Source of the DNA: a virus
Reading direction: 5' to 3' (one strand)
Virus record (IMG/VR): IMGVR_UViG_3300020183_000075
Coordinates: 1 to 62,906 of that record
Length of the DNA stretch: 62,906 nucleotides
The notes under the pieces are model-generated. The model was not told the origin of the DNA. It was given only the letters and a program-made list of their open reading frames with translations, and searched no databases. Positions within the stretch are counted from its first letter, which is position 1, and each line of letters begins with the position of its first letter. This document shows, in pieces, positions 1 to 62,906 of this stretch. The translations under genes were made by a program, and so were the position numbers.

Positions 1-461
1 TTATTAAAAGTTTCTATTAACTTACAATGATCACCACCATCATATTTTCCTGTTTTTACATTTTCTATCTCAGACTCACATTTTTCTAACCATTCTTTAA
101 TAAATGATAAAGTTTTATCATTATATTTAAAATAAATTATTGCACTGTGTGGTGTTTTCATATCATGAGTGCGGATAACGAATCCAATATCTTCTTTAAT
201 AGAATCCATTTCACTGGGAAGAGCACTCATGTGGCAGTCTGCATCTATCCAGATTATATCGTGCTTTAATTCTTGTAAAGTGTTTAAAATAAATCTAGGT
301 TTTTGCAAACAATTAATATTATAGCTTTCGGTTAGCTCGGGATTATAAATTAATAATTCACCACCTAGATTTTGTATTTGTTGTTTTAGGTTATTTGCGG
401 CTTTTTCATAATACTTAGAATCGCTGTAATCATAATAATAAGTCACAAATGGTGTCATCAT
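1..461 (-). CDS. Glycosyltransferase-like protein (GT-A DxD type), partial
   Basis: This reading frame is open to the left window edge, so the C-terminus is missing. It starts at tandem ATG codons at 461 and 458; AGGAG lies just upstream, and the first ATG forms an ATGA overlap with the stop of the upstream methyltransferase gene. The visible 150 or so residues include a hydrophobic strand followed by IWIDADCHM, a DxD-type nucleotide-sugar and metal site of GT-A enzymes. It resembles the protein at 2648-3286: both have a Y..NCL.KP.FI block about 20 residues before the acidic motif. Transfer of a sugar to a glycan or protein is inferred. Donor and acceptor cannot be read from the sequence. Confidence 0.6.
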   Translation of the reverse strand, partial: MMTPFVTYYYDYSDSKYYEKAANNLKQQIQNLGGELLIYNPELTESYNINCLQKPRFILNTLQELKHDIIWIDADCHMSALPSEMDSIKEDIGFVIRTHDMKTPHSAIIYFKYNDKTLSFIKEWLEKCESEIENVKTGKYDGGDHCKLIETFN

Positions 462-1090
462 GTACTCCTAGTGTATATTGCATCTCCCCATATCCCACCA
501 GCCCACTCTGTTATAACTCGTTTAAATCCGTATTGTCCTAGATATTCATCAATTTCATAAACCATAGCACAATTTTTATAAACTGGAGCTCGATTTACTT
601 CTAGCATAATGTTATATACATGAGATAATTGATTTTTACAGCCTTTTAAAACTTGTAATTCATACCCTTGAACATCTATATTTAAAAAATCATAGTCTTC
701 TGGATTTAATCCATCTTCTTGTAATACAGAATCTAAAGTTTTTACAACAACTGTTTCTTTTTCTGTAAATTTTATTCCCGGATACTGCTCAAGATGTAGA
801 TAAGGTTCTAGTAAAGAACTGCTTTGGCCGGTATTATCCTTTTCTTTATACATCTCCATAATACACTGAGCCTCGCCCAAAGCATAATTATATAATTTAA
901 TAAAATCTTGCTCTGTTTTTTCTTTTTCAATATTTTGTTTTAATATTTCATATACATCTTTTTGTGGTTCAAAATATAAAAATTTAGTACAACCTATTTT
1001 TTTGTGTGTTTTATGCTCTTGACCATGATGCGCTCCTATTTGTATCACGCCATTTGAACGAAGATTTAATTTTTCTATATCAATAATCAT
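458..1090 (-). CDS. FkbM-family SAM-dependent methyltransferase
   Basis: About 210 residues with the FkbM layout: an N-terminal SAM-binding IQIGAHHGQE loop, an acidic FEPQ end of strand 2, and a C-terminal FLNIDVQGYELQVLKG motif typical of the family. FkbM enzymes O-methylate sugars and natural products. I chose ATG at 1090 because it makes an ATGA overlap with the upstream fucosyltransferase-like gene. An upstream TTG at 1102 would add four residues but overlap that gene by 16 bases. Lying among glycosyltransferase genes, it most likely methylates the sugar they attach. The family assignment is firm and the substrate is unknown. Confidence 0.85.
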   Translation of the reverse strand: MIIDIEKLNLRSNGVIQIGAHHGQEHKTHKKIGCTKFLYFEPQKDVYEILKQNIEKEKTEQDFIKLYNYALGEAQCIMEMYKEKDNTGQSSSLLEPYLHLEQYPGIKFTEKETVVVKTLDSVLQEDGLNPEDYDFLNIDVQGYELQVLKGCKNQLSHVYNIMLEVNRAPVYKNCAMVYEIDEYLGQYGFKRVITEWAGGIWGDAIYTRST

Positions 1091-1812
1091 AAAATTATCC
1101 AATCATTACAGTATATATCAGACCAGTCTTGAGGTCCGTTTGAACCAAACCATGTTTTGGGTGCAATTGTTTTTTGTCCACCTAACCATGCTGCCCACCA
1201 ACTAAAAGAACTATTAGTAATAATATGCCCTTGGCATTTACTCATAGCATACATGTCTTCTCCTTCATTGTTAAAAGGAGAAAATTCGTGTTCTGGAAAT
1301 GTTTGTTTACACCAATCAAGATCATCACTAAAAAATAAAAACTTTTTGTTAGGAAAATGTGCCATAGCTTCACGATACCATTCAACAGAAGCAACCGGAT
1401 GTATATCCTGTATTGGTAGATAATCTCCCCGTCTAATGTGAACTGAAACGTATTGTTTGTCTTTAAACCACGGATCTACTTTTTCCTTTACATGTGACTT
1501 AAAAGCAAATTCGTTTTTTATAAAATCAGAGCAGTGTTTAAAGTATTTTTCGCTTTGAAAATAGCCAGAATAATCTATATTATCTGGTAGTTGAAAGACT
1601 GCTGGTTCATAACCAAAAGCTTCTAAATGTGCTCGTTGGCATTGATGCACGCCATCTTTTGCTGTTATATTAAACCAATTTGGTAATTGGGTATTTTTTA
1701 GTGGAAAACAATAATCATAACCATTCTTTTTTGCAATACCAACTATTGCAGCATATTGAAACATTTGATTACCAAGACGACCAAAATTACCAATAAAAGA
1801 AAAAGTTATCAT
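1087..1812 (-). CDS. GT11-family fucosyltransferase-like protein
   Basis: 241 residues beginning with GRLGNQMFQYAA, the signature of GT11 alpha-1,2-fucosyltransferases. It continues with VSVHIRRGDYL (the HxRRxDY GDP-fucose motif), a FLFFSDDLDWCK strand, and ITNSSFSWWAAWLG near the C-terminus. These are the expected family motifs in the expected order; the protein is somewhat shorter than usual bacterial members. Its ATG overlaps the preceding GT10-like gene as ATGA, so the two are probably co-translated. The predicted reaction is fucose transfer from GDP-fucose to a galactose-type acceptor. The actual acceptor (virion glycoprotein or host surface glycan) is not shown. Confidence 0.88.
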   Translation of the reverse strand: MITFSFIGNFGRLGNQMFQYAAIVGIAKKNGYDYCFPLKNTQLPNWFNITAKDGVHQCQRAHLEAFGYEPAVFQLPDNIDYSGYFQSEKYFKHCSDFIKNEFAFKSHVKEKVDPWFKDKQYVSVHIRRGDYLPIQDIHPVASVEWYREAMAHFPNKKFLFFSDDLDWCKQTFPEHEFSPFNNEGEDMYAMSKCQGHIITNSSFSWWAAWLGGQKTIAPKTWFGSNGPQDWSDIYCNDWIIL

Positions 1813-2672
1813 TTAGTAATTTCCTGAAACAAATAATCATCAGCTGGTTTCAGATCGACTAGAGCATTTAAATTGTGTTTTATTGATGACATTTTAGATT
1901 CGTATAACTCTTGTGTAAGAGTATCTAAAATAGAAATTTCATTATTATCGGACAACCATATAATTCCATCAGGATCAAATTGTTTTGGTAATTTTTTAGT
2001 TCCCCAATAAATTGGAACTGTTCCTGTTGCAAAACAATCTGTTATTTTTTCCGTGCAATACGTGTCATAATTTCCATTTTCAATTATTATACTAAACATA
2101 TAATAACCCAATCCTTCTAGTTTAGTGTTCCAAGGATTCATGGGATCTATTACTGTTCTTTTTGTGCCGTGTGCTCCACCAAACACGTCAAAACCTCGAT
2201 CAAGAGCTAGCTTGGCAATTTTATGACGATATACATGTCCTTCTGTAAATACTTTAGGAGACGCAAACATTGAACATGTTTTTGTTTTTTCGTATATTCC
2301 CCAATCGCTTTTTCGTATCCATGGATAATTACTTCCATTTGGGCAGTATTTAAATCTAGAATCTAAATCTAATAGAGATTGATCGCAAGTATAAATTGCT
2401 GTATAAAAATTTTCAAATAAAACTTTATGATTGTGTATTAAAAAATTGTATACATTAGGAATAATGTATCTTGATTCACATATCCATCCATATCGTTTAT
2501 TTTTTTGTGTTTTAGCATCAGGTTGAAATAATAACCCTTGATCTATATGAACATCATAATCGCCAGAATCTAAACACCAATCAAATTGTTTTGGTACTAT
2601 ATTTGAACAAGACGAATATTGTGATTCAAATGGTAGACCGATTCCCTTTACTTTGTACCGGGAGTTTGCCAT
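1809..2672 (-). CDS. GT10-family (alpha-1,3-fucosyltransferase-like) glycosyltransferase
   Basis: 287 residues. The C-terminal half has the GT10 donor-site pattern: an SIIIENG strand, then YCTEKITDCFATGTVPIYWG about ten residues later, where family members have a Y-TEK helix followed by VP-Y-G. The N-terminal half is the more variable acceptor domain. ATG at 2672 is used, 25 bases inside the end of the upstream gene, with a GAGGA-like site nine bases before it. Two distinct fucosyltransferase families side by side suggest assembly of a specific fucosylated glycan. That interpretation is inferred from gene order. Confidence 0.8.
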   Translation of the reverse strand: MANSRYKVKGIGLPFESQYSSCSNIVPKQFDWCLDSGDYDVHIDQGLLFQPDAKTQKNKRYGWICESRYIIPNVYNFLIHNHKVLFENFYTAIYTCDQSLLDLDSRFKYCPNGSNYPWIRKSDWGIYEKTKTCSMFASPKVFTEGHVYRHKIAKLALDRGFDVFGGAHGTKRTVIDPMNPWNTKLEGLGYYMFSIIIENGNYDTYCTEKITDCFATGTVPIYWGTKKLPKQFDPDGIIWLSDNNEISILDTLTQELYESKMSSIKHNLNALVDLKPADDYLFQEITK

Positions 2673-3286
2673 GCTATTAAATCCTCACTCATTCCTAGTC
2701 TTTTTAGTGCTTCTTTTTTAGAATCAGCATCAGCAAGACCCATAACAATGATACTATTTTGATTTTCACTACCCGGCCATACGCAATAGTCTGGCCCTAC
2801 AAATTTCATTCTAAATCCATCTTTTTGATAAAACGAATGCAAAATACCTATTAAGGCTTCATGATCAAACCACTGTCCATTTCCCATCATCTGTCTGGCC
2901 ATGAAATTCCAATGCTGTAAAAAATCTAAAACTTTAGAATTAAATCCAAGATAAATTGGTGACGCTTTAGCTGCATGTAGTTTTGGGGAAGAACAAGCTA
3001 CTGCTAAATCAGTATTTCCATCAAACTGATCAAATATATTTAAAGACTTTCTCACATCAGAATCTATATCAAGCCATATTACTGGTCTTTGTTTATCTAT
3101 TAGTTTGCTGTAAATAAAGGCTGGTTTACTCAAACAATTTTTTTGATAAGAACCTAATGATGGTTTTTCTTGAATGTCATGAGGGATGCCAAGAGCCTCT
3201 AACTGTCCTTTTAGACGTTTAGCATGATCACTGTAATATGTTTTACCATCAATGTCACTATAAAAAGAAATCACTTCAGTTTGCAT
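2648..3286 (-). CDS. GT-A-like glycosyltransferase with DxD motif
   Basis: 212 residues, apparently complete. An N-terminal strand-helix region leads into NCLSKPAFIYSKL and then VIWLDIDSDV, a DxD-type motif. A second acidic, aromatic segment (WFDHEALIG) lies further on. It is similar to the partial protein at the window's left edge. The gene begins two bases after the regA stop with GGAAAC before the ATG, so it probably shares a transcript with regA and the genes downstream. I assign it only to nucleotide-sugar transferases in general; the family number and sugar are unknown. Confidence 0.6.
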   Translation of the reverse strand: MQTEVISFYSDIDGKTYYSDHAKRLKGQLEALGIPHDIQEKPSLGSYQKNCLSKPAFIYSKLIDKQRPVIWLDIDSDVRKSLNIFDQFDGNTDLAVACSSPKLHAAKASPIYLGFNSKVLDFLQHWNFMARQMMGNGQWFDHEALIGILHSFYQKDGFRMKFVGPDYCVWPGSENQNSIIVMGLADADSKKEALKRLGMSEDLIAWQTPGTK

Positions 3287-3288
3287 AA

Positions 3289-3693
3289 TTAAGAGTTTCC
3301 TATATGATATTTAGGCACCAATTGCCATTCTTTCTTTTCTTTATGAGGAATAATTTTTAGTTGTGCAAGTGAAATAATTGGTTCGGCATATTCTTCTGGG
3401 TCTACTGCTTCTACTAAGCCCCATTCCACCAAGAGTTTTACAATCATGTTACGACGACCAAGATCTGTATCGTCAATATCTGTTTCTAAACCATCCAGAT
3501 CTAACATTTCTTTAAAATGCATAATAGCATAACGTCCTCGTTTGTGGAGAATATGGCAGCTTTGGTATAGTTTTTTTTCTTTCTTGGAAGACACCCCCAT
3601 TCGGGTTAGGGTCTCTTTAACCTTGAGAAAGTCGTCTTTAGTTTTTAGTTTGACTTCCACTCCAAGACCATCAAAAATATCTTCGGGTTCCAT
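3289..3693 (-). CDS. regA: RegA translational repressor
   Basis: 134 residues. DFLKVKETLTRMG, LYQSCHILHKRG, HFKEMLDLDG and KEWQLVPKYHIGN match the T4 RegA protein almost word for word. RegA binds AU-rich sites around the start codons of early phage mRNAs and blocks ribosome entry, shutting off early protein synthesis. The N-terminus is about nine residues longer than T4 RegA. The position after the clamp-loader genes is also that of T4. Its own start has a modest AGCGGA site five bases before the ATG, in an AT-rich leader. A shift toward autoregulation is possible but not shown. Confidence 0.97.
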   Translation of the reverse strand: MEPEDIFDGLGVEVKLKTKDDFLKVKETLTRMGVSSKKEKKLYQSCHILHKRGRYAIMHFKEMLDLDGLETDIDDTDLGRRNMIVKLLVEWGLVEAVDPEEYAEPIISLAQLKIIPHKEKKEWQLVPKYHIGNS

Positions 3694-3731
3694 AATAATC
3701 CGCTTTCATTTAAAAATTCAGTAACACAGAA

Positions 3732-4127
3732 TTATTTAGGAATTTTGTTATTTGTGCCACCTTGATCTAACCGAGCAAAGATGGCTTTCCAATCATCCTC
3801 GGTTATCAGATCTATTACCTGCTTTGCTTTGGCGTGACTATACCCATATAACGCTTTTAGGGCGTCTATACGGTCACTGGTTTCGTCTTTGATCCATTTA
3901 CTGTATCGCTTACGAGCACGAACAGATAGACGTAAGTAATCATACTGAGGCTTCTTAGCCAACCCCGATAGCCGGTTCATCTCATTAGCCAAGAATATGG
4001 TATCAGAGAAATATGATAATCCTCGATTGGCAAGAAATGGATTATATTCTCGTTCACATCCCGGATCTTCGTCCATAAGTGAAATTTTTGTTTGATTTAT
4101 GGAATTTAAAAAGTCAAATGGATTCAT
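3732..4127 (-). CDS. gp62: Clamp loader small subunit gp62
   Basis: 131 residues, shorter than T4 gp62 (187). The central RKRYSKWIKDETSDRIDALK segment matches the T4 gp62 KRYGKWAK region, and the C-terminus is helical. With four gp44 subunits, gp62 forms the loader that opens the gp45 ring and closes it on primer-template DNA. Its ATG overlaps the gp44 stop as ATGA, which is the translational coupling known for the T4 44/62 pair. The assignment rests on this local similarity and on the conserved 45-44-62-regA order. Confidence 0.85.
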   Translation of the reverse strand: MNPFDFLNSINQTKISLMDEDPGCEREYNPFLANRGLSYFSDTIFLANEMNRLSGLAKKPQYDYLRLSVRARKRYSKWIKDETSDRIDALKALYGYSHAKAKQVIDLITEDDWKAIFARLDQGGTNNKIPK

Positions 4128-5083
4128 TCTTTAAACTCACAGTTCATCATTAATTCCACCATAAACGCACACAGATTGATCTCTTGATCGGCCACAAATG
4201 CGGTCTTGTATTGATATTCACCTATAATAACCACCGCCTGTGGAATGCTCTTAGGATCTAGATGCTCGTATAAGCCATCGTAGACCTTCCTAAACACGTC
4301 CTGCGGGCTGTTGTCTAAATTGTTGGCCACCCACTTACGGATCTCTGTGAAATTCTTGGTCTTCAGGAATCCAACCAGCTCCTTGATGTTCAATTCGCCA
4401 GCCGTGCTAAGAATTCCTATATCGATAACTCCAGCAGCAGAGTATCGCTGAAGTTCATTCAGAGTACGACGAAAATCCGGAAAAAACTTGACCACGACCT
4501 TGGAAAGCACCTTCAAATCGTATTGGATACCTTCTTCGTCTAGAATGGCTTGACAACGACCCAAGAACTGCTTGGCTAATTCTGGTCGTTCCTTAGATGG
4601 GAAGTTAAAGTCAATAACCGTACAACGAGAATGGATAGGCTCAATGATACGGTTCTTGTAGTTACAGGTCAGAATAAACCGACAGGTCTTGGCAAACTCC
4701 TCAATAGCTCCTCTAAGTGCAGGCTGAATACTCTGGGCATTAGAATAGTCAAACTCGTCCAGAATCACGATCTTTTGCTTTGCATCTTCGGACAGGGATA
4801 CGGTACTGGCAAACTGACGAATCTTGGTTCGTAGGGTATCGATATTACCGTCTTCAGAGCAGTTGATTAGGATATGGTCTGCACCTAGTTGGGCACACAG
4901 GGCCTTAGCCACCGTGGTCTTGCCCATACCGGGCTTGCCTGCTAGAAGCAGATTAGGACACTCTCCAGACTCTACAATAGCGTTAAACGTGTTCTTCAGA
5001 TCTTGAGGAAGCACACAGTGATCAATGATTGCTGGTCGATATTTTTCTACCAGCAGTCCAATAGCGTCGTTTGCGGTAAGCAT
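4124..5083 (-). CDS. gp44: Clamp loader ATPase gp44 (AAA+)
   Basis: 319 residues when started at ATG 5083, the length of T4 gp44. AAGGAG lies five bases upstream of this ATG and overlaps the gp45 stop, so I prefer it over an upstream non-ATG codon that would run into gp45. The order of motifs is VEKYRP near residue 12, Walker A GKPGMGKTT at 49-57, Walker B VILDEFD around 106-112, and an SRC motif in IHSRCTVIDF that supplies the arginine finger. The protein hydrolyses ATP to load the sliding clamp. It is flanked by gp45 and gp62 as in T4. Confidence 0.97.
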   Translation of the reverse strand: MLTANDAIGLLVEKYRPAIIDHCVLPQDLKNTFNAIVESGECPNLLLAGKPGMGKTTVAKALCAQLGADHILINCSEDGNIDTLRTKIRQFASTVSLSEDAKQKIVILDEFDYSNAQSIQPALRGAIEEFAKTCRFILTCNYKNRIIEPIHSRCTVIDFNFPSKERPELAKQFLGRCQAILDEEGIQYDLKVLSKVVVKFFPDFRRTLNELQRYSAAGVIDIGILSTAGELNIKELVGFLKTKNFTEIRKWVANNLDNSPQDVFRKVYDGLYEHLDPKSIPQAVVIIGEYQYKTAFVADQEINLCAFMVELMMNCEFKE

Positions 5084-5084
5084 T

Positions 5085-5771
5085 TTACTCCTTGTAAGTG
5101 CTGGTTGCGTCCATGGCAATCCAATAAGTTAGAGGACGGCTGGCGTGACTAAACTGACCGATAACACTCTTAGAGAGTGCCACGTGATAATCACCATCAA
5201 GCATCTTCATGTTTTCCATCTTGAAGTTAAAGGTAAAGTCTGCTCCATTAGTATTTTCACCAACTTCGATACTAAATGTATTACAAGTAGGATCTTTCAG
5301 ATCACGAATAATAGCAACCACTTTGTCGTCCTTGGATACAAACGATAGATCTGGATTTCCTAGAACTGCTGATGCTCGTTGTAGTTCACGAATATCATCA
5401 CTGGTTAGATCAAACTCCACAGCGGCATCAACTTTCTTGATGCTCTTTGTGGGATACGACAGGAGCTTGGGATCCGAATAATAATACTTTACAGTGGAAC
5501 CACTGCTGCCAGTGATTGTGACATACTTCTCGTGAAACTGTAGTTCTGGATCTTGAAACAGAGAAATAACACCCAAAAGCTTGTTTAGATCCCAGATGCC
5601 AAATTCCGTATCAAACGTTTCTTCCACAGTTACTTCTGCCATGATATTCTTTGTGGGAGACATGGTAGTAAGTTTAGATCCAGCCTTTACGTACAGATTA
5701 GAATTAATTCCGCTGAAATTTTTAAGAATATTCAGTGTGTCTTTAGAAATTGTTGTTGTCGCTTGTGTCAT
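5085..5771 (-). CDS. gp45: DNA polymerase sliding clamp gp45
   Basis: 228 residues, the same length as T4 gp45. The sequence follows the T4 clamp from ISKDTLNILKNFSGINSN through DLNKLLGVISLF to a C-terminal ALSKSVIGQFSHA and WIAMDATST. The protein is a trimeric ring that tethers the polymerase. In T4 it also works as a mobile activator of late transcription through gp55 and gp33, so it links this replication block to the late promoters elsewhere in the window. AAAGGA lies about 11 bases before the ATG. It is the first gene of the 45-44-62-regA run. Confidence 0.95.
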   Translation of the reverse strand: MTQATTTISKDTLNILKNFSGINSNLYVKAGSKLTTMSPTKNIMAEVTVEETFDTEFGIWDLNKLLGVISLFQDPELQFHEKYVTITGSSGSTVKYYYSDPKLLSYPTKSIKKVDAAVEFDLTSDDIRELQRASAVLGNPDLSFVSKDDKVVAIIRDLKDPTCNTFSIEVGENTNGADFTFNFKMENMKMLDGDYHVALSKSVIGQFSHASRPLTYWIAMDATSTYKE

Positions 5772-5785
5772 AATATAAAAATCCT

Positions 5786-5968
5786 TTATTTGTCAAATCG
5801 TTCAAAGTTTTCAAAATCTTCGCCTTCAGATGTATGTCCGTGACGAAGATCGTTTAACCAGTTTTGTTGGTTTGGTTTGCGGCCACGCTTTTTCTTTCGT
5901 CGGGCAGCTGCTTCTTTTTGTTCTCGTCGCCAACGCTCATATTCCGATTCAGGTTCTGGGGTATACAT
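5786..5968 (-). CDS. Small highly charged protein of unknown function
   Basis: 60 residues starting at ATG 5968, with GAGGAG eight bases upstream. The stop of the RNase H gene overlaps this start as TGATG. The N-terminal third is acidic, then comes a basic run (ARRKKKRGRKP, an AT-hook-like RGRKP core), and the C-terminus is acidic again. The RGRKP core could bind the minor groove of AT-rich DNA, but one such motif is weak evidence. I do not recognise the family. The location between RNase H and the sliding clamp suggests a replication-associated role, which is inference. Confidence 0.7.
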   Translation of the reverse strand: MYTPEPESEYERWRREQKEAAARRKKKRGRKPNQQNWLNDLRHGHTSEGEDFENFERFDK

Positions 5969-6804
5969 CAAAACTCCTCTAAGTGGGGCATAAGACTCTT
6001 CAGCTTGTGATCAATAAAATACTGAAGCAGCTTATCTCTGCCTTTTCCTTTCTGGTTGTTATACGCGTCTAGAATACGATCTTGAAGATCTTGTGGTACA
6101 TTACTCATGTCAATCAATGTGCTATTCCTGATATATTTAGAATTTTGATAAAATTCAGAGCTCTCAGCATCCTTTTTAAGCTGATTGATGCGCTTCTGTG
6201 TCATTGGCGTTTGTCGCTTGCCATCTGCCACAAAAGTATCATCGTCACTAAGCATATTAGGCACACCATCACTAGAATCACCGCCTATAATATGTTCAAA
6301 AAGAAATCCGCGAGGATCTGAACACGTAAGATATTTATCTGTGGTAGGACTGTATTGTTCTACGTTTGGAAAGATTTGTAGTTGTTGAAAATCTTTGTCG
6401 TTAGACACAATAAGCACTTTTTCAATTTGGTAATGTGTCTTACACAGAGTGTAGATAATATCGTCGGCTTCTGCTCCTTGAAGTCTAATACTAGGATACG
6501 GAAATATTTCCTTTACCTCATCACGAATGGTGTCTAGTACTTCAAATACAGCTTTCCACTCATCTTTCTTAAGTTCTTGCTGCTTCTTACGATTAGCCTT
6601 GTAATACGGAAATACATCCTTACGCCAATAGTTATTTCCGTCATTACAAAGAATCATTTCTCCATACTGACGAAACTTAGTATGATATTTGCGGTACGAA
6701 TTCAGCACAGTATAACGAACGTAATCCTCATTTAGAGGTTCGCCATCTTTTGCTGCTTGGAAAATATTAGCCAGAATAATCTGGTTGTTATCAATGAGTA
6801 ACAT
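5968..6804 (-). CDS. rnh: RNase H / 5'-3' exonuclease (T4 Rnh type)
   Basis: 278 residues of the FEN-1-like nuclease family. The metal-binding acidic clusters are present in order: LLIDNNQ at the N-terminus, YYKANRKK, the AEADDIIYTL pair, VSNDKDFQQL, and GGDSSDGVPN. In T4 this enzyme removes RNA primers and some adjoining DNA from Okazaki fragments, helped by gp32 and gp45. It is about 25 residues shorter than T4 Rnh. It lies directly upstream of the small basic protein and gp45, so all probably share one early transcript. Confidence 0.93.
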   Translation of the reverse strand: MLLIDNNQIILANIFQAAKDGEPLNEDYVRYTVLNSYRKYHTKFRQYGEMILCNDGNNYWRKDVFPYYKANRKKQQELKKDEWKAVFEVLDTIRDEVKEIFPYPSIRLQGAEADDIIYTLCKTHYQIEKVLIVSNDKDFQQLQIFPNVEQYSPTTDKYLTCSDPRGFLFEHIIGGDSSDGVPNMLSDDDTFVADGKRQTPMTQKRINQLKKDAESSEFYQNSKYIRNSTLIDMSNVPQDLQDRILDAYNNQKGKGRDKLLQYFIDHKLKSLMPHLEEF

Positions 6805-6810
6805 GATTTA

Positions 6811-6819
6811 AATATACCA
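6811..6819 (-). promoter_or_regulatory. Possible sigma70-type extended -10 element before rnh
   Basis: On the minus strand the 30-base gap upstream of rnh reads TGGTATATT, close to an extended -10 (TGnTATAAT), seven to fifteen bases ahead of the ATG at 6804. No convincing -35 box is visible, and there is no late-promoter octamer here, as expected for a replication gene. This is a weak call. Confidence 0.25.
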
Positions 6820-6834
6820 CACAAAAAACAAAAG

Positions 6835-7155
6835 TCAAAAGATTTGTACCCATTGTTCAGAATCTGTATCTTTAATATATTTGTACAATTTTCCACTTGT
6901 CGGATTAAACCACTCATCACCTTCTTCAACTCGTGGTGGAGGTGTTGTTGAATTATAATATGTGACAGTAATTCCTGTTCTTTCACCAATTAACGGTTCC
7001 CATCCAGAACCTTTATGTTCTGGGGATTTGCATAAATCTGGATCTTTAGATGCAATATATGCCTTTCCATTTTTATATACAATATCATCAATTCTGTATT
7101 GTATACAGTTACCAGAAGCATCAGCAACCTTAAATATCCCTTTAAAATTAGCCAT
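6835..7155 (-). CDS. Small protein with a phage virion-type repeat motif
   Basis: 106 residues, ATG at 7155 preceded by AAGGAA. The C-terminal part reads EEGDEWFNPTSGKLYKYI followed by SEQWVQIF. This G-D-x-W-x-N-x-x-[ST]-G-x-L-[YF]-x-Y pattern occurs repeatedly in phage tail fibre and baseplate-associated proteins. The N-terminal half (DDIVYKNGKAYIA) resembles carbohydrate-binding small beta modules. It sits among replication genes rather than structural ones and overlaps the next gene by eight bases. I infer a virion-associated or surface-binding role, without a named family. Confidence 0.6.
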   Translation of the reverse strand: MANFKGIFKVADASGNCIQYRIDDIVYKNGKAYIASKDPDLCKSPEHKGSGWEPLIGERTGITVTYYNSTTPPPRVEEGDEWFNPTSGKLYKYIKDTDSEQWVQIF

Positions 7156-7888
7156 TAAGAATTTCCTTAAATTCCTCCAAAGTAGTTATGATTTGTTTGA
7201 TTTTACGCTTACCTAAAAAATCAAATCCTTCTTTTAGATCTTTATCTTGACCTTTATAAGCAACTTTTAGTTCTTTAATATGTGGTTCTAGTACTTTGGC
7301 TAATTTCTTAAAATGCACGGGCTTTATACCTTCACCACGCAACCATTCAATATGATCTGTATTCTTTAATTGATCTTTAACAGCCAAGCCATAAAATTGA
7401 TCGACACGCCCTTCAATAACCGCCATGTATTCAATACTTTTTTTGGCAATACGCTCTTGAACATTTACTTTCTCTTTATTGGGATCTTCAACTTTGGCTG
7501 GTCGAGTTAAGCCTTGATGAATAATTTGATCCACATTTTTTCGAACCATATCGATAGTTTCTGGTCGAAGCACGCCACCAAGATTCATAATACGGCAACG
7601 ACTGCCAATATAGATAAACTCCATAGCATTAATGTCACATGCTGCTGCAGCTTTGATGTCTTTCTTTGAATATCCATTTTTCATCATCCAATCAATAACC
7701 CATGGTTTACATAGATTATCATCACACGAATAACTGTACCAATTGATTGCTTTTAGAATCTTGGTGTCCAGTTCTTCGGGTGTTAGTTTGTCTGCATCTT
7801 TCCATACGGGCTCACTGCCCATAATCAGCGAGTCTACAGAATCACCACGACCAATACGGCGTGACACTTTTTTCTTTTTCTTTTTCAT
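7148..7888 (-). CDS. Conserved-looking hypothetical protein next to gp46
   Basis: 246 residues with an extremely basic start (MKKKKKKVSRRIGRGD). It then has a helical region with WYSYSCDDNLCKPWVIDWMM, AAAACDINAMEFIYIGSRC and a charged helical C-terminus. Its ATG overlaps the gp46 stop as ATGA, so the two are coupled. The basic N-terminus suggests contact with nucleic acid. I recognise no catalytic motif and do not know the family. Placement inside the 46/47 recombination operon hints at a DNA-transaction role, which is inference only. Confidence 0.75.
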   Translation of the reverse strand: MKKKKKKVSRRIGRGDSVDSLIMGSEPVWKDADKLTPEELDTKILKAINWYSYSCDDNLCKPWVIDWMMKNGYSKKDIKAAAACDINAMEFIYIGSRCRIMNLGGVLRPETIDMVRKNVDQIIHQGLTRPAKVEDPNKEKVNVQERIAKKSIEYMAVIEGRVDQFYGLAVKDQLKNTDHIEWLRGEGIKPVHFKKLAKVLEPHIKELKVAYKGQDKDLKEGFDFLGKRKIKQIITTLEEFKEILNG

Positions 7889-9609
7889 ACAAGTCGGCTA
7901 AAGTTCTTTTTCTTTTCTAGTTGAATCACGTTGTTAAATCGGTCTAGTAGTTGATCAGTCTTATGGCTGATCACGAACACGTTTGTTCGTACTCCAAAAC
8001 TAGACAGGAGTTTCATTAGTTCATCCACTCCACCACTGTCCAAACTGGAATCAAAAACTTCATCCAGAATAAGCAGATTAGTATTGACACTGTTCTTCAA
8101 CTTTGCGATCTCTCGCCATGTCAGAAGCAGTGCCAGATCGATTCTCATTTTCTCGCCTTCGCTAAACGATTCATAACAGAACTCGTCACGATGGCGGCTC
8201 TTGATAACTTCATTAAACTCTTCATCTAGATGGAAGTTAGCATAGAAATCCATGCTGTTCAAGTACTTATTTACGTATTTGTTAATCAAAGGAATATAGT
8301 ATTTCACAATCTTTGCTTTGATTCCGCTGTCCTTGAACAAGGATACCAATTTATCATAAGATCGAAGGGTGTCAAGAGTTTTTTGTTTTTTTTCTAGATG
8401 CTTCTGGTGTTTGGCTAACAGTTCTGTTAGGCGATCTTGATTGTCTTGAATTTTGGCCTGTGTATCTGCAGTCTCTGCAACCGCAATCACTTCTTGATCT
8501 AATCGCTCGTTTAGTTTAATTAGAGATTCTATAGTTTGCTCTTTGGCAGAAGCTTTAATCACCAGATCATTGTACTTATTCTGAACAGACGTAATTTTGT
8601 TCAGATTGTTTTTAGACATGGCAATAGCTTCTTTTATGCGGTCCAGCGAGCGATGCTGTTCTTGGGCCTTTTCAGACTTCTCGGCAATGACTGTCTCTTT
8701 GTGTTCTTTACTGATGGTTTGTCTGCAAGTCGGACAACTGTGGTTCTTTTCGAAGAACTGGATATCCGTTTGTATGCTTTCAATGGCGCTTTCGAGTTTA
8801 AAGAGAACGATCTGTTGCTTCTTGAGTTCCGCATTAATTTGATCTCCTGGTTCCAGTTCTGTTTCCAGTTCTTTCATAGTTTTCTGGAATACTTTAAGTT
8901 CTTTAGATAATGACTTTATTGTTTCTGTATTTTCTTCTAAAGTGCGTTTACGGTCGCTTACACGATCCGCAGTATTTTTTTGGTACGACTCTAGTACTTC
9001 TTTGGTTGCACTAATCTTTTCATTTACCAATAATAGTTCTGAATCTACGGTTTGTAGACTACCTTTGGCTACGCCCATCTTGGTCTTGAGCACACCATTC
9101 ATTTCTGAAAAGATACCAATATCTAAGATATTTTCGATTACTAGACGACGATCTGCAGGAGTCAACTGCATGAAGGGAATAAACGAAGACGAACCCAAAA
9201 CAACAACCTGTGAGAACGTTTTATGGTTCATACCAATAATCTGTTCTTCTAGAATGTTTTGGTAGTCTTTGCTTTTAGCGTCTTCATTTAGAAGTTCATC
9301 GTCTTTGTAGATCTTAAAGATCTTGGGGGCAAGACCACGAACAATCTTGTATTCGGTCTTACCTACAGTAAATTCTAATTCTACAACACAGTTCTTCTTA
9401 TTTACAGAATTAACCAGTTGTGGAATATTCATGTTACGAAACGGTTTTCCAAACAAACCAAACGAAATGGAGTCTAGAAATGCAAACGATTTACCGTTAC
9501 CATTAGATCCACATACTAGAGTGGTAGCACTACCATTCAGATTAATTTCCGTAAATGTATTACCAAACGACCCAAAGTTTTTAAAACGAACTTTCTTGAA
9601 TACGATCAA
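7885..9609 (-). CDS. gp46: Recombination endonuclease subunit gp46 (Rad50/SbcC-like ATPase)
   Basis: 574 residues. Walker A (CGSNGNGKSFAFLD) is near residue 35, followed by a long coiled coil broken by the zinc hook SCPTCRQ. After the second half of the coil come the ABC signature SFSEGEKMRID and Walker B LLILDEVFDSSLD. KDSGIKAKIVKYYIPL and ISHKTDQL also match T4 gp46. With gp47 it resects DNA ends for recombination-dependent replication. The start is TTG at 9609, forming TTGA with the gp47 stop and preceded by GGAGAG; no ATG lies near the expected N-terminus. Confidence 0.96.
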   Translation of the reverse strand: MIVFKKVRFKNFGSFGNTFTEINLNGSATTLVCGSNGNGKSFAFLDSISFGLFGKPFRNMNIPQLVNSVNKKNCVVELEFTVGKTEYKIVRGLAPKIFKIYKDDELLNEDAKSKDYQNILEEQIIGMNHKTFSQVVVLGSSSFIPFMQLTPADRRLVIENILDIGIFSEMNGVLKTKMGVAKGSLQTVDSELLLVNEKISATKEVLESYQKNTADRVSDRKRTLEENTETIKSLSKELKVFQKTMKELETELEPGDQINAELKKQQIVLFKLESAIESIQTDIQFFEKNHSCPTCRQTISKEHKETVIAEKSEKAQEQHRSLDRIKEAIAMSKNNLNKITSVQNKYNDLVIKASAKEQTIESLIKLNERLDQEVIAVAETADTQAKIQDNQDRLTELLAKHQKHLEKKQKTLDTLRSYDKLVSLFKDSGIKAKIVKYYIPLINKYVNKYLNSMDFYANFHLDEEFNEVIKSRHRDEFCYESFSEGEKMRIDLALLLTWREIAKLKNSVNTNLLILDEVFDSSLDSGGVDELMKLLSSFGVRTNVFVISHKTDQLLDRFNNVIQLEKKKNFSRLV

Positions 9610-10643
9610 TCTAAACTCTCCATGTAGATCTCACGAACAATATTTTTTAACTCTTCAGGATTGTCCGCTCCCATACCGTCTATTTCACGATTAATAAGGC
9701 TAAGGGTGTCTTCAGAAATATCTAACTCTGCATCTTCCTTAGTCTTATCACTGAGATCTTCAATAATACTAACATTAGCTGGCTCTACAGCATACAATGA
9801 ATCCAAGAACTGGTCAAATTTAATTTCACTCTTTTTCTCGTAAACTATTACCTTGACGTATGTTCCCTTATATCTGGCCGGATCAAAATCTTGAATCAGA
9901 GTTCCGTTTCTCCATTCAATATTATGAAACATCTTTAGAGGATTGGGAATAAACTGAAGTTCACGAGTTTCGGTGTCTAAAATATGAAATCCTTTAGTCT
10001 CGTTGGTATCAATGCTGGTCATCTGATACTGTGTGCCCAGATAATGCACATTACCTTTAGAACTCTTTTTATGGAAATGACCGGTAAGTACTAGATCAAA
10101 CTTCTCTAGGAACTTATCGCTCATACCATCACCAAAGTTTACTCCCGGCATTACTTCATATCCAGACAGTTCTAAATGACCAACCAAAATAGTAGCTTTG
10201 GTATCTGCAATCTTTTGCATAAATCGATCACGGTTTTCTTCGTTGATCCACGGAACCATAAGAATAGTTGCACCATTAAAGCATACTTCTTGTGTATCTT
10301 CGTACAGATGAAATCTGGTATAACAATCACCCATGATTTCTTTAGGAGAATTTAAACGATTTGTGTTCTTATAAAACACATCGTGATTTCCTAGAATGCA
10401 ATGTAGTTGTACGCCATTCTCATCAAACCATTTAATAAATCGCTTCTTAACATGGTGTAGTGTGTTAAAATTAACAAACTTACGGCGGTCAAACAGATCG
10501 CCCATGTGTATCACTTTGGTGATTCCGTGTTCTTTTAGATAAGGAAAAAACTGTTCTTCAAAGAACTTAAGGAAATGATTAAGAAAGATCGGAGAGTCTC
10601 CACGAGCTCCGAAATGCGTATCACTAATTATTGCAATTTTCAT
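9606..10643 (-). CDS. gp47: Recombination endonuclease subunit gp47 (Mre11/SbcD-like)
   Basis: 345 residues with the calcineurin-like phosphoesterase motifs in order: IISDTHFG at the N-terminus (metal ligands D8 and H10), HMGDLFDRR, LGNHDVF, VGHLELSG and LTGHFHKKS. These coordinate two metal ions for 3'-5' exonuclease and endonuclease activity. It partners gp46. The ATG overlaps the gp55 stop as ATGA. The length is close to T4 gp47 (339). Confidence 0.97.
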   Translation of the reverse strand: MKIAIISDTHFGARGDSPIFLNHFLKFFEEQFFPYLKEHGITKVIHMGDLFDRRKFVNFNTLHHVKKRFIKWFDENGVQLHCILGNHDVFYKNTNRLNSPKEIMGDCYTRFHLYEDTQEVCFNGATILMVPWINEENRDRFMQKIADTKATILVGHLELSGYEVMPGVNFGDGMSDKFLEKFDLVLTGHFHKKSSKGNVHYLGTQYQMTSIDTNETKGFHILDTETRELQFIPNPLKMFHNIEWRNGTLIQDFDPARYKGTYVKVIVYEKKSEIKFDQFLDSLYAVEPANVSIIEDLSDKTKEDAELDISEDTLSLINREIDGMGADNPEELKNIVREIYMESLD

Positions 10644-11224
10644 ACTTTCTTGCGACGCTTCTTTCGCTTCTTTGGTTCATATTTTTTAATATCATTTTCA
10701 GATATTTGAAATAAGTCACTTAAAGCTTCGCGTTCGCTATCCTTTTCAAAGTAGTTTTCTTTAAACCACTTATGTAGTGTACCATCATCCATCTCTTCTG
10801 TCAACTTAAATTTAACGTAAGCTTGCTTTTTTTCTCGTTCTATTCGTCTTAAAAAGGCATAGTATATTATTTGAGTAAAATATGAAAATGGATTTTTAGA
10901 TTTACGTGGATTAAAATTGTGAGCATACATCAAACAATTTTCTATCGCATCACCTATCATTTCATCTTTATAAGAATATTTTGTAAAATTAGATTTAGAA
11001 CATAATCGTTCAGCTATCTTTAAAAAACACTCTCCTATAAAGTTTGAAACTGGCGGACGATCATCACCACTTTCTTCTGCTTCTTTAATTTCTTTTTTCC
11101 ATTTTACCATTTCATCTAAAAACTTTTTATTATCAACATAATGTTCATCATTTGTTTTTAATTTTTTAGATCTTTTTATAGGTTCTTCGTTTTTAGATTT
11201 TTTAGACTTTCCACTTGACATCAT
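10640..11224 (-). CDS. gp55: Late-transcription sigma factor gp55
   Basis: 194 residues. YKDEMIGDAIENCLMYAHNF, NPFSYFTQIIYYAFLRRIER and EKKQAYVKFKLTEE correspond to the conserved sigma-2-like region of T4 gp55, which recognises the single late-promoter octamer TATAAATA. The start is the first of two tandem ATGs, with AGGAA six bases before it. The C-terminus (KKYEPKKRKKRRKKV) is strongly basic. In T4 the C-terminus holds the sliding-clamp contact, so clamp binding may use SDLFQIS just before this tail. Late promoters fitting this factor lie in front of at least seven genes of the window. Confidence 0.93.
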   Translation of the reverse strand: MMSSGKSKKSKNEEPIKRSKKLKTNDEHYVDNKKFLDEMVKWKKEIKEAEESGDDRPPVSNFIGECFLKIAERLCSKSNFTKYSYKDEMIGDAIENCLMYAHNFNPRKSKNPFSYFTQIIYYAFLRRIEREKKQAYVKFKLTEEMDDGTLHKWFKENYFEKDSEREALSDLFQISENDIKKYEPKKRKKRRKKV

Positions 11225-11272
11225 TTAAAATTCCTGTTATAATATATTGTCTGAGTAAAAAGAAGAATTAAG

Positions 11273-11965
11273 TTATCTGTAATCATCAGAGAAGGGATCA
11301 GGATTCCAATCCGTCCAGCTGTTGCCTAAATTCTTCTTATCTTTCTTATTTCCAGTATACTTACCTGGATTCATACCTTCACCATTACCACTAGTAATTT
11401 CATTTATAATTTCTCCAAACTCTTTACGGTCTAAAATACCTGCTTTTAAGAGTTCAACGATGATATCGGGAGAAAAAACAAGGTTCATAAACACCATTTT
11501 ATCATCAGATTTGCGTTTTGCAAGATCTTTTATATTAGATTCTTCTTCGAAGATCTTGTCGCCCTTTTCGAGCAAATCGCGTATATGTTCATCTAATAGA
11601 TTGAATGGATTGTTGTTGTTTTGTGGTCCTGTTATGCCGTCGAGTGGTATTTTTTTAGCTTTAGGTTTTGGTAAAATATTAGTATCTTGCTTTTGTTTTT
11701 CGACTTCATATAAAGCTGTTACATCACCAGATGCAGTAACAATAGTGTTGATTGCATCTTTTGATATTATTGCAACACGATCATCGGACAGCATCAGCCA
11801 ATCTTTAAGCATAAACAATTCGCGCATTCCACCAAATAAATCTGTTTGAACTGTAGATTTAAAAATCATCGGTCTGTGAATTTTAATAGTATTATCACGA
11901 CCAGCTCTTACACTACCAATTATATCTTCACCCGATTTCAGTTTGATTATTTTGTACTTCTTCAT
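11273..11965 (-). CDS. Unknown protein between gp55 and uvsW; Sm-like N-terminus
   Basis: 230 residues, ATG at 11965 with a strong AAGGAG site four bases upstream. It overlaps the end of uvsW by 38 bases. The first 90 residues look like a small beta barrel of Sm/LSm character: KYKIIKLKSGEDIIGSV, then alternating strands and a LSDDRVAIIS segment. A linker with PKPKAKK and N runs follows, then a helix (FSPDIIVELLKAGILDRKEF) and an acidic aromatic tail (DWNPDPFSDDYR). The position would suit a late-transcription accessory protein like T4 gp33, but I see no convincing sequence match. Function is unassigned. Confidence 0.65.
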   Translation of the reverse strand: MKKYKIIKLKSGEDIIGSVRAGRDNTIKIHRPMIFKSTVQTDLFGGMRELFMLKDWLMLSDDRVAIISKDAINTIVTASGDVTALYEVEKQKQDTNILPKPKAKKIPLDGITGPQNNNNPFNLLDEHIRDLLEKGDKIFEEESNIKDLAKRKSDDKMVFMNLVFSPDIIVELLKAGILDRKEFGEIINEITSGNGEGMNPGKYTGNKKDKKNLGNSWTDWNPDPFSDDYR

Positions 11966-13454
11966 GTTTCTCCTTTGGTAGTTGCACAGATATTAATTTG
12001 TAAGGAAACCCTTCATTAGTATATATTTTTAAACGTTCGTTTAAATGATTAATCCCGTGGTTGACATATTTCTTATAACGTAGATCATCAGCAATGTCAA
12101 TCAATTTCATTTGAACTTTTGATTCGCTTTTTCGTAGCCCTCTACCTATAGACTGTAAAACACGAATCACTGATTTTGATGGCGAAGCAAAAATAATATT
12201 GTGTATGTTTCTAATATTTATGCCTGTTGAACAAGTTCCATATGATGCAATAAGAACGGCATCAGAACCTTTATCCATAACTTTACGAATTTGTTCACGT
12301 TCATCTACTTCCGTAGCACCATGAATAAAATATACAGATTTATTTGAACTTTGTTTTATAAGATCGTGTAATGGTTTGCCTTGTAAATCTACAAAATTAA
12401 AAAGAACTAAAGTATTACCTACCAATTTATTACACAGATCTTTTATAAAAATATTTCTTCTTTTATTTCCTACAACCCAGCGAATTTCATCTACGTACTG
12501 CATTCGTTTAGTGGATTCAATATCTTCTGGTGAGTATTGTAACTGCAAACAATCTATCTTTATACTCGATAATAAATCCTGATCTATAAGTTTTTTTGTT
12601 GTGGTTGTATGGTAGGTGGGACCAAATAACCCTTCAATAACCAATTTATGAGTTTGAGTTCCGTCTAGTGTTCCTGTTGTTCCTATTCTATAGGTTGTTT
12701 TTCTGGCTTTGGTCATTATAGAGTTTAAAGATTTAGCCTTGAACAGATGGCATTCATCACCAAATACGCCAATAAAGTCATCAAAATAATCGTACGGTTG
12801 ATTGTATATGCTCTGCCATGTGGAAATTATAATCCGTTTAGAAGAAGTTTTTTCTTTGCCTGACATCACAGTATGAATATTTCTGTCCGCTTTCCACGAA
12901 TCTTTTTTGGAATATTCTCTGAAATCTGCAGACATCTGAGCAACTAAACTTGTAGTTGGTACTATAATTAAAATTTTTCCACTCGAATGTTTATCTAATA
13001 TCCAACGAGTCAACAAGTACAACATCAAAGACTTACCAGAGCCCGTAGGAGACACCAGGAGGGCTCTGGATCGATCCAAAGCGTGTTGGACGGCTTCCAC
13101 CTGATAATCGTATGGCTTGACTTCTTTACCACCGGCATTTATTATTAATCCGTCTATAAAAGACTTGATTTCTTCTTTAGTTGGTGCAGAATATTCTGCC
13201 AGTGAGCAGTTCCATGTATATCCACGATCTTTTGCAAATTTTACAACCAAATCTAAAAGACCTGCGTATATGGTTTGAGTATACAGATTAAATAGTCGTA
13301 TTTTACCGTCCCATAATCGTTTTTTAAAGGCCGGAGTGTACTGGTAATTAGGTACAGTGAACGTAAAATAACCGTTTAACTCTTTTGCCAGAGAGCGATC
13401 ACATTCTATTTTTAATGAAACAGAATCTGGTTGTGTGATCTGAATATCTACCAA
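11928..13454 (-). CDS. uvsW: UvsW RNA-DNA and DNA helicase
   Basis: 508 residues, close to T4 UvsW (503). It is a superfamily-2 helicase with an N-terminal FKKRLWDGKIRLF module, Walker A SPTGSGKS near residue 137, IIVPTTSLVAQM, the DECH box in GVFGDECHLF, a GTTGTL motif III and a C-terminal QSIGRGLRKSE motif VI. UvsW unwinds R-loops and branched DNA and switches T4 from origin- to recombination-dependent replication. The start is TTG at 13454, directly after the uvsY stop and five bases past AAGGAG. No ATG lies in the matching N-terminal region. Confidence 0.95.
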   Translation of the reverse strand: MVDIQITQPDSVSLKIECDRSLAKELNGYFTFTVPNYQYTPAFKKRLWDGKIRLFNLYTQTIYAGLLDLVVKFAKDRGYTWNCSLAEYSAPTKEEIKSFIDGLIINAGGKEVKPYDYQVEAVQHALDRSRALLVSPTGSGKSLMLYLLTRWILDKHSSGKILIIVPTTSLVAQMSADFREYSKKDSWKADRNIHTVMSGKEKTSSKRIIISTWQSIYNQPYDYFDDFIGVFGDECHLFKAKSLNSIMTKARKTTYRIGTTGTLDGTQTHKLVIEGLFGPTYHTTTTKKLIDQDLLSSIKIDCLQLQYSPEDIESTKRMQYVDEIRWVVGNKRRNIFIKDLCNKLVGNTLVLFNFVDLQGKPLHDLIKQSSNKSVYFIHGATEVDEREQIRKVMDKGSDAVLIASYGTCSTGINIRNIHNIIFASPSKSVIRVLQSIGRGLRKSESKVQMKLIDIADDLRYKKYVNHGINHLNERLKIYTNEGFPYKLISVQLPKEKHEEVQNNQTEIG

Positions 13455-13889
13455 TTACACTCCTTGAGTAAATTTAATCCAATCAATTATTGAACGTATT
13501 TGCCACTGACGATTATTAATAATTTTAACTACATTTTCTAGGTAATCCACTTTTTCTTGTTGAAATGAAACTTTTTCATCCAACTTGATCCAATCAGAAT
13601 CTGCTTCAATCAGTTCGTCTGCTTCGGTTTTTAGAATATTTAATTCAAATGGTTCCCAAGCCAAAGTGTCTAGTTCTTCTTTGCTCATTCTTCCGGTATA
13701 ATATAACCATTTATTTTTTCGTAGCACAGCCTGTTCGCTTTTTAATTTCTTTAAACGAAGCTTTTCGTCCATATAAAAAGTCAAATACTTGTTATGTAAT
13801 TGTGGAGTATTTGCAGATTCACGATCTAAAGCAGTTTCGTCTATCTTTAGATCTTCTTTAATCATGCTCTTAAGTTCTTCAAAGTTCAT
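13455..13889 (-). CDS. uvsY: UvsY recombination mediator
   Basis: 144 residues, close to T4 UvsY (137). It opens with MNFEELKSMIKEDLKID, has A-N-T-P-Q-L-H-N-K-Y where T4 has a similar A-N-N segment, a basic LRLKKLKSEQ helix, YYTGRMSKEELD and a C-terminal IRSIIDWIKF helix. UvsY helps load the UvsX recombinase onto gp32-coated single-stranded DNA. UvsX itself is not in the window. The immediate uvsW neighbour is as in T4. The leader contains a TATAAT box. Confidence 0.9.
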   Translation of the reverse strand: MNFEELKSMIKEDLKIDETALDRESANTPQLHNKYLTFYMDEKLRLKKLKSEQAVLRKNKWLYYTGRMSKEELDTLAWEPFELNILKTEADELIEADSDWIKLDEKVSFQQEKVDYLENVVKIINNRQWQIRSIIDWIKFTQGV

Positions 13890-13894
13890 AATAT

Positions 13895-13922
13895 ATTATA
13901 CTATATTTTTATCAAAAAACAA
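13895..13922 (-). promoter_or_regulatory. Candidate sigma70-like promoter for uvsY-uvsW
   Basis: The minus strand carries a perfect TATAAT (13895-13900), with TTGTTT as a poor -35 sixteen bases further upstream. It lies between the end of the tube-like gene region and uvsY, where late and early expression blocks meet. The short distance to the uvsY ATG (five bases) means the transcript would have almost no leader, so the box may be an AT-rich coincidence. Confidence 0.3.
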
Positions 13923-13925
13923 ATA

Positions 13926-14441
13926 TTAAATAATGGTTTCAACAGTGTATCCGCTGAATGCAAACTCAGCCAGTGCAAGAGCTTCGGTTGACTCTGGCAA
14001 AGTAGAACTGAAAACAATTCCAGATAAACTTACCGGAAATAAGTGTTTAAATATAACTTTAAATTTTGGTTTGTATGAACTATTTGTTAAAAACAACATA
14101 GCATCTGATGTTGTTTTTCCTAAAGTTGTAGTTGTTCCTTTATACGGTAGAGCAGAGCATGACGAATCTAAATTACCATTTCCTTTCATCCAATTCCATA
14201 TTTCTAACCAATTATTGAGATTTTCATCCACTTTAAAAGATATCTGTAAATTTTCAAATCTAAAGTTTCCAACAGGAATATTTACAGGCAGACCAAACGT
14301 TGTTGGTTGTATATCGGTGCCCATAACAATACCTGGCAAGTTTGCTGCTTGGCAAAAATAAGTTATATTGGGCACACGATCTAAAACAAACTCAAAATAG
14401 TTTGTTAGTAATGGATTATGAGAACCGGTATATCCTGCCAT
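13926..14441 (-). CDS. Tail tube-fold protein (gp19 superfamily) in the gp3 slot
   Basis: 171 residues. LLTNYFEFVLDRVPNITYFC, AANLPGI, PVNIPVGNFRFENLQISFKV, NNWLEIWNWM and a final beta-rich segment follow the tube-protein layout also seen at 22010-22603 and 60375-60899. In related marine phages the gene after gp23 is often given as gp3, the tube terminator; I can support only the shared fold. The gene lies beyond the gp23 terminator and has its own late promoter five bases before the ATG. No Shine-Dalgarno is present, and no other Met occurs before residue 40, so this start is hard to avoid. Confidence 0.75.
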   Translation of the reverse strand: MAGYTGSHNPLLTNYFEFVLDRVPNITYFCQAANLPGIVMGTDIQPTTFGLPVNIPVGNFRFENLQISFKVDENLNNWLEIWNWMKGNGNLDSSCSALPYKGTTTTLGKTTSDAMLFLTNSSYKPKFKVIFKHLFPVSLSGIVFSSTLPESTEALALAEFAFSGYTVETII

Positions 14442-14446
14442 ACAAG

Positions 14447-14454
14447 TATTTATG
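14447..14454 (-). promoter_or_regulatory. Late promoter CATAAATA before the tube-like gene
   Basis: Minus-strand CATAAATA, one base from the T4 late consensus TATAAATA and fitting the NATAAATA form reported for a marine relative. It is flanked upstream by the gp23 terminator and ends only five bases before the ATG at 14441. T4 late transcripts start about six bases past the octamer, so the mRNA would begin at or next to the start codon. Confidence 0.7.
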
Positions 14455-14462
14455 AAAACGAA

Positions 14463-14490
14463 AAGGGCTCCCTTTTTAGGGGGAGCCCTT
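14463..14490 (-). terminator. Rho-independent terminator after gp23
   Basis: On the minus strand a perfect ten-base stem AAGGGCTCCC / GGGAGCCCTT encloses the eight-base loop CCTAAAAA and is followed by TTTTCGTTTTC. It lies about 27 bases past the gp23 stop and just before the late promoter of the next gene. It would limit read-through from the highly expressed capsid gene. Confidence 0.92.
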
Positions 14491-14516
14491 GACGTTAGTT
14501 TTAGTTACGGTTTAGA

Positions 14517-16007
14517 TCAGAGACCGAAACCGGTGTTACCGTGAAGATTGTCTACACGGAAGATACGGTAGTAGACGTTACCACTTGTAGCGCTACCAGC
14601 AGTGAGAAGATCCATGCTCTCCGAGAATGGGTTGGCGACCATGCCGTAGCGGGTCTTGAAACCAATCTTGGGCTGGAAAGTATCTTGACCAACTGCACGT
14701 ACCATTTGTAGAGGAACGTATGGGCAGTAGAAGAGACCAGCATCGTATGGGCTGGCTCCACGATAGCCTACGGTTACGAAGTTTAGACCTAATTGAGCGT
14801 ATGGATCAATGTAGACCTTGAACTTGCCGTTGAGGATACCAGCAAAGGTGTTACCGGTATCATCTACCTCTAATTGAGGTTGTAAGGCTGGGGTAAGGTT
14901 TAGGAAACCACCCATGGCGAGAGCTGAAGCAACGTCTGACGAGCAGACGATGAAGTTACCTTTACCACGACGAGTTTCCTTGGCGATTACGTTAGCTTCG
15001 CGTTCGATTTGGAACATGAGACCACGGAAGCGTTCTGCGCTCCAACGACCGTCTGAGTCGGTGTTGAGGTCGTATACGCCACCGCCACCGGTTGGGAAGC
15101 GATTTATTGCATCAAGATCACTTTGTTGGCAACCAGTCTTAGCAACGCGATAGATGGTGTGAATTAGCTCACGGTTGATTTCGTTGAGAATTTCGGTGCT
15201 AAGAATATTAGCAAGTTCGCTCTCAGCGTCAAGACCGTGAACAGCCTTAAGGTCTTGAGCTAGTTCGGTGGTGTACTCGGCCTTTAGAGCACGGGTCTTG
15301 GCTTCTACAGCAACGCGCTCGATGCTGAATGCCATTTCACCAAATTGACGAGCACCAACACCTAGTTGTTCGCCGGTTGTGGTAAGCATTCCACGGAAAT
15401 CATTAAACGACGCATTAGCTAGACCACGGGCACTGGTGGTGTCTAATGAAGCAGTGTAACCACTACCAACTGGGGCTACGCCACCTGTTGCTGAGAATGC
15501 AGCACCAGCAGCGGTACCACCCGAACCACCAAACTTGGCAAAAGCTTCTTGGAAGAGAGCTTCTTGACCGTTACCAGCAGCTTTAACACCAACTGGACCA
15601 CCGGTTGGGCTACCACCTTGGCTGGTGTAGCGGCTTCGCATGGCAAAGATTAGGCCGGTTGGGGCAGTCATTGGTTGAACGCCAGCTAGATCGTAGGCCA
15701 TGAGGTTAGGCATAGAGCGGCGAACTAGGCTGATAAGGATGGGATCGTAACCAGCGAGGTTACCGGCAGCATTGCCGAGACCAGTGTTTACAGCAGTGTT
15801 GCTTACGTTGAAGCCACCACCCATTTCGTTGCCGTACTCGGTGAGGTATTGCTCACGAAGGGCACGCTCTTGGTTTTCTAGTAGAACTGAAGTAACTTTC
15901 TTACGATATGAGTCACCAATCTCAGGAAGGGCCTCGTGATTTAGTAGAGGATTCCATTTTTCTACGAGAGTGTCGTAGGGTGTATTACGTGAAAAGTCCA
16001 TTGACAT
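14517..16007 (-). CDS. gp23: Major capsid protein gp23
   Basis: 496 residues. WNPLLNHEALPEIGDSYRKK, LVRRSMPNLMAYDLAGVQPM and PTGLIFAMRSRY match T4 gp23, and the HK97-type fold continues to the C-terminus. The N-terminus has a prohead-protease site LTE at residues 55-57, aligned with the T4 FLTE cleavage point, so about 57 residues should be removed on maturation. AGGAG precedes the ATG by nine bases. The gene is visibly richer in G+C and in a restricted set of codons than the fibre genes, consistent with high expression. A strong terminator follows. Confidence 0.98.
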   Translation of the reverse strand: MSMDFSRNTPYDTLVEKWNPLLNHEALPEIGDSYRKKVTSVLLENQERALREQYLTEYGNEMGGGFNVSNTAVNTGLGNAAGNLAGYDPILISLVRRSMPNLMAYDLAGVQPMTAPTGLIFAMRSRYTSQGGSPTGGPVGVKAAGNGQEALFQEAFAKFGGSGGTAAGAAFSATGGVAPVGSGYTASLDTTSARGLANASFNDFRGMLTTTGEQLGVGARQFGEMAFSIERVAVEAKTRALKAEYTTELAQDLKAVHGLDAESELANILSTEILNEINRELIHTIYRVAKTGCQQSDLDAINRFPTGGGGVYDLNTDSDGRWSAERFRGLMFQIEREANVIAKETRRGKGNFIVCSSDVASALAMGGFLNLTPALQPQLEVDDTGNTFAGILNGKFKVYIDPYAQLGLNFVTVGYRGASPYDAGLFYCPYVPLQMVRAVGQDTFQPKIGFKTRYGMVANPFSESMDLLTAGSATSGNVYYRIFRVDNLHGNTGFGL

Positions 16008-16033
16008 TTTATGTTTCTCCTTGAAGTTAAATA

Positions 16034-16041
16034 TATTTAGA
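16034..16041 (-). promoter_or_regulatory. Degenerate late promoter before gp23
   Basis: Minus-strand TCTAAATA, one mismatch from TATAAATA, lies 26 bases before the gp23 ATG with AGGAG in between. Placement fits the other late promoters with long leaders. The mismatch at the second base makes this less certain than the perfect copies; gp23 may also be read from the gp22 promoter. Confidence 0.45.
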
Positions 16042-16043
16042 CT

Positions 16044-16979
16044 TTAGAATTTTTTAAGTTGACGAGACAGTGTGTGCATGTATACAGACATAGGATCAGC
16101 ACTGTCTGTTACAGGACCGTTTTCAATACTAGCAGATTCGTTTAGAGTGCCAGCATTGGAAATTTCGTTATGATTAGTTGCAGTTGGAGCTGCTTTAAGA
16201 TAGTTTTCTTTGAGAATTAGAACTTTGCTCTTGAATTCTTCGGCATTACCGAATTCGATGCTCTCAGCTAGAGAAGCAAGACGCTCTGCGTCTACTTGAG
16301 TCATGTCGGCAGTGGCTTCTAAGAAAACTGAACGAGCTTGACCTTTTACAATCTCTTGCTTGAATCCCATATTTTCTTGAAGTTGCTCGTTTAGAGCAGC
16401 TTCTAGTTGTTGGTTTTCGGCAAACAGATCTTCTAGAACGTCGTGCTTGGATTCTGGAACTTCAACGTAGTGACTCTCAAAAAGATTCTTGAGACCACTC
16501 ATAAAACTTTCTGCAATCTCGGTACGAATACCAGATTCTACAGCAAGCTTGTTTTCCTTCATCCATTCTTCTACAACGTAGTTAAGGTACTCATCTAAAC
16601 GAGCAGCAAGACCTTCAACAGCGGTTGAAAGTTCTGTTTGAATGGTTTGTTCACTCTCTTGAATAAGAGCTTCACGGATCTGTGAAACTTTCTCGTTTAG
16701 AGCAGCTTCAAAAACTACAAGAGCTTTGTTCTTGAAGTCTTCGCTTAGATTCTCACCAGAGAAAAGACCTTCTAGTTCTTCAGCAACAACTTTGGGAGTA
16801 CCAAGAGGTGCTGGTGCTTCTACAGGTCCAGCTCCGGGACGAAGCTTGGTCATATTTTCGGATGCATCGTGAACGGGTTGTTCGGTGCCTAGAAATACAC
16901 CCTTGCCTGTTGCGTCTTTGGTGTAGGTTCTAGCATCGATTAATGTCGGATAATTCATTGGTTGTTTTTGTTCTGGCAT
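16044..16979 (-). CDS. gp22: Prohead scaffold protein gp22
   Basis: 311 residues, almost wholly predicted helical and acidic, with long heptad-like stretches (ENQQLEAALNEQLQENMGF, LNEKVSQIREALIQE). This is the expected form of the T4 scaffold core, which is assembled inside the prohead and then cut to peptides by gp21. Many [LI]-x-E sites suitable for that protease are present. It lies just upstream of gp23, as in T4. GGGGAAAC lies before the ATG and a perfect late promoter 22 bases upstream. Confidence 0.88.
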   Translation of the reverse strand: MPEQKQPMNYPTLIDARTYTKDATGKGVFLGTEQPVHDASENMTKLRPGAGPVEAPAPLGTPKVVAEELEGLFSGENLSEDFKNKALVVFEAALNEKVSQIREALIQESEQTIQTELSTAVEGLAARLDEYLNYVVEEWMKENKLAVESGIRTEIAESFMSGLKNLFESHYVEVPESKHDVLEDLFAENQQLEAALNEQLQENMGFKQEIVKGQARSVFLEATADMTQVDAERLASLAESIEFGNAEEFKSKVLILKENYLKAAPTATNHNEISNAGTLNESASIENGPVTDSADPMSVYMHTLSRQLKKF

Positions 16980-17001
16980 ATGTTTCCCCTAATACTGTTA
17001 T

Positions 17002-17009
17002 TATTTATA
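17002..17009 (-). promoter_or_regulatory. Late promoter TATAAATA before gp22
   Basis: A perfect T4 late octamer on the minus strand, 22 bases upstream of the gp22 ATG. It is followed by a GGGGAAA ribosome binding site in the leader. It should drive gp22 and gp23. Confidence 0.85.
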
Positions 17010-17037
17010 AGTTTAATTATTTTAAAAGAAATACGAA

Positions 17038-18969
17038 TTACGGTTTGTATTTTATTATTTCTGCAGGACTAATTTGAGCGATTCGTGGATCGCCTATCAT
17101 AGATCCTGCTAATATGGCTCTTTGTGCTTGGGCTTCTGGAGTGTTTGCGGTTGCCAGCAGATCTTGCGCCACATTTCCGGCTAAATTAATTCCGGAACCC
17201 ACAGATCTTGCTAACCGAGATCGAGAACCTAAAAGTGCACCACCTACACCCGATTTAACTAGTCCTACTAATCCAGAAACTTGTCCTAAGTTTGGTGCTC
17301 CACCCATAGTTGCAAGCACATCGGTGATAGGATTTTTCATTAATTGTTGAACTGTTCTGATTCCTTTTCCTTTGGTATAACCGGCTTGGCCTAAAAGAAC
17401 AGGAGAACGGTCCATGGGATGTTTCATCTGTAATGGATTTAAGTATTTTAAAACGTCTCTGATAGCTATTGCTGGTGTTCTTTTTGTGGTAACGCCTGCG
17501 TTTGTTGTTTTTGTTGTGACAGCGGTTTTAACGTCTTTGTATTTGCCGGTTAGCCAGTCCCAACCAGACGGTCCACCAAAAGGACTACCGGTTGCACTTT
17601 CCAGTAGGGATGATAATTCTTTATGACCAAAACGATAAGTTTCAGCAACAGCTTGCACACCACCAACACCTGCTCGTCTTGCACCATAACGAGCGTCTCC
17701 TTGTCTCGTGGATGATTCTTTGTTTGAAGCTAAAGATGATGCTTGGCCTGTGACTGCTCGTTTTGCTACTCCTTGGGTGAGTATTGGTTGATTTAGTGAC
17801 TGATTTCGCATTCCGGCAATAACAATTTTATCTTCTTGCGAACGACTTAATTTTGGTGCTACTGGTGTATTCATACTTATTTGAACTCCGCTATGAGTAT
17901 CGGCATCGCTAGGACTTCCTTCTGCAGTGCCTTTTGATGTAACAGCCGGAGGCATACCACCTCGTGGTGAAAGAGGATTGCCCGTAGCACTCACAGGAGC
18001 TGGAAGATTTTTATTATCTCCAAAAACTCCGCTTTGTGTTGAAGGCTGGGCTGGAGCTTGTTCTGGTTTTGTGTTTGAACTGTAAGCAGCAGAGGTTCCG
18101 GTCATAGAACCACTGGTGTAATTAGCCATAGCTCCAATCTCCGCTGCTTTACTCGGATCTTTAGCTATAATACTTTGAATAGCAGTTTGTTGAGCGTTTT
18201 TTAATCGTGTTGCACGATTTCTTTCTGCTTGTTCTTCTCGTTCTGCTCTGCGAGCATCAGAATCTTGTTTGTTAAACTGTCTTTGTAATAGTTCTAACTG
18301 TCTTCTGATTTCAGGATCATTTACAGTATTTGGATCTTTTGCTGCTCGTTCTTTAATAGCATCAATATCAATAGTTTGACCATCAGCAAGAGTTACGCTA
18401 CCACTACGAGTAGCCAACTTAGCCAAACGTCTAGCAGCAAAAGTATCTTGTGCGGCTTTAACTTGTTTAAGTTCTGCAGCTCGTTCTTTTGCACGTTTGT
18501 CGTCTAATTGTTTATCAAATTCTGCACGCTCTACAGGACCCATTGCCGCAAGTCGTGCTTTTGATTGTTCGTAGGCTGCTAGTTGTTCACGCTCTGCAGC
18601 AGTAGCCGGAGGTCTAGAAGTATTTACTAATACATTACTGCCTCTACCGGTTACAGGATCTGTAAGAACTGGTAAACGCTCTCCTACATTAGGATTTGCA
18701 TTTATTTCACGAGCACGAACGTCTGCAATAGTTTGACCGGTTCGACGTGCTTCTTCTCCTTGACGATCTATATTTCTTAAAAAATCTTGAACGCCATCTG
18801 ATGTTGGTGATATACCAGACACATTTTTATCCTGGTTTCTAATAGTTTCAATAGTTTCTTCAGTTTTAGACATTTTTTGTTTGTCGTTATCACTCATACC
18901 ATCCCAGGTTTCTTGAGGAATCCAGTCTGGTTTTATGGCTTCTACTAGAAATTTTAGATCCACTTTCAT
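17038..18969 (-). CDS. Putative internal head protein with capsid-targeting N-terminus
   Basis: 643 residues of no family I recognise, between gp21 and gp22. The N-terminus is MKVDLKFLVEAIKPDW. The pattern M-K-x4-F-[IL]-x-E followed by A is that of the ten-residue capsid-targeting propeptides of T4 internal proteins (such as MKTYQEFIAE), cut by gp21 after the Glu. Residues 130-260 are charged and helical (RAKERAAELKQ, RRAEREEQAERNRATR). A low-complexity Gly/Ser/Pro/Gln middle follows, then a Gly/Ala-rich hydrophobic C-terminal region (LVGLVKSGVGGALLG). A packaged and possibly injected protein is my inference. The start has only a weak ribosome binding site. Confidence 0.75.
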   Translation of the reverse strand: MKVDLKFLVEAIKPDWIPQETWDGMSDNDKQKMSKTEETIETIRNQDKNVSGISPTSDGVQDFLRNIDRQGEEARRTGQTIADVRAREINANPNVGERLPVLTDPVTGRGSNVLVNTSRPPATAAEREQLAAYEQSKARLAAMGPVERAEFDKQLDDKRAKERAAELKQVKAAQDTFAARRLAKLATRSGSVTLADGQTIDIDAIKERAAKDPNTVNDPEIRRQLELLQRQFNKQDSDARRAEREEQAERNRATRLKNAQQTAIQSIIAKDPSKAAEIGAMANYTSGSMTGTSAAYSSNTKPEQAPAQPSTQSGVFGDNKNLPAPVSATGNPLSPRGGMPPAVTSKGTAEGSPSDADTHSGVQISMNTPVAPKLSRSQEDKIVIAGMRNQSLNQPILTQGVAKRAVTGQASSLASNKESSTRQGDARYGARRAGVGGVQAVAETYRFGHKELSSLLESATGSPFGGPSGWDWLTGKYKDVKTAVTTKTTNAGVTTKRTPAIAIRDVLKYLNPLQMKHPMDRSPVLLGQAGYTKGKGIRTVQQLMKNPITDVLATMGGAPNLGQVSGLVGLVKSGVGGALLGSRSRLARSVGSGINLAGNVAQDLLATANTPEAQAQRAILAGSMIGDPRIAQISPAEIIKYKP

Positions 18970-18972
18970 TGA

Positions 18973-19617
18973 TTATATCTTTCGTAAAAAGTCTTCGAAC
19001 AGCTTGATTGCTTTTTCTTCTAATTTTCTAGAAGATGTTTTTCTGATCTCATTTTTATATTCTTCTATGGTTCGCTCTTCTAGCATGCCATTATTCCAGA
19101 TCCATTCTTTACCTTCCATGATTCCGTTAACGAAAGCACCAGGAGCAGACGGATCAGCAACAATATCTACTGCAGAAAGCATAAAGTCTGATTGAACTTC
19201 ATTAAATCCGTTTCGTTGTTTTAATGAACCCATACCACGACTAGAAACACCCAATTTTGCGCCCTCATCGATAAGATTTTTAACGATGTTGCCCATGGGG
19301 GTTTTCATGATCTTAGCCTTACCCCACACATCATTACCGTTAGTATTGAATTCTTTAATGATGTGAGATACACGATCAAGATTAACTGTTGGACTTGCTG
19401 GGTGGTTTAACTCGCCAAAAGCACGATTATTCTGTACATATTCTCTGCTATAACGAGATACTTCATTTAAAAGAATATTCTTTGGATATACTCTTTTGTT
19501 TCTGTTTAAAGTATCGGCTTGCATGAAAGGACCTTCAATAAAGTAGGTCTTTTCGCCGCTCTCATCAGATTCAGTTAGAAACTTAATATCTTCAACTGTT
19601 TCTGTTATTAGTTTCAT
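18973..19617 (-). CDS. gp21: Prohead core protease gp21
   Basis: 214 residues. The likely active-site regions are FGELNHPASP (His) and LGVSSRGMGS (Ser), the arrangement of the T4/herpes-type prohead proteases. The start overlaps the acidic core protein stop as TGATG. gp21 cuts scaffold, core and capsid proteins after [LI]-x-E once the prohead is complete. Its direct neighbours include its probable substrates: two core proteins upstream, and the 643-residue protein, gp22 and gp23 downstream. Confidence 0.92.
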   Translation of the reverse strand: MKLITETVEDIKFLTESDESGEKTYFIEGPFMQADTLNRNKRVYPKNILLNEVSRYSREYVQNNRAFGELNHPASPTVNLDRVSHIIKEFNTNGNDVWGKAKIMKTPMGNIVKNLIDEGAKLGVSSRGMGSLKQRNGFNEVQSDFMLSAVDIVADPSAPGAFVNGIMEGKEWIWNNGMLEERTIEEYKNEIRKTSSRKLEEKAIKLFEDFLRKI

Positions 19618-20012
19618 CAGTCTTCCTCTTCTTCATCAGCTTCTTCATCTTTTTCTGATTCTTCATCAGCTTCTTCATCTTCTTGGTCTTCGGACCCACC
19701 TTCTTCTTCTTCCTCAGATTGCTCCTCGTCCTCGGCTTCATCCTCTTCTCCTGAAATAGCTTTACCGATTGCTTCTCTACGGTTCTTGAGGTAACTATCG
19801 GTTTCATCAGAATCGCCATCATTATCGATGTCTTCATCTTCTTGACCAACAGCATCTAATTTTTCAAATAAAGTTGGAGCGTAAGCTTCAAACTTCTCGC
19901 TTAAAATTTTTGTAAGTTTTTCATTTAATTGTTCTTTTAGGACGGTTTGTGCTTGTACAAGATTTTCTTCAGCTACCATCTTGATAAAAGAATTTATTGA
20001 TTTGTTACTCAT
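19617..20012 (-). CDS. Acidic prohead core protein (gp67-like) with EF-hand-type loop
   Basis: 131 residues. The N-terminal 50 form helices (ENLVQAQTVLKEQLNEKL) like those of T4 gp67. The last 45 residues are almost all Glu and Asp, also a gp67 trait. Between them is DIDNDGDSDETD at residues 61-72, a complete calcium-binding EF-hand or dockerin-style loop (acidic at 1, 3, 5, 9 and 12, Gly at 6), followed by the helix YLKNRREAIGKAI. The gp20-to-gp21 position is that of T4 genes 67/68. The core role is inferred from position and composition. Calcium binding is predicted only from the loop. Confidence 0.8.
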   Translation of the reverse strand: MSNKSINSFIKMVAEENLVQAQTVLKEQLNEKLTKILSEKFEAYAPTLFEKLDAVGQEDEDIDNDGDSDETDSYLKNRREAIGKAISGEEDEAEDEEQSEEEEEGGSEDQEDEEADEESEKDEEADEEEED

Positions 20013-20418
20013 GGTTCATCCTTTTGCTTTCTATTTTTGCCAGTTTTACTATTTTATTAAACGATTCTTGTGATTCTGACAATAATTTTACCAGTCTTTC
20101 TCTGTTTCCATTATTTAGACTTTCATAAAGTTTACTGATATTATTCTGCTCTTCTACCTCTAATATTCCAATATTTCCGTCTTTTAGCCGATATGATTTT
20201 TCTGGATAGAATTTAACAGAATCTTCTTTTATTGGTTGTTTTTTATCCGAACAATCTTCACTTAATCCTATAGAATTAAGTATATTTTGACGCTCCGTTA
20301 ATGACAAATTAAATATCAGATCAGTGGCTCTGTTTGTTATTTCTTCTTTTAATACAGTTTTAAATTTATCTGGATGGCCATGAAGAACAAATTCAATTAG
20401 TCGTTTTTTAGTATTCAT
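20005..20418 (-). CDS. Second prohead core-like protein (gp67/gp68 position)
   Basis: 137 residues, ATG overlapping the gp20 stop as ATGA. The N-terminus FVLHGHPDKFKTVLKEEITN resembles the helical start of T4 gp67 and of the next gene. The middle KSYRLKDGNIGILEVEEQ is beta-like, and the C-terminus is helical (LVKLLSESQESFNKIVKL). A possible gp21 cleavage site RLIE lies at residues 6-9. It fills the place of T4 gene 67 or 68. I call it a core component from position and weak similarity. Confidence 0.6.
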   Translation of the reverse strand: MNTKKRLIEFVLHGHPDKFKTVLKEEITNRATDLIFNLSLTERQNILNSIGLSEDCSDKKQPIKEDSVKFYPEKSYRLKDGNIGILEVEEQNNISKLYESLNNGNRERLVKLLSESQESFNKIVKLAKIESKRMNHE

Positions 20419-21998
20419 TGAGGAGGCCCTTGTTCTTCTTGTTCTTGTGCTTGAGCTTCTTCAGGAGATTCTCCGCTCATCATTTGTTGATAAGCTTGCA
20501 TTTCCTGAGCTTCTATTTGTTGTTGCTGTTCTCTGTTTATCTGTGCATTTATTTCTAAAATTTCTTCTTCAGGTTGCATCAAGAAGTGTTTGCGAACATA
20601 TTCTTCAGAGAAGAATCGTCCTATGAACGGAGTAACAGCAGCAATGATATCTAATCTTTCTCGTAGAATATCATTACGTTTTAGTTCTGTAAAATATGAA
20701 TCTTGGTTGAAAGTAAACGAAATATCCTGACTGATACGATTCCAATCTTCTAATGACATTAACCCTTTAAGCAAAACTTGGGTTTTTAATATATCAAAGA
20801 ATAAAACACTGAAACGTTGTCGCAGATTGTCAATAAATTTAGTAAATTTAACTTCATCTCTGGTTATTTCTGCAGAACGTCCCATATTAAAGCCAGTATC
20901 TGGCATCATTCTGGATAAAGGAACTCCCAGAGCGCGATACAGTTTTTGTTGCAGATATAACACATCTTCCATCTGACCAAGATTTTGTCCACCATCTAGA
21001 GTTGTAATTTCTGTGCCTCTACCACCTTCACGACGAGGCATCCAATAATCTTCAAGCATGTGCATGTGATTTCTGCCGTCACGAATATTTCCGGTTGCAG
21101 GATCATAGGTTATCTTGTTACGATAACGATTCATGATTTCTCTTAGATATTGTTCTGCTTTCTGCTTAGGCAGATTACCTACGTCCACATAGAATATACG
21201 TCGTTCTGGAGCACGAGAAATACGATAGATTGCAACTGCGTCTTCTATTTGGCGTAGAAGATTTAAAGGTCTAACAGCTTTTTGTAAATAACCGACTACT
21301 CGTTTGGTAGTAGCATCTACTATGCCTGAATGAGTGTATGCAACTGCATCGGGTGCAATTTTCCAACCAGAACTAGAAGTGGGATATGCAGAGTCTTTAT
21401 CTGTATCAGCATAAAGATAATATTCTTCAATTTTCTTTACTGGAGCAAAAGGAGCAGAACCACCCCAAACTGCCTTATCTTTCTCTATCTTGCGTATTTT
21501 CTTTATTTTAACAGGATCGATAGGAACTAGTTCTACTATTCCTTTTTTGATATCATTTTTATCAATTCGCTTGTAGTAGAACAATTTAGAATCAATATAC
21601 CATCTTCTAAAAATGTCGGCTGCACGATTAGAAAAATCCATCAATCTAAGAATGTAATTAAACTCTGAATAAATTTTAGTCTTGATGGATTCAGATAGAT
21701 TTACACGATCTAAATTTAATTTTATTGGTTTTCTATCTTGATCCAACACTATCGCTTCGGTGACAATATCTTCGATTGCTGCATCAACTTCGGGATACAG
21801 AGACATTGCACGATATTGTGCAAGCATTTGATTTTCATCACGAATAGCCCCAGAAAAGTCAACGAACGTACCGAATACTCCACCGGTTTCTAAAATATAA
21901 GAACCGTCGTAAGAATCGGGCGTTAGTACTTCGCCTGCTGGTCTAGACTCTTCTTTTTTCTTTTTGCCTAAGCTGTATCCAAATAATTCAAATTCCAT
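20415..21998 (-). CDS. gp20: Portal protein gp20
   Basis: 527 residues, near T4 gp20 (524). Portal features include DAAIEDIVTEAIV, FRRWYIDSKLFYYKRID, ISRAPERRIFYVDVGNLPK, HMLEDYWMPRREGGRGTEI and VPLSRMMPD, all characteristic of T4-type portals and used in marine g20 surveys. The C-terminus is Gln/Glu-rich. The dodecameric ring sits at one capsid vertex, nucleates the head, and is the channel for packaging with gp17. AGGAT precedes the ATG. Confidence 0.97.
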   Translation of the reverse strand: MEFELFGYSLGKKKKEESRPAGEVLTPDSYDGSYILETGGVFGTFVDFSGAIRDENQMLAQYRAMSLYPEVDAAIEDIVTEAIVLDQDRKPIKLNLDRVNLSESIKTKIYSEFNYILRLMDFSNRAADIFRRWYIDSKLFYYKRIDKNDIKKGIVELVPIDPVKIKKIRKIEKDKAVWGGSAPFAPVKKIEEYYLYADTDKDSAYPTSSSGWKIAPDAVAYTHSGIVDATTKRVVGYLQKAVRPLNLLRQIEDAVAIYRISRAPERRIFYVDVGNLPKQKAEQYLREIMNRYRNKITYDPATGNIRDGRNHMHMLEDYWMPRREGGRGTEITTLDGGQNLGQMEDVLYLQQKLYRALGVPLSRMMPDTGFNMGRSAEITRDEVKFTKFIDNLRQRFSVLFFDILKTQVLLKGLMSLEDWNRISQDISFTFNQDSYFTELKRNDILRERLDIIAAVTPFIGRFFSEEYVRKHFLMQPEEEILEINAQINREQQQQIEAQEMQAYQQMMSGESPEEAQAQEQEEQGPPQ

Positions 21999-22009
21999 AA
22001 TATATCCTA

Positions 22010-22603
22010 TTAAGTTCCACTAGCAGTGGTTATTGGCGCGTTATCATATGTATAATGAGAATACATGAGAGTTACAGCAAACGAACCTAAAACGTTATCT
22101 TGACTCATATCAAGAACCAGAGGCCCAACAGCAATAGGCCAAACATTAAATAAACTAAAAGTTCTTCCTGGAAGTGGATTATCACAGTTTACTTCATATT
22201 GTTTTACGACCCAAGATTTACTCCACAATGAGCTGGGATTGGTAGAACCATCTGGAAATGTTGTTTTATTTCCACCATGAGAATTGATTCTATCATGCCA
22301 ATCGTGGAACATTTTGTGTAAATTTTCTGGATCGGTTTGACCCCCCGCATGATCGTCTAATATTGTGATTTCCCATGGTTGATATGTACGATCACCGTGA
22401 TATGTCACGGTTCTTCCTCTATAATTTATTGCTATGGGGCCAACCGAAGCTTCTGGCAGTGTTGCACTTCTAATATGGAATGGACTTATTTTATTTGCAT
22501 TATCGGGAGCACCGGGTTTTATTGATCCTTCAACAACAAAGCGATTTAAGCGAGTGCCTCCCTTAAATCCGTTAATGAAATCGTTTATCGACTGATTAGC
22601 CAT
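22010..22603 (-). CDS. gp19: Tail tube protein gp19
   Basis: 197 residues between sheath (gp18) and portal (gp20) genes, the T4 position. RLNRFVVEGSIKPG, FHIRSATLPEASVGPIAINY, RGRTVTYHGDRTYQPWEITI and a C-terminal DMSQDNVLGSFAVTLMYSHY follow T4 gp19. Hexameric rings of this protein stack to form the inner tube through which DNA passes. AAAGAAG precedes the ATG. It probably shares the gp18 late transcript. Confidence 0.92.
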   Translation of the reverse strand: MANQSINDFINGFKGGTRLNRFVVEGSIKPGAPDNANKISPFHIRSATLPEASVGPIAINYRGRTVTYHGDRTYQPWEITILDDHAGGQTDPENLHKMFHDWHDRINSHGGNKTTFPDGSTNPSSLWSKSWVVKQYEVNCDNPLPGRTFSLFNVWPIAVGPLVLDMSQDNVLGSFAVTLMYSHYTYDNAPITTASGT

Positions 22604-22619
22604 AACTTCTTTCTGTATA

Positions 22620-23768
22620 TTAGATTATACTGACAGTAAATACAGTTTCTCCATCAACATCATTTATTGCATTGAGTATGATATTTTCTGCATATACAGG
22701 AACTCTTAACGAAACATTAATAACTAGTTTTCCTTGATTTATTGTTGCGGTTGTGTTGTTAGTTTCATCGCAAGTAATACTGTAACTTCCACCACCAGCA
22801 CTAGAAAGCACATATATGTCTTTTAAGAATGAATCTACATTTCTTGAAAGGGTTTCACGTGTTGCTTGGTTGTTGCTCTGATATAAGTATTGTTTCAGTA
22901 TAGTTTTTAGGTTTCTCTTGATGTAGTTAAGTAGAACAACTACGTTGAGTTTATCTAACACGCTATTTGAATTATTTTTATATGTCTTATTTCCTAACAA
23001 ATACGATCCAAATCCAGAGTATTGACGTACAGGATTTATGTTATTTTGTTTAAGATAAGTGGATTCTAAATCACTAAATGTTTGAGTTAAAGATATTACA
23101 TTTTTAATTGCTTTAGTTGGACCTATGCCTGCAATTATTGGAAAAAAATCAAAAGAAGACACATTAGAATTGTAAGCCATCACACCAGCAATATCTGCAC
23201 TACAATTCAGAGTTGTGTATGAGCTAGGCCAAGTAGAATATATTGACTTGATATCGATTTGTTTTCTTCCACCAATAAAAGAAATGTATTCCGAACTGGC
23301 TAAAGTTACACCAAAATCTTCTTCTTCAGAATCGTAAAGAGAATCGATTCCTGTAAGATTGCTTTTGTTACCAATCAAAGCAACACAATCTTGTCGAGAG
23401 TTAGCAATGTTTGCAGCTGCGCCTGCTGAATATGTGTTGCCGCAATCAAAAACTACATCCAAATCAGAAATTAAACTGGTGTTGTGTAGTGGAGTAGATG
23501 TAAGACTATAACTAGTATACGAACCCGTGGATCCAGTACCACCAACATAGCAAGTTCCATAACCATAATCTAAGAATTGATATACAGATAACCACTCATT
23601 TTTCCAAGATCCGGTAGGCCCAGAACTGAAATTTTTTGTATTTAATCTAGAAATCCAATCAGTTTTACTGGTAATAGACATCAATCCCTGTTCTATTTCG
23701 GCAGTAACGCCTAGAGTGGGTATCAAGCCATTGGTAGATAATGTTCCAGCTTTAAAGTTATAGGCCAT
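22620..23768 (-). CDS. gp18: Tail sheath protein gp18, short form
   Basis: 382 residues against 659 in T4. The core is complete: an N-terminal strand region (KAGTLSTNGLIPTLGVTAEI), WKNEWLSVYQFLDYGYG, SADIAGVMAYN, PIIAGIGPTKAI, NPVRQYSGFGSYLLGNKTY, and a C-terminal helical and beta arm ending in VSLRVPVYAENIIL. The protruding insertion domains of T4 gp18 appear to be missing, giving a size like R-pyocin sheaths. It contracts around gp19. A perfect late promoter and GAGGG site precede it. Confidence 0.9.
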   Translation of the reverse strand: MAYNFKAGTLSTNGLIPTLGVTAEIEQGLMSITSKTDWISRLNTKNFSSGPTGSWKNEWLSVYQFLDYGYGTCYVGGTGSTGSYTSYSLTSTPLHNTSLISDLDVVFDCGNTYSAGAAANIANSRQDCVALIGNKSNLTGIDSLYDSEEEDFGVTLASSEYISFIGGRKQIDIKSIYSTWPSSYTTLNCSADIAGVMAYNSNVSSFDFFPIIAGIGPTKAIKNVISLTQTFSDLESTYLKQNNINPVRQYSGFGSYLLGNKTYKNNSNSVLDKLNVVVLLNYIKRNLKTILKQYLYQSNNQATRETLSRNVDSFLKDIYVLSSAGGGSYSITCDETNNTTATINQGKLVINVSLRVPVYAENIILNAINDVDGETVFTVSII

Positions 23769-23789
23769 ATTTTCCCTCTATTATAAAAA

Positions 23790-23797
23790 TATTTATA
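23790..23797 (-). promoter_or_regulatory. Late promoter TATAAATA before gp18
   Basis: A perfect minus-strand T4 late octamer in the 33-base gap between gp17 and gp18, 21 bases before the gp18 ATG, with GAGGG in the leader. It should drive gp18, gp19 and possibly gp20. Confidence 0.88.
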
Positions 23798-23801
23798 ATT
23801 T

Positions 23802-25448
23802 TTACAAATTGATATCTTCTTCACTATCAGAACTGGAAATAAAGCCAAAACTAAACCAGTCGTCATCTTCAATTTTCTTGATTTCGCCATCAAAAAGCTC
23901 TTTTCGTATGTCAATATTCGTTATTTCTTTAAAATATGATTGTTTTGTTAACCACGAAAACAGCACCAAACACATCACCAAATCGTCGGTATGGCCATCG
24001 TCTGCAGCAAAGGTATTATATTTTGCCACAAAGGATAATAATTCTTTGATTGTGTCTTCATCCTCTATTATCAGTTTATCTTGTTCTATAAGACTTTTTA
24101 GAATAGAACATCCCAGTTTTTTAACTGTAGCGGTAGTTCTTACGCCAAACAGAGACTCTCCTTTACCGAATCCACCATTTAAAACCATGCCAGAACGACC
24201 CCTATTAGTACTCATTAAAATGTTATCATATTCTAGATCGTGGTGTAATATGTCTGCAACTTGCCCACCAATATCGTTAACTTCTACCAGAACATAAGCG
24301 TCTTTATATTTTTTACCCATAGCAGCAATAACTGTGGGAAGAAGCATGGGAGAAATTATATTATTTCTATATTTTGCCACTATTTTATATGGTGCGTCGG
24401 TTATATCAAACACCAATATTGCACTATAATCTTTTCCTTGACCTCTAGAAGTATCTACGGTCATTACATATACTCTGTTGTCTTTAGGTTCTTCGTATAT
24501 CCAAAGTCCTTCTTTACTAACTCCTAATGGTCGTCTTGAGGACAATACGTGCAGTTTAGCAGAAGAAATTAGGGTGTTAGAAGAGCCGATAAAATCGCAA
24601 TCGTATTCGCTTTGAAACTTTTGCTCTCCACCAGAACCTCCACCTAATTGTTTAATGGTTCGTTCTTTCCATTTTTGGTCGCGCATAGGACCACTCGGAT
24701 ACAGAGGAACCTGACTCCAGTGGACTTCTATAGGAATATAATCATTTCGGCCTTCTTCTCCGCGCTTTCTGTTGGCCCCCTGCCAAAGGCTGTAAAACAT
24801 GTTTAAACCGTTTGGAGTAGATACAATGATAACTTTGGTGGTTTGGCCCGAAGTAATAGTGGGATATACGGAGCTAAAAAACTCGTCCGCAACGTTGGGT
24901 GGAACGTGGGCAAACTCGTCTAAAAAGATAACGTTATACGAACCACCACGGACGGCAGAAGCAGAGGTGGCAGAAGCCATGACACGCGAACCATTTTCCA
25001 GCGAAATAGAAGTTTTATTCCATTCAACAACGCCATGTTGTAACCATTTTGGCAGATATTCATACGCTTCTTTAAGGCGCTTCATGATCTCTGTAGCCGT
25101 CTTTAACTTGTTAGCAAGAATAGCAATATTGACGCTCTGATTAAAGATTAGATAATGAACCATCCATGCAACAGTTGTAGTTGTTTTGCCGGTTTGGCGT
25201 GGTAGTTTTGCTATAACGTAACGATTATCTTGTATGGTATTTACAATCTTTTCTTGATAATCGTATAAATTAAAAGGCTCCAGTCCTTTATCAAGAGTAA
25301 CTATTTTAATATATTTTTTAATAAAATATACAGGATCATTGGCACACTTTACATACTCTTCTACCTGTTCTTTGGTAAACTCAATCTGAAAACCAACTTC
25401 TTTAAGATTGGGATTGCCTAGATATCCTGTTTTCTTTTTATAGCCCAT
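23802..25448 (-). CDS. gp17: Terminase large subunit gp17
   Basis: 548 residues (T4 gp17 is 610). The ATPase has Walker A LPRQTGKTT at about 82-90 and Walker B VIFLDEFAHV at 173-182. The RNase H-like nuclease follows, with VMTVDTSRGQGKDYSA, VLVEVNDIGGQ and a C-terminal DDGHTDDLVM. It pumps DNA into the head and cuts concatemers. Its start overlaps gp16 by 11 bases. Confidence 0.98.
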   Translation of the reverse strand: MGYKKKTGYLGNPNLKEVGFQIEFTKEQVEEYVKCANDPVYFIKKYIKIVTLDKGLEPFNLYDYQEKIVNTIQDNRYVIAKLPRQTGKTTTTVAWMVHYLIFNQSVNIAILANKLKTATEIMKRLKEAYEYLPKWLQHGVVEWNKTSISLENGSRVMASATSASAVRGGSYNVIFLDEFAHVPPNVADEFFSSVYPTITSGQTTKVIIVSTPNGLNMFYSLWQGANRKRGEEGRNDYIPIEVHWSQVPLYPSGPMRDQKWKERTIKQLGGGSGGEQKFQSEYDCDFIGSSNTLISSAKLHVLSSRRPLGVSKEGLWIYEEPKDNRVYVMTVDTSRGQGKDYSAILVFDITDAPYKIVAKYRNNIISPMLLPTVIAAMGKKYKDAYVLVEVNDIGGQVADILHHDLEYDNILMSTNRGRSGMVLNGGFGKGESLFGVRTTATVKKLGCSILKSLIEQDKLIIEDEDTIKELLSFVAKYNTFAADDGHTDDLVMCLVLFSWLTKQSYFKEITNIDIRKELFDGEIKKIEDDDWFSFGFISSSDSEEDINL

Positions 25449-25890
25449 TGTTATTATCTAAAAATGTTTGACTTTCCAAAGCCTTTTTACGACTGCGGTC
25501 TTTGTTAATCAAATCTTGTAATTCACTTGTAGAACCAACATATATGGAATTATTGGTTGTATTTTTAACGCTAACAGTCTCTTTTTTAACCGTTTTAGCT
25601 TTTTGGTGTAGGTCCAAAAGATCTTTGTTCATATCTGCTACTGTTTTTAACAGCTGAGAAACTACTTCATATGCTCGCGGAGAATCTCCTGCTTTTGCTA
25701 CTTTAAGTATTTCTTCGATGGCATCAGAACCATTTGCTATAAGCATTTTTATGTTATCTTTGGCGTATTGAAAATCTAGATCTAAATTTTTTTCTTCTTT
25801 ATCTTTATTTTCTATGGGTTGGATTGTTTTTTCTTCAACTGGCCCGATAAAATCAATACCCAGTGATTTAGAAATAATATCATTACTCAT
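25438..25890 (-). CDS. gp16: Terminase small subunit gp16
   Basis: 150 residues. The central part is a helical hairpin (DFQYAKDNIKMLIANGSDAI and DSPRAYEVVSQLLKTVADMN) as in T4 gp16, with a disordered acidic N-terminus and a polar C-terminus. Ring assemblies of gp16 regulate the gp17 motor at packaging start. The assignment is supported by the gp15-gp16-gp17 order and size (T4 164). Confidence 0.88.
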   Translation of the reverse strand: MSNDIISKSLGIDFIGPVEEKTIQPIENKDKEEKNLDLDFQYAKDNIKMLIANGSDAIEEILKVAKAGDSPRAYEVVSQLLKTVADMNKDLLDLHQKAKTVKKETVSVKNTTNNSIYVGSTSELQDLINKDRSRKKALESQTFLDNNNGL

Positions 25891-25895
25891 AATTA

Positions 25896-26567
25896 TTATC
25901 CTGTAATACCAAACGTTATTCCATCTATTAACAATTCTCCAATACCTTCGAAATTTGTTATTTTGTATTCTGTGGCTTCTTTTCCATAAACATATGATTT
26001 AGCATTAAAAATATACGAACTTATTATCGATCTTCTGCTATTAAAATCGCCTTCATATTCTTGTATCAGATTTGTCTGCATAAGAGTAATAGGAATATCT
26101 ACTTTTCTATGCAAATCTGTTAGATTCATTGTTATCACAAATTCTGGACTAAAATAAGGCAATATTTGTTCCATTATTTGTAAATTTTCATCGATATTTC
26201 TAGTATATGCGTATAAACCAAATGTAAAATTATAAGGAACTTCAGAGTATGAAGCAGAACCTGTTAAGCCTGTTGTGTTGTTTATTTTTCGTTTTAATTT
26301 GTTTATGTGTCTAACAGGATCGTATGTGATGTTTGTTATCTCAAATGCAAGTTGAGGAATGCTTAATTCAACTCTAGTAAGATCACTAATAGAGCTTGGG
26401 AGAATTAAACGCTTAACAAATTTTTCTTTAGGAGAATACGTTAAAGGAACTAAAATGTCGTGATTTTCTCCCGTAGAAGTTTTCTGCATTACATGAAAAT
26501 TATTAAATAACGAACCAAAAGCAATAACAAGCTTTCGTATTGATTCGTTTTTATAATACGTAAACAT
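25896..26567 (-). CDS. gp15: Tail sheath stabilizer and terminator gp15
   Basis: 223 residues (T4 272). MFTYYKNESIRKLVIAFGSL, VPLTYSPKEKFVKRL, QIMEQILPYFSPEFVITMN and DFNSRRSIISSYIFNAK match the T4 gp15 pattern. The protein forms the ring that ends the tail and joins it to the neck. It starts one base inside the gp14 stop (TGATG), so expression is coupled. The C-terminal extension of T4 gp15 is absent. Confidence 0.92.
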   Translation of the reverse strand: MFTYYKNESIRKLVIAFGSLFNNFHVMQKTSTGENHDILVPLTYSPKEKFVKRLILPSSISDLTRVELSIPQLAFEITNITYDPVRHINKLKRKINNTTGLTGSASYSEVPYNFTFGLYAYTRNIDENLQIMEQILPYFSPEFVITMNLTDLHRKVDIPITLMQTNLIQEYEGDFNSRRSIISSYIFNAKSYVYGKEATEYKITNFEGIGELLIDGITFGITG

Positions 26568-27196
26568 CAGTAATTTCCTTCAGAAAATGGATCTGTTTCT
26601 GTAAAATCTAATATATTTAGTTCAGTATCCAGATCCTGAATTTCTTGGTTCTCGGCAGTTGTACCACGAAGGTGGTCTTCTGTCTGTGCTGCATCTATAT
26701 CTGTATTGCCTGTTGTGAAGTGCTCTTCGTTGTAGGTGAATAGTTCGCAGGTAAGTCTAAAGCTGTATAATTTTCCTAGTTGATAAAAAGGGTTTTCATG
26801 TTCTACGAAATTTATTTCAAATACAGCCTTTGCCAGCGGAAAGAATATCAAATCACCTTCTCTTGGCCTTGTTATCTCTGGTATTCTGGTTTGAACTTCT
26901 TGAATAAATCTTTTCTTGGATACAGTAAGATTAACATTATCTCTAACTTCGATACCAAATTTACTAGCAATATCTCCTTGGCCTTCAAACCCAGCAACAG
27001 AATCAATATACATCTCTAAAGGTATACCAGTTTTAAAAAACGTACCCCATTGTTCTCCAAAAAGTAAATCTTGTTTAAATTTATCTCTAGGAATATAAAC
27101 CATATCTCTTCCCATTGTTTTTATCATTTCAATGGTGAGATCTTCTACAAGATTTTGTTCTCCAGAATAATCTTTAAAATATGGATTTATTGGCAT
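26567..27196 (-). CDS. gp14: Neck protein gp14
   Basis: 209 residues. MPINPYFKDYSGEQNLVEDL, GRDMVYIPR, GEQWGTFFKTGIPLEMYID and KFGIEVRDNVNLTVSKKRF correspond to T4 gp14. Late parts describe a beta core followed by an acidic tail. With gp13 it forms the neck that closes the filled head and takes up the tail. The order gp13-gp14-gp15 is conserved. Confidence 0.93.
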   Translation of the reverse strand: MPINPYFKDYSGEQNLVEDLTIEMIKTMGRDMVYIPRDKFKQDLLFGEQWGTFFKTGIPLEMYIDSVAGFEGQGDIASKFGIEVRDNVNLTVSKKRFIQEVQTRIPEITRPREGDLIFFPLAKAVFEINFVEHENPFYQLGKLYSFRLTCELFTYNEEHFTTGNTDIDAAQTEDHLRGTTAENQEIQDLDTELNILDFTETDPFSEGNY

Positions 27197-27197
27197 A

Positions 27198-27998
27198 TTA
27201 ACCTGTCATGAAATCTACTGGCAGTTCAGAATTATATAAGAATTCTTGTTCTATTTGAGCAATTTCTTGCATTGCTTCTGCGTAAATCTGTCCTCCACGC
27301 ATAGTTACTCCACCGGGCAAAGCAACACCATCAAATTTAGACATGTTGGTTCCCCATTGTTTCTTTATAAGAGCTGTTGCATATCTCTTTAAATAACGAT
27401 CATCATATATTTCTGTATATTTTTCAGGGTCTAAAATGGCATACGCTTGTATGACAATCCAGTCTCCTTCTTTTACTTCTTCACTCCACTTCATATTTAA
27501 GTTTAAACGATTAGTAACTTTGCTAAATGCTATAGCCTTTTCTGGCTGAAAATAATCTTCAATAAGTTTTATATACCGCATCATAGCATCGTAATTTGCA
27601 AGACCCATAGAATGAGTTCCTTGGAGATTACGATTTACACCAAAATAATCTGTTAATGCCATTTGATATCGAACATCAAACATATTGATGTTGGCAAAAT
27701 TACCAAATTGCATCACTTTAACTATAGAAACTATTTCTTTACCGCTTGGTCCATCAACACCATTAGGAGGAAGAATATCATCCGTATTAATGTATTGATT
27801 GATAATGTCTTGGGCAGTTATTTGGTATTTAAAAAATACTTTTTCAACACCATCAAAATGGCGTTCAACAAAGAAATCCAAAGCATCATCAAGTCGTTCT
27901 TCACACTGCTGCCAGTCAACGTTTATTTCGACTACAGGAGCACCTAAACGGCGTAAACAGTATTGTATCAGGGATTCTCTTGAATTTGGTTTTGCCAT
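27198..27998 (-). CDS. gp13: Neck protein gp13
   Basis: 266 residues (T4 309). SRESLIQYCLRRLGAPVVEI, CEERLDDALDFFVERHFDG, WSEEVKEGDWIVIQAYAIL and a helical KRYATALIKKQWGTNMSKF match neck protein gp13. ATG 27998 follows AAGGTAATTT, and a late promoter CATAAATA lies 15 bases upstream. This is probably the first gene of the gp13-14-15-16-17 late run. Confidence 0.93.
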   Translation of the reverse strand: MAKPNSRESLIQYCLRRLGAPVVEINVDWQQCEERLDDALDFFVERHFDGVEKVFFKYQITAQDIINQYINTDDILPPNGVDGPSGKEIVSIVKVMQFGNFANINMFDVRYQMALTDYFGVNRNLQGTHSMGLANYDAMMRYIKLIEDYFQPEKAIAFSKVTNRLNLNMKWSEEVKEGDWIVIQAYAILDPEKYTEIYDDRYLKRYATALIKKQWGTNMSKFDGVALPGGVTMRGGQIYAEAMQEIAQIEQEFLYNSELPVDFMTG

Positions 27999-28013
27999 AA
28001 ATTACCTTACAAG

Positions 28014-28021
28014 TATTTATG
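28014..28021 (-). promoter_or_regulatory. Late promoter CATAAATA before gp13
   Basis: A minus-strand octamer in the 41-base gap ahead of gp13, followed by CTTGTAAGG. It shares the longer word CATAAATACTTGTA with the promoter at 14447-14454. The 15-base spacing leaves room for the AAGG ribosome binding site. Confidence 0.78.
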
Positions 28022-28039
28022 GCATTTTAAAATTTCAGG

Positions 28040-28645
28040 TTATTGTTGTGCTATAGAATCTGGAGGAAGTTCTGGACCTTGTGGCTTACTTTCTGTAGAT
28101 TGGGGCTTTGGGTCTGGAGTTGTTATTGGTGTTTTTAAAACTTCATTAAAATCCATATTTTCAATATAATAACGTCTTGTTATTGGTTCATTTGCTTCAT
28201 CTGGTTCGCTATGATGATAATTACTAAATCCAGGCATATTTAATGGGCAATTTAGTCTAGGATAATCTAATTTACTATATTCAGCACCAGTAGACATCAG
28301 CCATGTATGAGGTTTATCTCCACAACCACAACCACCACAATAGTGCTTCCCTGCAGTTTTACTTTCTTTTAAATGTTCACATGGTGGAAGGATTCCACCA
28401 TTATTAGTATTACCAAAACAACTCAGAACTCGTAGTTGCTTTGATGCAGGACTGGTTTTTTTATCTGTTAATCCTCTAGAGGTTAAAGCGGTAGCAAAGC
28501 TTTTAACCATACTCATTTTATTAATAAATCCATCATTTTGCGGTTGTTGATTAACAACACTTCTAAATGATTGAAATTTTTGTTCGTTATTTACTGGATC
28601 TGGTTGATCCGACGTTTTTTTATTTTTATTGCATCCACATCCCAT
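28040..28645 (-). CDS. Cys-rich hypothetical protein upstream of gp13
   Basis: 201 residues starting MGCGCNKNKK. A second Cys group lies in the middle (VLSCFG, LPPCEHL, HYCGGCGCGDKPHTWL, LNCPLNMPGF), and a Pro-rich tail ends the protein. Paired C-x-C and C-x2-C groups could bind a metal or form disulfides. I see no signal peptide with a hydrophobic core, so a lipoprotein is unlikely despite the early Cys. AGGAG precedes the ATG. The family is not recognised. Neighbours suggest a virion or neck-related protein. Confidence 0.7.
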   Translation of the reverse strand: MGCGCNKNKKTSDQPDPVNNEQKFQSFRSVVNQQPQNDGFINKMSMVKSFATALTSRGLTDKKTSPASKQLRVLSCFGNTNNGGILPPCEHLKESKTAGKHYCGGCGCGDKPHTWLMSTGAEYSKLDYPRLNCPLNMPGFSNYHHSEPDEANEPITRRYYIENMDFNEVLKTPITTPDPKPQSTESKPQGPELPPDSIAQQ

Positions 28646-28706
28646 AATGTAAACTCCTATACTTATATAGTTATATTACAGTAAAAAAATTAATAGTCAA
28701 ATATAA

Positions 28707-30368
28707 TTAAACAGAATTAGTTTGTCTGTTTGTAAAAGCTCGTTTACAGTTTTCAACATCAACCTGATAATCATCACGAGTTCTAGCCCAATCTTCATTG
28801 AAATTTTGAGTTAAAGTATTTAACTGATTTTGATAAATTTGTTCACAATCATTTTTTGTTGTAACTTTACAAACTTCTTTTTCTTGTGATATTCTTTGTT
28901 TTTCTTGTTCAAAGGCACGTCTTAAAAGTCTTTGTTTATATAACAATTTTTGAAACACAGAATCCAAACAAGTTTTAATATCTTTATATTCTAATGAATA
29001 ATAATTTCCTGGTCCCGGTGGTACTAATACAGGTCTAGGAAATAATACTGGAAGTTTATATGGTCCGGGTATTTTTGGAAAACTATACGCAGATTTTACG
29101 TTTGAAATATTTTCAATATAAATTCTTCTAAATAATCTAATTTTTATTGGAGCATTTCTATCGACTATAGAAACTCTACCATACGATTGTGTTGTTGCAT
29201 CTTGTGCATAATTATAATAATTTTTAGATATTTTTTGAGTTGATCCTAATTTATAACCAGTAGATGTTAAATATAAACCATCTTTTAAATGTGCATTGTT
29301 GTACACATTGCTGGTCGAATTTATGTTTTTAAAATAAAGAGCAAGCTCATCTTGACTTGGTAGATACCAATCTTGAAATCCATTTTTCTTGTATGATTTG
29401 ATATAATTTAAAAGTTTTGTTCCAATATTAGAATCGGTATTATATAAACCATCAGAATTTGATATGTTTATATCATTTGCGGTTTCTGTGGTTGAGTTAT
29501 ATGGTAAATCTATTTCTATATCTTCCGTGTCTGCTATTAATATCCAAGTATTTGTATATCCTGTTTGTGCGCCTTTTCTGGCTTTATAAAGGTTTGGATT
29601 TCCTGTGTTGGTATTACCAAAAACAAATACCTCTTTATTAGTGTCTACATCAAACGTTCCAACATAAAATCCACCCTGATAATAATCACCAATATTTGGA
29701 ATCTTTTTGAGATTGTTTGTGGTTTCGTCTAATTCTTTTTTATACACTATTGGAGAAATTCGTGGCTGTATAGAATACGAATTAATGAGACCATCACAAA
29801 TATTGGTTGCACACGAAAATAGTCCTGTTACGCTGGGCGGAAACCAAGTGCCTGAACATTCTGGTTGTGTTGTCTTTTCACATATAGGAGAACCACCAGT
29901 AAACCCACAACAATGGCCAATAATCATATTAGCTGTTATATCAGAAGTTCTATAGTCTGATGGCTCTTCTGTAATATTACTATTTTTTACACCATTACAC
30001 GCAACATTACCACCATCTGTAACACAAACTCCCCCCAGAGTAAAGCTGGGATACAGACCTTCTGTTCCATCTTGATTTTTTTCGGCACACTCTATCGCAC
30101 TGTTAACAGATTCACAAACTTGAATGTATGTTCCGTTGTCGTCTTTCCAATAACAGCAAACTCCTTCTGGACTAATTAAATTTGAAACACACGTTGCAGT
30201 CTGTGGACAAAATGTGGAATTGGTTCCACCAAGAATAAAAAATCCACCTTGGCAAATACTGCGGTTGGCTACAACCATATTTGCACTACAACACCAACCA
30301 CTACCGCCTTGATCTACGTTAGGCTTAATTTGTTGATTTTGTATTCTGGATCTGAAATGTATACTCAT
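28707..30368 (-). CDS. GxCC-repeat adhesin with Lcl/DUF1566-like domain
   Basis: 553 residues. Residues 24-192 hold Cys-rich units (GWCCSANM, GVCCYWKDDNG, GHCCGFTGGS), each continuing with spaced single Cys residues. Residues 220-410 look like an Lcl/DUF1566 lectin-type domain: GDYYQGGFYVGTF, then GFQDWYLPSQDELALYFK and closing strands with IKIRLFRRI. The C-terminal 100 residues form a charged coiled coil (QRLLRRAFEQEKQRISQEKE). The protein lacks the collagen-like N-terminus of its neighbours. Likely a receptor-binding or decoration protein of the tail; family and receptor are unknown. Confidence 0.7.
   Translation of the reverse strand: MSIHFRSRIQNQQIKPNVDQGGSGWCCSANMVVANRSICQGGFFILGGTNSTFCPQTATCVSNLISPEGVCCYWKDDNGTYIQVCESVNSAIECAEKNQDGTEGLYPSFTLGGVCVTDGGNVACNGVKNSNITEEPSDYRTSDITANMIIGHCCGFTGGSPICEKTTQPECSGTWFPPSVTGLFSCATNICDGLINSYSIQPRISPIVYKKELDETTNNLKKIPNIGDYYQGGFYVGTFDVDTNKEVFVFGNTNTGNPNLYKARKGAQTGYTNTWILIADTEDIEIDLPYNSTTETANDINISNSDGLYNTDSNIGTKLLNYIKSYKKNGFQDWYLPSQDELALYFKNINSTSNVYNNAHLKDGLYLTSTGYKLGSTQKISKNYYNYAQDATTQSYGRVSIVDRNAPIKIRLFRRIYIENISNVKSAYSFPKIPGPYKLPVLFPRPVLVPPGPGNYYSLEYKDIKTCLDSVFQKLLYKQRLLRRAFEQEKQRISQEKEVCKVTTKNDCEQIYQNQLNTLTQNFNEDWARTRDDYQVDVENCKRAFTNRQTNSV
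29795..30302 (-). repeat. GxCC Cys-rich repeats (protein-level), copy set 4
   Basis: This segment encodes irregular units of the G-x-C-C ... C ... C type within the 553-residue adhesin. Three paired-Cys starts are visible. Spacing is looser than in the gene at 35505-38318. Confidence 0.6.
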
Positions 30369-30369
30369 T

Positions 30370-33300
30370 TTAGCAATCTGGTAAAGTGTTGCAATCAGTA
30401 GTGGTAGAGCAATCCATTAACACGCACTGATTGTTTCCATTTTCGTCTGTTATCAATTTATATTTATTAACTCTTGGACTGGGCAAAGTTAAAGATATTG
30501 GAGTTCTAGGAACCGATACTAATTTTGTTTTTTCTACAGTTCTGAAAGAGCCATCGACAGTATCTATCAGAGAAAATATTACAGTTGCGTATATATTTAC
30601 ATTTGTGGTATTACTGTATCCGGTTGTAGGAACTTTATTGAAGAATATAAGAGGATTATCTGTCGATACAATGGTATGTACACCTGCACCATCATTAAAA
30701 GAACTGGTTGGTTCTGTGCTCCAATTTATTATGAACCCGTCGTATTCATACCAGTAATTTACTTGATAAGCGTCTAATTTAAAATTAGTGCCAGCAATAT
30801 AGTATTCAAATCCATTATCTGTCACAGGAACGCATTGTGGATTAGAACCATTACAATCGGTTGTTACGGTTGCAGAAAAATATCCCAGTTGATAATCTGT
30901 AATTATATTTGTAGAAAAATCAATTTCTGGTATTTTTGAATTTGGGTCTTTATATTTTTTAACTATTCTGATGGGAGCATTTCTGACCGTAGAACTACAT
31001 CCATCTGCACTCCAATTATAAAATGGAATATCTTCTCCGTCAGTATAATAGACTACAAATTCGTTGCTCTGTAGTGATGCGGTCGGGAGAATAATTGGAG
31101 TGCCACTTATTGCTTTTTCTATTTTGAAACGAGTTCGATCTTCACCATCACATGCGCGCATAGTCAAAGATGTAGGATCAGAAGGATCGCTCGGTTGGCC
31201 ATTCATGTAATAAAAGTATTCGTTTGTTTTTTCTACAGCAGGGACATCGCCGTATATTCTTGGTGTTAATACAGTATTACCGGATCCATCATCTGCTCTT
31301 TCTATGGTTATAACACGATATTGTGTTGGAGATGGAGATATAGAACAATCAATATTAGCACCTGCTCCTGTGTTTGGTTTAAATGGAGATCCATTTTCTC
31401 CAAAACAAACAGAAGTACATTCTTTATTGGTGCACATCATTACAGAACCATCACAGTCTTGGCAGAACATGGGATACCAGAATATCTGATTTAATTGTGC
31501 TTTAACAGTTAAATATTCTTGCTCGGTAGAATACCAGTTTAAAGTGTCTTTTAGATCCCAGCTGTAAATAGTATTAAGAGAACCGCACTCTAATATTTGT
31601 TCAGTAATTCTATCTAAAATTAATTTTCTATCTGTTGAGCCCGGAATTGGTTCAGTATCAGATAGTTTTATTTCTCTAATACTGTCAATAGAATAACGAG
31701 GATCTCGGTCATACTTACAACCACTAGGTACACATCTTTTATTAGCACTTACCGAGCAACCATACGATACGTTTGTGGTATTGATAATATCAACCAAGCA
31801 GTTTTGTTTTGTTACATCTATTAGACTTGTGCCGGGTATACAGTATGTTTTAAATACTAATGCATACTTTGTTCTTTCAAATGTTCTGACACGACATACT
31901 CCAGCTTGTTTGGGATCTGCAAAACTACCTTCACATATTCCGCTGTTAGAATAACTTGTGTAGATTACAAAATATCTAACATCGGAACCGGGTTCGGAAA
32001 ATTGTAATACAGTATCATTAATTTTATTGTCGTCTTTTGCCGGACAACAAGTAGCCAACTCTGCTGGTGTTATAAATGTAACACCTGCATTTTCATTTTC
32101 AGCTGTAAAAAGTACTGCTTTTTCGTTTGTGATATTATTACTATTTTGTATAAAATTAGTAATATTTGTAATTATATTTCTTTGATCTATTTCTGATGTT
32201 ACACCAGCCGATACTAGATCTCCATATAGCCCAGAAACATTTTCAAAAGATACATTATGCCAATATGGATAATCTTCTTGCCCTGCTAGCGATACTCCTT
32301 TACAACCGATCTGGAAAGAACCGTCATTCATTAGAATATCTAATAAATTATTACAAGATCCTTCACAATTATTCACGCCAGACCCTATATTCCATTCTGA
32401 ATGTTTGCATGTTACAGCAACCGTAGGATCTGCACTGAGATCGTTTTCTTTAGTTATCCTGCAGTCATTATTGTCTTCAACATCTGACGTGGTTATGCAA
32501 ACAGGAGTAACCACATAATCAGAGCCCACCTTCTGCAGATCAACACAGAAATCACAAGACCCGTATTGAGACTGAACCGGATAAAAATAATTAACACCAG
32601 TATTTGTGTCTTGTGTATAACAATCACGACAATATCGTTTAGCTAACCATTCTGATTTTATCAGTTTACTGTTTGGTCTTCCAGCACAAGATGAGATATA
32701 TCTGGGTTTCATCTTATATGTTAAAGAAGTTTTTACCACGCCAGAACTGTCTTTCATCTGTATAACAAAATTGGCTGCTTCATATATTGTGTCTGGTCCA
32801 ATATTATCACTATTATTATCAAATTGTAGTGCAAATGTTAGACCGCTAGTTCCTGTTGGATTTGTTAATGTATATTCTCCTGAAAGATTGTCATAATTTC
32901 CTGATATATCTCTAGTAAAGAAAAAACCAATTTGAAAACCTGTAGCTGAATCCGTATATACTCTTTGTTGTTTAATAACAACATTAGAATCATTAGTTTT
33001 TGCTCTAAATATGGCTACAGTTCCGGGATTTCCTACACTTACACTATTGTCAGGAATTACATTATCAGTAATTACTGAAGGCTGTACAGTCTCTAAAATA
33101 TAGTATAAATTACAAGGTCCACGCAAATCACAAGACTGAGTATTCCACACACCGCCAGCAGCACTGCAAACTGTTTCTGATACAATATTGTGACAAGTTC
33201 CATCAATACAGCAAGAACCAACTCTGCAAGAATTTTCACAACTTATCAGTGCGTTAAATACACCAGCACGAACATCTTCACAAAATTCTCTGGTAACATA

Positions 33301-34398
33301 GTCTTCACAACCACCAGAATAACAGCAAGACCCTATTCCACCATAATCAACAGGTACATCAGAACCAAAAAATCTGTCAACGAAAGATGCATTATAGCTT
33401 GTTAAATCTCCAGATATTGGTGTTTCTATTCTGAGAATATTCATTCCAGAACCAAACGCATAATTTTGTATACCAGTTATTCCACCTTCAAATTTAACAT
33501 TTTGAGGAAAGTTCCAAACATCAGATCCTTCAATAAAAAACAACCAAGATCTCAGCTGATTATCTGCTCTCTTTCTTGAGAATGCTGTTATTCCAATTGG
33601 AGTTGTTAGTTTGAATACAGAAGATTTATCTAAATCTAGAACATATCCACCAGAATCTACCTTTTTGATACCATCGGTTATAGGAACAGAACCTGGTGTA
33701 AAGTTTCTGTTTAATCCATTTATATTTAAAAATGGAGTAGTAAAATCAGTAAATGATTTAATCTCAGATACAGTATTTACATCAGGATTAGCAGTTAATC
33801 CAAATTCTAAAACACCATAATTTAAATTAGACTTAAAACTAGAATTATTGTCTTCAAAAGATTGATTTTGTACTCTAATTCTAGAATTAGTAGCAGTATA
33901 ACTAGTATTCGTAAATGTTATAAATTCGTCTGCAGTAGTTCCAAACAAAACAGAACCGGAAGGAATATCATTTATAGTTAAGAGTATTTCTGTGCCGTCT
34001 GGGCTTAAAGATGTGGTGGTATATTGACCGTCACCACAAATACCACGCAAAACAAATGTCATTCCACCACTAACACCAACAAAAATGCTGTAATAATCAA
34101 AACCAAATGAAGCGCTCACACCTCTAGAATTAAAATAAGTTATACTTGGCCCAGTAAATCCTGTTATAGGACCGACAGTAATACCATTAGACAGATAAAA
34201 ATACACCCCAGCGGAAAGAGGACTGGTATTGGTTGTTACTTGCCTAATATAAACGCCTGTAGCCCCGGTGGGACCGGCAGTTATGCCTAAAAGCCCTATA
34301 CTTCCGATTTCTCCGGCGGGACCAGTGTTACCGGCTGGTCCAGTTAGAGCAAATCCTTCTCCGCCAATTGAACTAGATCCTATTTGTATAGATGGCAT
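30370..34398 (-). CDS. Giant Cys-rich fibre protein with collagen-like start
   Basis: 1342 residues. Residues 18-50 are collagen-like (LTGPAGNTGPAGEIGSIG, AGPTGATG). Beta-rich sequence follows. Two GxCC units lie at about 352-430 (GSCCYSGGC, GSCCIDGTC), and a long second half is rich in scattered Cys pairs (CRDCYTQD, FCQDCDGSVMMC). The C-terminal 250 residues look like repeated Ig-like or beta-sandwich modules with D-x-N strands. The ATG has no ribosome binding site but lies nine bases past a late promoter. Probably a long trimeric tail or head fibre. No homologue can be named. Confidence 0.7.
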   Translation of the reverse strand: MPSIQIGSSSIGGEGFALTGPAGNTGPAGEIGSIGLLGITAGPTGATGVYIRQVTTNTSPLSAGVYFYLSNGITVGPITGFTGPSITYFNSRGVSASFGFDYYSIFVGVSGGMTFVLRGICGDGQYTTTSLSPDGTEILLTINDIPSGSVLFGTTADEFITFTNTSYTATNSRIRVQNQSFEDNNSSFKSNLNYGVLEFGLTANPDVNTVSEIKSFTDFTTPFLNINGLNRNFTPGSVPITDGIKKVDSGGYVLDLDKSSVFKLTTPIGITAFSRKRADNQLRSWLFFIEGSDVWNFPQNVKFEGGITGIQNYAFGSGMNILRIETPISGDLTSYNASFVDRFFGSDVPVDYGGIGSCCYSGGCEDYVTREFCEDVRAGVFNALISCENSCRVGSCCIDGTCHNIVSETVCSAAGGVWNTQSCDLRGPCNLYYILETVQPSVITDNVIPDNSVSVGNPGTVAIFRAKTNDSNVVIKQQRVYTDSATGFQIGFFFTRDISGNYDNLSGEYTLTNPTGTSGLTFALQFDNNSDNIGPDTIYEAANFVIQMKDSSGVVKTSLTYKMKPRYISSCAGRPNSKLIKSEWLAKRYCRDCYTQDTNTGVNYFYPVQSQYGSCDFCVDLQKVGSDYVVTPVCITTSDVEDNNDCRITKENDLSADPTVAVTCKHSEWNIGSGVNNCEGSCNNLLDILMNDGSFQIGCKGVSLAGQEDYPYWHNVSFENVSGLYGDLVSAGVTSEIDQRNIITNITNFIQNSNNITNEKAVLFTAENENAGVTFITPAELATCCPAKDDNKINDTVLQFSEPGSDVRYFVIYTSYSNSGICEGSFADPKQAGVCRVRTFERTKYALVFKTYCIPGTSLIDVTKQNCLVDIINTTNVSYGCSVSANKRCVPSGCKYDRDPRYSIDSIREIKLSDTEPIPGSTDRKLILDRITEQILECGSLNTIYSWDLKDTLNWYSTEQEYLTVKAQLNQIFWYPMFCQDCDGSVMMCTNKECTSVCFGENGSPFKPNTGAGANIDCSISPSPTQYRVITIERADDGSGNTVLTPRIYGDVPAVEKTNEYFYYMNGQPSDPSDPTSLTMRACDGEDRTRFKIEKAISGTPIILPTASLQSNEFVVYYTDGEDIPFYNWSADGCSSTVRNAPIRIVKKYKDPNSKIPEIDFSTNIITDYQLGYFSATVTTDCNGSNPQCVPVTDNGFEYYIAGTNFKLDAYQVNYWYEYDGFIINWSTEPTSSFNDGAGVHTIVSTDNPLIFFNKVPTTGYSNTTNVNIYATVIFSLIDTVDGSFRTVEKTKLVSVPRTPISLTLPSPRVNKYKLITDENGNNQCVLMDCSTTTDCNTLPDC
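33108..33345 (-). repeat. GxCC Cys-rich repeats, copy set 3
   Basis: Two tandem units starting GSCCYSGGC and GSCCIDGTC, each followed by a Cys about nine residues later, an aromatic [FW] and closing Cys residues. They have the same spacing as units in the two upstream genes. Confidence 0.75.
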
Positions 34399-34407
34399 GG
34401 TTATTGA

Positions 34408-34415
34408 TATTTATG
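34408..34415 (-). promoter_or_regulatory. Late promoter CATAAATA overlapping a stop codon
   Basis: The minus-strand octamer contains the TAA stop (34411-34413) of the gene at 34411-35508 and ends nine bases before the ATG of the 1342-residue fibre gene. No Shine-Dalgarno lies in the nine-base spacer. The overlap fits a dense genome but could also constrain both signals. Confidence 0.68.
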
Positions 34416-34670
34416 GTGTACAAGTGCTACCAGTACAAATAGCATTTCTAGTAAAAGTTCCACCTAAACGTTTACAATCAAAATTACTCAAATTAGCACA
34501 ATTTCCATTTGGAAAACAACATTTTCCTATATCTCTACAATTTCCAGTTCTTCGTTCTGCACAAGAAATAGGAGAGAATGTCCCATTAAGACTATTTTTA
34601 CACAATGTAGAATTAATATAATCTATACAACGAGGTCTACCATCACCATCACAATAACAACAAGAACCAT
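34411..34670 (-). repeat. GxCC Cys-rich repeats, copy set 2
   Basis: Two units at the extreme C-terminus of the 365-residue protein (GSCCYCDGDG and GKCCFPNGNC). Each has further Cys residues before an [FL]-x-G-x-F step, ending in C-x4-C. Confidence 0.75.
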
Positions 34671-35508
34671 ATTGTTGTGCACTGAATGGTGTATTCTGAT
34701 CCCATGTATAAGTATTTTCTGTTCTAAAAATTTTTCTAGGACCTGTTGTTCCGCCTATGGTCGTATTCTGTGAAAATATTGTTACTTGATTTGTTCTATC
34801 TAAAAATACAGAATCTTCATCGTATTGAGAATAAGCAATATCTGCGGTTGTGCCAGTAACAAAAGTGTTTATGGTATCTGTTGAACTATTGATATTTTTA
34901 TTTGTTGTTAGACTACTTTGGGCAAACTGAGATATTACTGCTTTTGTTATGTGTATTGTTGTTAGACCTACAGTGTTTTCTTCGTATTTAAATAATGATG
35001 CGGCAAAAGTTTCAGCAGTATTACCGGCACTTCTTAATGCTGCACCATAATCACCTAAAGCGTATCCGCCAGCTAAAGTTACACCAGATACGATAATATC
35101 ATTTCCAGAATACGATGCAGTTAAACCACCTAAGAATTTTACAGGTTTAAACGATGCAGTTAAACCAAATACTGGACCTTTAATTTCAAAACTGGTATTT
35201 AAAACTGTTCCTGTAGAACCAGAAACAGTATAATACTCGTCTTGATTAGTAGAAGTAAATTCACTAAAAGTATTTCCAGACAAACCATTTAAAAATATTT
35301 CTGAAGAATCTGTTAGGTATACAGTGACACCATCAGTATTGGTGTATAAAATAAATGATATACCTAAACCAGTTGCACCTGTTGCCCCCGTTAAACCATC
35401 CGGACCAGTACTACCTCTAGGGCCGGTACTTCCTGTAGGACCACGATATGCCGAAGTATCGACAAATAAATTATTTACTACAAATATACTAGTTCCTACT
35501 TGGGTCAT
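34411..35508 (-). CDS. Collagen-like fibre protein with C-terminal GxCC repeats
   Basis: 365 residues. An N-terminal hydrophobic, beta-type segment is followed by a collagen-like run at about 20-48 (GPTGSTGPRGSTGPDGLTG). Then comes a beta-rich shaft with GLTASFKPVKFLGGLTASYS, and at 280-365 two GxCC units (GSCCYCDGDG, GKCCFPNGNC). The gene begins as ATGA inside the end of the 937-residue adhesin. The arrangement suggests a trimeric fibre with a disulfide-stabilised tip. Function is inferred from composition and neighbours. Confidence 0.72.
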   Translation of the reverse strand: MTQVGTSIFVVNNLFVDTSAYRGPTGSTGPRGSTGPDGLTGATGATGLGISFILYTNTDGVTVYLTDSSEIFLNGLSGNTFSEFTSTNQDEYYTVSGSTGTVLNTSFEIKGPVFGLTASFKPVKFLGGLTASYSGNDIIVSGVTLAGGYALGDYGAALRSAGNTAETFAASLFKYEENTVGLTTIHITKAVISQFAQSSLTTNKNINSSTDTINTFVTGTTADIAYSQYDEDSVFLDRTNQVTIFSQNTTIGGTTGPRKIFRTENTYTWDQNTPFSAQQYGSCCYCDGDGRPRCIDYINSTLCKNSLNGTFSPISCAERRTGNCRDIGKCCFPNGNCANLSNFDCKRLGGTFTRNAICTGSTCTP

Positions 35509-38318
35509 ATTAGTTCTATATTAACTGTGTTTATATTTCTTTGATTAGTTTTAGTTTGTGGTATTGACGGTATTAACCATAAGTATCTATTTTCTGGTAT
35601 CTTGCCATCGCACCGTATCATGCGTATAGGTCTAACTTTGTATGTGTTTGTTCGTTTTGCTTTCAGTACTTGATAATTATTTCCGTTAATATCCATACTG
35701 AAAGCTATTGCACGAGAACCGGGTCTTGGTTTAATTCCTTCATAGTATACTCCTTCTCCGTTTTCATAATCAAAAGTTCCAGTCGAAGACCAATAAGTTC
35801 CGTTTAGTCCTTCACCACCGGCAACAAGCATCAAGTGAGTATTGATATTAAATCCTTGAAGATTGGATGTACTTGCAGCTATGAATCCTAATTCATCATG
35901 GCTTGGTAAATACCATCCAGAAATATTTCCAACATTTCCTGTTATGCCTTGTGTGCTTGATGTTATTCCATCTGATATTGATCTGGTAATTTTAAATGCA
36001 TTGATTGCAGAAAAATCAAAATCCGACCATTTAAAAATATTATCTAAACTTGTTCGTTTTGTATACGCATTGTTTGCATACAATGAACGCATTGTGTTGT
36101 ACAATCCCCAAGACTGATGCCAAACACCATGCATACCGTAAACAGATTTAGCAAAAACTCTGTTTACTCCTTGAATACCGTATTGGGTGCTGGCAGAACA
36201 TGTTGGAAATGTTTTTAACAAAAGATTGTTATCTAGACCTGTAAATCCACTAGTAAGTCCTCCAGTAACTCCAATCGACCAATATCCTTCACTGTGTTTT
36301 AGATGCGTATTGGCATAATATGTTGGTATAGAACTAGTATTTGATGTGTCTAGATCTAAAACAAAATCCGAGTAGTTTCCACCAGCATCTGTAATTGGTC
36401 CCCAAGAAGAACCGGTGATGCCCCAAGAAAATGAATTAATTTCATCCAGTTTTATGTCTCTGGGATATATTATTATGATGTATGCTTCATTATCAAATCC
36501 ACAATCTTTTGTTATACCATATGCTGTATGATCTAAGAATGAAGTGTACAGCTTACAATCATAAATCGTTGTTCCATCTATTTTTGATATATCTGATGGA
36601 TTAAATAGTTCACTAGCTCCTAATATTTTAGTTTTTCCTGGCTCGTATTTACCAACAATAATACCACCTGCATATTCTTGGCCACTTCTTAACGGAACAC
36701 CATTAATATAACCAATACAAGAAATTTTTTCTGGACATTCAAATTCATTACAACTTCTACCCATTCCTAGATAATAACCGTTTCTGGCTAAACATTCTAC
36801 TCCAGACAAAGTAGAACACTCGGTATCAATACAGCACGGACCGGTTCCGGTAGAACACACAGAAGTTCCTGTTGTAGAATCAATACAAACAGAACCACGG
36901 CCCTGATAAAATCCAGATATAGAAAAACATTCTTGTTCAGAAAGTTCAGAACATCCGCCTATACCATCACAACATGCACCCAGATTATTAGATACTGTTG
37001 TGCAGTTTGTAGTTTCGCATTTTGTTCCATTTCCAGCAAAAGAGCTGAAAGAAATTCCTATACATTGAGATGATGTTAAACTAAAACAATTAATTCCTAG
37101 TTCACCGGGAAAGTTTACACAACAAGCACCGGGTTTATTACAAATAGAATCGTAAGTGTTTCCACATGTCGTGCCTACTCCATGGAAATATCCCCTACAG
37201 TTTACTGCGGTTGTTTCTGAACAACTTCCATCTGCTTTACAACAAGCACCAGATATAGAAAATGAATTTAATCCTAACATTTCTGGTAGTCCTGCCATTT
37301 CAGTGAATGTGCACAGCGGTTTAAACATTCCATCACCTTCGCACAAACCATCACTTAAATGTTTGGCTGTAGCATACCAAACTCCTTGCAGTCCAAAGAA
37401 AGATACTCGCAAATCACAAGTAGCACCATTCACAGAAAAACATGGTGGTGAATTTAAAGGCCATTTAATCTGACTTGCCGATGTAAATCTGTTGGCCAGT
37501 ATTGATGGATTTTTTGCATTTCTTAGATACATTTCAAATCCATAAGCTTTGCCATCACTAGGACATGCAGCTATGTTGATACTTGCAGTATTTCCTGTAA
37601 AATCACCAACAAATATTTTAGAAGTAGAACCATACATTAATTCATCATATTCGCTGATAAAAGGACTAACATTACATGTTATACCAGTACCAGATATAAT
37701 ACAATCGACAGCTCCAGTAGAGCCAGTCCAACCCATTCCTCTAACTCGCTCAAATATATTAGCATTAACAAAATCTACACCATAAAAAGACCCACCACTA
37801 GAAGTTATGCCCACAGCACCTGCTACTCTTCTTAGTTTACCGTCTTTAAATTTTAAAAGATACGATTCTGTGAATGATGTGTTAGGAACAAGAGTGACTC
37901 CAGCTCCTGCTATAGAAGATAAATTAACAGTTATCAGATCTGAACCAGAAGATACAATTAAATTGTTTCCTGTGTTATTTTGTATTTTTATAGGTCGTAA
38001 TATTAATTCATCGGTTCCAGTAACAGCATAACCCATAGAGATGCCGGATCCCATATTTAAAAAATCAACAACATAAGTAAAACCACCGGTTTGTCCTACA
38101 ACCACATTTGAGGTGGAATAAGTTGTACCATCAGAAAAAGCAGTAACAATATAACGATCAATTAGAGTTATACCGATAACGTTAGGACCAGTATTTCCTG
38201 TGAGCCCTAAACCATCGGGTCCAGTATTTCCAGCAGGTCCAGTATTTCCTGTAACGCCAATAGTGATGCTGGCGTTTCCTAATTGCTTTATAGAACTGTA
38301 ACCTACAATGTTTCTCAT
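35505..38318 (-). CDS. Multidomain adhesin: collagen-like, four GxCC repeats, Lcl/DUF1566 end
   Basis: 937 residues. Residues 21-45 are collagen-like (GVTGNTGPAGNTGPDG). A beta-rich region follows to about 350. Four GxCC units lie at about 357-393, 397-439, 447-488 and 493-528. The last 400 residues form one or two Lcl/DUF1566-like domains: SGQEYAGGIIVGKY, GWYLPSHDELGFIA, TYWSSTGTF and a closing YKVRPIRMIRC. Lcl domains occur in bacterial collagen-like adhesins and bind sugars, so I predict host-receptor binding. The start overlaps the previous stop as TAATG. Which virion part carries it is unknown. Confidence 0.78.
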   Translation of the reverse strand: MRNIVGYSSIKQLGNASITIGVTGNTGPAGNTGPDGLGLTGNTGPNVIGITLIDRYIVTAFSDGTTYSTSNVVVGQTGGFTYVVDFLNMGSGISMGYAVTGTDELILRPIKIQNNTGNNLIVSSGSDLITVNLSSIAGAGVTLVPNTSFTESYLLKFKDGKLRRVAGAVGITSSGGSFYGVDFVNANIFERVRGMGWTGSTGAVDCIISGTGITCNVSPFISEYDELMYGSTSKIFVGDFTGNTASINIAACPSDGKAYGFEMYLRNAKNPSILANRFTSASQIKWPLNSPPCFSVNGATCDLRVSFFGLQGVWYATAKHLSDGLCEGDGMFKPLCTFTEMAGLPEMLGLNSFSISGACCKADGSCSETTAVNCRGYFHGVGTTCGNTYDSICNKPGACCVNFPGELGINCFSLTSSQCIGISFSSFAGNGTKCETTNCTTVSNNLGACCDGIGGCSELSEQECFSISGFYQGRGSVCIDSTTGTSVCSTGTGPCCIDTECSTLSGVECLARNGYYLGMGRSCNEFECPEKISCIGYINGVPLRSGQEYAGGIIVGKYEPGKTKILGASELFNPSDISKIDGTTIYDCKLYTSFLDHTAYGITKDCGFDNEAYIIIIYPRDIKLDEINSFSWGITGSSWGPITDAGGNYSDFVLDLDTSNTSSIPTYYANTHLKHSEGYWSIGVTGGLTSGFTGLDNNLLLKTFPTCSASTQYGIQGVNRVFAKSVYGMHGVWHQSWGLYNTMRSLYANNAYTKRTSLDNIFKWSDFDFSAINAFKITRSISDGITSSTQGITGNVGNISGWYLPSHDELGFIAASTSNLQGFNINTHLMLVAGGEGLNGTYWSSTGTFDYENGEGVYYEGIKPRPGSRAIAFSMDINGNNYQVLKAKRTNTYKVRPIRMIRCDGKIPENRYLWLIPSIPQTKTNQRNINTVNIELI
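36732..37250 (-). repeat. GxCC Cys-rich repeats, copy set 1 (four tandem units)
   Basis: Four protein-level repeats. The consensus is roughly G-x-C-C, 2-8 residues, G-x-C-x(5-8)-C, an aromatic and G near the middle, then two closing Cys residues (GACCKADGSC, GACCVNFPGE, GACCDGIGGC, GPCCIDTEC starts). Copies differ at the DNA level, so they are old or under selection rather than a recent duplication. Confidence 0.85.
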
Positions 38319-39427
38319 TAGAATGCACTAACTCTGGCATTTAGTTGATTTATTTTTGTTTCTAGTTCTGCTAGCTTTGCACCAACATCAACAGAATTAA
38401 CTGTTAGACTGGTTTCCGCTGTTAACTGATTTATTGTTAACTCGCTTGGAATAGAAATTGAGTTGGCATCTTGGCGTAATTTTAGATACGGTACTAATGT
38501 TTCTCCGTCTTGTGTTGCGTTTGTTATAACTTTAGGAACAAAGAAAGAGCTCACCACAGAACCAGATATACCAAATCCGGTTCTACCAATGTACAAAGTT
38601 TTTGTTACATCGTATAAAGCAGAACTTGCTGCTTTTTCTACTGTAACAGTTCCTGCTATATTTACTGCCGTAACGGTTCCTACTAAAGTTTTAACATTAT
38701 TTATTAGTTGATACGCTTGTTGCCCAATCAAACCAGTGGTTATAGTGCCAGTAGTTACCGTTACTAGTTCTTCATACGGTCCGTATTCTGTGGTGTATAT
38801 AGAATATATGTTGGGATATTGACTGGCAGAAAGTGTTTGATCTTCTGAAAGATCTAACCAGTATCTGTTATCCAACCCTGGTTGTCCTATAATGAATCCA
38901 CCGTCTGGAGGAGCAGGAAATCCTCCTTCAGGAACGGGAGCACTACCAGTTTTATAACCAATATAATTAGTGACAACACCGTTAAATAGTCCGTGCGGTG
39001 CTATTTGAACAACAGGTTTTACAATTTTAACTCCATCGGTTAAATCTATACTTCCGGTTAAACCACCAGCAACCTGATCGTCTAGAAAGAGCACATCGAT
39101 TCCACCATCAGAGCCATCTACTATTGTATTTAAACGTTCAGCCGGATATTTAATAGAACCGTAAACAACAACATCATACGGAGGAACTTTTCCTGCTTCT
39201 ATAACTCCTAAAACTTCGGCGTTTACTTCTGTGTCTGCCTGAGATTTTTTATATGAAAGATCCAACGGATCGTAACGAATAACATCTCCTGCAGTAAGAC
39301 CAGCTGCTAGTGTGTATCCTTCTCCAGACTTTAATGTGATAACAAGACGAGTCGTATCTTGTTGTAAAATTACGTGAGGTGCAAATACTCGTGTGTTTTG
39401 ATTGCTGGTAGATCTACAAGATGGCAT
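38318..39427 (-). CDS. Fibre protein with tail-collar-like segment and coiled-coil end
   Basis: 369 residues. The N-terminal 100 include AGDVIRYDPLDLSYKKS and VNAEVLGVIEAG, a module also present in the next upstream gene. Around 185-215, DNRYWLDLSEDQTLSASQYP then IYTTEYGPYEE resembles the phage tail-collar motif (W-x-x-x-x-G-x-x-L-x-x-x-x-Y-P with a later YG). The C-terminus SVDVGAKLAELETKINQLNA is a trimeric-type coiled coil. AAGGAT precedes the ATG. A short tail fibre or collar component is likely. Confidence 0.7.
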   Translation of the reverse strand: MPSCRSTSNQNTRVFAPHVILQQDTTRLVITLKSGEGYTLAAGLTAGDVIRYDPLDLSYKKSQADTEVNAEVLGVIEAGKVPPYDVVVYGSIKYPAERLNTIVDGSDGGIDVLFLDDQVAGGLTGSIDLTDGVKIVKPVVQIAPHGLFNGVVTNYIGYKTGSAPVPEGGFPAPPDGGFIIGQPGLDNRYWLDLSEDQTLSASQYPNIYSIYTTEYGPYEELVTVTTGTITTGLIGQQAYQLINNVKTLVGTVTAVNIAGTVTVEKAASSALYDVTKTLYIGRTGFGISGSVVSSFFVPKVITNATQDGETLVPYLKLRQDANSISIPSELTINQLTAETSLTVNSVDVGAKLAELETKINQLNARVSAF

Positions 39428-39441
39428 CTATGATATCCTTT

Positions 39442-41865
39442 TTATACTGTCTTAATCTTTATATCTGCATCTGCAACATAATGGAATTTAAGTGTATCTA
39501 AATGGGTTGCTCCATTATTAATTTTAATTTGCATGCCGTTTCGTGTTGTGTTTGGAACTGTGATATTTCCTGATGGTAACGATGTTCTTACCGTGCTGGT
39601 GTCCCATGGTAGATTTACGTGTATAGGACATCCTTCACATCTGGGGAAACGCATATCTGCTTTTTTGGTCGCGTTATATGCTTCATTAGGCTCGCCTGTT
39701 GGCGAATACAGCACCACAGATGGTGTATCCACCATTTCCACGGGGAATTTAACATCATACACGTCTTGAGATAGCAAATTACCCAGCGTTACGTATTCTT
39801 CGTTTAATCTGCTAGTTCCTGTAAATCCGGTAGATTGATCCCAATCGTATGTTCGTAAATAATACGGACTGCATCTTTCTAACTCTTTTTCTGGCAGTTC
39901 GTAAACATAATCTGCAATATCCGAACCCAGTTCAACCTTTACTTGAGCTATGGATAAAGTCACACCACCAGAAGGGAATTCAAATCCTAGACCATACCAG
40001 CCTTCTTCACCATTTCCTACAACACCCTGAGCAGCAGTTGTAAATGTATACGAATACCTATTCCAAGCTGTTCCTAATTCAATTCCTGATGTGATTGTAG
40101 TTCTACCTGCAACTGCGTCAGACGCTTCATTTGATGTTAGATATTCGTCTACTATTTCTGGATATTGATTGTATATCAGATCCATCGTGGCACCACAAAT
40201 GCCTGCATATGCCCAGAATGTTACTGTAGCTTGTTGTCCTTGCAATAGACGAGCACCGCGTTGAATATTTTCTAAACGGGGTCTGTAATTTAGACCGGTG
40301 GTACTAGTATACGATTGTTTGGTTTCAATCCAATATCTGGGAGACCCTGGAACAGAGATTTGTGATGCATCAAACGAGTGTCTTTCTATGGTTGCAGTCA
40401 GTCCTGTTATATTTCCAATACTATCGGTAATGTAAAACCAACGATCCGCAATAGGCGTATTAAACGCAGATAGTCCTGCCAGGGTTACACCGTTCAGACC
40501 ATTAAAACCACGTTGCCAGATTGTGAACGATCCGTTTGGCAGGAGATTATCGTATTCCAAACTTCCAGTAATTCCATTACTATTAGTTGAAACAAGAAAA
40601 CTGGAATTTCCACTAGTTAGCTTTACGCCTAAACTTCTTGCTTGTGATAATAGAGTATATTTTAATGTTTGATCGACATCACTAAAGGGAATAAGTTTTA
40701 CAATTCCGTTATTAAAATTGCCATATTTTAATGGCCTAAGAGCAAAATATCCATCAACATCAGAAGCCCAACCAAAAACACCCCCATCATATGTTACACT
40801 GCCATTTTCACCTATAAATGAATATGCTATTGTATCTAATTCTGATTTTTTAACATTAAAACTTCCACCAGGTAAAGTAATTTCTAGAGTAAGAATACTA
40901 CCATCATCTATTAAAATTTGAGAAATTACTCCTAACAATGATAATTCACTGTTCAAATTTGATACTCCATCACCAGAAGAAAAAACTGCAACGGTAGGTA
41001 TATTGTTTTCTATAGTTTCACCATAAAGTTTACCAACTAATTTAGATACAGTATTTAGTAAGTTAGCTGTCCAACCAAAGTCATCTAGAGGACCTTTATA
41101 GTATACAGGATCTCCTTTTTTAACTGGATAAAAATATCCAGCAGGTGTTGTGGGATCCGCCGACATGGAATAATCTACTCTAATAATAATTTTATTGTCT
41201 AACTCTGCAGTTATACCGGCACTGATACCTTCTATCTGAATACCACGATACGGCAGAATAGCACCAGCAGAACCGGTAATACCTAAAAGTACAGGCTTTG
41301 ATACTGTTCCGTAGACTTGAGGTTCAAATGTGGTAATACCACCGGCAACGTCAGGATTCAAAAAGTACGCACAACCAACCGAAAGAGTGCCACCGGCAAC
41401 TCCTAGAAGATTGCTAATAGTACCAGCAAATGCGGTGTTATTGATCACACCAGAAGTTGCAACAGTGTCTGAGCTGGCATCAGAGCCTACAACTATACCT
41501 AAAACTTCTGCATTCTCTGGTGTGTTTGCACGTGAAAGAGTTAATCCGCTGTCTATAATACGCACCACGTTACCTATAGTAATACCTGCAGATTTAGGTG
41601 ATACCGCAACAGTAACTGTGTTTATAGACGGAACAGAGCTGAAAGACACAGTGTTTGTGAACGACACAGGACCGGTGAATGTTACAGGAGTGCCTACAGA
41701 CGATCCGTGTTTAATTGTAAATATGTTTCCACTGCTAGTCAGGCTTATACCATCACCAGGAAGTATGTTGTGAACGGTTATACCGTTTACTTCAGAAATA
41801 ATACTGTTTGTGGTGTTGAACCATGTTTGAAACGTATCACTGGAAGATAGTGGAGTAATTGCCAT
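39442..41865 (-). CDS. Tail fibre-like structural protein
   Basis: 807 residues. The N-terminus TPLSSSDTFQTWFNTTNSII is of a kind found at the baseplate-attachment end of marine T4-like fibre proteins. Residues 85-140 repeat the ITIGNVVRI ... AEVLGIVVGSD module shared with the next gene. From about 440 the protein has NLLPNGSFTIWQRG, a WFYITD step and ERHSFDASQI. This fits a C-terminal jelly-roll sugar-binding domain as in many phage fibres. No strong ribosome binding site is seen. Probably part of the long or short tail fibre; gp10 or gp12 equivalence is not shown. Confidence 0.7.
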   Translation of the reverse strand: MAITPLSSSDTFQTWFNTTNSIISEVNGITVHNILPGDGISLTSSGNIFTIKHGSSVGTPVTFTGPVSFTNTVSFSSVPSINTVTVAVSPKSAGITIGNVVRIIDSGLTLSRANTPENAEVLGIVVGSDASSDTVATSGVINNTAFAGTISNLLGVAGGTLSVGCAYFLNPDVAGGITTFEPQVYGTVSKPVLLGITGSAGAILPYRGIQIEGISAGITAELDNKIIIRVDYSMSADPTTPAGYFYPVKKGDPVYYKGPLDDFGWTANLLNTVSKLVGKLYGETIENNIPTVAVFSSGDGVSNLNSELSLLGVISQILIDDGSILTLEITLPGGSFNVKKSELDTIAYSFIGENGSVTYDGGVFGWASDVDGYFALRPLKYGNFNNGIVKLIPFSDVDQTLKYTLLSQARSLGVKLTSGNSSFLVSTNSNGITGSLEYDNLLPNGSFTIWQRGFNGLNGVTLAGLSAFNTPIADRWFYITDSIGNITGLTATIERHSFDASQISVPGSPRYWIETKQSYTSTTGLNYRPRLENIQRGARLLQGQQATVTFWAYAGICGATMDLIYNQYPEIVDEYLTSNEASDAVAGRTTITSGIELGTAWNRYSYTFTTAAQGVVGNGEEGWYGLGFEFPSGGVTLSIAQVKVELGSDIADYVYELPEKELERCSPYYLRTYDWDQSTGFTGTSRLNEEYVTLGNLLSQDVYDVKFPVEMVDTPSVVLYSPTGEPNEAYNATKKADMRFPRCEGCPIHVNLPWDTSTVRTSLPSGNITVPNTTRNGMQIKINNGATHLDTLKFHYVADADIKIKTV

Positions 41866-41871
41866 GGGTTA

Positions 41872-42555
41872 TTATGTTACCTGTGTTAATTCTGAGTTTT
41901 CAAAACGTATTTGTCGCAGATCAGTTCCTAGTTTGAAAGGACCACTAAAAATGGCTGTCAAGAATTCGTCTGTTCCTGCTGTAGATCCTACTCCAATAAT
42001 TTCTAATTTAAGACGAGCAGCACCACAAGGACCACCAATAACATTAAAATTAGACTGGTCTTGTAATGTAGAATCTTCATTGGTTCCGGGAGTATTGGTA
42101 TTAGAACATTCTATAGTAACCGGTTTAACTTTAAATCCGTATTTGGGTGAAGTTGATGCAGTTTCTTGGTGAACAGGCGTTAATGAACGGTCTTGGTCGT
42201 TATAAATCCATACACCAAAACCGCCATTAATTTGGGTATCCATAACATGATACCAGCCAGCACCTACAGTAACGGGACCACTAAGACCCATAGTTATAGA
42301 TCCTTTGTTTAGAGGGGTGGTTCCGTTCCAAGGAACAGGGCCAGACCATCCTCCTAACACTAATCCCTTATTCAGAGTAGATTGAACGTAAAATATTTCT
42401 TGTATTTCATTTAATTCAGAAGCTTGTAATGGAAATCCGGGTTTAAAAGCTACTGCATAATAATTTTTTGCAGCATCAATTTGAGCCTCTATTCTGCTTC
42501 TAAAAGGAGTGGGCTTTAGTGGAAAATCTTCTGAAAGTGGTGATGGTATGGTCAT
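41872..42555 (-). CDS. Baseplate-associated structural protein
   Basis: 227 residues. The N-terminus FRSRIEAQIDAAKNYYAVAF continues with FKPGFPLQASELNEIQEIF. This is the F-x-P-x-x-x-L-Q-x-x-E-L pattern found at the start of many baseplate and fibre-attachment proteins (DUF4815-like). The rest is beta-rich. It lies after gp8 and before the fibre genes, where T4 has gp9-gp11. The ATG at 42555 lacks a ribosome binding site and follows a late promoter by seven bases. The exact T4 counterpart is uncertain. Confidence 0.65.
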   Translation of the reverse strand: MTIPSPLSEDFPLKPTPFRSRIEAQIDAAKNYYAVAFKPGFPLQASELNEIQEIFYVQSTLNKGLVLGGWSGPVPWNGTTPLNKGSITMGLSGPVTVGAGWYHVMDTQINGGFGVWIYNDQDRSLTPVHQETASTSPKYGFKVKPVTIECSNTNTPGTNEDSTLQDQSNFNVIGGPCGAARLKLEIIGVGSTAGTDEFLTAIFSGPFKLGTDLRQIRFENSELTQVT

Positions 42556-42562
42556 TTTTTAT

Positions 42563-42570
42563 TATTTATG
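42563..42570 (-). promoter_or_regulatory. Late promoter CATAAATA overlapping the upstream stop
   Basis: The minus-strand octamer contains the TAA stop (42566-42568) of the 135-residue protein, and lies seven bases before the ATG of the gene at 41872-42555. The spacer ATAAAAA has no Shine-Dalgarno. It shows the same overlapping design as at 34408-34415. Confidence 0.66.
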
Positions 42571-42973
42571 TTAAATTAATGGATATCTCGAATACTGTTG
42601 CTTTTGGTGAATTGGATTGAGTTACGCCACCTAAAGGATTCCCGGAAATATTAGTAACATTGAAAAATTCAGCAGTTTTTACATTTAATGTGGGGGTTTT
42701 GATTGGGCCTACAGTATATGTGATTCCATTAAACGTTACAATATCTCCAGTTTGATATGAATTAGTTTCATCATTAACATACAGTTCATATCCTACTGCT
42801 TTTTCAGTTTTAGCATCATTTAAATATACTTTATTAGCAGCTCCAGCAACAGCGGCTATGGTTTGGCCATAGTATCCATTTCTAGAACCAGTGGCATTAG
42901 TTATGAATGCTTTTAATGCATTATTTCCGGTTGAATACAGATAAACATTAATATCTTCGTCTATGTACGCCAT
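42566..42973 (-). CDS. Small baseplate-region hypothetical protein
   Basis: 135 residues, beta-rich (NVYLYSTGNNALKAFITNAT, GDIVTFNGITYTVGP). AAGGAAACCC precedes the ATG. It lies between gp8 and the putative baseplate-fibre connector and is probably a virion component. I do not recognise the family and no catalytic motif is visible. Confidence 0.65.
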   Translation of the reverse strand: MAYIDEDINVYLYSTGNNALKAFITNATGSRNGYYGQTIAAVAGAANKVYLNDAKTEKAVGYELYVNDETNSYQTGDIVTFNGITYTVGPIKTPTLNVKTAEFFNVTNISGNPLGGVTQSNSPKATVFEISINLT

Positions 42974-42982
42974 GGGTTTCCT

Positions 42983-44344
42983 TTATAGTGCTCCTTCTAC
43001 GGTCGATGGCTGATAAATAGTAACTTTTGTGGTCATGCGTTGAACATTTGTATCATTTTTTGTGTAAGCAGCAGGTGCGTTACTGTCTAAAAGATATGGA
43101 TCTGCCATGACAGCAAATTTAGTGTGTTGCACTAAACCTGGCATCACAGAACGAATCTCATCGTCAGTAACAGTTACAGACACTTTCAGTTTTTGTGGTT
43201 TTACATATAATTGCGGATTGGTGTATATATCCGGATGATAATTGTATACAGTTATTTTATTAAATAGAGCAGAACCTATAACAGAACCAGTATTGTCTGG
43301 AACTGCCAGATCGCCGTATCCACTACCTTCTGTTAATAGTTCTATACCATACACAAAATGGCGGTTTAAACCGATAGGTGTGGTTTTAATTTTTACCGTT
43401 GCTCCTGATCCATTTGGATCAGAAATATTTAAAATGGGATTATCTGAATTTATTGTTTTTTGTGCATCTGTTAAATCAGACAGATCTATATTAACAATCA
43501 TAATACCTAGATCATTATGATTATTTAATAAAAATAATTGGTATTCTTTGCTAGAACCAGGTACTATATTATATTTGTCTGCTTCAAGACTGTCTTTTAG
43601 TGAATTTATAGTTTTAGTTGCTGGGCATAAAGGATTTTCTCCTGTTTGACTACTTGTTATAGATCCAGCAGTATATCCACTTAAGAATGTTACTTCACGA
43701 TCTAGTGCTTCGGCTAATTTTTGGCATTCATAACAATCAGAAAAAATAGTTTCATTTGTTACATCACCTTTAGTGTAAACTTCTCCGGTAATTTCATCTA
43801 CACTATTTTCTTTAAAATATAAACAGCAACAGCCAAAAGTTGTTACTCCTTTTGGCCCACATAAAGTTTCATATTTCTCCGAGAAAGTGTTGTAATCTTT
43901 TTCAAGATCTAATTTAGGAATAGGAATTTCATTTGAAGTTATAAATTCCCATTCAGTGAAATCTACTTTAAATAAAGGAAGCCAAGTATAACCATCAGAG
44001 TATGTTTGTCTTCCACTTGCGTGTGATGGCTGTTCGGTCGATAAACCCGAATCTAAATCATTTCTAAAATCTGAATTATTGTGTAAACACAGATATACTG
44101 TCTGATTATCTTCGTTGTAAACAACTTGATAATCATCATCAGCCACATAATAATTATATTTTACATTTGTTTGCCATGGATTTATAGAACCAATGTAATG
44201 TTTTTGTGATTCTGGTATACGTTTGGTGAAAAAAGAATCACTTAGGGGACTCCACGTATCTGCAGAATCAGTACTGATTCCTCCAGTTACTAAGAATAAT
44301 TCTTTTGGTACATTTAAAGTTTTTGTTGATAATTGATTAAACAT
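42983..44344 (-). CDS. gp8: Baseplate wedge protein gp8 with Cys-rich insertion
   Basis: About 454 residues from ATG 44344; a TTG at 44392 would add 16 but overlap gp7. Conserved parts include KMFNQL-type start, QTVYLCLHNNSDF, YSDGYTWLPLFKV and a C-terminal MADPYLLDSN, matching gp8 homologues. Residues near 175-250 form an insertion with GCCCLYFKEN and CYECQKL not seen in the T4 protein as I know it. gp8 dimerises in the wedge and joins gp7, gp10 and gp6. Gene order gp6-gp7-gp8 supports the call. Confidence 0.82.
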   Translation of the reverse strand: MFNQLSTKTLNVPKELFLVTGGISTDSADTWSPLSDSFFTKRIPESQKHYIGSINPWQTNVKYNYYVADDDYQVVYNEDNQTVYLCLHNNSDFRNDLDSGLSTEQPSHASGRQTYSDGYTWLPLFKVDFTEWEFITSNEIPIPKLDLEKDYNTFSEKYETLCGPKGVTTFGCCCLYFKENSVDEITGEVYTKGDVTNETIFSDCYECQKLAEALDREVTFLSGYTAGSITSSQTGENPLCPATKTINSLKDSLEADKYNIVPGSSKEYQLFLLNNHNDLGIMIVNIDLSDLTDAQKTINSDNPILNISDPNGSGATVKIKTTPIGLNRHFVYGIELLTEGSGYGDLAVPDNTGSVIGSALFNKITVYNYHPDIYTNPQLYVKPQKLKVSVTVTDDEIRSVMPGLVQHTKFAVMADPYLLDSNAPAAYTKNDTNVQRMTTKVTIYQPSTVEGAL

Positions 44345-44345
44345 T

Positions 44346-45479
44346 TTAGCAGCTCGTACAACTCTTGTTATCGTTTGGATAGGTAAGTCCAACAGCTGGA
44401 CTTAATCTAATGAAATCTTTAATTTCTATCTGACCAAAACTTATTCCCTCTGGGTATTTAGCTTCAATATCTATGTCCCAATTAGGAAAAACGTGTTGAG
44501 GACCAGGATTATCAGTGGTTCCACTACAACCAGAACAACCAGAAAGGCTTTGTGTGTCAAAAAGATCGTACAAAGCATAGTTTTTAATTACAGGAAGTTC
44601 TATATAAACGTTTGAACTTTGATCTCCAGCATTACTAAACACATCATGTAAAACATCATAAAAATCTTTAGTGCCTGCAGGATGAACTAAAGGTCTAACC
44701 ACATTTTCATAATATCCTGCAGAAAGGCCTGTTATGTTTATTACATAAGAAAATTCTTGCCAAAGATCATTATCTTGTAATACAGAATAGTTTAAAAAAC
44801 TTCCTGTTAATTGTGGATTGTATGAATTAGGATTGGTAGAGTATTGGCCTCTTAATTTAGTATCATCACGCATCCAGTCGTATCTACCACCATTTAGTCG
44901 TAATACAAATCTTTTAGGATAAGAAACGGAAACTTTATTAGCTTTTATACCAAATAAAGACTCTAGAACAAAACGAACACTTTCTTCTGTCCCTTTTTTA
45001 GTGTATAGATTTACTTTTACATTATCTAAAAGTTTTCTAACCATTGCTGGTTCCACATTACCAGACGGAGTATCTTCAGTTATTATTGCATCGGCGGGAA
45101 ACGAGTTTATATAAGAAAATAATTTATATTTTAATAATTTGTCTGGAATATTTTCAATATCAATTAAATTTTCCAGATTAAAAAAACTAACATCATTATC
45201 ATTCATACCACAACTCAACCAATCATAATATTTTTGAGTCATTAAAATTAGTTTTGATTGGCCTGCTGTATTTTCTCGTAACCAAAATGGAAATAATTCT
45301 TCAATGTTCATTGGATATGAACAATTGGGTTGAGGTTGTTCTGTGGGAGCAAAAAAAGCTAAAGCTGTTTGTTGTAGTGGTTGTGCAAGTTCAGCAATAG
45401 GCGGTATTCTAAATTCACCAATTTCTTCAGCAAATTGAAGTTCTACATTTTTGATTTGGTTTGTAAAAAACAAAATCAT
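44346..45479 (-). CDS. gp7: Baseplate wedge protein gp7-like (short)
   Basis: 377 residues, much shorter than T4 gp7 (1032). LMTQKYYDWLSCG, IENIPDKLLKYKLFSYI and KLLDNVKVNLYTKKGTEESV followed by RFVLESLFGI parallel the C-terminal FYSTKGIEASYKFLFKVLYN region of T4 gp7. VVRPLVHPAGTKDFYDVL also matches the T4 RFVHPVGF step. The C-terminal tail has GCSGCSGTTDNPGP, another Cys-rich element. Lying between gp6 and gp8 supports the identity. The N-terminal domains of T4 gp7 have no counterpart. Confidence 0.78.
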   Translation of the reverse strand: MILFFTNQIKNVELQFAEEIGEFRIPPIAELAQPLQQTALAFFAPTEQPQPNCSYPMNIEELFPFWLRENTAGQSKLILMTQKYYDWLSCGMNDNDVSFFNLENLIDIENIPDKLLKYKLFSYINSFPADAIITEDTPSGNVEPAMVRKLLDNVKVNLYTKKGTEESVRFVLESLFGIKANKVSVSYPKRFVLRLNGGRYDWMRDDTKLRGQYSTNPNSYNPQLTGSFLNYSVLQDNDLWQEFSYVINITGLSAGYYENVVRPLVHPAGTKDFYDVLHDVFSNAGDQSSNVYIELPVIKNYALYDLFDTQSLSGCSGCSGTTDNPGPQHVFPNWDIDIEAKYPEGISFGQIEIKDFIRLSPAVGLTYPNDNKSCTSC

Positions 45480-45480
45480 T

Positions 45481-47217
45481 TTATATTCCGTTTACTGTTG
45501 TATTAGCCTTTAATAAAAATTCATTGTTAAAAAGCAAACCGTCTTGGTATTTGGGAACTACAGTTATTGTTGTATATTGTGTTTCTGGTATTATATCAGG
45601 TTTTATAGTAACTATTCCACGTTGATAATCAATATCTCCGAAATTTTTAGTTCCTATTTGTTGAGAGTTAGACACTTTAAATGCGTATAATTTTCCACTA
45701 ATAGAATTACCATTGCTATCGAATTTAGTTGGAATATCTCCTAAAAATGCTGATTCAGAATTATATGTTATATTTGAAGATTTTACTACAGTAAATTTAG
45801 ATCCACTACTTGCCGATGCTAGTTCATTTTTAAATCCTATAATTCTATCTGTAACAGAACCGTATACATCCAAATTCAATGTGATAGAATTTAAATTTAT
45901 ACCAGTTACAGTATAGCTCTGACCAATCAAAACACGAAGATCTCCTAAAAATACTGTATTATTAAATTTATAATTCGTATTATAATAATCATTAATTAAA
46001 TTTTTAATTGCTGTGTTATTTAAATTTGGCCCTAAAACTGTGAGATTTATATTTGCTGTTACTATTTGTGGTTGAGTATACTCTGGTAGTACTGTTATAG
46101 CAGATTTTTTTTTCAAAAATGCAATACAATTTTTTACAGAATACGATCCAGCAGTTAGACCTTCGTTTGCAAAAGACACAAATACTCTGCCCATAGCCGG
46201 AGGATTGGCTTCTTCTCCTCCCCATACGTTTATTTCTTCTTTAGAAGTTATGTCTGAAGGTAATAATCCAGAATTTAATAATAAACCGTAATAATCGTCT
46301 TTAGTTATTGCTCTGTCGTTTGCAGCAAAAAGTTTTGGAGCAGAGAAACGATATAGATCTAAATCTGGAGTACTTCTACCACCATCAGATGGTGTAACAG
46401 CATTTATACTAATTGCTGAAGTAGAACTAAAAGTACTTACTCCATTCGCAGATTCCCCATTAGGAACTAGGTACGAGACTTTAACAGTATCACCTGCTTG
46501 TATATTTTTACCGTAATTATTACCAAAGTCATTTATACTTCTTTTACCAAAAACAATATAAAATCCTGCATTTGTTCTATCTAAGAAATAAACTTTTGCA
46601 TCTGGGCCAACAGTTTGTGTGTTTGGTGCATACGACCAAGTTTCTTCCACACCACCGGAAGTAACTTTAACTTTTATAGTGTTAATATCTAAATTTTTTG
46701 TGGCTATAAATGCTTTTTGTTCGGTAATATTCACACTGACAATTAAATCTTTTACAACACTACTAGCTTCATATACTTTAAATGTTTTATTTTGTGCATC
46801 TAGTTCTACATCTTCTATAGTGTAAAACAGATACACCAATCCATTATCATTAGTTCCTATAAATTGATCGGTGTAAGATGTTATTGTAGAAGTGGTCGTA
46901 GAAGAAGTTCCTGTTATTTCTGCGGTAGAACAAGATCTACTTGGTAATAGAACACCTAAAGGTTTTAATAATGAGACAAAATTATTTTCAACTTGTGCAG
47001 TTTCTAAAAAAGACTCGTTTGCTATCATGTTAGCATAATAGGCATAATATAGAGTATTATAAGCAAATACGTCTAAAAGTAGATTTATAGCAGATCCGTC
47101 GTAATTGTAACTATTTAAATCAGAATTTGGAAGAGCTTTTAAATAACTTTTAAAAGATTCTTTCAGTCCTTCAAAATCCAGAGAAGAAATGTTTATTTGT
47201 GGTGGTGGGTTTGCCAT
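45481..47217 (-). CDS. gp6: Baseplate wedge protein gp6
   Basis: 578 residues (T4 660). The N-terminal SLDFEGLKESFKSYLKAL and SAINLLLDVFAYNTLYYAYY, then NESFLETAQ, are typical gp6 (gpJ-like) motifs. ITKDDYYGLLL and VYVSFANEG-type strands follow, and the C-terminus is beta-rich. gp6 dimers form the ring that holds the wedges together. AAGGT precedes the ATG. Confidence 0.93.
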   Translation of the reverse strand: MANPPPQINISSLDFEGLKESFKSYLKALPNSDLNSYNYDGSAINLLLDVFAYNTLYYAYYANMIANESFLETAQVENNFVSLLKPLGVLLPSRSCSTAEITGTSSTTTSTITSYTDQFIGTNDNGLVYLFYTIEDVELDAQNKTFKVYEASSVVKDLIVSVNITEQKAFIATKNLDINTIKVKVTSGGVEETWSYAPNTQTVGPDAKVYFLDRTNAGFYIVFGKRSINDFGNNYGKNIQAGDTVKVSYLVPNGESANGVSTFSSTSAISINAVTPSDGGRSTPDLDLYRFSAPKLFAANDRAITKDDYYGLLLNSGLLPSDITSKEEINVWGGEEANPPAMGRVFVSFANEGLTAGSYSVKNCIAFLKKKSAITVLPEYTQPQIVTANINLTVLGPNLNNTAIKNLINDYYNTNYKFNNTVFLGDLRVLIGQSYTVTGINLNSITLNLDVYGSVTDRIIGFKNELASASSGSKFTVVKSSNITYNSESAFLGDIPTKFDSNGNSISGKLYAFKVSNSQQIGTKNFGDIDYQRGIVTIKPDIIPETQYTTITVVPKYQDGLLFNNEFLLKANTTVNGI

Positions 47218-47228
47218 TTATTTTACCT

Positions 47229-47594
47229 TCAGACCGTTAAACTCAAAGATCCTGAAGCAGATTCGTCATTTATCATATGAAATCTTAAATCTACTTGAAA
47301 TCCTTCTTGTAACCTAATAAATTGTATATTATCTATTATTGCTCGTGGTTCTTGTGACTCTAATTGGGCTTTGACTACTTCTTTTAAAACAGCTAATTGC
47401 ACGTCACCTTTATTTGTCTGTAATCCTTCTACCAGATCCGAACCAAAATTTGGCTGAAAAACTCGTTCTCCTTTTCTGGTTAAAGCAATATTACCTAAAC
47501 TTTGGCCTATAGCATAAACATCTTTTTTAAATGATATATCTTGAGTTAATTCATTTTTTGTCAAAAAAAAGTCTATATCTGAATATTTTGCCAT
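47229..47594 (-). CDS. gp25: Baseplate wedge protein gp25 (GpW/gp25 family)
   Basis: 121 residues (T4 132). The protein includes VYAIGQSLGNIALTRKGERV, FQPNFGSDLVEGL and EVVKAQLESQEPRAIID, with EPR the family hallmark. gp25 initiates sheath assembly on the baseplate. The ATG is seven bases past a perfect late promoter and lacks a ribosome binding site. Confidence 0.95.
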   Translation of the reverse strand: MAKYSDIDFFLTKNELTQDISFKKDVYAIGQSLGNIALTRKGERVFQPNFGSDLVEGLQTNKGDVQLAVLKEVVKAQLESQEPRAIIDNIQFIRLQEGFQVDLRFHMINDESASGSLSLTV

Positions 47595-47601
47595 TTTAAT
47601 G

Positions 47602-47609
47602 TATTTATA
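47602..47609 (-). promoter_or_regulatory. Late promoter TATAAATA before gp25
   Basis: A perfect minus-strand late octamer with only CATTAAA between it and the gp25 ATG. Transcripts would start at or within a few bases of the AUG. It probably drives gp25, gp6, gp7 and gp8. Confidence 0.82.
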
Positions 47610-47614
47610 AACGG

Positions 47615-48502
47615 TTATGCGTTTTCTATTACAACCTTTCTATAAGTCTTGGGATCAACTTCAGAACCATCTCTCATCAGATGTAAAAACATTGAATGTT
47701 TAATAGAAGTTATAACTCGTTGTATTTTATAGACCATCCAGCGTCCATCATGTCTAGTTTTTTTAATCTGAGTATTATTCTCCATGTTTACCCCATATTC
47801 TATATTAATCAGATCTCCGGGTTTAATATTAAAATCGCCATGAACCAGAATACGTATTCTGTTATACATCAATAAAGCAGTCTGTGCTCTTCTGTACAGA
47901 GGAGTTTTGGGTGGAGTGTTCCAGAATGTGGCATTTGTTTTAGAATACTCAACATATTTGTCGAATTGACAACCGCAACCGCCCTTACCGTTTCTACAAT
48001 CGCCTGTTGGATACGTTGGTGGAATATAAGAGTCTACTTGTATTTCTGATGGAAGTTTTGCTAATCTTCCGTAATCGGCATTTCCGGACTGTAATCCGTA
48101 ATCGCTTTCTGTGATGTGGCCTTTAGTTGACCACCAAGAAGTATTTGGTATATCGGTTCCGGTAGAACAAAAACAATTATATGCAGCATTAGGATCAGAA
48201 TAATCAATTCCTAACCATTCTATTCCTAATTCTTTTTTAATACTAGCACATTCTGTCGCCAGATTTTTAGCGCATAGTAGTTCATCGTCTGAGGGCTCTG
48301 GTTGTTGAGGCTGTAATTTTGAAAGATGAGGAGGAACATAACTTGGAAAAGGAGGTAGTTCTGAATTTGGTAAAAATATATCAGGATTTAGTGATGGACC
48401 AAATTTACTGTGTTCTCTGGATGATATACTAAATTTATGAGGATAATAACCACTATAATCGTCTGATGAAAAATTTGATGTATTTACTTGGTCTTGACTC
48501 AT
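47615..48502 (-). CDS. Baseplate hub-type protein (C-terminal hub domain, Cys-rich middle)
   Basis: 295 residues from ATG 48502, where AAAGGAACA lies upstream; a codon at 48535 would overlap the previous gene. The first 80 residues are Pro-rich and disordered. The middle has Cys groups (CFCSTG, CRNGKGGCGCQF). The C-terminal 90, NRIRILVHGDFNIKPGDLIN then GRWMVYKIQRVIT and HSMFLHLMRDG, form a beta barrel like those closing tail-hub proteins. Together with the next gene it may provide the gp27/gp5 function. No lysozyme motif is seen. Confidence 0.65.
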   Translation of the reverse strand: MSQDQVNTSNFSSDDYSGYYPHKFSISSREHSKFGPSLNPDIFLPNSELPPFPSYVPPHLSKLQPQQPEPSDDELLCAKNLATECASIKKELGIEWLGIDYSDPNAAYNCFCSTGTDIPNTSWWSTKGHITESDYGLQSGNADYGRLAKLPSEIQVDSYIPPTYPTGDCRNGKGGCGCQFDKYVEYSKTNATFWNTPPKTPLYRRAQTALLMYNRIRILVHGDFNIKPGDLINIEYGVNMENNTQIKKTRHDGRWMVYKIQRVITSIKHSMFLHLMRDGSEVDPKTYRKVVIENA

Positions 48503-48503
48503 G

Positions 48504-50528
48504 TTATTGTTCCTTTGCCACACAAACTCCGGCATTTTCTACGTCAAATATGAACATAGGACCAGTTTCTTGTTTTGGTGGAAATCCGCATGGGAATGAT
48601 GTAGCGGGTATTAAAAGATCTACCATTTTTGAACTTATAACATCTATTTTTACAACACGTCCTACATATTCGTCACGAATTGAACTTTCTTCTGTCCCAG
48701 ATTTAACTCTAAATTGACCAACTGGTTGCATAACAATTCCATCAATAGTTCCTTCGCTTTTAGAAACTTGGCTAGAAGCACCAGGAGATACTAAAGACGT
48801 CTGAAGATCTCTACTTTCTTCTTTATTTGCTGGTAATGTTGTATTTAAAAACTCATTTAAATTATAAGCTCTTCCTTTAATCCCCCATGGAACTGTAACT
48901 ATACTAAACGGATAATCTTTATCTGCTACAACATTTTGAACTGCTCGTTGATTTCTGAATCCTCTTCCTCTGTCTCTTTTATTCCAAAATTCTATTTCTT
49001 TAAAATAATAACTGTAAATACCACCGGCACCATTATCGTATATCTTATCTGCTCTTAGTAATATTGCATAAAAGCTGGTTGGTTGGTTTCGCTCTCCTAA
49101 TATACTTTGACGATAAAATTTCCATTTTGTATCTTGTCTTTTAAGATAAGCGTAATAGGTTCTATTTTTAGACAAAGGCCATTTAATCTTTTCGTATATC
49201 TTCTTTAAACAAGATGCTGGTAGTTCGCAAAAATCAAATTGAGCTTGCCAATAATTTCCTTCGATTCGTTCTACTTCGGAAGTAATACCACCAATTTTTT
49301 CACCTTCAAAGTGTTTGTATGAAGAATCCCAGTAGTTCCACCACGGTCTGTTAGATTGGCCATAAGCGTCCTGAAAATATCCGTAATATGAATCTGATAT
49401 TCTGTTTGGTGAATATACCAATGAAACATCCCTGACATCTATAGGTGGATAAGAAGATATTTTCTTAAACCCGGTATCTGTGTAATAATCATAAACAACT
49501 TGTGTTCTTTTTAGAGACTCTGATGTATCAACAACAAATTTATACGGATTAATCCAATCAGGTTTAACACGAACATATTCTCCGCTGAAAGCACCATTAT
49601 TAACAAGTTTTGCTACAGGAGTTTCTGTTATTATTTGAAGGTCCACTATTGCATTAATATCATTCTCGTTTAAAGAAGGAACATATGTGGCTTTAATAGG
49701 CTTTTCCAACAAAGATTCCACACATTTAAAATTAAATTTATCTAGATCTTCCCAGAAGAAAAAATTTACCGCATTTGGATTTTTAGAATAACAAGCGTAT
49801 TCACAAACATAGTTCATCATTTGGCCGATTTTTGCAGGAACACCAATTTTACTCCAAGGATAATGACTGGGATTCAATTTAAACCAAACATCATTAAATG
49901 TTGCGTCTGCATCTAGTTGCTTGGGAGCATCTTCTCCTTGATTCGAACCAAATCCAAACTCTTGAAATACGTATTGAACAAAACCGGGACCATTTATAGA
50001 GCCACACTTTTCTAAATTTGGTACTTGAGAAGTATAAGATGATGCCGAATTAGATCCAGAACTACTAGATATTCTTCCTATAAAAGACTTCAACAACATG
50101 GTATCAAAGTTTTTATAGATTAATTGATCTGAAGTAAACTTTATAGCGACAGGAATAGTGTTACCGAATGGACCTAAAATTTGTTTGGAAACACTGTTAG
50201 CTTCAGATACGATTTCTACTATTTTGAAACGACAAGTTTTAGTTGCTCCTTGAGCTGTATATTTTATCTGTACTATATCGTATGATGTAAAATTTAGTTG
50301 TTCTACTATGAAAGCAGGATCAAAGAAATATAGAGTTCCCGAGACAGACTCTGCAAACATGTCTTCATCTAAAATTAAAGAATCAAAAATTATAGGTTCG
50401 TTAGCATCTCTAGGAAAAACCGTAAAAGCAACAAACTGTGATGCAGTATTGGGATCATTGTTAATAAGAGTTATCTCTTGTATTTCAATGTTCGGTATAC
50501 TTATTTGGTCATTAGGAAGAATACTCAT
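48504..50528 (-). CDS. Baseplate hub protein, gp27-like
   Basis: 674 residues. Hub-like elements are the N-terminal beta barrel (GTLYFFDPAFIVEQLNFTSY), KFTSDQLIYKNFDTMLLKSF, and WSKIGVPAKIGQMMNYVCEY leading to NAVNFFFWEDLDKFNFKCVE, a phrase typical of tail hubs of the gp27/gpD type. The second half, around WWNYWDSSYKHF, is specific to this phage group. The gene overlaps the RCC1-repeat gene stop as ATGA. gp27 identity is inferred from motif style and from position between gp53 and gp25. Confidence 0.7.
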   Translation of the reverse strand: MSILPNDQISIPNIEIQEITLINNDPNTASQFVAFTVFPRDANEPIIFDSLILDEDMFAESVSGTLYFFDPAFIVEQLNFTSYDIVQIKYTAQGATKTCRFKIVEIVSEANSVSKQILGPFGNTIPVAIKFTSDQLIYKNFDTMLLKSFIGRISSSSGSNSASSYTSQVPNLEKCGSINGPGFVQYVFQEFGFGSNQGEDAPKQLDADATFNDVWFKLNPSHYPWSKIGVPAKIGQMMNYVCEYACYSKNPNAVNFFFWEDLDKFNFKCVESLLEKPIKATYVPSLNENDINAIVDLQIITETPVAKLVNNGAFSGEYVRVKPDWINPYKFVVDTSESLKRTQVVYDYYTDTGFKKISSYPPIDVRDVSLVYSPNRISDSYYGYFQDAYGQSNRPWWNYWDSSYKHFEGEKIGGITSEVERIEGNYWQAQFDFCELPASCLKKIYEKIKWPLSKNRTYYAYLKRQDTKWKFYRQSILGERNQPTSFYAILLRADKIYDNGAGGIYSYYFKEIEFWNKRDRGRGFRNQRAVQNVVADKDYPFSIVTVPWGIKGRAYNLNEFLNTTLPANKEESRDLQTSLVSPGASSQVSKSEGTIDGIVMQPVGQFRVKSGTEESSIRDEYVGRVVKIDVISSKMVDLLIPATSFPCGFPPKQETGPMFIFDVENAGVCVAKEQ

Positions 50529-53500
50529 AGATCAGTTATCCTGATATCAATCTTGTTTTCTGTTTGTACTAAATTCTTAAATTGTTTTTCAAATTCGTAT
50601 AGTTTATTATTATTTAAGTATTTAATTTCTGTTACTTGTATTTGTGCTTGTTGTTGTTTGTATGGTGTTATTAGTAGATCGTTACCACTTGCAGTTTGAT
50701 ATGCGTTTATAAATGCAGTTTTCCAGACAGAACCATTATTTGCGGTAGGATCTTGTATATTACCAGCGCCGTCAACAATATATTGAACACTATTCATATA
50801 TGAATCTACACTTAGAAGTTTATGTTGAATATTTTTTATAATACTACCATCTCTGATTACAGATACATTAGTTCCGGATGGATCGGTTAATTGTATTGGA
50901 GATTCATTTGGTGCAGAATAACTTTTTACATAAATTCTTTTAAATATATCATCGACCCTATCCACTCGACCCAGATACTTTTTATTTTCTCCGGTCTCGA
51001 ATAATACTAGATGATTTCCGCCCGATTCTACAGTATCAAACATTCCTTCTATGGAAGTAAGGTTTACCGTCAAAGTAGAACCAGAACAACCACCAGAATC
51101 TGTAATAATTTTTCCTGCCGTAAATAATTTTCCTGTTGTGTCTATAGCTGCAGAGTGTGCATCACCCGCAGAAATATCAATATAAGTTCCTGCTGGTATA
51201 TTTTGTTTATTATCTAGAGTAGAGCCTAAGAAATAAACAGTTCCTAATTTATCCAATAAAATACTATGATCTTTTCCTGATTTAATCTTTGTTATATTTT
51301 TAATGTCATAGAAATTAAATTCTGTTTTAACTTCTGTTATAAGATTGTTAAAATAATTTAATAAACTAATTAATTTAGTAGTATTGGGTTTAGAGGAATT
51401 AAATACAGAATAGTCTTCATTTATTAATTCTGTTTGCAATACAGACCAATCTATAGCAGTAAAACCAATATCTGCATTTTTATTATTCCAATAATATGTA
51501 CCTCCTAATATTCCATAATAATACCACTGATCTAGCGCTTTTCTTTCAAAAGTATTTCCTAAAATAGCCAGAATACTATTATCAAAAATTGAAATATTAT
51601 TTATAGATGTATTATAATTATTTTCTGATGTTTTTGATTCATCTATTGAATTTTTAAATATTTGATTATATACTAGAATTCCTGTTGCACCTTGTACTAA
51701 AACTGGACCTTTAGTTACAACATCATATGTAAATCCGACATTAATATCAAAATTATGACTAAAATTACTAAGTATTACTTTATTGATATTTTTTCCAGTA
51801 ATATTTTCGTAATCTTTTAATATTTTTTTATTATTTTTCCATATTATTGGTGTATTTGATATTTCTTCTGGTAGTATAAATTTACTAATATTATTATCTA
51901 CGATAAAATCATAATTCACATCTTGTAAAAACTGCTTCCAGCGATCATAATATTTTGTATAAACAGCAGAAGTGATTCCTATAGAATTTAAATAATAATT
52001 TTTAGATGCGAGTTCTTCTGAATAAGGTTTATATTCACGATAAGATATATCAAAACCATTTATTGGTAAGTAAGAATTTACTCCTTGTGTAATATAAGGA
52101 GTCCAAGATTCATCTTTACTATATTCTCGATAATTAATTAAAGTATTTCCAGTTTGCCAACTTAATTTGTGTGTAAATGTATAACCACCAAATGCTCCAC
52201 TAAATCCTATATTTGTATAATTTGGTAAAAGCGATCCGACATTAAAACCAACAGCAATAGATTCTTTATTTCCTGTTAAATCAAATATTGCCTGTTTTGC
52301 TAAAGTATAGCCTAAATTATAAAAGTTTTTTATGTAATATAGTGTAGTATTAAAATCATCATCCGTCACCGGAGCAGAATAAAAATTATAAGATAAAACA
52401 TTTTGATATGTTACTCCGTCTCCAGCTAAAGATAACCCTGATGAATTTAACGTATAACCCAAATATTTAATATTTGCAGGTTCATTAAACCAGCGTAAAC
52501 TGTTTTGATCATTATCACTGATATTTAATATTAATTTTTTTGGATATTCTCCTATTTGATTGTAATATTCTTGTATTTTTGTTTTTAAATGGTCTTTAAA
52601 TAAGCTTTCACCCCAATTACCATCAAAAGTGTAGCCTATTAAATTATCTTTATATTTTTTATTTTTAGGTAGTCTATTAGTTATAGATAAAGGTTTTAAA
52701 TAATCAAATAATTGATTTTGATCTAATCCATTTACATCTTCTGTATTGCCCCAATAAACTACATCTCCGTTATTTTTAACTGCACCAGAACAAGTAGGTG
52801 TTGCAAAAATTGAAGATACTTCTGTTAAATCAGGAGGTACGGAACACTGACCGTGAGTATTGTCACCAAAACAATATACATTTCCACTATTAGTTAGAAT
52901 AACAACATGATCTCCACCACTAACAGCTTGTTTCCAGTCAATATCAAATGGAGTTTGCATTGGTAATTGTTTGACTCTGCCCCAAACATCAAAATAACCA
53001 TCAGCAAAGATGACACCAAAATTATTAACTCCACAAAGAACCTTAATTATAGGTTCTATTTTAGTGTTAATTCTGTCCCATGTAGCCTGAGACATGTATT
53101 GTTTATCAGTTTCAACACCTAAAATTTCTATTGTGTTATTTTTTCTTGCAGCAATAACAGCATCAAACCCAGCAGCTATATCAGTTACTCTTGTATAACT
53201 TCCAGTTTCGTCTCGTGATAATCTTCCTAAAACCGTATCACTATATTTACCTGGGCCCATTGGAATATGATCTACATTTTTAGTTGTATCTTTTCTTAAT
53301 AAAAATAGATCTCTCCAACCAGCAGATATCTTTTCTACTACTGAATTTGGTTGTTTATACTCATTTGGTATTTTTGTAGAAATATCAAAATAGACAGGAC
53401 TATTTGGTGTTATGGGTGTATCAAAAGGATTAAACCCCCATAGTCTAGTTTCATACTGACCGGTAAAATTTTCTATTCCTCCAGAGCAATTTGCTTTTGC

Positions 53501-54700
53501 TGAAATAGAATCATTAGAATATGAATAAGAAGAATCTATGGGAAGTGGTAAAGACGAATCAATTATAGTACCATTTCCTAATTGACCATTAAAATTTCTT
53601 CCCCAACTATAAAGCTCATTAACTCCAGGAACTATTTCTTTTAATCCTAAACAGTGAGATCTACCACAAGATATTGATTTCCAATTATTATCAGAACTAA
53701 CTTTATTTAAAAATGGTTGAATTGAAGCATTATAAATTCTACCATTTGGTCCTTCTATTCTAGTGCCATTACCGTAGATGCCTGAAAAATTGTCCCCCCA
53801 AGCATATAAATGGCCTCCAGATATACCAAGACAAGATATTTCGCTAGCAGATATTGAAGACCAGGAATTGGGTCCAGGTATTGGTGTATAAGTATTATAC
53901 AATTTTCCAAAAGAAACTGAATCAGAATCCGTAATTAAGTTTTCTGTCATGTGCGAGAGAAAAATTAGTTCAGTAGACTGTGTTAATCCTTCATTTCCTC
54001 TGCCTAAAACTCCTGCTGTATTTGGCCCCCACGAATATAAATAACCATTTCTTATACCCAACGCGTAATTTTTTCCTGCACTTATGTGTGACCAACCATT
54101 TAAATTGTGAACTCTTTTTGGATTAATAAAGATACCCATATTTCCACTAAAAGGTCCTTGGAGATTACAGGCTTCTGTTACTCTGTCTCCATCAATAAGC
54201 AAACGACCTACTACACATCCCCACGCATAAAGAAATCCGTTTCTAATACCATAAGAAAAGAGATCTCCAGCTTCTACTTTTTCCCAACCAGTAAGACCTC
54301 CAACTTTAGTGGGAATATGTGTATAATCTAAACTTCCATATAATGTATTCCCTATAAAATTTACATTAGTTTTAAACTGATTATATTCGCTGTCAGAAGA
54401 AAAAAGATCATTTAAAAAATCTGATCTTCTTTTAGAAATCGCCGTCAAGCCTAATTGACCAGTTTCATTACTACCCCATGCATACAAGTTATCACCACAT
54501 ATTCCTAAAGAATGATTAATACCAGCAGAAATCTCAGTCCAATTTCCACTATTTGAAATTAATTTAGGAGTCGATTTAAACTGTACACTTGTAGTAATAC
54601 CCAATTGACCCCAATCATTTTTACCCCAAGAATATAAATTTCCATTATTTATTAATAATCCGTGGTTTTGTCCAATAGAAATTTTATATACGTTATTCAT
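50525..54700 (-). CDS. Giant RCC1-repeat protein with gp53-like C-terminus
   Basis: 1391 residues. RCC1 beta-propeller repeats begin at Met1 (ISIGQNHGLLINNGNLYSWG) and recur as ISAGINHSLG, VEAGDLFSYG, ISAGKNYALG, ISASEISCLG and ISCGRSHCLG to about residue 400. More lie near 590-660 (AVSGGDHVVILTNSGNVYCF) and 1140-1200. A Tyr/Asn-rich stretch of unknown fold fills 690-1130. The last 50 residues, QIQVTEIKYLNNNKLYEFEK and following, resemble the C-terminal strand and helix of gp53 proteins. It follows the other RCC1 gene after four bases in another frame. A baseplate location is inferred. Confidence 0.75.
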   Translation of the reverse strand: MNNVYKISIGQNHGLLINNGNLYSWGKNDWGQLGITTSVQFKSTPKLISNSGNWTEISAGINHSLGICGDNLYAWGSNETGQLGLTAISKRRSDFLNDLFSSDSEYNQFKTNVNFIGNTLYGSLDYTHIPTKVGGLTGWEKVEAGDLFSYGIRNGFLYAWGCVVGRLLIDGDRVTEACNLQGPFSGNMGIFINPKRVHNLNGWSHISAGKNYALGIRNGYLYSWGPNTAGVLGRGNEGLTQSTELIFLSHMTENLITDSDSVSFGKLYNTYTPIPGPNSWSSISASEISCLGISGGHLYAWGDNFSGIYGNGTRIEGPNGRIYNASIQPFLNKVSSDNNWKSISCGRSHCLGLKEIVPGVNELYSWGRNFNGQLGNGTIIDSSLPLPIDSSYSYSNDSISAKANCSGGIENFTGQYETRLWGFNPFDTPITPNSPVYFDISTKIPNEYKQPNSVVEKISAGWRDLFLLRKDTTKNVDHIPMGPGKYSDTVLGRLSRDETGSYTRVTDIAAGFDAVIAARKNNTIEILGVETDKQYMSQATWDRINTKIEPIIKVLCGVNNFGVIFADGYFDVWGRVKQLPMQTPFDIDWKQAVSGGDHVVILTNSGNVYCFGDNTHGQCSVPPDLTEVSSIFATPTCSGAVKNNGDVVYWGNTEDVNGLDQNQLFDYLKPLSITNRLPKNKKYKDNLIGYTFDGNWGESLFKDHLKTKIQEYYNQIGEYPKKLILNISDNDQNSLRWFNEPANIKYLGYTLNSSGLSLAGDGVTYQNVLSYNFYSAPVTDDDFNTTLYYIKNFYNLGYTLAKQAIFDLTGNKESIAVGFNVGSLLPNYTNIGFSGAFGGYTFTHKLSWQTGNTLINYREYSKDESWTPYITQGVNSYLPINGFDISYREYKPYSEELASKNYYLNSIGITSAVYTKYYDRWKQFLQDVNYDFIVDNNISKFILPEEISNTPIIWKNNKKILKDYENITGKNINKVILSNFSHNFDINVGFTYDVVTKGPVLVQGATGILVYNQIFKNSIDESKTSENNYNTSINNISIFDNSILAILGNTFERKALDQWYYYGILGGTYYWNNKNADIGFTAIDWSVLQTELINEDYSVFNSSKPNTTKLISLLNYFNNLITEVKTEFNFYDIKNITKIKSGKDHSILLDKLGTVYFLGSTLDNKQNIPAGTYIDISAGDAHSAAIDTTGKLFTAGKIITDSGGCSGSTLTVNLTSIEGMFDTVESGGNHLVLFETGENKKYLGRVDRVDDIFKRIYVKSYSAPNESPIQLTDPSGTNVSVIRDGSIIKNIQHKLLSVDSYMNSVQYIVDGAGNIQDPTANNGSVWKTAFINAYQTASGNDLLITPYKQQQAQIQVTEIKYLNNNKLYEFEKQFKNLVQTENKIDIRITDL

Positions 54701-54704
54701 GTTT

Positions 54705-57700
54705 TTATGTTTCTAAAATTACTGTAGTTGGTATAGAAGATCCCAAAATATTTATTGTTCCGCTACCAGTAGTACCAGATCCCCATAAAAATAATCTACC
54801 GTCTTGTTTTAACAAGGCAGTAAAATATTGACCACAATCGATTATCTTATTTGCACTTCCATCATTCACTTCAGCCGGAACACTACATTGCGCATAATCA
54901 TTATTTCCCCAACAAATAATATTACCATTTATATCTTCTGCACAATTATGATCATAACCCACAGACAGTTTGTTTGCTATTCCTAAAGTCGAAGGAACAT
55001 CAAAAATTTTATAAACACCATTTTCATTCGTTGTAGTTATTTGAGGCATTCCCCAACACTCTACTAATCCATTTTCTTTTATTCCACAACAATGGGTATA
55101 AAAACAATCTATAAAACTATAGGTCAATCCTGGTGGCGAAGTCAATGAGCCATCTAATCCCCAGATTTTTAGTGATCCTTCGCTTGTCACCGGTATACCA
55201 TATGCCATAGCACCACCTACGGCACCATCACCTATAAAATCATTATATGAGAATGGTTCCGAACTAAAGCTAGAGGTAATAAAATTATTAAATTTAGTCG
55301 TATTATATGGGACTTTATCTGCATTTATAAGGGTTATTTTTTTATTTTTTTGTAATAAAACCATAAATCCATTACCAAAAATAATATCTTCTATTTCATC
55401 TTTAACTGGGCCCAAAGTTCCAGCATCGAATCTATTAAGGTCTCCAGTTCCTCTTAAAATATATCCTATATTATTTTTTTTACCAGTTTCTTTATTTGCA
55501 GCTAAAAATGAAAATCCATATTTTTCACCAGGAAATACATTTTCTAAAGTTAGACCATTACCGTATAAGAAATCATCTACTGTATAACTACTAGGAATCA
55601 AAGATCTATAATTAAATTCATTGGGTTTAAAAGCCCCATCTATATAGTGTTTAGATTTTCCTCCATAAGAATTAAATTTTTGTATATACACATAATAATC
55701 AAAAAAAGTAAATGGTTGTCCAAAAGTAGAAGACCACGCTAGCAAAGACATATAATCATATGGTGGTGGTATGTGTATATTTAATATAAAGTATGGATAT
55801 AGTATTTGTTTTGTTGTGGAATTATATAAAAGCAGAGCATCTTCAAACCCCGAGTATATTAATGGTTTAAATCCTAATTCAACACCATTTAAAAAGTGTG
55901 CGAATCGATATATCATTGATGGAAAATCTAGAAGAGGAGTAGTATTAGCATGTCCTACTATTTTTATTAAACTATTATCATTTTTTGTAACATATAATTG
56001 ATTACCATTTCCAACTATATCCACAACGCCTGTTTTAATTTTTTCACTAACGTCTGTGCGTTTATCAAGCCTGTATAATAAATTCAATATTTCATTATCA
56101 GTATACTTCTGTGTTGTTTGTTCGTGAGCCCATCCATATAAAGTTATTCCACCGGCGTTTTTAATGAGATTTCCAGCAGTTCCACCTAAATGTGCCCACA
56201 ATACTTCATTACTTTTTGTTAAAACAAAAATTGGAGAGGTTTCATCGGGTTTAAATTGTTTTCCGTCTCCAAACGGATTCAGTGATTGTATAACAGAATA
56301 AGGACCAACTACTTTTGCTGCATTTGAAACAGTAAATCCTGCAAACATATTTTCAAATGTATCAATAGGACCTAAATTTCCAATGAATTCCGTCCAATAA
56401 TTACCATGAATAGACAGTGTATTATTTCCATGAATTGCTACAACATTATCCCAATTAACTGTTATATCAGATGCAGTAATTCCTGGGATAGTGTAATAAT
56501 CTCCAGTAAAACCAAACTTAATATCTGTTATATAAGTTATACCCCATATTTTAATTGTATTATCTTTAGCAAGACCTGCAGCCCAATAAGAATAACCATC
56601 TGCATTTTCTATTTTTATAAAAGAAATTCCGCTGGGAGGATTTACCGCTGCAGGATAAGATTTAACAAAATCAGAAAAAGCATAAAAATCGGCAGCATTT
56701 CCATATATTTCGCTTTCGTTAGGATCGTGGATTCGATATGGAGTTCCGTCTTTTGTGATAACCCAAGCAGATCTTCCAGATTGACTAGATATATATGATA
56801 TACCCTGAGCATTAATCGTGCTTAAAATTCCTGGTAATTCTTTATCATAAGTATAAGTTATTCCATTTATACCAACACAGGTTAAAGTTTGTTGCAATCT
56901 TAATTCGGTGGAAGGATCACCCAGATACTTAAGAACGTCTGTAGTATATTTATTTTGATAATTAATTTCTCTATTACAAGAAAATATGTCTAGTGTATCA
57001 TCTTCTTTTAATAATAAAACTATTTCACCATCTGTAATAATTTGTATATTTTTTATACCTTCTCCATTTTTAAGACGTAAATTATTACTAAATATATCAC
57101 CCAAAGAAGACGATTTAACGATATACGTAACTCCATTTACATTATTTTGAGCCAGTGGTGCAACTGGAGTATTGTACGTAGAATTGGACGTATTTACTTC
57201 AGATTTAAATTGAGGATAAAATGCAGGAACACATGTAACAGCTGGGTTATAAAAATCTACCGGTCCAGTTAAACCTTGTACATATACTGCAGTAAAAACC
57301 ATTTTATTTAATGCAGTTATACCAATATAATTTCTATCAAATAAACCAGCAAATCCCTGACTTATTTTTTTAGGTTTTAATATTTTATTATAATAAAAAG
57401 AGTAATCAAAATTATTGTTAGAAAATTCATCAAATCCATATAAGGCAAATATTTTAGGATTATTTAATATAAATCCTTCTCTACTATTAGAATTATGATC
57501 GGTAAAACCAAATAAAATTCTGTCATCAGAGTTAGAACCAAATATTTTTATATAATTAGATCTATAAACCTCTTCTGGATTTTGTGTTGGTGAAGTAAAA
57601 GGTGGAATATCTTTTATAGAAACTTGTAAGACATTTTTATTATACTGTTTAACTATTTTATTTTGTGTGTCCGTAAATGGATATATCGGATTTGTTTGTG

Positions 57701-58754
57701 GTAGTGCTCCTAGTTTTGTTAATTCTTTAGAATAAAAAGTATTTTGTCTTATCTGTTCAAAATAACCAGTAGAACCAAATCCCACAACAACGCCATTTAC
57801 AGCTCCTGTTGCTGCCCCTAAGCAATAATCGTCAGCACAAGAAACATCAGAAAAATATTGTATTGTTGCATTGGTTGAAACTATAGGTCCAAAAATACTA
57901 ATAGTATTGTCATTTTTAATTCCAATACCGGCAAAAGTTTGGCCACTAGTCCAAGAACTCTTTTTAATATCAGACTGACCGGTGAAAGTAAAATTAGCAC
58001 AATTACCAAAACAAACAAAATCACCAGTAGAAGTAACTGCAATTATTTTATCGTGAGTTGTATCTATATGCTTATATCCTCCACTAGGAGAATTATATAA
58101 TCTACCATTTAAATTAAAACCAGAACTTTCTAATCCTATATCTTCACCCCAAGCCCAAATATAACCTAGATCATCTAAACATGCAGTAAAATTACGACCA
58201 CACGATATTTGAATTATATTATTTCTATTTAAAAAATTATCAGGTATATCTGACTGACCAAAATGTGGATAACCACAGGAATTTAGTGCGGAAACAATAC
58301 CGGCACCATAAGTTTTTAATTCTAATGGTCCTGCTCCGGTTTCAAAAATAATAATATCGTCTTGTTGTATACCAGATAAAGATACACCAGAATAAGAATC
58401 TATTTCGTTAGAATTAAAGTATTCTGAATTTGTTGGAAGATAATTACTATTATTTGCAAATTGAAAAATCTTAGTATCAAAATCTGTAGAATTTTGTGTT
58501 AGTTGCGTTGAGTTTGATCTTGCCCATTCTTTAAATGGATTTTTTATATTATTTAATGCCAGATTAACCCAAAATAATTTAGGATCATTATATAAATTAT
58601 TCGATAGTTGGTCAGGCCTTTCAAAATTAATATTTTTGGTTGTGCTTATATCCGGAGAATTTGTAGTATCTACTTTTATAGATTTAAATATATCGGTTAA
58701 CTCTAAAGTTTGACCATTTAAGTAATAATTAATTTTAGAAAAATTTTCAAACAT
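54705..58754 (-). CDS. gp53: gp53-like N-terminus fused to RCC1 repeats
   Basis: 1349 residues. Residues 47-66 read PDQLSNNLYNDPKLFWVNL, closely following the PEELANAIYGNPQLYWVLL motif of T4 baseplate wedge gp53, and the NPFKEW that follows also fits. T4 gp53 is only 196 residues. After about 150, RCC1-type units appear (ISCGRNFTACLDDLGYIWAW near 180, LSVGYDHNCAEDINGNIICW near 1261, DCGQYFTALLKQDGRLFLWG near 1305), with degenerate copies between. The end of gp53 is missing here but seems present in the next gene. No ribosome binding site is visible before the ATG. Confidence 0.78.
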   Translation of the reverse strand: MFENFSKINYYLNGQTLELTDIFKSIKVDTTNSPDISTTKNINFERPDQLSNNLYNDPKLFWVNLALNNIKNPFKEWARSNSTQLTQNSTDFDTKIFQFANNSNYLPTNSEYFNSNEIDSYSGVSLSGIQQDDIIIFETGAGPLELKTYGAGIVSALNSCGYPHFGQSDIPDNFLNRNNIIQISCGRNFTACLDDLGYIWAWGEDIGLESSGFNLNGRLYNSPSGGYKHIDTTHDKIIAVTSTGDFVCFGNCANFTFTGQSDIKKSSWTSGQTFAGIGIKNDNTISIFGPIVSTNATIQYFSDVSCADDYCLGAATGAVNGVVVGFGSTGYFEQIRQNTFYSKELTKLGALPQTNPIYPFTDTQNKIVKQYNKNVLQVSIKDIPPFTSPTQNPEEVYRSNYIKIFGSNSDDRILFGFTDHNSNSREGFILNNPKIFALYGFDEFSNNNFDYSFYYNKILKPKKISQGFAGLFDRNYIGITALNKMVFTAVYVQGLTGPVDFYNPAVTCVPAFYPQFKSEVNTSNSTYNTPVAPLAQNNVNGVTYIVKSSSLGDIFSNNLRLKNGEGIKNIQIITDGEIVLLLKEDDTLDIFSCNREINYQNKYTTDVLKYLGDPSTELRLQQTLTCVGINGITYTYDKELPGILSTINAQGISYISSQSGRSAWVITKDGTPYRIHDPNESEIYGNAADFYAFSDFVKSYPAAVNPPSGISFIKIENADGYSYWAAGLAKDNTIKIWGITYITDIKFGFTGDYYTIPGITASDITVNWDNVVAIHGNNTLSIHGNYWTEFIGNLGPIDTFENMFAGFTVSNAAKVVGPYSVIQSLNPFGDGKQFKPDETSPIFVLTKSNEVLWAHLGGTAGNLIKNAGGITLYGWAHEQTTQKYTDNEILNLLYRLDKRTDVSEKIKTGVVDIVGNGNQLYVTKNDNSLIKIVGHANTTPLLDFPSMIYRFAHFLNGVELGFKPLIYSGFEDALLLYNSTTKQILYPYFILNIHIPPPYDYMSLLAWSSTFGQPFTFFDYYVYIQKFNSYGGKSKHYIDGAFKPNEFNYRSLIPSSYTVDDFLYGNGLTLENVFPGEKYGFSFLAANKETGKKNNIGYILRGTGDLNRFDAGTLGPVKDEIEDIIFGNGFMVLLQKNKKITLINADKVPYNTTKFNNFITSSFSSEPFSYNDFIGDGAVGGAMAYGIPVTSEGSLKIWGLDGSLTSPPGLTYSFIDCFYTHCCGIKENGLVECWGMPQITTTNENGVYKIFDVPSTLGIANKLSVGYDHNCAEDINGNIICWGNNDYAQCSVPAEVNDGSANKIIDCGQYFTALLKQDGRLFLWGSGTTGSGTINILGSSIPTTVILET

Positions 58755-58757
58755 ATA

Positions 58758-59174
58758 TTAAAATGGATTTATAGGATTTATAGGGGCAGTACTGTTAAAA
58801 AACACATTTAAAGAAGAATTGAGTTGATTTATTTTTTCATTGGCAAATGTCAATCCTAGTGTATTTGTATAATATAATGATCTAAAATAATTAATTGTGT
58901 TAGGATTTAATTCAGGTAGATTGTTATTATTAAAATAATTATAATTAAATGAAGTTACTCCCAAATAATTATAACCAGGTCCTGTTGGTCCAAAAAATAA
59001 ATTTACATAATCTAAAACTATTTGCTTTGTTAAACTGATCTGACCAGGTGCTAATGCATTTTTTTGAATTTTTTGACGAAAATAATCGTTGAATTCTTGA
59101 AAATATTTTTTAGAAATAAAATCTGAAGTATTTGAAGAAAGTAAAGGATTTATTATTGGTAAATATGTGTTCAT
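58758..59174 (-). CDS. Hypothetical protein between gp53-like gene and gp48
   Basis: 138 residues, Asn/Tyr/Phe-rich, with a helical N-terminal half (ISKKYFQEFNDYFRQKIQKN) and an FFGPTGPGYNYLG loop. It starts at ATG 59174 without a clear ribosome binding site and stops four bases before the gp53-like gene. Probably a small virion protein, since both neighbours are baseplate genes. The family is not recognised. Confidence 0.65.
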   Translation of the reverse strand: MNTYLPIINPLLSSNTSDFISKKYFQEFNDYFRQKIQKNALAPGQISLTKQIVLDYVNLFFGPTGPGYNYLGVTSFNYNYFNNNNLPELNPNTINYFRSLYYTNTLGLTFANEKINQLNSSLNVFFNSTAPINPINPF

Positions 59175-59200
59175 GTTTATTGTATATATTATTGATATTA

Positions 59201-59908
59201 TTATCCAGCAAAAGTTTGAGCACGATTTACCAGACCGGCAGCAGTATTTACTGCTGGTTCTAGTTCCACAAACGATAGATTTATATTTACAGCAAGAGGA
59301 TGATTGTTAGGCAGATTAAACGGGGTGTCTAATATGGGATTTTTGTTGATGTCTACGTGAGTAAGCACACTAGGTAATCCAACAGGATCCCAACCACTAA
59401 CAGAACCGGTACTTAAAACCCAAAGAGGAGGATGCTTCCAGATAAGACGGTTTCCTCCATCCCAGCTGGAAAAAGCGTACGTTTGAAAAGTATCTGCTAT
59501 TTCTTTTGCCCTGACTGCTTGATCTGGTGTTTTTGCCATCAGATCCATACTAACAATATACTTTCTACGAGCACCGGGAGACAGTACCGATTCCATGTTA
59601 TCGTATGTAAAACTGCTTCCACCTTTCATAAAGTAGCTGTAGATCATGTTGCCTTCAAACGTTAGATTGTCCATAGCCACTCTAAGGTTATCTAACGGGC
59701 TGTTGGCTATAGTTCCGCTGTTTGTATACGGTACATCATTAGCAACATTCATCAGTTTAGGATACGGAACAGTTATAGTATTACCTTTACTAATAACTGC
59801 GGTTCTGGTTCGATCTTTGTTGTAACGGCTATAATCACCCCAATGAAATGTTAAAAACACGGGTATTTCATTAGCCATCTGGTCGCCGGGAAATGATAGT
59901 GTTGCCAT
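59201..59908 (-). CDS. gp48: Baseplate tail-tube cap protein gp48
   Basis: 235 residues from ATG 59908, where GGAAAC lies upstream; the TTG at 59923 is less likely. ANEIPVFLTFHWGDYSRY, GAGAR-type SPGARRKYIVSMDLMAKTPD, AKEIADTFQTYAFSSW and IWKHPPLWVLS are tube-like and baseplate-cap features. gp48 caps the baseplate hub and, with gp54, starts the tail tube. It is the leftward gene of a divergent pair with gp4. Identity rests on family resemblance and position. Confidence 0.72.
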   Translation of the reverse strand: MATLSFPGDQMANEIPVFLTFHWGDYSRYNKDRTRTAVISKGNTITVPYPKLMNVANDVPYTNSGTIANSPLDNLRVAMDNLTFEGNMIYSYFMKGGSSFTYDNMESVLSPGARRKYIVSMDLMAKTPDQAVRAKEIADTFQTYAFSSWDGGNRLIWKHPPLWVLSTGSVSGWDPVGLPSVLTHVDINKNPILDTPFNLPNNHPLAVNINLSFVELEPAVNTAAGLVNRAQTFAG

Positions 59909-59938
59909 TTTTGTTTCCAACATATATATTTAAGTTTA

Positions 59939-60385
59939 ATGGCGTACAAAACTAAATATATTCCAGAATTCACCCATAAATACGTAGGTAACGTAGATAA
60001 TATTATTTGCAGATCAAACTGGGAAAGAAAATTTTGTAAATATCTGGATAAAAACGAATCAGTAATACGCTGGTCTAGCGAAGAGTTAAAAATTCCATAT
60101 TATTCCACAATAGATCATCAAGTGCATCATTATTATCCAGATTTCGTATTTGAAGCCAAAAAAGAAGACACAGTACAAACATACATTGTGGAAATTAAAC
60201 CTAAAAAACAAACAGTAAAACCTAAAACACGAAAAAATAAAAGAGCTTACTTGAACGAATGTATAACTTACGAAACAAACATCTGTAAATGGAAAGCCGC
60301 AACAGACTACTGCAAAAAACAAGGATGGATATTTAAAATATTAACAGAGGAAGATATTTTCAAGGGCCAAAAAAGTGGCAAATAA
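59939..60385 (+). CDS. gp4: Head completion protein gp4
   Basis: 148 residues (T4 gp4 is 150). The protein has NIICRSNWERKFCKYLD, VIRWSSEELKIPYYS, HHYYPDFVFEA and YIVEIKPKKQT, which is a TnsA/restriction-nuclease-like core with the PD and E-x-K residues. The fold and name correspond to T4 head completion gp4. It is first of the plus-strand run, divergent from gp48 across 30 AT-rich bases, and lacks an obvious ribosome binding site. Confidence 0.93.
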   Translation: MAYKTKYIPEFTHKYVGNVDNIICRSNWERKFCKYLDKNESVIRWSSEELKIPYYSTIDHQVHHYYPDFVFEAKKEDTVQTYIVEIKPKKQTVKPKTRKNKRAYLNECITYETNICKWKAATDYCKKQGWIFKILTEEDIFKGQKSGK

Positions 60386-60899
60386 AACTAATACCATCAC
60401 AGATATAACCAACTATTTTACTCAAGGATTTCAAAGAAACAACCGCTTTGAAGTGTCTTTCTCCAGACAAAACGTTTCTTTCTGGGCGTCTCAGTGCCAG
60501 ATTCCTCAACAATACGTAACCTGGTATCCTGAAACGTTTTCGCCGTCAGGACCGATGATTCATATTCCTATAAAAAGAGAATACGACGAACGATTTTTAA
60601 TCGATTTTATAGTGGAATCTGATTGGAGAGTAAGAAAGTATTTTGAATCTTGGTATGATGGTATGTTTTCTTCGGTTATAAACGGAAGATCTAATACTGT
60701 AGCAGCCAGAAATACACCAGAAAATCTGTCAACTATAACAGTTAAAGCCATAAATTTAAACGGAAACACCAACGCAACCATAGAAATATATGAAGCGTAT
60801 CCTAAACTACTGTTACCGTCTCAGTTTGCAGATGACTTAACAAATCAATATGTCACACTGACTGTAGACTTTAACTATAGATATTATAGATTAACCTGA
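60375..60899 (+). CDS. Tail tube-fold protein (gp54/gp19-like)
   Basis: 174 residues, start GTG 60375 with AAGGG eight bases before it and overlapping gp4 by 11 bases. GFQRNNRFEVSFSRQNVSFW, CQIPQQYVTWYP, IPIKREYDERFLIDFIVESD and YVTLTVDFNYRYYRLT are tube-family features. The start of T4 gp54 (DFQRNNMFSCVF) is similar. It is shorter than T4 gp54 (320), so I call it gp54/gp19-like. Next to hub and gp48 genes, a tube initiator role is plausible. Confidence 0.75.
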   Translation: MANKTNTITDITNYFTQGFQRNNRFEVSFSRQNVSFWASQCQIPQQYVTWYPETFSPSGPMIHIPIKREYDERFLIDFIVESDWRVRKYFESWYDGMFSSVINGRSNTVAARNTPENLSTITVKAINLNGNTNATIEIYEAYPKLLLPSQFADDLTNQYVTLTVDFNYRYYRLT

Positions 60900-60900
60900 T

Positions 60901-61812
60901 ATGCCTTTAAAAGATTTACTATTATCCAGCTTGCCTCAATACTGTGAAACTCTTCCGTCCGGAAAGCGTGTATGTTTCAGGCCAATGGTTGTGTCTGAAG
61001 AGAAAGCTTTAATTCTTGCAAAGAATACTAGTGATCGTTTAGGTATTTTAAAAACTTTAGAAAATATAATTTTAGAATGCTGTCAGGACCTAAAGAAGTC
61101 TGATTTTAAAAAGTTAAAACTGGCGGATCTAGAGTATCTGTTTTTATTGTTACGAGCCAAGTCTATAGGAGAGGTAGAAGGATTTACTTTAAAGTGTCCA
61201 GACACGGATGAAAGCGTTTCTTTGAAAGTTAATATCATTAAAGACGCGGTATTTAATTTATCAACCGCGAACAACAAAATAAAACTTTCTGAAAATTTGT
61301 TGATAGTATTATCTGAGCCCACTGTTGAACATCTTTTAAATTGTCCCGAATACGATCAAACAGAAGAAGGATTTTATCAATTTATAGGATCTTGCATAAA
61401 ACAAATACAATCTAGAAATGAAATCAAAGAAGGAAAAGAACTACCGGCTGATGAAGTGGTAGATTTCATAAAGGTATTTACTGGCAATCAGATGAAATCT
61501 GTATTAAATTATTTTGATAATATAACTAAAACAGAAATATCAAAAGACTATACAACTTCAGATGGAACAAACAGAAATATAAAAATAAAAGGCCTTTTTA
61601 ACTACATAAATTTTTTTTTTGAACATCTGAACGTAGAAAATTTATATAAACAATTATTTCAATTAAAATATTATCACGACTACGAACTGTCTGAAATAGA
61701 AAAAATGATTCCTTGGGAAAAAACTATTTTTATAGAACAAATCAAAGAACATTTAAACGAAGAAAGAAAGATAAAATACAGCAGCACGGAGGGAATGATT
61801 AATGCAAGATAA
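60901..61812 (+). CDS. Baseplate hub assembly protein, gp26/gp51-like (T4_baseplate family)
   Basis: 303 residues. CFRPMVVSEEKALILAKN, LENIILECCQD, LADLEYLFLLLRAKSIGEV and FTLKCPD follow the pattern of the T4_baseplate family containing gp26 and gp51. The C-terminal third is helical (LYKQLFQLKYYHDYELSEIE). In T4 these proteins help build the hub around the tape measure. ATG starts one base past the previous stop. Which of gp26 or gp51 it replaces cannot be told. Confidence 0.8.
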   Translation: MPLKDLLLSSLPQYCETLPSGKRVCFRPMVVSEEKALILAKNTSDRLGILKTLENIILECCQDLKKSDFKKLKLADLEYLFLLLRAKSIGEVEGFTLKCPDTDESVSLKVNIIKDAVFNLSTANNKIKLSENLLIVLSEPTVEHLLNCPEYDQTEEGFYQFIGSCIKQIQSRNEIKEGKELPADEVVDFIKVFTGNQMKSVLNYFDNITKTEISKDYTTSDGTNRNIKIKGLFNYINFFFEHLNVENLYKQLFQLKYYHDYELSEIEKMIPWEKTIFIEQIKEHLNEERKIKYSSTEGMINAR

Positions 61813-62344
61813 CTCAAGATATCAAAGTAAAACGTATACACCATTAACCCAAATGGCAAATTCAAGTTATTTCAATAACTCTTCTAAAAATATTACCCCA
61901 AACAGCAACAAGAACGACAAGAAGTACGCTATTCAAAACGAAGAAAAGCGATCCAACATGCTACCATTACAGTCAAAGGTAGATTTAATTCCATCAAAAA
62001 ACTCAGAACAAACAAAACAAAATACTACCATTAATGCAACTTCTGGCGTATTAAAAGGTAACGTGTCGTACGATAATCTGTTAAAAACAGAAAGTATAGG
62101 CAAAACTAATTTTAATATTAACGAAATAAATCAAAAGAATAAAGAAATAATGACCATGGAAGCACGCTTACAGCAACTTCCAGGCATAAATGCTGCACAA
62201 CGGCAACCACCAGCAACCATAGTTAACAACTATACAGGAAATCAAACTCCTTCGGGTGGAGGTGGAGTGCACAGAACCGATCCTCTTGCAGGACTCAAAA
62301 ATACCATGCGTTCATTGCCGTCTTGGCGTACAGAGATGGGATAA
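61802..62344 (+). CDS. Hypothetical protein, last gene of the plus-strand tail run
   Basis: 180 residues overlapping the previous gene by 11 bases. It is polar and low complexity, rich in Asn, Lys, Ser and Gln, with one helical stretch (NKEIMTMEARLQQLPGINAA), a GGGGV linker and the end RSLPSWRTEMG. The context suggests a hub or tape-measure-associated protein, perhaps a partner of the upstream gp26/gp51-like protein. I recognise no family. A bidirectional terminator follows directly. Confidence 0.65.
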   Translation: MQDNSRYQSKTYTPLTQMANSSYFNNSSKNITPNSNKNDKKYAIQNEEKRSNMLPLQSKVDLIPSKNSEQTKQNTTINATSGVLKGNVSYDNLLKTESIGKTNFNINEINQKNKEIMTMEARLQQLPGINAAQRQPPATIVNNYTGNQTPSGGGGVHRTDPLAGLKNTMRSLPSWRTEMG

Positions 62345-62346
62345 AG

Positions 62347-62370
62347 AAAAGGCCCCTTGCGGGGCCTTTT
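62347..62370. terminator. Bidirectional rho-independent terminator
   Basis: A perfect ten-base stem AAAAGGCCCC / GGGGCCTTTT encloses a TTGC loop. T runs follow on both strands. It ends the plus-strand tail run (stop at 62344) and the minus-strand gp32 gene (stop at 62374), which converge here. Confidence 0.95.
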
Positions 62371-62373
62371 TTA

Positions 62374-62906
62374 TTAGTCTTCAAGAGACTTTAGGTAAGA
62401 TTCCACATCCACATCTTCATCCGGATCTGTCTTTGTGACAGGTTTACGATTGTTACGAACAACAGGCTCGTCTTCTACAGTCTCGTTTGTATCCCCCATT
62501 GCACGAACATCACCACCAAGAGCATCAACAAGCTTAGTCTTAAGCTCTGCATAGCTCTTGAATTCCTTGGGATTGATAAACTCCTTCAGAGCATATTGCT
62601 TCTTCCACAGAGCTTCTAGCTTGGCATCATCGCCATCAAAAAGTTCTGCAGCAGCACTAAACTCTGACTTGTCGTAGTTAACGTAGCCGTCAACCTTACG
62701 AACCTTGAGCTTGAAATTAGCACCCTTCCAGAAATCAAAAGGATTAATCGCACTCTCGTCTTGGAATTCAGGATTCATTTGCTCTTGGATCTTTTCGAAA
62801 ATCTTCTTGCCGTACTTGAACAGGAAAATCTTTCCCTTGTTTTGAGGTGCTGCTGGATCTTCCACAACAAGAATATTGGAAATATAATTAAGCTTACGCT
62901 TACGAT
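62374..62906 (-). CDS. gp32: Single-stranded DNA-binding protein gp32, partial (C-terminal part)
   Basis: The frame stays open to the right window edge, so the N-terminus and zinc-binding region are missing. Starting upstream of 62865, the residues LVVEDPAAPQNKGKIFLFKY then GKKIFEKIQEQM match the OB-fold region of T4 gp32 ([24 protein letters not shown]). FWKGANFKLKVRKVDGYVNY and YDKSEF follow. The C-terminal DPDEDVDVESYLKSLED is the acidic tail that contacts other replication proteins. It coats single-stranded DNA and works with gp43, gp45 and UvsY. Confidence 0.96.
   Translation of the reverse strand, partial: RKRKLNYISNILVVEDPAAPQNKGKIFLFKYGKKIFEKIQEQMNPEFQDESAINPFDFWKGANFKLKVRKVDGYVNYDKSEFSAAAELFDGDDAKLEALWKKQYALKEFINPKEFKSYAELKTKLVDALGGDVRAMGDTNETVEDEPVVRNNRKPVTKTDPDEDVDVESYLKSLED

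Follow-up and report, generated by a model that had tools for sequence, protein, structure and literature searches.

Four adjacent minus-strand genes of an uncultivated T4-like phage (28707-38318) encode proteins that carry a cysteine-rich unit, GxCC, for which Pfam, NCBIfam and PHROGs hold no model. It is likely that these are structural proteins of the phage that act in receptor binding or adhesion, with the units serving as disulfide-stapled spacers. The strongest new point is the unit itself, an uncatalogued and apparently disulfide-bonded module common to bacteria and, probably, to iRhoms.

The window, meaning the whole 62,906-nucleotide stretch that was analysed, comprises positions 1 to 62,906 of IMG/VR record IMGVR_UViG_3300020183_000075. 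Its gene content is that of a T4-like myovirus structural module: PHROGs identifies gp6, gp13, gp14, gp15, terminase, sheath, portal and major head protein, and Pfam identifies RegA, the clamp, the clamp loader, UvsY and gp25, among others. The portal is at most ~52% identical to those of annotated phages, the best matches being Prochlorococcus and Synechococcus myoviruses. A search for tRNA genes found none in the window, and promoter-like sites occur at chance frequency. At 458-2672, an FkbM methyltransferase adjoins two glycosyltransferases of families 11 and 10 (fucosyltransferase-like). Two giant baseplate-region proteins of 1391 and 1349 residues (50525-58754) carry RCC1-type beta-propeller repeats; since the 1349-residue protein also starts with a gp53 baseplate wedge domain, the propeller seems to be fused to a baseplate protein. 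On the opposite strand, where the structural module ends, sits a TnsA-like endonuclease domain (59939-60385), homologues of which lie near GxCC proteins in other viral loci.

The block contains 11 GxCC units distributed as in the original prediction, which had four in the 937-residue protein and two or three in each of its neighbours: the 553-residue protein has three, and the 1342- and 365-residue proteins have two each. Ten of the 11 have their six cysteines arranged as G-x-C-C ... C-x(7-8)-C ... C ... C, the gaps differing in length, and the first unit of the 553-residue protein is atypical in lacking the C-x7-C spacing. No other open reading frame in the window has more than one GxCC, a single stray copy occurring within the frame 42983-44392. 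Cysteine content is 3.6-3.8% in the four proteins versus mostly <2% in neighbouring structural proteins. Residue shuffling gives an expected 0.05-0.17 GxCC per protein, and the observed count of full six-cysteine units was reached in none of 5,000-20,000 shuffles. DNA identity among the units has a maximum of 0.58 and a mean of 0.48, so the divergence that had been noted between copies holds.

Table 1. Coordinates of the GxCC block, its parts and its flanking genes in the window (all on the minus strand; aa, amino acids).
Feature	Position	Strand	Basis or remark
Neck genes gp13, gp14, gp15, T4-type	25896..27998	-	PHROGs; fix the syntenic position
Conserved 201-aa protein (p201)	28040..28645	-	Adjoins gp13; opposite flank of the block from p369/p807
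553-aa protein: three GxCC units, Lcl-like domain, C-terminal helical hairpin	28707..30368	-	
Lcl C-terminal-domain-like (C-type-lectin-like) region, 553-aa protein aa 209-416	29121..29744	-	8q4e_A superposition
Three GxCC units, 553-aa protein aa 24-191	29796..30299	-	First unit atypical
1342-aa candidate adhesin: collagen-like start, two GxCC units, long Cys-rich remainder	30370..34398	-	48 Cys overall
Two six-Cys units, 1342-aa protein aa 356-429	33112..33333	-	
Collagen-like stretch, 1342-aa protein aa 20-40	34279..34341	-	G-x-x triplets
365-aa candidate adhesin: collagen-like start, middle region, two GxCC units at C terminus	34411..35508	-	
Two six-Cys units, 365-aa protein aa 281-363	34420..34668	-	
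Collagen-like stretch, 365-aa protein aa 23-49	35362..35442	-	G-x-x triplets
937-aa candidate adhesin: collagen-like start, four GxCC units, Lcl-like C-terminal domain	35505..38318	-	
Lcl C-terminal-domain-like region, 937-aa protein ~aa 529-901	35616..36734	-	8q4e_A superposition
Unit 4 of 937-aa protein, aa 493-528	36735..36842	-	Model superposes on iRhom1 596-637, iRhom2 568-608
Tandem array, four six-Cys units, 937-aa protein aa 357-528	36735..37250	-	
Collagen-like stretch, 937-aa protein aa 21-38	38205..38258	-	Regular expression for G-x-x triplets
Flanking genes p369 and p807	38318..41865	-	p807: PHROGs tail-fibre family phrog_4492, E 8e-26

Three of the four proteins open with 6-9 collagen-like triplets within residues 20-49, followed by related sequence (365- versus 1342-residue protein, E 1e-11; 365- versus 937-residue protein, E 8e-8) and then by the units; the Pfam Collagen model matches the 365-residue protein at E 0.004, below cut-off. 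The units form the end of the chain in the 365-residue protein, and many more cysteines follow them in the 1342-residue protein. Modelling gives the C-terminal regions of the 553- and 937-residue proteins the fold of the C-terminal domain of the Legionella collagen-like adhesin Lcl, which is C-type-lectin-like, trimeric and glycosaminoglycan-binding (PMC11162425). The AlphaFold model of the 553-residue protein superposes on 8q4e_A with Z 10.9 and an rmsd of 2.7 Å over 123 residues, pLDDT being mostly 71-95 across this region, and that of the 937-residue protein, whose region is modelled with middling confidence (pLDDT 65.8), with Z 9.0 and 3.5 Å over 128 residues. Foldseek searches of the PDB gave no significant E-value for either model, the list for the 553-residue protein consisting mostly of helical rows. 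The gathering score of PF07603 is missed (17.4 and 16.9 bits versus 34.9), and Pfam Lcl_C matches the 937-residue protein at E 0.008, below cut-off; a viral DUF1566 protein is matched at E 7e-8 alongside this evidence for the fold. A long helical hairpin is predicted at the end of the 553-residue protein (28707-28994, aa 459-551), and most of its relatives are ~416-450 residues long and lack it.

The block is flanked by the tail-fibre gene p807 with its neighbour p369 and, at the opposite end, by p201 and gp13, which places it in the T4-like tail adhesin slot between fibre/baseplate genes and gp13. The p807 product also matches tail-fibre proteins of annotated phages. The p201 protein starts with MGCGCNKNKK, has 8 cysteines and is found beside gp13 in many relatives; a search for its family gave no clear assignment. 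Relatives were collected through gp14 (80 loci); 26 of them have 5 kb or more of sequence upstream of gp14, and 21 of these 26 carry GxCC proteins in this slot. The gp14 identity of these carriers reaches down to 54-58%, in keeping with the long retention that had been proposed. In many relatives a collagen-like start at about residues 15-50 is likewise present, and the number of GxCC per protein ranges from 2 to 20. A DNA pattern retrieved 66 viral stretches, some on the same contigs, after a related-locus search with the 937-residue protein had found nothing. Of 50 GxCC-bearing viral records tested, at least 14 have a T4-type portal; since the records are fragments, this count is a minimum. 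One close relative, L037 (gp14 75% identical), has a p369 homologue followed by a p201 homologue at 7456-9159, with the frames ~30 bases apart; the four genes are therefore absent as a block, and are not needed in every relative. In cyanophage P-HM2, the place before gp13 is taken by a gene of 5.5 kb that has no known function and encodes an Ig-like domain.

Searches by tblastn of 50,697 annotated phage records gave no match to the repeat and none to the 553-residue protein. A local control, set to an equal database size and with low-complexity filtering switched on, recovers 26-27 of the viral loci, so this null is no blind spot for tandem forms. The expectation that such dense cysteine repeats are uncommon in phage fibres is thus supported; the domain libraries gave no sign of an already described common phage domain, and a literature search found no description of the repeat. 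It had also been suggested that repeats of this kind are more familiar from secreted bacterial proteins, and secreted-looking bacterial proteins do contain the unit. Searched with a profile of ten window units, bacterial proteins show as many as 14 units each (best E 8e-71). With a profile made from phage units alone, the counts are 33 units in a Phycisphaerae genome, 43 in an Eisenbacteria genome and 15 in a Bacteroidetes genome. At the repeat, no Pfam or NCBIfam model matches the bacterial carriers. On sequence grounds, the GxCC unit is an uncatalogued domain family that extends to some secreted-looking bacterial proteins. Its spread is patchy, with only 3 of 59 Planctomycetota genomes drawn having the unit at E 1e-5, and it is not typical of that phylum as a whole. 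DNA-pattern hits in Leifsonia and Draconibacterium were dismissed as chance, as neither genome has a profile match.

The cysteines are well conserved. In orthologues 35-85% identical, 10/12 to 13/13 (83-100%) are kept in the 365-residue protein, 14/16 to 21/21 (88-100%) in the 553-residue protein and 80-100% in the 937-residue protein, with looser retention (59-100%) in the 1342-residue protein. Non-cysteine residues in the 365- and 553-residue orthologues are 33-82% identical, the cysteines being kept far better. In the set of 870 distinct phage and bacterial units, C2 and C6 are jointly missing in six (p 1.4e-6) and C3 and C5 in two that are related to each other; p-values for paired loss are optimistic because units were counted and some come from related proteins. 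With C2/C6 and C3/C5 lost as pairs, C1 would by elimination pair with C4. Loss of cysteines in pairs is a prediction of disulfide bonding, so disulfides are favoured over metal. In three bacterial loci (L151, L154 and L184), many units without C6 have an extra cysteine just before C4, as if the disulfide partner had been exchanged.

Unit profiles were searched against 177,635 PDB sequences. The profile from ten window units gave four sequences at E <1, all iRhoms. A phage-only profile (51 units) matches iRhom1 at E 1e-7 and iRhom2 at E 3e-5, with the next match at E 1, and a bacteria-only profile matches the two iRhoms at 2e-4 and 5e-3 and nothing else. A gapless mixed profile also matches iRhoms only (E 0.007-0.0095), and a control version, with non-cysteine columns permuted and cysteine spacing unchanged, has no iRhom match in the PDB. 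The model of unit 4 superposes on iRhom1 596-637 with Z 4.2 and an rmsd of 2.1 Å over 40 residues (28% identity), and on iRhom2 568-608 with Z 4.1 and 1.9 Å over 39 residues (26% identity); the sequence-profile match, iRhom2 570-606, is the stretch that the structural alignment picks. This superposition depends on a model with pLDDT of ~60-75, and Z scores of 4.1-4.2, unsurprising for so small a piece, are low enough for chance and too low to stand alone. The matched stretch belongs to the iRhom homology domain (IRHD), which spans ~230-240 residues with 16 cysteines (PMC6451368, PMC12184519), was described as resembling no known domain (PMC6451368) and is reported to have an unprecedented structure with eight disulfides (PMC11248996).

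The GxCC unit and the iRhom segment probably share common descent. The specificity of the profiles for iRhoms, the permutation control and, more tentatively, the superposition at ~2 Å make this likelier than convergence on a small disulfide knot, which we regard as possible but the weaker account: six-cysteine knots arise repeatedly, the unit has only ~37 residues, the structural Z scores fall within the tool's warning range, and the eukaryotic coverage consists of PDB sequences. Convergence does not readily explain why the phage-only and bacteria-only profiles, built separately, each have significant matches to iRhoms alone in the whole PDB set, why permuting columns at fixed cysteine spacing abolishes the match, or why the structural alignment selects the same segment across the whole unit. 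On balance, we lean towards a new domain family whose members occur in uncultivated T4-like phages, in scattered bacterial phyla and in animals, and in which the IRHD would hold an old extracellular repeat bead common to phage adhesins and bacterial secreted proteins.

By analogy with known collagen-like fibres, the collagen-like N-terminal segment would trimerise three of the four proteins. Each GxCC unit may form a ~36-55-residue domain closed by three disulfides (predicted pairs C1-C4, C2-C6 and C3-C5), which would form after the virion leaves the reducing cytoplasm, and the units could act as rigid, protease-resistant spacers or contact modules that, like beads, are added or removed. In the 937- and 553-residue proteins they would present the C-terminal Lcl-type C-type-lectin-like domain, the likely ligand-binding end. 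The adhesin-like character originally predicted is seen as architecture, in the collagen-like starts, the Lcl-type lectin-like ends and the slot between fibre genes and gp13; an adhesin role is plausible, with more support now than when it was proposed. The proposal that the units stabilise fibre tips is doubtful for the 937- and 553-residue proteins, where they precede the lectin-like domain and appear spacer-like; the 365-residue protein is the only one in which they end the chain.

Other roles and chemistries for the block are less probable. The whisker gene wac lies before gp13 in T4, in this same slot, and the four products could be virion proteins that have no receptor role, such as neck whiskers or baseplate decorations. 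T4-like cyanophages are without recognisable wac, g10-g12 and fibre genes (PMC2984593), which would allow for this, but the lectin-like domain in two of the four proteins, whose relative in Lcl binds glycans (PMC11162425), makes it unlikely. Even less likely is a location off the virion, as products secreted or displayed on the cell surface during infection; the secreted look of the bacterial carriers suggests it, whereas the slot within the structural module beside fibre and neck genes in many relatives, collagen-like starts resembling phage tail-fibre families, and N termini that by eye are unlike signal peptides argue against it. Phage assembly takes place in the cytoplasm, and this together with the dense cysteine pattern is compatible with units that bind a metal such as zinc through their cysteines and form no disulfides. 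Folding in a reducing cytoplasm also counts against a disulfide-bearing adhesin, as does the lack of a recognised thiol oxidase among the window's genes, although the contig is a fragment. However, the cysteines vanish in pairs, the unit has no conserved histidine, the bacterial carriers look secreted, and the sole significant PDB match is the eight-disulfide iRhom domain (PMC11248996, PMC12184519). Of the two options first offered, disulfides or bound metal, the former is favoured and the latter is improbable.

T4-like marine phages have no recognisable versions of many T4 adhesins (PMC2984593). The block provides testable host-binding candidates for a large uncultivated lineage, and its unit is a putative disulfide module absent from the domain libraries in current use. 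Should the iRhom link be true, the units would be the first relatives outside iRhoms for part of the IRHD (PMC6451368, PMC11248996), a domain that controls the sheddase ADAM17, and would serve as small, easily made models of that part.

Four known systems invite comparison. Adhesins of the T4 gp10-gp12/wac region and collagen-like phage fibres share with the block a genomic slot and a collagen-like start; no homology to gp10-gp12 or wac was detectable with PHROGs, and to our knowledge such cysteine units are not known in these proteins. Lcl of Legionella (PDB 8q4e; PF07603 Lcl_C/DUF1566) similarly combines a collagen-like segment with a C-terminal C-type-lectin-like domain, but it is a bacterial surface protein without GxCC units, and its collagen region is long, compared with the 6-9 triplets here. 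The repeat proteins of Phycisphaerae, Eisenbacteria and some Bacteroidetes, which have no family name, contain the same tandem unit (up to 14 per protein) but other domain neighbours, a dockerin in one case, and no collagen-like or Lcl-like part was seen in them. The IRHD of iRhom1 and iRhom2 differs in lying between two membrane helices of a pseudoprotease, and Pfam detects no rhomboid domain in the four phage proteins. Only one unit matches it well, a second matching in its first half only, and what the two have in common is this one small unit: a 37-40-residue stretch with the six-cysteine pattern, similar non-cysteine residues and a predicted fold that may be similar.
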